IMG/VR virus record: IMGVR_UViG_3300032282_001509
Coordinates: 1 to 23,835 of that record
DNA from: a virus
Reading direction: 5' to 3' (one strand)
DNA: 23,835 nt
In this document: one piece after another, positions 1 to 23,835 of the stretch
Layout of the letters: each line of letters begins with the position of its first letter
Position numbering within the stretch: position 1 is the first letter of the stretch
Notes under the pieces: generated by a model
Databases searched by the model: none
What the model was told of the DNA's origin: nothing
Seen by the model: the letters and a program-made list of their open reading frames with translations, nothing else
Program-made: the position numbers and the translations under genes

Positions 1-17
1 AGAAAACGGAGTTAAAC

Positions 18-275
18 ATGAAAGCACTTAACGCATATATCGATCAAAAGAATCGTTGGAACGCTATCTTCAAAGGCAAGCAGTTTGAAGTTAAGACTGC
101 CCAAGGTCGCCAGCGTGTTGCTGATAGTTTGGATGCTGATTTGAGTCCAGAAAATCTTACCTGCGATGGCGAACTACCCCGTAGTCAGGTTCAAGCCCGT
201 TACAATGAATTGACTAAGGCGGCACGTGAATTGAAGAAGTTGGATCCTTCTGTTAAATTTTACGAATTTGCCTAA
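18..275 (+). CDS. Small hypothetical phage protein (85 aa)
   Basis: Function not recognised. The start is well supported: an ACGGAG Shine-Dalgarno lies at 8-13, four bases before the ATG. The product is soluble and charged, rich in Lys/Arg/Asp/Glu, with no membrane segment and no cysteine pattern; a helical C-terminal half (around residues 54-75) is likely. Codon use (CGT/CGC for Arg) matches the AAA+ gene downstream rather than the AT-rich genes further right. The stop is only 8 bases before a consensus -35 box, so it ends one transcription unit just as the next begins. Whatever drives it lies left of the window. Confidence 0.7.
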   Translation: MKALNAYIDQKNRWNAIFKGKQFEVKTAQGRQRVADSLDADLSPENLTCDGELPRSQVQARYNELTKAARELKKLDPSVKFYEFA

Positions 276-283
276 AATAAGGC

Positions 284-312
284 TTGACAATAAATCATTT
301 TGGGTTCATAAT
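284..312 (+). promoter_or_regulatory. Sigma70-type promoter P1
   Basis: TTGACA (284-289), a 17-base spacer, and CATAAT (307-312): a near-perfect host-type promoter, predicted to start near 319. It would drive the two small genes at 343 and 548. An ATG at 322 lies only about three bases after the predicted +1 and is in frame with the gene starting at 343. Confidence 0.75.
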
Positions 313-342
313 ATCTACATAATGAACGAACGGAGAAATACG

Positions 343-546
343 ATGGATAAGCGTCATGGTGGTGCGTATGATCGCGGTAGTGCTGATAGTTATTATCAGC
401 GTGGTCGCAAGCCCCACTACTATGTTGGGGACACCTATAGTAGCGATATCGTTACTGAGGAGCGTATGACCGCTGATGACATTGCGGCCTATCACAAGGG
501 CTTTGACGATAACGAGGCTAATCAGAATTTCAAGGATTGGGGCTGA
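343..546 (+). CDS. Small hypothetical phage protein (67 aa, Tyr/Asp-rich)
   Basis: Function not recognised. The chosen ATG at 343 has CGGAG at 331-335, seven bases upstream. In-frame alternatives are the ATG at 322, very close to the predicted +1 of promoter P1, and a TTG at 268 that lies upstream of that promoter and is unlikely. The product is strongly polar, begins with a His/Gly/Arg-rich stretch, and contains several Tyr and Asp residues (for example DRGSADSYYQRGRK near the N-terminus). It has no cysteines and no hydrophobic segment. The stop codon is one base from the next start, so the two small genes are co-transcribed and probably translationally coupled. A small early accessory protein is the likeliest role, by position only. 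Confidence 0.6.
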   Translation: MDKRHGGAYDRGSADSYYQRGRKPHYYVGDTYSSDIVTEERMTADDIAAYHKGFDDNEANQNFKDWG

Positions 547-547
547 T

Positions 548-748
548 ATGGGATATCGTGTACTGACGCCTATTGAACAGAAATACCAGCCCCGCAAGGG
601 TCTTGAGGGCCCGTTTAATTTCAGTGGTCGTGTACTGTACTATAATGCCAAAGAGGGCAAGTATTACGATCCTACAACGGATTTCTACGTGGATGACGAG
701 GAGATGACACTGGTTCATCAGCGTCTAGTAGATTGTTTGGTTCGCTAA
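548..748 (+). CDS. Small hypothetical phage protein (66 aa)
   Basis: Function not recognised. The ATG at 548 follows the previous stop (544-546) by one base, the usual arrangement for coupled phage genes; an upstream in-frame ATG at 476 would lie deep inside the previous gene and is rejected. The protein has a predicted beta-rich core containing GRVLYYNAKEGKYYDPTTDFYVD, which reads like a short repeated Tyr-containing strand-turn-strand pattern (YYNAKEGKYYDP), followed by a helical C-terminus. There are no cofactor or catalytic motifs. It is the last gene under promoter P1; a separate promoter follows at 777-804. Confidence 0.55.
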   Translation: MGYRVLTPIEQKYQPRKGLEGPFNFSGRVLYYNAKEGKYYDPTTDFYVDDEEMTLVHQRLVDCLVR

Positions 749-776
749 GTTATTGATTTCCATGGAATTATAGTTG

Positions 777-804
777 TTGCAGTAGGCCTGCAATTTGATA
801 TAAT
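777..804 (+). promoter_or_regulatory. Sigma70-type promoter P2 for the AAA+ gene
   Basis: TTGCAG (777-782), a 16-base spacer and a perfect TATAAT (799-804), with predicted +1 near 811. That gives a 26-base leader containing the SD ACGGAG (826-831) and the ATG at 837. This is a conventional leadered arrangement, unlike promoters P3 to P6. Confidence 0.75.
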
Positions 805-836
805 AGTATTGTTGATTGTTAACTAACGGAGTATCT

Positions 837-1877
837 ATGTCTACTGTTCTTGTCAAAATGGGTTGGTATCGCGGCATCCCCGTGGTCAACACTAAGTTTA
901 AATTGGTTCGTGGTTTTCAGATGGGTAAAAAGGGCAATTATATCACTGTGCGCAATGACGGTGTGTTCTCTGAATATGCTGGCATTGACACGGTTAAAAT
1001 CAAAGTTGAGGATCAGTCTGACTTTGAATTTATTGCTGGTGACGCACCTGCTGAGGTGACTCAGTTTGTCACGCAGGCTGTTGTCCCGGTAGTTCAGGAG
1101 TCTGATGAAGAGGCTATGAATCGTATCGCAACACGTTTTGCGATTCTTGATGAAATGGCTAAGGCTACGACTAACGGTGGCATTCGCGCAATGATCGTGA
1201 GTGGTCCCCCGGGCGTTGGTAAGTCGTTCGGCGTTGAACAGCAATTGGAAAAGGCTAGCGTATTTGATCGTATTGCTGGTCGCACACTCAAGTACGAGGT
1301 TGTCAAGGGTGCAATGACTGCACTGGGTCTCTATGCGTGTTTGTTCAAGCATAGCGACAAGAATCACGTACTGGTGTTTGACGATTGCGATAGCGTACTC
1401 ATGGACGATCTGTCACTCAACATTCTTAAGGCTGCACTTGACAGTGGTAAGAAGCGCCGCATCTACTGGAACAGTGATTCTAGTATGTTGCGCCGTGAAG
1501 GCATCCCCGATAGTTTTGACTTTAACGGGTCGTGCATCTTTATCACTAACATCAAGTTTGAGAACCTGCGTAGCAAGAAGTTGCAGGATCATCTTGAGGC
1601 ACTTCAGTCTCGCTGTCACTTTCTTGACTTGACGATTGACACCGAGCGTGACAAGTTGTTGCGCATCAAGCAGGTGCATCGTGACACTGATGGTGGTCTG
1701 TTCCGTGACTATCACTTTGAAGGTGATCAAGGTGAACAGGTGTTGCAGTTCATGTGGGACAACAAGAATCGTCTGCGTGAGTTGAGTATGCGTATGGCGC
1801 TCAAGATTGCTGATCTGGTCAAGATTAGCGATAACTGGCGTGCATTGGCTGAGAGTACTGTTATGAAGCGGGCTTGA
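837..1877 (+). CDS. AAA+ family ATPase
   Basis: A 346-residue P-loop ATPase. Walker A is GPPGVGKS (residues 123-130), Walker B VLVFDDCD (178-185), a sensor-1-like FITN (235-238), and an arginine in LQSRC (259) could be the finger. The first ~90 residues form a small beta-rich region of unknown function, followed by a linker rich in Val/Gln/Glu. The chosen start has an SD five bases upstream; an in-frame start at 816 is rejected because it lacks this spacing. AAA+ proteins of this size in phages act as loaders, remodelers or replication accessory factors; the sequence does not show which. It is transcribed alone from P2 and ends at a terminator, so it is probably regulated independently as an early gene. 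Confidence 0.85.
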   Translation: MSTVLVKMGWYRGIPVVNTKFKLVRGFQMGKKGNYITVRNDGVFSEYAGIDTVKIKVEDQSDFEFIAGDAPAEVTQFVTQAVVPVVQESDEEAMNRIATRFAILDEMAKATTNGGIRAMIVSGPPGVGKSFGVEQQLEKASVFDRIAGRTLKYEVVKGAMTALGLYACLFKHSDKNHVLVFDDCDSVLMDDLSLNILKAALDSGKKRRIYWNSDSSMLRREGIPDSFDFNGSCIFITNIKFENLRSKKLQDHLEALQSRCHFLDLTIDTERDKLLRIKQVHRDTDGGLFRDYHFEGDQGEQVLQFMWDNKNRLRELSMRMALKIADLVKISDNWRALAESTVMKRA

Positions 1878-1900
1878 TACTCCGTTACCCGCTTGAGGCG

Positions 1901-1928
1901 AGAGGGTCGTAATGACCCTCTTTCCTTT
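1901..1928 (+). terminator. Intrinsic terminator after the AAA+ gene
   Basis: An 8-bp perfect stem (AGAGGGTC at 1901-1908 with GACCCTCT at 1914-1921), a 5-base loop and a T-rich tail (TTTCCTTT). It lies 24 bases after the AAA+ stop and isolates that gene from the next unit. Confidence 0.75.
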
Positions 1929-1954
1929 GTATCTACTTTGTGAGGCTGTATAAT
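1927..1954 (+). promoter_or_regulatory. Promoter P3, predicted leaderless
   Basis: A perfect TATAAT at 1949-1954 with a weak -35 (TTGTAT, 1927-1932, 16-base spacer). Counting seven bases from the last -10 base puts +1 at 1961, which is the A of an ATG. The -35 overlaps the T-tract of the terminator before it. Confidence 0.55.
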
Positions 1955-1960
1955 ATTATG

Positions 1961-2968
1961 ATGCTAGTAAAAGAAGAATTAGTAGAGTATCTAACTAAGG
2001 GTTACATTCATGTCAGCAGACAGGATTACCTATTCTTTAATAATCTTATAAAAATCGCAGAAGAAAAACGTGTCACAACTGGGCAAGATAAGTTGCTCAA
2101 TAAATTAATTGACAAATATAAACGTCAATTGGTAAAAGAAAGATTAGATGTAAATCATCTTAAAAACTTACGCTGGAATCACGATCTATTAGAAAGCAAA
2201 CCAGAATATCAAAGGGCAGAATTGTCATTGGTTGATAATGAATTAATATTGCGTAGCCCATACCATAAAGGGTTTTCACAATCATTATCTAAATTGGGTA
2301 GCAATAACACATTTGTTTGGGATAAGATCAATAGATTGCATAGAAGCCCTGCGACTACGTTTGCACTTAAAAATATATTAGGTATTATTGCAAAACACTT
2401 TAGCGATCATATAGTATGTGAGAATATACAAAAAATTCTTGACGATGTAAGACAATACGAGAATTGCCACTGGAGCCCAACTCTTGTTTATTCAAATGGT
2501 AACTATTACATTGCTGCATGTAATGAAGTGTTGAATAATCAACTACAAGATGTAACGTTAAATAATCATAGTGCTACAATGTTTAAACTCAATCAATTAG
2601 GTATTAACGTTACTGATAATATTGCCAACACAGATGAATTAAAATTTGCAAGTACATTTGAAGTAGATGTAGATATTAATAATCTTGATAATCTGTGTGA
2701 CTGGATTAGAAATCTAGGAATATCAGAAATTTGTATGAGTCAACATATGTTATATAATCGCGGTCTTTATAAAGAAATTCGTGAAAAGTTCTTATCAGAA
2801 AACATAACTGTTTTAAATCAAAACGAATTAAAACAATTGAAACAGACGACCAAAAAAAATCAAATAATGCTGTTACAATTTCGTAGTAAGTATGACATAG
2901 GTGATGATACTTCTTACGCAAGTAAAATCGTACTCTTGAAAAATAGTAGACCAATTGACATACGATGA
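1961..2968 (+). CDS. Hypothetical protein next to UvsW, possible HARP-like region
   Basis: A 335-residue protein without a clear family. Two ATGs are adjacent (1958 and 1961); 1961 coincides with the predicted +1 of P3, so 1961 is preferred, and the only SD-like bases (TGAGG, 1941-1945) lie outside the predicted transcript. Residues ~80-130 read SPYHKGF then FVWDKINRLHRSP and ALKNILGIIAKHF. This recalls the pattern of HARP-type fork-binding modules (Pro-Tyr, later Trp-Asp, then a helix), but that is only a visual resemblance. A second region around 165-180 has WSPTLVY and GNYYIAACNE. It is AT-rich and Asn/Leu-rich. Its stop overlaps the next start, and UvsW follows, so a role in fork or recombination processing is inferred from context. 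Confidence 0.6.
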   Translation: MLVKEELVEYLTKGYIHVSRQDYLFFNNLIKIAEEKRVTTGQDKLLNKLIDKYKRQLVKERLDVNHLKNLRWNHDLLESKPEYQRAELSLVDNELILRSPYHKGFSQSLSKLGSNNTFVWDKINRLHRSPATTFALKNILGIIAKHFSDHIVCENIQKILDDVRQYENCHWSPTLVYSNGNYYIAACNEVLNNQLQDVTLNNHSATMFKLNQLGINVTDNIANTDELKFASTFEVDVDINNLDNLCDWIRNLGISEICMSQHMLYNRGLYKEIREKFLSENITVLNQNELKQLKQTTKKNQIMLLQFRSKYDIGDDTSYASKIVLLKNSRPIDIR

Positions 2969-3144
2969 GAGAGTTAGTTTGCGAAAAATGTGGAGATAAA
3001 TTTGTTTGTAATGGTGATAGTCACACTTGTTGGTGTTTCAATTTAGAATTTGTTGACTTACATAAGTATGATAATTATAAAGACTGCTTGTGTGAAAAAT
3101 GCCTAAAGGAATTAAATGAGAGAAGCAAAGATAATAATCCGTGA
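2965..3144 (+). CDS. Cysteine-rich CWC-type small protein (59 aa)
   Basis: A short gene starting in an ATGA overlap with the preceding stop and overlapping the UvsW start by 29 bases in another frame. The protein carries eight cysteines in a clear order: CEKC near residues 6-9, a Cys at 15, CWC at 22-24, then CLCEKC at 41-46. This is the arrangement of the Cys_rich_CWC family (CxxCG, xFxC, CWC, CLCxxCL), small proteins presumed to bind zinc. No function is established for the family. Its position between two DNA-metabolism genes suggests an accessory role in nucleic-acid handling, which is inference. The intact Cys pattern across 59 codons makes a chance reading frame unlikely. Confidence 0.75.
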   Translation: MRELVCEKCGDKFVCNGDSHTCWCFNLEFVDLHKYDNYKDCLCEKCLKELNERSKDNNP

Positions 3145-4570
3145 TGAAGTTAACTGCAAGATAGAAGGTCTTGAGTTAGACTGCCGTAAGGCATTGATGA
3201 AAAAGTTTGAACACGAAGTTCCGGGCGCACGTTATCTACCTGCGGTCCGTCTTGGTCGTTGGAATGGTAAGGTAAGTTATTGTAGTTTAGCAGGTAGTAC
3301 ATACATCAATCTACTTGCTGATGCTATCCCAATTCTAGAAGAATATGATTACGATATTGAATTGGTTGATCTACGTGAATACAAAACTAATTTCAGTTTC
3401 ACAGAAGTTAAAGAAGATAGTTTTGTACACAAGACATGGCCCAAGGGTCATACGCAAGAAGGTCAGCCTATTGCACTACGCGACTATCAAGTAACAATCA
3501 TCAATGAATTCTTAAAGAACCCACAGTGTATCCAAGAAGTCGCAACGGGCGCGGGTAAGACTATCATGACTGCGGCATTATCTAAATCAGTAGAAGAGTA
3601 TGGGCGCAGTATCGTTATCGTACCCAATAAGAGTTTGGTCGTGCAGACTGAAGCAGACTACATCAATCTTGGTTTAGATGTTGGTGTTTACTTTGGTGAT
3701 CGTAAAGAATACAACAAGACACATACGATTTGTACTTGGCAAAGTCTTAATAATATGCTAAAGAACACAAAGAGTGGTGAAGCGGAAGTCAGCATAAAAG
3801 ACTTCATTGATGGCGTAGTCTGTGTCATGGTTGATGAAGTACATATGGCTAAAGCAGATGCACTCAAAACACTATTGACTGGTGTTATGAGTCACATACC
3901 TATACGTTGGGGATTAACGGGTACGGTACCCAAAAGTGCGTATGAGCAAGTAGCATTACTTGTGTCATTGGGCCCTGTAATCAACAAGTTGAGTGCGGCT
4001 GAACTGCAAGACAGGGGCGTACTAGCACAGTGTCACGTAAACATCGTGCAGATGAAAGATGGTTTAGAGTTTACAAATTATCAAAGCGAACTAAAACATT
4101 TATTGGAAGATGAGAAAAGATTAAATAAGATCGCACAGTTGATAGACAGCATCAAAGAAAGTGGTAATACATTGATTCTTGTTGATCGTGTTAATGCCGG
4201 TCGTGAACTAGTAGCACGTTTAAAAGATAGCGTGTTCATTTCAGGTGAAACAAAACTTACAGAGCGTAAAGAAGAATATGATGAAATTAAAACAAGTGCT
4301 AACAAAGTTATTGTTGCGACCTATGGAGTCGCTGCTGTGGGCATTAATATACCTAGGATCTTTAACTTGGTTTTGGTCGAGCCTGGAAAGAGTTTTGTTA
4401 GAGTTATACAGAGTATCGGTCGCGGTATCAGAAAAGCGGAAGACAAAGATCACGTAGAGATTTGGGATATCACTAGCGATTGTAAGTTTGCCAAACGTCA
4501 TTTGACACAACGCAAGGCTTATTATAAAGAAGCAAAGTATCCATTTACATTAGAAAAATTGGAGTATTAA
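3116..4570 (+). CDS. uvsW: UvsW-like SF2 DNA helicase
   Basis: A 484-residue superfamily 2 helicase, close to T4 UvsW (about 500 aa). An N-terminal dsDNA-binding region (residues 1-~115, with LGRWNGKVSY at 46-55) precedes the motor. Motif Q-like ALRDYQ is at 120-125, motif I ATGAGKT at 143-149, motif II DEVH at 240-243, motif III LTGT at 267-270, and motif VI QSIGRGIRK at 432-440. In T4, UvsW rewinds and branch-migrates DNA, unwinds R-loops and D-loops, and helps switch from origin- to recombination-dependent replication. The ATG overlaps the CWC gene, and the stop overlaps the SDR start by one base, so the three are co-translated. Family assignment is firm. Confidence 0.95.
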   Translation: MREAKIIIRDEVNCKIEGLELDCRKALMKKFEHEVPGARYLPAVRLGRWNGKVSYCSLAGSTYINLLADAIPILEEYDYDIELVDLREYKTNFSFTEVKEDSFVHKTWPKGHTQEGQPIALRDYQVTIINEFLKNPQCIQEVATGAGKTIMTAALSKSVEEYGRSIVIVPNKSLVVQTEADYINLGLDVGVYFGDRKEYNKTHTICTWQSLNNMLKNTKSGEAEVSIKDFIDGVVCVMVDEVHMAKADALKTLLTGVMSHIPIRWGLTGTVPKSAYEQVALLVSLGPVINKLSAAELQDRGVLAQCHVNIVQMKDGLEFTNYQSELKHLLEDEKRLNKIAQLIDSIKESGNTLILVDRVNAGRELVARLKDSVFISGETKLTERKEEYDEIKTSANKVIVATYGVAAVGINIPRIFNLVLVEPGKSFVRVIQSIGRGIRKAEDKDHVEIWDITSDCKFAKRHLTQRKAYYKEAKYPFTLEKLEY

Positions 4571-5478
4571 TGAAAATTTTTATGACGGGTAGTTCAGGGT
4601 TTATAGGTCAACATTTAGTTGAAAGATTATCAAAAAAATATCAATTGGATTATCTTACTTGTGACTTATTAGATTTTGAACAAGTTAACTCGCAGGTTTT
4701 AAACAGTAACCCTGATATTATCATACATCTTGCAGCCAGAACTGAAGTAGAAAAATCATTTACCGAACAAATAACTTTCAGTCAGATTAATTATGTAGGT
4801 ACTGTTAACCTAATTGAATCTGCGCGTAAGTTACCGAATTTAAAAAACTTTATATTTGCATCAACTATGGAAGTATATGGTTGGCAACCTATCAGCGATC
4901 TCATACGCGATGAAAAACCCTTTACTTTAGATGTCTTTGATGAACAGCGTCAGCCTAATCCTAATGCTCCATACGCTGTTGCCAAATACGGCTGTGAAAA
5001 ATATTTAGAATACGCAAGCAGAAGTTATGGTATGCCCTACACTATTTTCAGGCAGACTAATTCATATGGTCGTACCGATAATGACTTCTTTGTAGTTGAG
5101 CAAATTATCACACAGATGTTAAAGAATAAAGATGAAATACATTTGGGCTACGACAAACCATACAGAAATTTTTTGTATATAACAGATTTGTTAGACGCAT
5201 ATGAGGCAGTGTTAAGTAATACCGATAAGGTTAAAAATAACATATTTTGTTTGGGGCCAAATAATGCATTATCTATATCTGATTTAGCAAATTTGATAGC
5301 AAGCAAACTCAATTGGAACGGTAAAATTCTTTGGGGACAAAAACCTAAAAGACCGGGTGAGATTTATTGTTTGAATAGTACTAATAATAAACTAACCAAT
5401 TTAACGGGTTGGGCTCCTAAAATTTCTTTAGATATTGGATTAGGTATGACAATTGATTATTGGAAAAATAATATTTGA
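4570..5478 (+). CDS. NAD-dependent epimerase/dehydratase (extended SDR)
   Basis: A 302-residue extended short-chain dehydrogenase. The N-terminal Rossmann motif is TGSSGFIG (residues 6-13); HLAA lies at 53-56; Ser98/Thr99 in FASTMEVYG and YAVAK (135-139) supply the Ser-Tyr-Lys catalytic set. Members of this branch act on nucleotide sugars (UDP-glucose/galactose epimerases, dTDP- or GDP-sugar dehydratases); the substrate cannot be read here. It starts in the stop of uvsW (TAATG). It is markedly more AT-rich than uvsW and looks like a late-added cargo gene at the end of the operon. Along with the glycosyltransferase-like and SGNH genes elsewhere it suggests sugar modification of the host surface or virion. 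Confidence 0.88.
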   Translation: MKIFMTGSSGFIGQHLVERLSKKYQLDYLTCDLLDFEQVNSQVLNSNPDIIIHLAARTEVEKSFTEQITFSQINYVGTVNLIESARKLPNLKNFIFASTMEVYGWQPISDLIRDEKPFTLDVFDEQRQPNPNAPYAVAKYGCEKYLEYASRSYGMPYTIFRQTNSYGRTDNDFFVVEQIITQMLKNKDEIHLGYDKPYRNFLYITDLLDAYEAVLSNTDKVKNNIFCLGPNNALSISDLANLIASKLNWNGKILWGQKPKRPGEIYCLNSTNNKLTNLTGWAPKISLDIGLGMTIDYWKNNI

Positions 5479-5503
5479 CAACAATCATAGAAAAAGTTAT
5501 ACT
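5475..5503 (+). promoter_or_regulatory. Consensus promoter P4, predicted leaderless
   Basis: TTGACA (5475-5480), a 17-base spacer, TATACT (5498-5503). The predicted +1 is 5510, exactly the A of the next ATG, and no SD is present. The -35 overlaps the SDR stop codon. This promoter heads the compact operon running to 10898. Confidence 0.8.
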
Positions 5504-5509
5504 AATAGA

Positions 5510-6010
5510 ATGAGAATACTAACACTAGATAATATCGCCTATAATTTAGAAACACTCCCAGAAGAAATTGATGATATGCGTTTTGCTATACTGGATAACA
5601 GCAATCCACAAAGCGTAGACTATCATTATATTCCACTAATCTTTTTAGAGTCATTCAATAGTCCTGCACTTGTATTAAAGATTGGTAAACATAAGATTAA
5701 GATGCCACTAGATTGGCAAATACTAATCGGTGAAAAGGAGCACGGTGATTTAGAAACACTGCCATTGAGCAGTCTTAATGATCGTGGCTTTAGTGCGTTT
5801 GAATTTAATCCACTCAGTGCATTTAATCCTACGTTTCAGCCAGTGGAGATACTAGACATTTACAATGACGTAACATGGTACAGTCCAAGATTGCGCAATG
5901 GACAATTCTTGTGTGTTCCGTTGAATGATAGTCCTAAGCCACAATGCGTTTATTTCGTAAAAGAAATTAGCCGCAACTGTGAAATCGTTGACTACAATCA
6001 GGTATTTTGA
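5510..6010 (+). CDS. Conserved-looking phage protein of unknown function (166 aa)
   Basis: The start is the ATG at 5510, at the predicted +1 of a consensus promoter; an in-frame upstream ATG at 5453 lies before that promoter and inside the SDR gene. The protein has no signal peptide or cofactor motif. Landmarks are YIPLIFLESFNSPALVLKIG (~residues 40-59), MPLDWQ, TLPLSSLNDRGFSAFEFNPL (~82-101), and WYSPRLRNGQFLCVPL towards the C-terminus. I recall proteins with this pattern in marine T4-like phages but no established function. It is probably a soluble beta-rich protein. It is the first gene of the replication operon, so it should be made early and in quantity. Confidence 0.75.
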   Translation: MRILTLDNIAYNLETLPEEIDDMRFAILDNSNPQSVDYHYIPLIFLESFNSPALVLKIGKHKIKMPLDWQILIGEKEHGDLETLPLSSLNDRGFSAFEFNPLSAFNPTFQPVEILDIYNDVTWYSPRLRNGQFLCVPLNDSPKPQCVYFVKEISRNCEIVDYNQVF

Positions 6011-6201
6011 TGAAATATGGTATAAAAGTTCCTTTCGCACTTGATCATCATGAGTACTTGTGGGTCACAGAGGGTGATAGCAAGTTTCAGATACGACCCC
6101 TATTGTTTGATGAAAGGGAATTTGCAGAGGAATATGCCTTGAAAGTTTGGGGACCTAATGCTATAGTAGAAGTATATGGCGAAGAAAGTAATACCGACTG
6201 A
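6010..6201 (+). CDS. Small hypothetical phage protein (63 aa)
   Basis: Function not recognised. The ATG at 6010 shares a base with the preceding TGA (TGATG), typical of translational coupling. The sequence is compact and mixed alpha/beta, with HEYLWVTEGDSKFQIRPLLFD in the first half and EFAEEYALKVWGPNAIVEVY in the second. This resembles small phage proteins with a strand-strand-helix-strand fold; no catalytic residues are apparent. It overlaps the gp62-like gene by 26 bases in another frame. Position immediately before a clamp-loader subunit suggests an early function, but nothing in the sequence demonstrates it. Confidence 0.7.
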   Translation: MKYGIKVPFALDHHEYLWVTEGDSKFQIRPLLFDEREFAEEYALKVWGPNAIVEVYGEESNTD

Positions 6202-6763
6202 CGAAAAATTTGAGAAGCAGGACTTTGACTTGTTTGAAGCCCTATCCGCCATTGATCGTAAGGATTATGGCTACTATGATCGTTTAACTGATGAACAACA
6301 AAAGAAGTTTGTTCCATATATGATGATACTATGGACTAGTGTGATTAAGGGTAACAAAGATGTCCAGAACTATTATCTACAAAGCACTGAATATCATGCC
6401 AACAAATATTTGTTTAATGAGAACGTACAACATCATCCTAAACTACAATGGATGATGCTGTGTGCTAGCAGTCCAGGCTTAGGCAAACAGTTTCATCAAT
6501 GGATACCGCATATCAAAACAGGTGTTGCTAAACTGTCTGATAAGGCCTCGTTTAAAGAAATTAAAGAGTATTACAAGAAGATTTACCCCAACACTGATGA
6601 TAGTTTGCTGGATGAGTTTGCTAAAGTGTTTACTGAACAGCAGCATAGAAAAGTATATCTTGCTGAAACATTCCCGTCATTGAAAATTGATGATATAGAA
6701 ATACTAAATGAACTTATTACTGATGAAGAAATCGCAGAGTACGAAAGAAACTCAGGCAATTAA
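6176..6763 (+). CDS. Clamp-loader small subunit, gp62-like
   Basis: A 195-residue protein of the size of T4 gp62 (187 aa), the small subunit that with gp44 loads the gp45 sliding clamp. The match is by pattern: DLFEALSAIDRK (about 18-29) against FFEIIGAINNK in T4; KKFVPYMM (43-50) against SKFMVENA; then HPKLQWMMLCASSPGLGKQFHQW (80-102) against the HFNYLMAAVPRGKRYGKW stretch of T4. There is no Walker motif, as expected for gp62. No gp44 or gp45 is in the window. The start is an ATG overlapping the preceding gene. Identification is by remembered motif similarity and needs a profile search. Confidence 0.65.
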   Translation: MAKKVIPTDEKFEKQDFDLFEALSAIDRKDYGYYDRLTDEQQKKFVPYMMILWTSVIKGNKDVQNYYLQSTEYHANKYLFNENVQHHPKLQWMMLCASSPGLGKQFHQWIPHIKTGVAKLSDKASFKEIKEYYKKIYPNTDDSLLDEFAKVFTEQQHRKVYLAETFPSLKIDDIEILNELITDEEIAEYERNSGN

Positions 6764-7433
6764 GCATATCTGCGAATTCTGTGATAAGGAATTCGTAAGA
6801 GAAAAGTCAATGCTTACTCATATGTGCGAAACAAAGCGCAGGGTTAATAACCGTGATATGATTGGCAATCGTCTTGGTTTTCAAAGTTGGTTAGAGTTTT
6901 ACAAGAAGAATACTGCTGGTAAAAAACAACGCACGTATATGGACTTTGCTAAGAGTGCATATTACACAGCGTTCGTTAAGTTCGGTACATACTGCGCCGA
7001 TGCGAACGTATTGAATGTCACTAAATTTGCTAACTATCTAATTAAAAATCAGATTAGTGTAGATAAGTGGGCCAGCGATAAGCAGTACACAAACTTTCTA
7101 ATCATATATCTAAAAGAAGAAGATCCACTAGATGCAATCGCACGTAGTATTGAAACTACGATTGATCTGGCTAAACAAGACGTAATTCAAACAAAAGATA
7201 TCTTTAAATATGGTAATAAGAATCGCATCTGCTTTGCTATAACCAAAGGCAAGATTAGCCCTTGGATGTTGTATCATAGCGAAACCGGCAGTAAGTTTCT
7301 ATCTGAATTAGATGAAACACAGGTTAAAATGATATTAGAATATATTAATCCAGAACAATGGGCAGTCAAATTCAAACGCAACAGTGATATACTTAATGAA
7401 GTAAAGGAGTTATTACGTGCCGGTGGTTATTGA
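6723..7433 (+). CDS. C2H2-like zinc-finger phage protein
   Basis: A ~236-residue protein opening with a finger-like motif: CEFCDKEFVREKSMLTHMC, two Cys two residues apart, then a 12-residue spacing to His and a Cys rather than His as the fourth ligand (CCHC variant). The remainder is helical and basic, with LGFQSWLEFYKK and YTAFVKFGTYC, and ends in GYNK-type charged residues; no enzyme motif is visible. Start choice is uncertain: ATGs exist at 6708 and 6723, both inside the gp62-like gene and neither with an SD, and the conserved part begins near 6765. Finger proteins beside gp62 occur in marine T4-like phages as far as I recall, function unknown. A DNA- or RNA-binding regulator is plausible. 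Confidence 0.75.
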   Translation: MKKSQSTKETQAIKHICEFCDKEFVREKSMLTHMCETKRRVNNRDMIGNRLGFQSWLEFYKKNTAGKKQRTYMDFAKSAYYTAFVKFGTYCADANVLNVTKFANYLIKNQISVDKWASDKQYTNFLIIYLKEEDPLDAIARSIETTIDLAKQDVIQTKDIFKYGNKNRICFAITKGKISPWMLYHSETGSKFLSELDETQVKMILEYINPEQWAVKFKRNSDILNEVKELLRAGGY

Positions 7434-7623
7434 TAACGATAACTATGTAGTAAGGATACATTGGAAACGTTATGAACAAAACTGGAATCAAATTTGTGCC
7501 ACTGCTGTAGAATATTTTGGATTGCCCGGCGATAGATTTTATACAGATGTATGCGCAGATTATATGGACTTTGTTTTTAAAGATGAAATAGATGCGATGT
7601 GGTTTAGTTTAAGATGCGAATGA
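7417..7623 (+). CDS. Small hypothetical protein with GTG start (68 aa)
   Basis: Function not recognised. The GTG at 7417 is supported by a strong AAGGAG at 7404-7409, seven bases upstream, which is one of the best SDs in the window. The protein has several aromatics (WKRYEQNWNQIC, EYFGLPGDRFY, ADYMDFVFKDEIDAMWF), and the C-terminal half looks like a ferredoxin-like strand-helix pattern. Cysteines are few and unpaired. It overlaps the finger gene by 17 bases and the next gene by an ATGA-type junction. Its SD-rich start contrasts with the leaderless genes nearby and suggests strong translation. Confidence 0.7.
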   Translation: MPVVIDNDNYVVRIHWKRYEQNWNQICATAVEYFGLPGDRFYTDVCADYMDFVFKDEIDAMWFSLRCE

Positions 7624-8321
7624 ACGATTACAAAAGTATATTGACTGAAGGCGAGGGCTATAAGGTCCTACAAAGTTTTATACCATATAAGTTAATTAAT
7701 GATTTTAACGGTATATTGGAGGACTTGTATCCTGTACGTGCTAGCAGTAGCACTAAGGTTTACGCTGAACGTGACGATATTAAAAATCTAAATGATATCA
7801 GCGTATGGTGGAGTCAATTAGTACACGATATGCCCGAATCAAAGGCTATACTAAAATTAGTTAACCCAATGATACAATCACACTTTGGTAACATGGATAT
7901 GTATGCTAACGATACGGTATTCATTAGTGCTGGTAGTACATGGATGAATCCACACATAGATACACCGCATAGATTTAAGAAATACAACTACGATAAAAGA
8001 TTGTTAGGTATACAGTGTATTATATCACTAGATGATATTGATAAGGATAGTGCAAGCACTGGAGTTGTGCCCTATAGTCAGAAACGTGACTTTGATATAG
8101 ACAAGTGTTATAAGGGTGAGTACGACCGCTGGTTCAAAGACAACTGTATACAACCAGACATGCCTGCCGGATCCATATTGTTTTACAACAGTCGTTTGTT
8201 ACATAGCAGTATGCCCAATCCAAAAAGTGTAGAACGCCCTGCTCTCTTGTACAACTACCTAGATCGTAATATAATTGACGAGATGAAGTCTATAGACAAT
8301 GTTTGGAGTAGCAATGGTTAA
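7620..8321 (+). CDS. 2-oxoglutarate/Fe(II)-dependent oxygenase, PhyH-like
   Basis: A 233-residue (from 7620) double-stranded-beta-helix dioxygenase. The iron facial triad is visible: HxD in MNPHIDTPHR (His112, Asp114) and the distal His in SRLLHSSMPN (His195); an Arg at 206 in ERPALLYNY is placed to bind 2-oxoglutarate. The family hydroxylates diverse small molecules, lipids or protein side chains; the substrate is not deducible. The ATG at 7620 overlaps the previous stop (ATGA); an ATG at 7614 would add two residues. It belongs to the early operon. Phages often carry such enzymes, with proposed roles in nucleotide or protein modification; here that is only a possibility. Confidence 0.85.
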   Translation: MNDYKSILTEGEGYKVLQSFIPYKLINDFNGILEDLYPVRASSSTKVYAERDDIKNLNDISVWWSQLVHDMPESKAILKLVNPMIQSHFGNMDMYANDTVFISAGSTWMNPHIDTPHRFKKYNYDKRLLGIQCIISLDDIDKDSASTGVVPYSQKRDFDIDKCYKGEYDRWFKDNCIQPDMPAGSILFYNSRLLHSSMPNPKSVERPALLYNYLDRNIIDEMKSIDNVWSSNG

Positions 8322-8583
8322 AGTCCCTATAGACTTTCAAGACTATGATGACGATGATCCTAATATTGAACGTAGAACGGCACGTTGGAAATTTTGGGAT
8401 ATTCTTAAACAGTTAAGAACAGAGTATATGAAAGATAACATAGAGTTCCACGCTGAAGATTTTGTTGAATGGATTGATGATAAGTTTGGTATTAAACTAA
8501 ACATGAACGCTACTGGGATAACTGACGAATACATTGTAACAAATGAACAAAAATATATTGTTTTTAAATTAAAATATGGCTAA
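8314..8583 (+). CDS. Small hypothetical acidic protein (89 aa)
   Basis: Function not recognised. The ATG at 8314 has GGAG at 8305-8308, five bases upstream; an ATG at 8299 lacks this. The N-terminus has a run of aspartates (DYDDDDP), then a helical middle rich in Arg/Glu/Trp (RRTARWKFWDILKQLRTEYM), and a short beta C-terminus ending in YIVFKLKYG. It overlaps the oxygenase and exonuclease genes by 8 bases each. The mix of acidic head and helical body suggests a protein-binding role; there is no nuclease or DNA-binding signature. Confidence 0.7.
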   Translation: MVKVPIDFQDYDDDDPNIERRTARWKFWDILKQLRTEYMKDNIEFHAEDFVEWIDDKFGIKLNMNATGITDEYIVTNEQKYIVFKLKYG

Positions 8584-9124
8584 CGATATAATGATAGATT
8601 TGGAAACACTAGACACAACTCCGTATTGTGTTATCCTTACTATTGGTGTTGTAAGGTTTGATCCTAAGGGCAGTGGTGTTGCTGAACGTTGGACATTAAA
8701 ACCAACTATTGAAGATCAAACAGAACAATATAATCGTATCATTAATGACGATACGATTCGCTGGTGGAGTACACAAAGTCCCGCCGCACTAGAAGAAGCA
8801 ATGAGCGATGATGGTAGAATATCATTACGTGAATGCATGGAACAGTTGTACGACATAGGTTGGAATCGCAGAGCAATATGGAGTCATGGGGCACCGTTTG
8901 ACGTTGTTGCCTGTGAGACTGCTATGCGTCAATCATTGACTGACAGACCTAATCCTATACCTTGGCCATTCTATACTGTGCGTGATACCCGAACATTGTT
9001 TGAGATTGCTGGTGTTAAACTTAAAGATGGTGGACATATCACTACGCACAAAGCAGTAGAAGATGCTGAACGCCAGGCTATTGTTGTACAAGAAGCATAT
9101 AGGAAGTTAAGGTTATGCGGTTAG
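8576..9124 (+). CDS. dexA: DexA-like 3'-5' exonuclease (DEDDh)
   Basis: A 182-residue DEDD-superfamily exonuclease. The Exo I motif is DLET (Asp8, Glu10), Exo II has HGAPFD (Asp109), and Exo III is THKAVEDAE (His158, Asp163), giving the DEDDh set. IRWWSTQSPAA (residues 61-71) matches the corresponding IEWWKNQSPEA stretch of T4 DexA. T4 DexA (about 227 aa) is a 3'-5' exonuclease of DNA metabolism; this one is shorter. It starts with an overlap of eight bases with the gene before and overlaps the SGNH gene after by ten. Consistent with a DNA-repair or replication role in the operon. Confidence 0.85.
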   Translation: MANDIMIDLETLDTTPYCVILTIGVVRFDPKGSGVAERWTLKPTIEDQTEQYNRIINDDTIRWWSTQSPAALEEAMSDDGRISLRECMEQLYDIGWNRRAIWSHGAPFDVVACETAMRQSLTDRPNPIPWPFYTVRDTRTLFEIAGVKLKDGGHITTHKAVEDAERQAIVVQEAYRKLRLCG

Positions 9125-9870
9125 GAATTTTTGGAGACAGTTTTGCAAATAACCAATGGGTGTTTAATGGTTGGCCTACAGATTTAAGTAATATCCTAGG
9201 ATGCAAACAAGACAATTATGCATTAAATGGAACCTCTATTTGGTATTCTTACAAACTATTCCTAAAACATTATAAAAATTTCACACATATAGTATTTGTC
9301 TACACTAGTCCACATAGATGGCCAGTACTACCTGATTGGTTAAGAGGATTGGAGTATATGACAAATAAACATTTTTTAGAAATGTCTAAAGTTATTCACG
9401 AAGATCAAAAAATACCGATGACAAAATTGATAGATGTACATAAACTTTTGTTTGACGAAAAATATAATTATTTTGTTTACCAAAGTATCTTTGATAATAT
9501 CAATAACTTGTGCGCACAAAACAATATTCAATTAATGAATGTTCATCCTTTTGAAAATTCTGATTCAATACCAATGATAAATTTATCTAATCGCAAAGGA
9601 AGTTGTTTAATTGGTTTGCAACGTGTTCAACATAATGAGGGATTACATCCTGCATTACCAGAGGAAATAAGATATCCTAAACCTACTATTACTGACTTTA
9701 GACCTGCCCATATAAATCTTCCTAATAATAAAGTAGTAGCCGATATTATTGCAAATGAATTTGGAAAAGAACCTAGAGTGATAGATATACTCAAGGACGA
9801 AAGACTTACTTTTGATCCTCAAGTTTTAATAGAGATGTACCAAACTTATGTATCTAAACACAGACGTTGA
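9115..9870 (+). CDS. SGNH/GDSL-like hydrolase
   Basis: A 251-residue protein with a GDSF block I (residues 7-10) near the N-terminus after a beta strand, then NGTS (39-42) as a likely oxyanion/block II-III region. A late DFRPAHINLPNNKVVADII stretch could supply the His and helix of block V. These features fit SGNH hydrolases or acyl-esterases acting on lipid or polysaccharide acyl groups; the Asp of the catalytic dyad is not obvious, so activity is uncertain. It is distinctly AT-rich and Asn/Lys-rich compared with the flanking dexA and DnaE-like genes, suggesting insertion into the operon. A second SGNH-like gene lies at 18313. The ATG overlaps the dexA end. Confidence 0.65.
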   Translation: MRLGIFGDSFANNQWVFNGWPTDLSNILGCKQDNYALNGTSIWYSYKLFLKHYKNFTHIVFVYTSPHRWPVLPDWLRGLEYMTNKHFLEMSKVIHEDQKIPMTKLIDVHKLLFDEKYNYFVYQSIFDNINNLCAQNNIQLMNVHPFENSDSIPMINLSNRKGSCLIGLQRVQHNEGLHPALPEEIRYPKPTITDFRPAHINLPNNKVVADIIANEFGKEPRVIDILKDERLTFDPQVLIEMYQTYVSKHRR

Positions 9871-10423
9871 CATTGATTTTGGCAATCGTGATTTAATCTT
9901 GGAAAAGATTAAACACGTACCTGCAGCCATGCGTAAGGTTGAACCTATGCGCAAGCATAATACTGGTGTGCATATTACAGAAATACCCTATGATCCTGTA
10001 AATGATATGGCAGCGATTGATTATACTGAAGCAGAACTACGTGGCTATTTCAAATTAGACTTACTGAATGTTCACGTTTACAATCAAGTGCGTGATGAAC
10101 AACATTTAATTGAACTAATGCGCCAACCCGATTGGTCAAAATTAAAAGATAGTAAGTTCGTAGAACAATTGATACACTTAGGCAATCATTATAACTCTAT
10201 ACAACGTATGCCAGAACCAATCAACAGTATTCCTAGACTGGCAATGTTTCTAGCAGCAATACGTCCTGCAAAGAAACATTTGATTGGTTTACCCTGGGCT
10301 GAAGTAAGTAAGACTATATGGGAAAAAGAAAATGATGTGTATTCTTTTAAGAAAAGCCATTCGGTAGGATACGCACAGTTGGTTGTAGTACATATGAACT
10401 TATTGGTGGAAAATGGAAATTAA
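9848..10423 (+). CDS. Stand-alone protein resembling part of the DnaE fingers
   Basis: A 191-residue soluble protein. Three blocks resemble the polymerase/fingers part of bacterial DnaE: FKLDLLNVHVY (around 68-78), SIPRLAMFLAAIRPAK (127-142; compare the ALYRPGP motif of DnaE), and FKKSHSVGYAQLVVVHMNL (168-186; compare the KSHSVAYALISY motif). The whole DnaE is over 1,000 aa, so this would be a small isolated fragment-like derivative lacking the catalytic Asp triad region of the palm that I can see. I recall related proteins in marine phage genomes. A fold relict with a new role (clamp or replisome interaction) is possible; this is an inference. It overlaps its neighbours by 23 and 11 bases. 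Confidence 0.6.
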   Translation: MYLNTDVDIDFGNRDLILEKIKHVPAAMRKVEPMRKHNTGVHITEIPYDPVNDMAAIDYTEAELRGYFKLDLLNVHVYNQVRDEQHLIELMRQPDWSKLKDSKFVEQLIHLGNHYNSIQRMPEPINSIPRLAMFLAAIRPAKKHLIGLPWAEVSKTIWEKENDVYSFKKSHSVGYAQLVVVHMNLLVENGN

Positions 10424-10898
10424 ATTATTAAGTGAAGGTGATGAACAACTACGTAAGGTTTGTGAACCTTATGATTTTAAAAAGGATGGTGACCCCGCAG
10501 AATTAGTATCTGCTATGACCAAACTTATGTTTGACAGTAACGGTATTGGTCTTGCCGCACCCCAAGTTGGTGTACTCAAAAGACTTTTCATTATGGGCAA
10601 CGATCAGAAATTGTTTGTCTGTATTAATCCCGAAATAGTTTCGGGAGAGGGCGAAGAGCGTGATTTAGAGGGCTGCTTAAGTTTTCCCGATCTATGGATG
10701 AATGTCAAGCGACAGAAATCTATCAACGTAAAATATCAGACTATTAACGGTGAAACAGTAGAAAGCACATTACAGAATATTATAGCCCGTGTATTTCAAC
10801 ATGAACTAGACCATTTGGATGGGGTTTGTTTTGACACTAGAGTTGGTCCAGTGACACTAGACCTTGCTAAAGAAAAAAGACGTAGACGATCAAGATAA
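10413..10898 (+). CDS. def: Peptide deformylase
   Basis: A 161-residue PDF, removing the formyl group from nascent N-termini at the ribosome exit. All three motifs are present: GIGLAAPQVG (residues 44-53), EGCLSFP (86-92, metal ligand Cys88) and QHELDHLDG (129-137, ligands His130 and His134 with catalytic Glu131). The length is like compact type I enzymes, with a C-terminal KRRRRSR tail instead of the usual longer helix. Phage-borne PDFs are known in marine phages and probably maintain processing of proteins during infection. It is the last gene of the 5510-10898 operon and overlaps the end of the minus-strand gene by nine bases. An 8-bp inverted repeat with a 3-base loop lies inside it at 10628-10646. 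Confidence 0.95.
   Translation: MEIKLLSEGDEQLRKVCEPYDFKKDGDPAELVSAMTKLMFDSNGIGLAAPQVGVLKRLFIMGNDQKLFVCINPEIVSGEGEERDLEGCLSFPDLWMNVKRQKSINVKYQTINGETVESTLQNIIARVFQHELDHLDGVCFDTRVGPVTLDLAKEKRRRRSR
10628..10646 (+). repeat. Inverted repeat inside def
   Basis: TCCCGAAA (10628-10635) and TTTCGGGA (10639-10646), 8 bp perfect with a 3-base loop, within codons for INPEIVSGE. It could form a strong mRNA hairpin or be coincidental. Confidence 0.5.
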
Positions 10899-11270
10899 TT
10901 TGCGAACGAGCGTAATGCTTTTACGGCGTATGCGCTTTTTATTAAATTCGCCCAAACTGACTACCGGGCCGTGAACTAATACTAGGTTTTTGTTACTGAA
11001 AGTCTTAATGTAGGGTTTGAAGATAACCCATTCTTCACGTAAAAAGATATTGATAGGAACTTGACGATTACTTTCCCACCACCATTGCTCTCCTAATTCT
11101 AGGAATTTCTGTTTGATTTTTGTTTCTGTTATAGCGCCGTAATCGTAAATTGTAGTATAATTATCGTCGCGGTTTTGCATTATGCCAACATAGTCTTGAT
11201 TCGCGACGGAGCAGACCGTTATGAACGGGTGATTTTCGCTGAGTTTTTTGAAAAAATCTTTAGGTAACAT
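10890..11270 (-). CDS. Conserved-looking phage protein (126 aa), only minus-strand gene
   Basis: The only clearly real gene on the minus strand. It has a phage-like pattern: PFITVCSVANQDYVGIMQNRDD (~15-36), FLELGEQWWWESNRQVPINIFLREEW (~56-81) and VLVHGPVVSLGEFNKKRIRRKSITLVRK (~97-124). I recall relatives in marine T4-like phages, function unknown. The WWW motif and basic C-terminus could suggest nucleic acid or protein binding. Its ATG at 11268-11270 is 18 bases downstream of a minus-strand AGTAAATA, a late-promoter-like octamer. It is convergent with and overlaps the deformylase by nine bases, without a visible terminator between them, so its transcription would collide with the early operon. 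Confidence 0.75.
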   Translation of the reverse strand: MLPKDFFKKLSENHPFITVCSVANQDYVGIMQNRDDNYTTIYDYGAITETKIKQKFLELGEQWWWESNRQVPINIFLREEWVIFKPYIKTFSNKNLVLVHGPVVSLGEFNKKRIRRKSITLVRKLS

Positions 11271-11288
11271 CGTGTAATAACTTAGTAT

Positions 11289-11296
11289 TATTTACT
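11289..11296 (-). promoter_or_regulatory. Late-promoter-like octamer AGTAAATA, minus strand
   Basis: A minus-strand AGTAAATA, 18 bases from the ATG of the minus-strand gene. It forms a back-to-back pair with the plus-strand ACTAAATA at 11333-11340, a layout expected of a divergent late-transcription switch. The -10 octamer alone is weak evidence. Confidence 0.4.
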
Positions 11297-11332
11297 CACG
11301 GCAACCCAGAAATAAATTTTAGTTTTTAATAG

Positions 11333-11340
11333 ACTAAATA
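11333..11340 (+). promoter_or_regulatory. Late-promoter-like octamer ACTAAATA
   Basis: ACTAAATA with predicted +1 near 11346, followed by an AGGAG SD at 11347-11351 nine bases before the GTG at 11361. T4 late promoters carry TATAAATA here; the first bases differ, as allowed in marine relatives. Confidence 0.5.
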
Positions 11341-11360
11341 TTATGTAGGAGCAACGATCT

Positions 11361-12161
11361 GTGACAGTCACTAATGTAGGTTATTCAACGGCGGTATTTT
11401 ACTTTACTCAGCGTCAGATCGTGGTCCTACTAACAGGAAACAGTCCGAGGGCCTTTATGCCAGTATATGCAAAAACACTAAATTTACACAAGGGTGTAGA
11501 TAACAAGATACAATTTCAGTTCTTAAATCAAGAACAGAAACCAGTTGATATTACAGGCAAGAGCATTACTTGTCGCATTATCAATTATAACGGTACTGAA
11601 GTGTTAATTAACAAAGCACTGACCCCGGAATTACCATTAACTGGTATAGCATATCTATATCTGAATGCTGCCGATTTAGAAGATATAGATGCGCAAAAGT
11701 GTCACTACAGTTTAGAGATTCCTGTAGGTGAATTCAGTTTCCCAGTATTTGTTGATCCAGCAGCCGGCGCACGTGGTGATATAAACATTCTTAATAGCGT
11801 ATTACCAAGTTTCGTACCAAGTCAAATTGTAACTATACCTACTGGTCAAGCATTCCCTAACTTGGATCCTAACGTTAATGCAAATAATCCATTAACAAAC
11901 GCCAATACTTATTATAGTTCAACTATCAATACACAAGACAACCCAGTATTAACCATACAGGCCAAACTTGATGGATATAACGGTGATGTAGGCATTGAGG
12001 GAACTTGCAACCAACAGTTAACTGATTGGTATCCTATAACAGGTGATAGTTACGAAGATAAGACTGCTACAGTGGGTTACACCATACATGGATTCCATCC
12101 ATTTGTTCGTATGGTATTCACAAGTAATGCGGGCGTAGTCACACATATTTTGGCAAGATAA
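11361..12161 (+). CDS. Virion-type protein, probable structural
   Basis: A 266-residue beta-rich protein. The GTG at 11361 is supported by AGGAG nine bases upstream; an internal ATG at 11458 (MPVYAKTL) is an alternative start with GAGG nearby, but the preceding residues QRQIVVLLTGNSPRAF look coding. KGVDNKIQFQFLNQEQKPVDITGKSITCRI (around 49-78) is a strand-rich pattern resembling a bacterial or phage Ig-like or baseplate-type domain; its tail is Gly/Thr/Asn rich. I associate this N-terminus with structural proteins of marine T4-like phages but cannot name the T4 counterpart. It is a monocistronic late-type unit followed by the replication pair. Confidence 0.65.
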   Translation: MTVTNVGYSTAVFYFTQRQIVVLLTGNSPRAFMPVYAKTLNLHKGVDNKIQFQFLNQEQKPVDITGKSITCRIINYNGTEVLINKALTPELPLTGIAYLYLNAADLEDIDAQKCHYSLEIPVGEFSFPVFVDPAAGARGDINILNSVLPSFVPSQIVTIPTGQAFPNLDPNVNANNPLTNANTYYSSTINTQDNPVLTIQAKLDGYNGDVGIEGTCNQQLTDWYPITGDSYEDKTATVGYTIHGFHPFVRMVFTSNAGVVTHILAR

Positions 12162-12175
12162 ATCACCAATACTAT

Positions 12176-12203
12176 TTGTTTTTACACAACACTCTGTTAT
12201 AAT
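12176..12203 (+). promoter_or_regulatory. Promoter P5, predicted leaderless
   Basis: A perfect TATAAT at 12198-12203 with a weaker -35 (TTGTTT, 12176-12181, 16-base spacer). The predicted +1 at 12210 is the G of the primase GTG start, with no SD. This places primase and helicase in the early class despite their late-gene neighbours. Confidence 0.6.
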
Positions 12204-12209
12204 TAATGA

Positions 12210-13184
12210 GTGTTTGATATTCTTCAAATCGTTCCAGGCAAAAAGAAATTAACGCAAAGCGGTTGGCATAGTTTCAACGCTGTGTGTTGCCAATATCGTG
12301 GACACAGCAGGGACGAAAGAGGCAGAGGCGGAGTAAAATTTGACGGTGATAATTGGAGTTATCACTGCTTCAATTGTGGTTTTACTGCTAATTTTTTCTT
12401 AGGAAGTTATATTAATAAAAAAACAAAAACACTATTACATTATTGTGGCTGTGATGAAGATCAAATTGCTAAATGGAATCTTGATAGCATCAAGCATAGA
12501 GATTTATTAAGTTACGTTTCAAAGAAAAAAGAAAAATTAAAAGTTAAATTTGATGAGATGCCGCTTCCATTAGAAGCAGAATTAATTGACATAGAAAAGG
12601 AAAATCATAGACCGTATATAGATTATCTAATATCTAGAAAAATAGAGTATATGAATTATCCTTTTATGGTAACACCAGATGCAAAGGGTAGACAATCAAA
12701 TAGAATTATTATACCTTACACTTTTAAAAATAAAATAGTAGGGCACACTAGTAGATATTTGGATAATCATACCCCAAAGTTTATTAATGAGCAGCAACAA
12801 GGTTATGTATTTGGTTACGATCTACAAAAACCTGAATGGGAAGTATGTATTGTAACAGAAGGAATATTTGATGCACTTAGTTTAAATGCGTGTGCATTGA
12901 TGCACAATACCATCAATGATAAACAAGCAGATATATTGAAGTCATTAGAAAGAAAAATTATCGTAGTACCAGATCATGACAAGACAGGATTGCAGATTTG
13001 TGATCGCGCACTTGATTTGGGATTTCATGTCAGTATCCCTGAATGGGATATTGAGATAAAAGATGTGAACGATGCTGTAGTAAAATACGGGCGTGTATCT
13101 ACTTTACTAAGTATATTGCAGTCTGCAACTAACAGCAAAATTAAAATAGAAATGCAGAGGAAGAAACTTGATAGACAACTATAA
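12210..13184 (+). CDS. DNA primase, gp61-like
   Basis: A 324-residue DnaG-type primase, near T4 gp61 (342 aa), which makes RNA primers in the primosome with gp41. A zinc site is formed by Cys26/27, His32, Cys53 and Cys56 (HCFNC at 52-56). The catalytic Toprim domain shows TEGIFDALS (Glu217, Asp221), then VPDHDKTG (254-261), and DVND (285-288) as third metal-binding region. The start is a GTG at 12210, exactly at the predicted +1; an ATG three bases earlier meets a stop almost at once. It is followed by the helicase with a 17-base overlap, an arrangement expected for one primosome unit. Confidence 0.9.
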   Translation: MFDILQIVPGKKKLTQSGWHSFNAVCCQYRGHSRDERGRGGVKFDGDNWSYHCFNCGFTANFFLGSYINKKTKTLLHYCGCDEDQIAKWNLDSIKHRDLLSYVSKKKEKLKVKFDEMPLPLEAELIDIEKENHRPYIDYLISRKIEYMNYPFMVTPDAKGRQSNRIIIPYTFKNKIVGHTSRYLDNHTPKFINEQQQGYVFGYDLQKPEWEVCIVTEGIFDALSLNACALMHNTINDKQADILKSLERKIIVVPDHDKTGLQICDRALDLGFHVSIPEWDIEIKDVNDAVVKYGRVSTLLSILQSATNSKIKIEMQRKKLDRQL

Positions 13185-14565
13185 TTTTGAAGTGCAAGAA
13201 GTGTTCTTGCGCATGATGGTAACTAACGCAGAGTTATATACTCGCGTTATGAATATTATGAACGCTGAAAATTTTGATAGGCGTTTGAGACCTGTCGCTG
13301 AGTTCATTATAGATCATACTAAAAAATATAACGTGATGCCGGATCCAGTACAAATAAGTGCAACTTCTGGAATTACTATTGAAATGATTCCAGAACTTGA
13401 TGCAGGACATTATGAATGGTTCCTAGAAGAATTTGAGAAATTTACTAAACGACAAGAACTTGAGAGGGCTATCCTTAAATCGGCAGACTTGCTAGAGAAA
13501 GGAGAGTATGATCCTGTAGAGAAACTGATCAAAGATGCTGTTCAGATTTCTCTACAGAAGGACATGGGTACAGATTACTTTGCTGATCCTCGTGGTAGAT
13601 TGACATTACTCAAATCTAGCAATGGACAGAACAGTACAGGCTGGCCAAGTCTTGATCAAAAATTGTATGGTGGATTCAATCGCGGCGAACTACAAATCTT
13701 TGCAGGTGGTAGTGGATCAGGTAAGAGTTTGATCATGCAGAACCTAGCAGTTAACTGGGTTCAGAATGGGTTGAATGGTGCATATATCACACTTGAATTG
13801 AGTGAAGGTCTATGTAGTATGCGTATTGATAGTATGATGACTGACACAAGTTCAAAAGAAATTTTCAAAGACCTAGACAATGTTGAGATGAAGGTCAAAA
13901 TGGTCGCAAAGAAATCTGGACACTTACGTATCAAGTATATGCCGGCACAAAGCACAGTCAATGACATTCGTGCATATTGTAAAGAACTACAAATTCAAAC
14001 TGGTGTCAAGGTAGACTTCTTGTGTGTTGACTATCTTGATTTGATTATGCCAGTTAGTGCTAAGGTCAGTCCTAGCGATCTGTTCGTTAAGGACAAGTAT
14101 GTTTCAGAAGAATTGCGTAACCTAGCAAAGGAACTGAACGTACTATTCGTGACGGCAAGTCAGTTGAATCGTAGCGCAGTTGAAGAAATTGAGTTTGATC
14201 ATAGTCACATCTCAGGTGGTATCAGTAAGATCAATACTGCTGATAATGTGTTCGGTATCTTTACAAGTCGCAGTATGCGTGAGCGCGGGCTATATCAGAT
14301 TCAGTTGATGAAAACACGTAGTAGTTCAGGCGTGGGTCAGAAGATTGAACTTGCTTTTGACGTTGAGACATTGAGAATTACAGATAATAATACAGAAAAC
14401 AATCAAACTAAAGCACATCCTAGCGGTAACACATTGTTAGCACAGATTAAAAGCACTAGTCAAATAACTGCGTCAGAGGCGCCTACAGAAGAGGATGCTC
14501 CTAAAATTGGGGCAAATATACAAGCAGCCAAACTCAAATCGTTGCTTAACAATTTGAAAAAATAA
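13168..14565 (+). CDS. Replicative DNA helicase, gp41/DnaB-like
   Basis: A 465-residue RecA-fold hexameric helicase. Walker A is GGSGSGKS (residues 180-187), the catalytic Glu lies at ITLE (210), Walker B is DFLCVDYLDLI (283-293), and TASQLNRSA (~331-339) matches H3. The N-terminal ~130 residues are the helical collar, and residues after ~415 form a low-complexity tail (NNTENNQTKAH, ASEAPTEEDAPK). T4 gp41 (475 aa) unwinds ahead of the fork and activates gp61. The start is TTG at 13168 with AGAGGA upstream; it overlaps the primase end. Loader gp59 is not in the window. Confidence 0.92.
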   Translation: MIDNYNFEVQEVFLRMMVTNAELYTRVMNIMNAENFDRRLRPVAEFIIDHTKKYNVMPDPVQISATSGITIEMIPELDAGHYEWFLEEFEKFTKRQELERAILKSADLLEKGEYDPVEKLIKDAVQISLQKDMGTDYFADPRGRLTLLKSSNGQNSTGWPSLDQKLYGGFNRGELQIFAGGSGSGKSLIMQNLAVNWVQNGLNGAYITLELSEGLCSMRIDSMMTDTSSKEIFKDLDNVEMKVKMVAKKSGHLRIKYMPAQSTVNDIRAYCKELQIQTGVKVDFLCVDYLDLIMPVSAKVSPSDLFVKDKYVSEELRNLAKELNVLFVTASQLNRSAVEEIEFDHSHISGGISKINTADNVFGIFTSRSMRERGLYQIQLMKTRSSSGVGQKIELAFDVETLRITDNNTENNQTKAHPSGNTLLAQIKSTSQITASEAPTEEDAPKIGANIQAAKLKSLLNNLKK

Positions 14566-14576
14566 CCCAGAATCCT

Positions 14577-14584
14577 GATAAATA
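14577..14584 (+). promoter_or_regulatory. Late-promoter octamer GATAAATA
   Basis: GATAAATA with predicted +1 near 14590 and the ATG at 14601, so a short leader of about 10 bases, including TTAGGA. It heads the late block after the helicase stop (14563-14565). Confidence 0.65.
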
Positions 14585-14600
14585 CTATTAGGATACTATA

Positions 14601-14846
14601 ATGCAAAAACGTACTAAAAGCCTCTTAGAGGAATTGGATGCTATTTCCCTAAATCGTGACGTACCCCATCTTGTGGAAAGTCGCGGTACACATATCATAA
14701 GCAGTGCTATCAATCTGATAGAATTAATAAACCGTCATTATAGTAAGGAAAAAGCAGAGTTGCTAGAAAAGAAATTGCTTAGTGCCATCAAAAATAAAGA
14801 TCAGGGACGCTTTAGCAAAAGCGTTAAGAAAAATGAAAATATTTGA
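14601..14846 (+). CDS. Small phage protein, late-region (81 aa)
   Basis: Function not recognised. The protein is short, helical and basic, with LVESRGTHIISSAINLIELINRHY (~25-48), then a Lys/Glu-rich C-terminal helix. The pattern of an N-terminal RTKSLLEEL segment followed by ESRG and a C-terminal LLSAIKNKD is one I recall from marine T4-like phages, function unknown. The upstream late-promoter octamer makes it late-expressed. It overlaps the next gene by 14 bases. Confidence 0.7.
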   Translation: MQKRTKSLLEELDAISLNRDVPHLVESRGTHIISSAINLIELINRHYSKEKAELLEKKLLSAIKNKDQGRFSKSVKKNENI

Positions 14847-15822
14847 GGTGACAGAGGCATCAGCACCCGGGGTTCAATCTCCTAGCATGTTAAGCAGAGT
14901 GCTTTCTAATTTTGGATTTGGTAAAAAAAATTTAAGTCAGAATGAATATCAGATATATGCTGATATGGTAGGCAAAGACTTAGATAATGCTGTACAGGAA
15001 ATTATTAAAAACCCAAATTTAGGCCCTGACAAATTAGAACCTTCATTAGAAAATTGGTTTGCTAAAAAATATGGCCCAATCAACCCAAATTATATGAACG
15101 TGTTTAGACAAAGTATTGACAGTATCGCTAATTCTGTAAAGGCTGATCAAAACTTGCTAGGAAAAAACTATCAAACAGCCAAAGCACCATATATTAAAAG
15201 TTTGTGGAATTTGCAAACAGATGCAGAACAGAAGTTACGTGCTAATAAGGTATACGGATATAATACTGCAACTCAACAACCAGCACCCGCCCAACCACTA
15301 GCACCTGCTCAACAACCAGCACCCGCTCAGGTACAACCACAGGCAGCGCCAGCAGGACGATCACCTGAAGAAATTGAAGATATGAAAAAACGCGGATTTG
15401 ATCCTGTAACAGGAAATAGAATCAAGGCTGCACCTGTAAGAACAGGCGGTAAGGTGAAAGGACAATTAAGCACAGATCCTAGGGCAGTAGCACGTAGACA
15501 GGCTACAGCAGCAAGACACGCACAGGCTGCAGGGTTAAATGTCAGTTATCCGGCACAACAGCAAGCTACCGCTGCACCGGCTCAAAAGGCTACCAAACGT
15601 TCAAAGCGTGCCGCAGCAGCCCGAGCAGTAAGTGGAGCAGTCCAACCAAAACAACCAGCAATTAAAATTGGAAAACAAATTATTAAACCTAATGATCCTA
15701 GATACGCTCAAATAATGAAGAATGTACCAAACTTGTCTATGGTTCAAGAATCCTTAGATTTGAGCGATAGAAAGTACAATGAATGGAATTCATTGTTACT
15801 AGAACTAATAAAAAACCCTTAA
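14833..15822 (+). CDS. Late protein with Pro/Ala/Gln-rich linker (329 aa)
   Basis: Function not recognised. The start at ATG 14833 gives 329 residues and overlaps the previous gene by 14 bases; an earlier in-frame ATG at 14782 lies wholly inside the preceding gene. Residues 1-~135 are helical, including NWFAKKYGPINPNYMNVFRQ. They are followed by a low-complexity linker with repeated PAPAQ (about 149-175), then a basic Ala/Arg-rich region with TAARHAQAAG and ATKRSKRAAAARA, and a conserved-looking C-terminal segment LSMVQESLDLSDRKYNEWNSLLLELI. The layout resembles scaffold, tape-like or DNA-interacting virion proteins. AT-rich and basic; role unknown. Confidence 0.7.
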   Translation: MKIFEVTEASAPGVQSPSMLSRVLSNFGFGKKNLSQNEYQIYADMVGKDLDNAVQEIIKNPNLGPDKLEPSLENWFAKKYGPINPNYMNVFRQSIDSIANSVKADQNLLGKNYQTAKAPYIKSLWNLQTDAEQKLRANKVYGYNTATQQPAPAQPLAPAQQPAPAQVQPQAAPAGRSPEEIEDMKKRGFDPVTGNRIKAAPVRTGGKVKGQLSTDPRAVARRQATAARHAQAAGLNVSYPAQQQATAAPAQKATKRSKRAAAARAVSGAVQPKQPAIKIGKQIIKPNDPRYAQIMKNVPNLSMVQESLDLSDRKYNEWNSLLLELIKNP

Positions 15823-15856
15823 TTAATACCCAAAACCCACGTTTTTTTACTCCTGG

Positions 15857-15864
15857 CATAAATA
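15857..15864 (+). promoter_or_regulatory. Late-promoter octamer CATAAATA
   Basis: The closest match in the window to the T4 TATAAATA octamer. Predicted +1 near 15870 coincides with the first base of a 5-bp stem-loop (15871-15886), and the ATG follows at 15909 with GGAG at 15896-15899. This is probably a strong late promoter. Confidence 0.75.
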
Positions 15865-15870
15865 ATAGTA

Positions 15871-15886
15871 GACCTCTTTGAAGGTC
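15871..15886 (+). promoter_or_regulatory. Leader stem-loop at the predicted mRNA 5' end
   Basis: GACCT (15871-15875) pairs with AGGTC (15882-15886) around a 6-base loop. The predicted transcript would begin with this hairpin, an arrangement known to protect bacterial mRNAs from 5'-end dependent decay. It lies well upstream of the SD. Confidence 0.5.
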
Positions 15887-15908
15887 AAACAACATGGAGA
15901 TTTAAAAA

Positions 15909-16277
15909 ATGGCACAGTTCACTAAAGTCAATGGCGACTTTCAAGGCGTCATCAATTATGACTCATTCGCATATACTAATAACGGTTTAAACGCAACAAC
16001 AGCTAACCTTGCAATTCAGCCACAGGGTCCAAAGTTGGACTTCTTCACTGTAACTGCAACAGGTGCTTTCAGTAACGCACAAGTAGCAAACGTAATTCAA
16101 GCCGTTGAGCAGTTAGCAACTGTTATGATTTATGAGTACAAAGATGACACAAACGATTCAATCGCCCTAGCAATCTACCCAGTAGGTGCATGGACTACAA
16201 CTACTCTAAACGCAAACGTAGCAGCAGCAGGTATCTCAGGTACTACTACAACTGCTGTAGCTTCTTTCAATAACTAA
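15909..16277 (+). CDS. Probable virion protein, strongly expressed late unit (122 aa)
   Basis: A 122-residue protein, Thr/Ala/Asn-rich and almost free of Cys and Lys at the C-terminus (TTTTLNANVAAAGISGTTTTAV). There are hydrophobic beta segments (QPQGPKLDFFTVTA and QLATVMIYEYKDD). This composition and size suit a decoration or other virion surface protein; I recall similar proteins in marine T4-like phages without a function. Expression signals are the strongest in the late region: near-consensus late octamer, 5' stem-loop, good SD, ATG and a perfect terminator immediately after. That makes it a high-level monocistronic unit. Confidence 0.7.
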   Translation: MAQFTKVNGDFQGVINYDSFAYTNNGLNATTANLAIQPQGPKLDFFTVTATGAFSNAQVANVIQAVEQLATVMIYEYKDDTNDSIALAIYPVGAWTTTTLNANVAAAGISGTTTTAVASFNN

Positions 16278-16304
16278 TAGTTATTTTAAGTTAACGTAAG
16301 TAAG

Positions 16305-16334
16305 GCCCGAGAAGTAAAATTCTCGGGCTTTTTT
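16305..16334 (+). terminator. Intrinsic terminator
   Basis: A 9-bp perfect stem (GCCCGAGAA at 16305-16313 with TTCTCGGGC at 16320-16328), a six-base loop and six Ts. It ends the 122-aa unit and precedes the next late-promoter-like motif by a few bases. Confidence 0.9.
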
Positions 16335-16339
16335 GTGGC

Positions 16340-16347
16340 TGTAAATA
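16340..16347 (+). promoter_or_regulatory. Late-promoter-like octamer TGTAAATA
   Basis: TGTAAATA with the ATG only four bases beyond. The predicted +1 falls inside the ATG or just at it, so the transcript would be leaderless. It sits between a terminator and the gene, so some promoter is needed here. Confidence 0.5.
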
Positions 16348-16351
16348 CAGG

Positions 16352-16774
16352 ATGAGCGTTAAGATAGCCTGTTATACATTATTTGATATTACACAGACCG
16401 GTGTTCTTAACAGAGCAAGACCACCTGAGGGCGTTGACGTAGACGAATGGCTTTATAAACGCAATACACAATGCAATTTTGATACGATAATACAGGCAGT
16501 ATCATTACGCAGTCAGCCTGAAAACATCTCGCACCCCACTCAAGTAAACATAATAGACGACTATTTTGACACACAAGGTCCTGTACGTTGCTGGAAGTTT
16601 GACTTTGAAATACGTTCAATATCAGTATTCAGTGACGGCAACGATGAACTAGCATATCTTAAAGCAGATGTTGAAGATATACCAATGGTATTATGTGGTA
16701 CTGAACACCCTAACACAGAGCAATTTATAAGTGCGAAAAAACCTGCAAAAAACATACATTTCATTAAATATTAA
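16352..16774 (+). CDS. Conserved-looking late phage protein (140 aa)
   Basis: Function not recognised. The ATG at 16352 opens directly after the late-like octamer, with no SD. The pattern MSVKIACYTLFDITQTGVLNR at the N-terminus, YKRNTQCNFDTIIQAVSLRSQPENI (~30-55) and WKFDFEIRSISVFSDGNDELAYL (~77-99) is one I recall from marine T4-like phages, at a fixed place in the structural region. It is mixed alpha/beta, has no nuclease or enzyme signature, and a late structural or assembly role is likely by location. Its end overlaps a possible late motif for the next gene. Confidence 0.7.
   Translation: MSVKIACYTLFDITQTGVLNRARPPEGVDVDEWLYKRNTQCNFDTIIQAVSLRSQPENISHPTQVNIIDDYFDTQGPVRCWKFDFEIRSISVFSDGNDELAYLKADVEDIPMVLCGTEHPNTEQFISAKKPAKNIHFIKY
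16763..16770 (+). promoter_or_regulatory. Possible late octamer ATTAAATA
   Basis: ATTAAATA lies at the very end of the preceding coding sequence, five bases before the ATG at 16776. It may be chance within the codons ATT AAA TAT, but its position repeats the spacing seen at 18300-18313. Confidence 0.35.
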
Positions 16775-16775
16775 T

Positions 16776-17219
16776 ATGAATAAGCATGATCTGGCAAAAA
16801 GGATCAATGATCTATTAATCATCAAGCAGGATGATAACAGCTATCATCTGTTTGGCCAATACATAATCAATAAAAAAGATGAGGGTTTTATAGTCGGTAA
16901 TCTTTATGATAGTGAAATTAAACTTCAGTTTGCACAGTTAAAACATGCAGTTACATGGTGTGTATTCCATAAGAACAAGAAGCATAAAGATTTACGAAAA
17001 ATAGCAGAATTAGATGAAAAACTAGAAGGGCTGCAATTGACAATTAATAACCTTAAACGATTAGCAGAAAAGGCAAATACAGAGAACAGGCCTATATATC
17101 TAGCCAAACTGTTTGAAGATAAGGTTAAACGTCAGGCTGCGCAGAAGGCTATGAATTTGTATATAGATACTAGCAAGTATTGGCAAACTAAAACCTTTAA
17201 AGAAAATCAGACCATTTAA
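16776..17219 (+). CDS. Late hypothetical protein, coiled-coil type (147 aa)
   Basis: Function not recognised. The ATG at 16776 follows the previous stop by one base (TAATATG); an in-frame ATG at 16731 would lie inside the previous gene. YHLFGQYIINKKDEGFIVGNL (~23-43) is a beta region, LKHAVTWCVFHKNKKHKDLRKIAELDEKLEGLQLTINNLKRLAEKA (~55-100) is a long amphipathic helix with heptad-like spacing, and YIDTSKYWQTKTF closes it. A helical assembly or structural factor is plausible. I recall relatives in marine T4-like phages at a similar place; no role known. Confidence 0.7.
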   Translation: MNKHDLAKRINDLLIIKQDDNSYHLFGQYIINKKDEGFIVGNLYDSEIKLQFAQLKHAVTWCVFHKNKKHKDLRKIAELDEKLEGLQLTINNLKRLAEKANTENRPIYLAKLFEDKVKRQAAQKAMNLYIDTSKYWQTKTFKENQTI

Positions 17220-17235
17220 AAATTTTAAATTACGT

Positions 17236-17243
17236 GATAAATA
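17236..17243 (+). promoter_or_regulatory. Late-promoter octamer GATAAATA
   Basis: GATAAATA followed by C, identical in octamer to that at 14577. The predicted +1 near 17249 gives a 14-base leader with AGGA ahead of the ATG at 17263. Confidence 0.65.
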
Positions 17244-17262
17244 CAAGACAGGATTGAATCAT

Positions 17263-17958
17263 ATGAAACTAGAAAATTTTGACAGAAAGAATGTAGCACA
17301 GAAGGCTCTAAAAGAGAACTTCAACCATAACTTTGATTTCTCAAAGTTGAACAAAGCACAGACTAGAGAAATGCTAGTCAAGTTTGACAAGGTTATTAAG
17401 GAATCTAAAAAGAAGAATGGATATGATTCACATAAAAATCCTACTTATTTGAAGGCTATTATGATTGCAGAAGCATTATCCAATCACTATCGTACTTTGG
17501 GTGATGCACGTATCGTTGTAGAAAACACTGAAGTAGAAAAGTCACAAGTAATTCTTGCTGCCCAAGACTTAGTTGACCAAATTCAGAAAATGGTTGAGCA
17601 AGTCAATGATATGTTAGTCAAAGAATTACCTGCATTAGCAGATAGCATTCAAAGTGAAATCGGTGTACAAGAAGGTAACTCATATAATGAAGCAGCCAGC
17701 GGTTCACTAACACAATTAAATTCAACATTAAGCGAAACACGTACAGCATTGCAAAATGCACTTAACCAATTAACTGGTATGGCAGGTCCTGGCGACTTTG
17801 GTGCAGCACCAGCAGGCGGTGAAGAAGTTGCTGTAACTGATATTGCTGCAGGTCCTGGCGGCGAAGAAGTGGCAGGGGCAGAACTTGAAACTCCTCCTAT
17901 GCCGGCAGAAGAGCCAGAAGCACCAGTAGGCGGCGGGGTCGGTCGCGCTAAGAGATAA
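17263..17958 (+). CDS. Late helical protein with acidic Gly/Ala/Pro tail (231 aa)
   Basis: Function not recognised. The start is ATG at 17263, ten bases after AGGA; a TTG at 17254 is in frame but less likely. Residues 1-~85 are basic and helical. Residues 85-~165 form a long helix, VILAAQDLVDQIQKMVEQVNDMLVKELPALADSI. The tail from ~180 is a low-complexity acidic stretch rich in Gly, Ala, Glu and Pro (GGEEVA, PPMPAEEPEAPVGGG). The helix plus acidic tail recalls scaffold or core proteins of phage heads; I recall similar proteins in marine T4-like phages but cannot name the T4 gene. It ends two bases before the next start and is probably co-transcribed with it. Confidence 0.72.
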   Translation: MKLENFDRKNVAQKALKENFNHNFDFSKLNKAQTREMLVKFDKVIKESKKKNGYDSHKNPTYLKAIMIAEALSNHYRTLGDARIVVENTEVEKSQVILAAQDLVDQIQKMVEQVNDMLVKELPALADSIQSEIGVQEGNSYNEAASGSLTQLNSTLSETRTALQNALNQLTGMAGPGDFGAAPAGGEEVAVTDIAAGPGGEEVAGAELETPPMPAEEPEAPVGGGVGRAKR

Positions 17959-17960
17959 TC

Positions 17961-18293
17961 ATGTATCTCTTTGAGTTTGAAAGCGAGAAAAGCCTAGTTG
18001 CTAAAATATTAGTTGCGGCTGATAGTTTAGAGCAACAACGCAAAGAAGGAAAGTTAAAAAAGAACTGGACAGTGGAACAGTTGCTTAATTACTTTTCCAA
18101 ATATGACATAACACTCGCAAGAAAGGATCTGTATAACATGATACAGAAAGATCCTCTCAAAAAAACTATAAGCAATATTCAAGGCGATGAAGTTGTATTC
18201 AAAGGTAATGCAGGAAAAGAACCTGCCGAAAGTCCTCCCCCAGAGCAAAGTAAAGAAGTAGTTAACAAGATGGCTAAAAAAGCCATGAAATGA
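17961..18293 (+). CDS. Late hypothetical protein (110 aa)
   Basis: Function not recognised. The ATG follows the preceding stop by two bases, so the two are coupled. Helical N-terminal half (LVAKILVAADSLEQQRKEG, WTVEQLLNYFSKYDITLARKDLYNMIQ), a beta strand IQGDEVVFKGN around residue 72-82, a Pro-rich linker, and a final basic amphipathic segment VVNKMAKKAMK. The same pattern with a C-terminal KxMAxxAMK is one I recall from marine T4-like phages. A virion-assembly partner of the preceding protein is the likeliest reading. A 6-bp inverted repeat (ATGGCT/AGCCAT, 18270-18286) sits at its 3' end without a T-run. Confidence 0.68.
   Translation: MYLFEFESEKSLVAKILVAADSLEQQRKEGKLKKNWTVEQLLNYFSKYDITLARKDLYNMIQKDPLKKTISNIQGDEVVFKGNAGKEPAESPPPEQSKEVVNKMAKKAMK
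18270..18286 (+). repeat. Inverted repeat at 3' end of late gene
   Basis: ATGGCT (18270-18275), loop AAAAA, AGCCAT (18281-18286). It encodes part of the conserved-looking KMAKKAMK tail, so it may be coding constraint. No T-tract follows. Confidence 0.35.
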
Positions 18294-18299
18294 CCATTT

Positions 18300-18307
18300 G
18301 CTAAATA
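18300..18307 (+). promoter_or_regulatory. Late-promoter-like octamer GCTAAATA
   Basis: GCTAAATA followed by C, five bases before the ATG at 18313, with predicted +1 at 18313. It precedes the AT-rich SGNH and glycosyltransferase-like pair, implying late expression. Confidence 0.5.
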
Positions 18308-18312
18308 CTGGC

Positions 18313-19125
18313 ATGTCTAGAAAAAAGTTGATGGTATGTGGCTGCAGTTTTTCTGCATTGCCAATGGAAGAACCGCATATAGGTACACACTTTAGCGAAA
18401 TACTTACTAAACGTTTAGATTGGGACCTAGTCAATAATGCTTATCGTGGATGCAGTAACGGCGGTGTTAGATTACAAATTGCTGAAGTTATCAAACAAAA
18501 ACCAGATTTCGCAATTATAATACCCACTTTTTTTGATAGAACTGAAATTCCTGTAACAGCATTAAAGCCTGATTATGACAATATCGGATGGGCAGACTTT
18601 GATCGTATCATGCAAAAATATTCTGGTTATGATCCTTCTCAAGGAATAGAAAATATTAATTATGGTAATAGCACGGCACCTACATTAATTTGTGAAAATT
18701 ATAACAGTTTGGTGCATGAATGGGTTCATCCCTACCGAAAAAAACATCCTATTTCTAAAGAAGCTACCCAGGCAATAAAAGATTTTGTTTCATATCTTTA
18801 TGACGCTAACTGGAAAAAACAACAAGATCAATGGATTATTGAACATGGATGTTTAGAATTAGTCCAACACAACATACCTTTTGTTATGATTCCAACCTTA
18901 TCACTTTGGCAAAACGAAGGTCCTAAACTATTAGATACAAAATATTATACATTAGATGCAAATTTATATTGTCCTTGTTTTAATGGTGGCAAACCTGAAT
19001 TTTCTTTCGGAGATTATAGAACAGAACATAATAAAGATCCTGGATATCATACAAATTACGCCGGTCAAATATATCTAGCAGATCAATATCAAAACCTAAT
19101 GAAAGAGCGTTGGGGTTTACAATAA
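18313..19125 (+). CDS. SGNH-like hydrolase, second copy
   Basis: A 270-residue protein opening with KKLMVCGCSFSALP: a beta strand and a GCSFS block (residues 10-14) equivalent to GDSL. NGG follows at 49-51 and the final segment GYHTNYAGQIYLADQY is placed like the block V His and helix. Ser12 is the candidate nucleophile; the Asp partner is not obvious. The start ATG at 18313 has no SD and lies at the predicted +1. It is AT-rich against its late-region neighbours and, together with the next gene, looks like an inserted cargo pair. The family acts on acyl esters of lipids and polysaccharides; the substrate is unknown. Not closely similar by eye to the 9115 gene beyond the motif. Confidence 0.65.
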   Translation: MSRKKLMVCGCSFSALPMEEPHIGTHFSEILTKRLDWDLVNNAYRGCSNGGVRLQIAEVIKQKPDFAIIIPTFFDRTEIPVTALKPDYDNIGWADFDRIMQKYSGYDPSQGIENINYGNSTAPTLICENYNSLVHEWVHPYRKKHPISKEATQAIKDFVSYLYDANWKKQQDQWIIEHGCLELVQHNIPFVMIPTLSLWQNEGPKLLDTKYYTLDANLYCPCFNGGKPEFSFGDYRTEHNKDPGYHTNYAGQIYLADQYQNLMKERWGLQ

Positions 19126-19127
19126 TC

Positions 19128-20036
19128 ATGCAGGATTTAGTCACTATAGCGTGTAATAGAGAAAGAGACCTAATGTTATTACATGCAGAAAGTATACAAA
19201 AATTTTTAGACCCTTGTACACACTGGATCGTTATTAATGAAAAAGAACCTGATGTAAATGCATGGTTAGAAATTCTAAAACCTTACTATACTAAACATAA
19301 ACTAAATGTAATACCAAGAAGTTATTTTTCGCAAGAAAAAGAATTTTCTAACATGCATGGGCAAATTTCACAGCAGGCATGCAAATTTTTAGTATCAAAA
19401 TTTATTCAAAAAAATTATTTAATATTAGATACCAAAAATTTTTTTATTAGAAAGTGTAATTTATTTGAGTATCACAAAATAATAGGGTCCGGTATAATTG
19501 AATTCGTTAGCCGCCCACCTGATGATTGGGATAAATTTCAGCCATGGTTCAAAGGGGACCATGAGATGTGGTCTGAGACTGTAAAAGAATACGCTAGAGT
19601 TTTTAACTTAAGTACAGTACCAAATTACTATTTGGCTCCTAAAACCCCATTTGTAATGGATTATGATTTACTCTGTAAGCGTATTAATTTAGAAACTTTT
19701 TTAAGGGATTTTAGTTATAAACCTAACGGTGATCAAATATACTCACCAAGCGAATTTATTTTTTATAGCATGGCAGTAAATGATTTTATAAAACCGGGCG
19801 TCAACACTATATCACGATCAGAGGAAATGGATTCTTATACCTTAATGCCCCATAATTTTGAATATCATTCAAAAGAATTATTATCGGAAGAACATTTTAC
19901 GATGTTGAACACTATTGGGGAAAATATAAAAATTTACGGGATACATCGTAAATTTTTAAGAAAATGTGGCCCTGAACATATTAAAATACTGAACAAATGG
20001 CTTGCTAGCATGGATTTCGCATTTAGATATAGGTAA
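19128..20036 (+). CDS. Glycosyltransferase-like protein (DUF6492-type)
   Basis: A 302-residue protein, best read as a member of the DUF6492-like glycosyltransferase-like group. DLVTIACNRERDLMLLHAESIQKF at the N-terminus is a GT-A-like opening, WIVINE (~37-42) a following strand, YLILDTKNFFIRK (~98-110) stands where a DxD-like site occurs, and TPFVMDYDLLC (~171-181) is a later conserved-type block. The DTKN motif is not a canonical DXD, so activity is not assured. The ATG at 19128 is two bases after the SGNH stop, so the two genes are co-expressed late. Low GC sets it apart. Plausible jobs are decorating the host surface or the virion. Confidence 0.55.
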   Translation: MQDLVTIACNRERDLMLLHAESIQKFLDPCTHWIVINEKEPDVNAWLEILKPYYTKHKLNVIPRSYFSQEKEFSNMHGQISQQACKFLVSKFIQKNYLILDTKNFFIRKCNLFEYHKIIGSGIIEFVSRPPDDWDKFQPWFKGDHEMWSETVKEYARVFNLSTVPNYYLAPKTPFVMDYDLLCKRINLETFLRDFSYKPNGDQIYSPSEFIFYSMAVNDFIKPGVNTISRSEEMDSYTLMPHNFEYHSKELLSEEHFTMLNTIGENIKIYGIHRKFLRKCGPEHIKILNKWLASMDFAFRYR

Positions 20037-20045
20037 CCATAACTG

Positions 20046-20075
20046 TTGACTTTTTGCAACAATATATCGTATAAT
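20046..20075 (+). promoter_or_regulatory. Promoter P6, predicted leaderless
   Basis: TTGACT (20046-20051), an 18-base spacer and TATAAT (20070-20075). The predicted +1 is at 20082, the first base of TTG-ATG, so either the TTG is the start or the ATG is three bases from the 5' end. No SD. Confidence 0.65.
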
Positions 20076-20084
20076 TAACTGTTG

Positions 20085-20408
20085 ATGATAACTTTAACTG
20101 AATCGGCTGCAAACCGTTTTAAAGAACAACTACAAAATCGTGGATACGGTTTAGGCATTAACCTAAGCGTTAAAAAGACAGGTTGTTCAGGGTATGCATA
20201 TGTCTTGAATTTTCATGACACGCCAGATACAAATAATTATATTGTCTACAAGTCAAACGATGTAAAGATTTTTGTTGAAAACGAAAGTTTAAAATATGTT
20301 GACGGTACGCAAATTGATTATGTTAAAAACGGTCTCAACGAAGCATTTAAATTTATCAATCCACAAGTTAAAGGTGAATGCGGTTGCGGAGAGAGTTTTA
20401 CAATTTGA
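20085..20408 (+). CDS. A-type iron-sulfur cluster carrier (IscA/HesB-like)
   Basis: A 107-residue HesB/IscA-family protein. The three conserved cysteines are present: Cys34 in KTGCSGYAY, and Cys99 and Cys101 in CGCGES near the C-terminus. Family members carry or assemble Fe-S clusters for transfer to apo-proteins. An ATG at 20085 is preferred; the TTG at 20082 gives one extra residue. It is preceded by its own early-type promoter, which separates it from the AT-rich late pair. Phage copies are thought to support Fe-S enzymes during infection, and here a co-transcribed neighbour is a nuclease of a fold that includes Fe-S members (Cas4/AddB), though that nuclease shows no Cys cluster. Confidence 0.92.
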   Translation: MITLTESAANRFKEQLQNRGYGLGINLSVKKTGCSGYAYVLNFHDTPDTNNYIVYKSNDVKIFVENESLKYVDGTQIDYVKNGLNEAFKFINPQVKGECGCGESFTI

Positions 20409-21094
20409 TTTACTTACCTAACAAATATCCATACGCAGAACTAAAGAAACAAACTATTGACGGGTCAAGAAAATACATGACCCCAGATGGATTCGCAGTT
20501 CCCAGTGTCACCACAATACTAGACGCTACTAAGCCTGAAGAAAAGAAGAAGGCATTACTTGAGTGGCGCAAACGTGTAGGCGAAGAGAAGGCTAAGCAGA
20601 TCACGACTGAGGCTGCTGGTCGCGGTACACGTATGCACAAGTGGCTTGAGAATCATGTCAAGACAGGTGCTACGGGGGAACCCGGCACTAATCCTTATAG
20701 CATACAAAGTCATCAAATGGCACAAACCATTATTGAGAAGGGCTTAAGTAAATGTCAGGAGTTTTGGGGTACAGAAGTCAGCCTATACTTCCCTGAAGTC
20801 TATGCAGGAACTACTGACCTTGTGGGTGTCCACGATGGTGCAGATGCTATCATGGACCATAAGCAAACTAATAAGCCCAAAAAGCGTGAATGGATTGAAG
20901 ATTATTTCCTACAATTAGCAGCCTATGCTAACGCACATAATGAAGTATATGGTACTAAAATACGCAAAGGCGTAGTTTTTATGTGTAGTGCTGATAATCA
21001 ATATCAGGAGTTTATCGTTGAAGGTCTAGAGTTTGATCGTTATACTGAAGGCTGGTATAAGCGCCTAGAACAGTACTATTCAACTTTCCTATAG
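20405..21094 (+). CDS. PD-(D/E)XK nuclease
   Basis: A 229-residue nuclease (from 20405). The active site reads GTTDLVG (Asp in TTD) followed by AIMDHKQTNK (D-x-K), the PD-(D/E)XK core, and a C-terminal LQLAAYANAHN helix as in the RecB/MGME1-like exonuclease branch. AAGRGTRMHKWLE (~71-83) is the usual first helix. The start is uncertain: a TTG at 20405 overlapping the previous stop gives MIYLPNKYPYAEL and is chosen on spacing and coding pattern; an ATG at 20378 lies inside the Fe-S carrier gene. It likely processes DNA ends, in recombination or degradation of host DNA. It shares the transcription unit with the Fe-S carrier. Confidence 0.82.
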   Translation: MIYLPNKYPYAELKKQTIDGSRKYMTPDGFAVPSVTTILDATKPEEKKKALLEWRKRVGEEKAKQITTEAAGRGTRMHKWLENHVKTGATGEPGTNPYSIQSHQMAQTIIEKGLSKCQEFWGTEVSLYFPEVYAGTTDLVGVHDGADAIMDHKQTNKPKKREWIEDYFLQLAAYANAHNEVYGTKIRKGVVFMCSADNQYQEFIVEGLEFDRYTEGWYKRLEQYYSTFL

Positions 21095-21107
21095 AGTAGT
21101 CCATTTG

Positions 21108-21115
21108 CATAAATA
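21108..21115 (+). promoter_or_regulatory. Late-promoter octamer CATAAATA for the fibre gene
   Basis: CATAAATA, the same octamer as at 15857, with predicted +1 near 21121 and the ATG at 21141. It is a separate late unit after the Fe-S/nuclease pair. Confidence 0.7.
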
Positions 21116-21140
21116 GTTGTAATACCGGTAAGTTACAACT
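21115..21140 (+). repeat. Inverted repeat ending at the fibre start codon
   Basis: AGTTGTAA (21115-21122) and TTACAACT (21133-21140) form a perfect 8-bp inverted repeat around a 10-base centre. The right arm ends at the base before the ATG. Because the predicted +1 lies within the left arm, it may act as a DNA element rather than an RNA hairpin. Confidence 0.55.
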
Positions 21141-23835
21141 ATGGCAATTATACAGATTTCTAAGATCCAGCAGAGATATGGCGATTTAGTCGATCTCCCA
21201 CAATTAAGTGAAGCAGAATTAGGTTTCGCAACAGACGAAAAACGTCTATTCATTGGTAAAACTACGGGAACCATTGAAAATGTTGAAGTTTTAACGTCTT
21301 ATTCAGATATCGCCTTTGATCAATTAGTAGGAAGTTATGGTAATTTAAGCATCAACCCATTAACTATTGCTGATGGACAGATTTTGGCATACGATGCTAC
21401 TGCTAATGCATGGGTTAATCGCGGTGGTGCTGCAGGTGGTTTATTAACGCTAGGTAATGTCGGAAACGTCAAAATTGACGGCGGTGCTATTGGATATGTA
21501 CTACAGACTGACGGTACTGGTAATCTAACATGGGCGCCGAAAACAGTTGTAACTGCATATGTATTGAATGCAAGTAATGCTAGCCCTTGCGTCATTACAA
21601 CTACTGAAGATAATGAATTTGTAAATCAAGCAAGAGTCACATTAACAAACTTACCAGGCGTATCCGGTTCAGTAGCAGATACACTAAATGGTGAAACATA
21701 TTTTATTGACGTATTGACTAGCAATACTTTTGCTCTTTATGAAGATGCAAATTTCACATTACCAGTTGATACATCAGGTGATACAGAATTTCCATTTACT
21801 ACTGCTTCAGACTCACTAACATCTGGTAATGTAATCAATGTTGGCGATAGCACATTGTTCACTGTTAACGATCCTATTATATTCATCGGCGGTAATTTAG
21901 ATACTGCCAATAGCCAAATTGAAGCAAATGTAACTTATTATATTAAGACTGCCAATTCATCGTCTGGTGGCACACAACTTACAATTTCAGATTACTTAAA
22001 TGCAAACGGCACGGCTGGTAATACAATGCCAGTTGGTACTGCTACATTTACATCAGCATATGCTTATACACCTGGTGGTAGAGCAATTACTCCTGCAGCG
22101 GCTGCAGGTAATGTTGCTGCTGGTGGTAGTAATACAACCATTCAATATAATGACAATAACTTCTTAGCAGGTTCAAGTGATTTTGTCTATGACTTTGCAA
22201 ATAAGATTGTTAAACTAAACGGAAATGCTAATGTCGGTAATTTAAACTCAACAACATTAGTTAAAGGTCAAACATTACAATCAACAGTTGCGACTGGTAC
22301 TGCTCCCATCAACGTAGCATCAACTACAAAAGTTGTAAACTTAAATGCTGATTTATTAGATGGATATAATTCATCAATGTCAGCAGTAGCAAGTACTGTT
22401 GTAGTGCGTGATGCTAATGGCAATGTAGTTGCAAATTCATTTGTAGGCAATATCGTAAGTGTAGATGTTTTAAATGCTAACAGTGCAAACATCGTCGGTA
22501 ATCTTTCATCGGGTAATGCAAATTTAGGTAATGTTGCACAAGCAAATTATCTAACAGGTACACTTACTACCACTACACAACCAAATTTACAACTAATCGG
22601 CAATGGCGTTCAAGTTACTATTGACGGTAACTTAATACCAAACAGCACAAGTAATACTTTTGATTTAGGTTCAAGTGCCAATAGATGGCATGATTTGTAT
22701 CTTGCAGGCAACTCAATTTATTTGGGTAATTCAATAATTAGTTCAAATACTAATTCATTGATATTACAGGGTCCAGACGGCGCAAACATTACTATTGAGG
22801 GTAGTGCAGGTCAAACAAGTATTGAAAATGGTAACAGCAATATTACAATCAATGCCAATGGCAATATTACAACCAGCGTTTCTGGAAATGCAAACATATT
22901 AGTAGTTACAGGCACCGGCGTAAATGTTGCTGGTACACTAACCGCAAGTAACTCTACGTTAGGTAATACTGCTAATGCCAATTACTTTGTTGGTTCAGGC
23001 AACAACTTAAGCAATATTCAAGCGGCTAATGTAAGTGGTCAAGTAGCCAATGCAAACGTTGCTTATTATTTGAACGTAGGTAATGCAAATGTATCAAATG
23101 CAAGTGCAAACTTCTATTTGTTATATGCTAACGGTACCGGCAATCAATCAGTTGAAATTGATAACTACGGTAGAGCATTAATTTATCAACCATATACTGG
23201 AACATTAAGAGCCAATACAATGGCTGTTGATGACAGTATCACAAATTTAGGCGGCGAAAGTATTTCATTTGATGGTGCAAATGATACTATCAGCATGAGT
23301 GTTACAGGTAGAGCGAACGCTATACAAATTACACCAACATCTACTAAATTAGGCCCAATTGGAAATATACAAATTACAGGCGGTAGCGCAGGTAATGTAT
23401 TAACAACTTATGGTAATGGCGTATTATATTGGGGTGCTGGTGGTAGCGGTGGCGGGGCTACTGGTGCAACAGGTGTTGCTGGACCAACAGGTCCAACCGG
23501 TCCTACAGGTCCAGCCGGCGCTACGGGTGCAGGAACAACAGGTGCAACAGGTATCGCAGGCCCGAGCGGTGCAACTGGACCAACTGGACCAACTGGGGCG
23601 ACAGGATTAACTGGCCCACAAGGGGCCACTGGTGTAGGCGCTACCGGAGCAACTGGCGTAGTAGGCCCAACAGGCCCACAAGGTGCTACCGGCCCAATTG
23701 GACCAACAGGGGCAACAGGTCCTCAAGGCGCAACAGGTGTACAAGGCGCAACAGGTGACATTGGTCCGACAGGGGCAACCGGCGTAGTTGGTAGCACGGG
23801 TTCAACCGGACCTACTGGTGCTACTGGTATAGGTG
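21141..23835 (+). CDS. Fibre-like structural protein with collagen-like tract, incomplete at right edge
   Basis: An open frame from the ATG at 21141 to the window edge, at least 898 residues, no stop seen. Residues 1-~50 resemble the Mtd-N type head-proximal domain ([21 protein letters not shown]). The middle is a long beta-rich, Asn/Thr/Ala-rich stretch with LNADLLDG (401-408) and a repeat-like [17 protein letters not shown] block (505-521), common in phage tail fibres. From residue 772 (base 23454) a Gly-X-Y collagen-like tract runs to the edge. It is almost all GAT, GPT, GPQ triplets with Thr in the Y position, and a few interruptions (one near GATGAGTT). Host-contact or spacer role. The C-terminal tip is beyond the window. 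Confidence 0.85.
23454..23835 (+). repeat. Collagen-like Gly-X-Thr tandem repeat DNA
   Basis: Nine-base-period repeat, mostly GGT/GGC then CCA/GCA then ACA/ACT/ACC codons, running to the edge. The codon choice varies between units, so the repeat is at the protein level more than at the DNA level. Thr in Y rather than Pro is the pattern seen in bacterial collagens, which are often glycosylated on Thr. Confidence 0.85.

Follow-up and report, generated by a model that had tools for sequence, protein, structure and literature searches.

The TAAATA-containing octamers of the viral fragment analysed here are very probably late promoters of the gp55 type, driving late mRNAs that would be leaderless where the octamer lies 4–7 nt from the start codon and leadered where it lies 13–30 nt away. 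In the proposed mechanism, host RNA polymerase with a phage gp55-like sigma factor would read the octamers as T4-type late promoters, and the distance between promoter and start would have two settings in the clade. At the first (4–7 nt from the ATG, mode 5), the +1 would fall on or beside the A of the AUG, giving a leaderless or nearly leaderless mRNA. At the second (13–30 nt), a leader would be transcribed, often opening with a Shine-Dalgarno (SD) sequence. Three of the nine promoters found would be of the leaderless kind. The spacing to the start codon is the most informative feature of these sites and was overlooked in the original prediction; it implies putative leaderless transcripts at three of the eight sites listed there.

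The window, i.e. the whole stretch of DNA analysed, is a 23,835-base viral fragment (IMG/VR virus record IMGVR_UViG_3300032282_001509) with a GC content of 37.5%. The gp41 helicase of the window shares 54% identity with that of Pseudomonas jumbo phage PA5oct, which by this measure is the closest relative in culture, and 48% with that of Sinorhizobium phage Phosso. The order of genes near the primase and helicase is the same in the window and PA5oct, and many nearer relatives, about 66–85% identical, are present in IMG/VR. Judging from these gp41 identities, the gene order and the closer IMG/VR relatives, the window phage is a member of an uncultured clade of giant T4-superfamily phages. A megablast of the second half of the window against phages gave no match. 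Genes are defined throughout as open reading frames (ORFs) and are not the calls of a trained gene finder.

The eight octamers originally predicted at 11333, 14577, 15857, 16340, 16763, 17236, 18300 and 21108 are all present, with plus-strand TAAATA cores at 11335, 14579, 15859, 16342, 16765, 17238, 18302 and 21110. Exactly four of them (cores 14579, 16342, 17238 and 18302) are followed by C, as had been claimed. A ninth octamer, not listed there, is located on the minus strand (TAAATA 11294–11289) before the 10890–11270 gene, the one gene on the minus strand of this region that has good support. The first two bases of the octamers are not TA but G or A, followed mostly by A or C. A TATAAATA-like octamer with a conserved TAAATA core before late genes is what characterizes a T4-type late promoter, and this arrangement is found here. 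Promoters of the T4 late type typically also have the octamer roughly one helical turn ahead of the transcription start and lack a conserved -35 element. At the cores 16765 and 18302, the longest mechanical ORF opens upstream of the octamer (GTG 16731 and TTG 18298), but according to the homologues the conserved starts are ATG 16776 and ATG 18313. All features are collected in Table 1.

Table 1. Predicted late promoters and associated features in the window
Feature	Position	Strand	Details
Ninth late promoter	11289–11296	-	18 nt before minus-strand ATG 11270; homologues spaced 6–7 nt or longer
Late promoter octamer ACTAAATA	11333–11340	+	predicted +1 ~11346; AGGAG 11347–11351; GTG start 11361; ~15-nt leader
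Late promoter GATAAATA(C)	14577–14584	+	predicted +1 14590, the first base of AGGA; ATG 14601
Late promoter CATAAATA	15857–15864	+	predicted +1 ~15870; hairpin 15871–15886 in leader; GGAG 15896–15899; ATG 15909
Intrinsic terminator	16305–16334	+	9-bp stem GCCCGAGAA/TTCTCGGGC and T6; -18.5 kcal/mol; directly upstream of the 16340 promoter
Late promoter TGTAAATA(C)	16340–16347	+	ATG 16352 follows after 4 nt; transcript predicted to be leaderless
Predicted leaderless gene, family ‘CYTLFDIT’	16352–16774	+	33 members spaced 4–7 nt
Late promoter ATTAAATA	16763–16770	+	in the terminal part of the upstream gene; ATG 16776 follows after 5 nt; transcript predicted to be leaderless
Predicted leaderless gene	16776–17219	+	spacing 5 nt in 7 of the 7 family members listed
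Late promoter GATAAATA(C)	17236–17243	+	predicted +1 ~17249; AGGA 17250–17253; ATG 17263
Late promoter GCTAAATA(C)	18300–18307	+	ATG 18313 follows after 5 nt; transcript predicted to be leaderless
Predicted leaderless gene, 270 aa, no known family	18313–19125	+	
Late promoter CATAAATA	21108–21115	+	before collagen-like tail-fibre gene, ATG 21141; ~20-nt leader, no clear SD

On both strands of the window, TAAATA occurs 14 times compared to 41.5 times in dinucleotide shuffles, and 9 of these 14 sites are start-proximal. Within the called coding sequences only 6 copies are found, with 27.7 expected from protein-keeping synonymous-codon shuffles (about 4.6-fold depletion), while the motif is concentrated immediately upstream of starts. 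The same avoidance within genes is seen on both strands in the large relatives G001, G002, G003 and G006. Motif frequency upstream of genes as against inside them, on which the original prediction was to stand or fall, therefore comes out in its favour. Its T4-style reading is further strengthened by the conservation of the motif in relatives and by the gp55-like factor described below. That the genes behind the octamers are late or structural is backed by profile hits for three of them, namely 14601 (an 81-aa virion protein, phrog_11854), 17263 (virion-protein-like, phrog_14154) and 21141; the genes at 15909, 16352, 16776 and 18313 belong to no known family. Two inverted repeats were also observed. 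The hairpin GACCTC-TTTG-AAGGTC (15871–15886) begins about one base past the predicted +1 of the 15857 promoter and would thus cap the 5′ end of its message. The repeat GTTGTAA...TTACAAC (21116–21140) separates the tail-fibre ATG from the 21108 promoter.

A gp55-like factor had been expected elsewhere in the genome. No gp55 gene is present in the window, a 24-kb fragment, and such a factor was found in relatives with a matching gp41 (G002, G024 and G027). In the 200-kb relative G002 it matches phrog_12791 (E 5e-72) and phrog_234 (E 5e-22), and gp55-like proteins are also encoded by PA5oct and Phosso and at 80 further loci, among them the ones of G024 and G027. The gp55-like factor has an N-terminal NYxNNK motif and region 2 in common with T4 gp55. 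The T4 trio of gp55, gp33 and gp45 on which the original prediction drew is not supported as a whole, its first member being the one recovered. For gp33 (phrog_254), the best clade match has an E value of 0.017, compared to 2e-33 in T4 and 5e-32 in S-PM2, and is not convincing. T4-type gp45 (phrog_223) is strongly matched in T4 and S-PM2, gave no match in G001, G002, G024, G026 and G027 and is weak in G025 (E 4.5e-4), and a divergent sliding clamp in the clade is possible. Among the gp55-like proteins of L140 (1465–2364), L210 and L246, two have a hydrophobic-acidic C-terminal tail (TPIFEE, STVYEE) that recalls the clamp-binding C-terminus of T4 gp55, although a T4-type clamp was not found in the clade.

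Next to the motif itself, its distance to the start codon was analysed, taken as the number of bases that separate TAAATA from an ATG opening an ORF downstream, with one count per site in the large contigs. In the clade this spacing is two-peaked, with a sharp peak at 5 nt (4–7 nt), a broad one at 13–30 nt and a dip at 8–12 nt. Across 82 relative loci, 51 cases are found at 5 nt and 15, 10 and 12 at 4, 6 and 7 nt, respectively. Nine large contigs pooled contain 112 sites at 4–7 nt compared to 25.6 expected from permuted hexamers, for which the Poisson P of 2.5e-36 counts homologous sites of different contigs as independent, which they are not. By the same measure, G001 has 15 sites (3.0 expected), G002 25 (5.4), G003 9 (0.7), G004 5 (0.5), G005 7 (0.8), G006 7 (1.8) and the window 3 (0.6), while G007 shows no effect (2 vs 1.7). 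Two contigs that were added once the hypothesis had been formed, G024 (21 vs 5.4) and G027 (20 vs 6.3), replicate the peak.

When each protein family is counted once per distance, TAAATA is found at 5 nt in 53 families, compared to 0–31 for nine control hexamers. At 0–3 nt it is depleted, with 16 families against 33–71 for the controls. In 162 contigs, the 4–7 nt class comprises 245 sites in 88 families, 31 of which have at least two members, and chance should account for roughly one quarter of the single sites. The spacer is conserved in distance and not in sequence. A count of the bare TAAATANNNNNATG pattern was discarded as too crude for AT-rich genomes.

None of the six cultured genomes has the 4–7 nt peak, with 2 sites in T4 (5.7 expected), 1 in S-PM2 (2.0), 0 in CBB (7.3), 1 in the first 200 kb of Atu_ph07 (3.0), 3 in PA5oct (6.8) and 0 in 50 kb of Phosso (0.1). 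PA5oct and Phosso looked useful at first as models of the spacing and were dropped, since both lack the peak. The long ORFs of PA5oct include three 5-nt cases, and one 5-nt site directly precedes the structural protein gp262 (144985), which is supported by mass spectrometry.

The position of the SD sequence indicates where transcription would start. In genes with TAAATA 12–35 nt away, the first SD base falls at offsets 0 to 7 after the hexamer in 0, 0, 3, 0, 7, 22, 19 and 20 cases, while the counts are flat for hexamers not overlapping the motif. Given this abrupt onset and the flat controls, leaders seem to begin about 5 nt past TAAATA, some of them with the SD itself, as at 14590 in the window. 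The SD onset and the ATG peak both begin 4–5 nt after TAAATA. In T4, the first base of the late octamer is numbered -13 (octamer -13 to -6) (PMC2988020), which would place the +1 six bases after the octamer. By these two independent lines, the +1 would therefore coincide with the A of an ATG that is 5 nt away; it is from the sequences that we infer the exact 5′ end, as well as promoter activity and leaderless translation initiation. Leaderless mRNAs favour AUG strongly over GUG and UUG. Homologous starts comprise 246 ATG and 2 GTG at 4–7 nt compared to 215 ATG and 35 GTG/TTG at 13–45 nt, a difference partly biased by seeds having been chosen for ATG. In plain ORF counts, the exclusion of GTG/TTG was not discriminating, as these starts are rare at every distance.

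Three genes of the window belong to the predicted leaderless class, 16352 (4 nt), 16776 (5 nt) and 18313 (5 nt). In relatives it includes the large terminase (G001, G024 and G027), the portal, a gp25-like baseplate protein, several virion proteins and a ClpX-like ATPase. For the 14601 virion-protein family, the spacing is at most 7 nt in 9 relatives and at least 12 nt in 64, mostly with an SD, at the same homologous start codon. In the 16352 family, whose window protein has no relative in the cultured phage records, a strong intrinsic terminator ends just upstream of the octamer in 30 of 33 members, compared to 13 of 3000 random positions. Since upstream messages should stop at this terminator, a transcript starting at the AUG would be the obvious way to express the 16352 gene. 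Most of the predicted leaderless families have no upstream terminator, and this argument fits 2 of the 12 largest. The window also encodes an A-type iron-sulphur carrier (PF01521, 20082–20408), some homologues of which have TAAATA 5–7 nt before the ATG in relatives.

Chance matches in AT-rich DNA might be considered, as the window has 37.5% GC and the motif is a single hexamer. The dinucleotide-shuffle, synonymous-shuffle, permuted-hexamer and family-once controls all contradict this, leaving it hardly conceivable. The octamers could also be late promoters of the usual T4 kind whose transcripts have a normal leader, the real start being a downstream codon with its own SD. Promoters of T4, S-PM2 and CBB are indeed mostly 13–35 nt from starts, and the start codons here were assigned by ORF. 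However, an irrelevant ATG would not give an exact 5-nt peak in dozens of unrelated families, homologues use the same start codon with an SD leader (e.g. the 14601 family), and homologous N-termini are similar up to close to the ATG. A downstream start is therefore unlikely.

AU-rich stretches upstream of starts can help SD-independent initiation, and the ATG-proximal TAAATA might accordingly act as a translation enhancer within a longer message instead of a promoter, read-through messages being possible at the majority of sites, which lack an upstream terminator. Against this, the same hexamer is also found 13–30 nt in front of genes with an SD, which there sets in at a constant distance from it, and the pattern is absent for permuted AT hexamers. 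Moreover, upstream transcripts in the 16352 family should end at the terminator, and genes avoid TAAATA on either strand, which is what a promoter would predict. An enhancer role is thus very unlikely, and late promoters with two spacing settings are the reading we prefer.

Compared with the late promoters of T4 (TATAAATA; gp55, gp33 and gp45), those of the clade have the same TAAATA core, scarcity in genes and location before virion genes, with a related gp55-like factor. They differ in that the first two bases are not TA, C often follows the octamer, a 4–7 nt ATG peak is present, and gp33 and T4-type gp45 were not convincingly found. Relaxed first bases upstream of structural genes are shared with the late motifs of the jumbo phages CBB/GAP32 (ATAAATA; PMC5259590) and the cyanophage S-PM2 (NATAAATA; PMC2984593), while CBB and S-PM2 show no enrichment at 4–7 nt. 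Pectobacterium phage CBB has been described in the same state as the clade, with the ATAAATA motif and gp55 and with no gp33 or gp45 detected (PMC5259590), and the promoter class itself is therefore already known. Genes of CBB (KU574722) avoid TAAATA very strongly (77 observed, 407 expected from synonymous shuffles). A textbook leaderless transcript is that of lambda cI from pRM. According to the AR9 paper, leaderless transcripts are frequent in phages (PMC5312081). The predicted clade transcripts would resemble these in having the AUG at or beside the 5′ end, and would differ in forming a recurrent architecture for many late virion genes of a T4-type system. The open-licence papers searched contained no account of leaderless late genes in T4-type phages.

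If this holds true, promoter and start codon are fused for core virion genes across a large uncultured T4-superfamily group, which was observed in none of the six cultured genomes. Late transcription starts would become predictable from sequence, and gene calling for clade genomes would change. It would also pose the problem of how efficient translation of leaderless virion messages is achieved during infection, when phage bS21 is present in the cell as well, and genes that have a leader in some relatives and none in others would offer a natural comparison for leaderless initiation. That the clade runs a dedicated late leaderless translation programme, in which dozens of virion genes bypass the SD, possibly via bS21-altered ribosomes, is a speculative and rather unlikely extension.

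Ribosomal protein bS21 is encoded by G001, G003, G004, G007, G008, G010, PA5oct and Phosso. As the sole cause of the spacing architecture it is ruled out, because PA5oct and Phosso encode bS21 yet lack the spacing peak. Among the other genes of the window, a peptide deformylase gene (10413–10898; PF01327, E 2e-41) adjoins the predicted leaderless late region. The short protein encoded at 9848–10423 matches a phage DNA polymerase family (phrog_11778) and is possibly a split or partial polymerase subunit. Auxiliary metabolism is represented by an NAD-dependent epimerase/dehydratase (4570–5478) and a PhyH-type dioxygenase (7614–8321).
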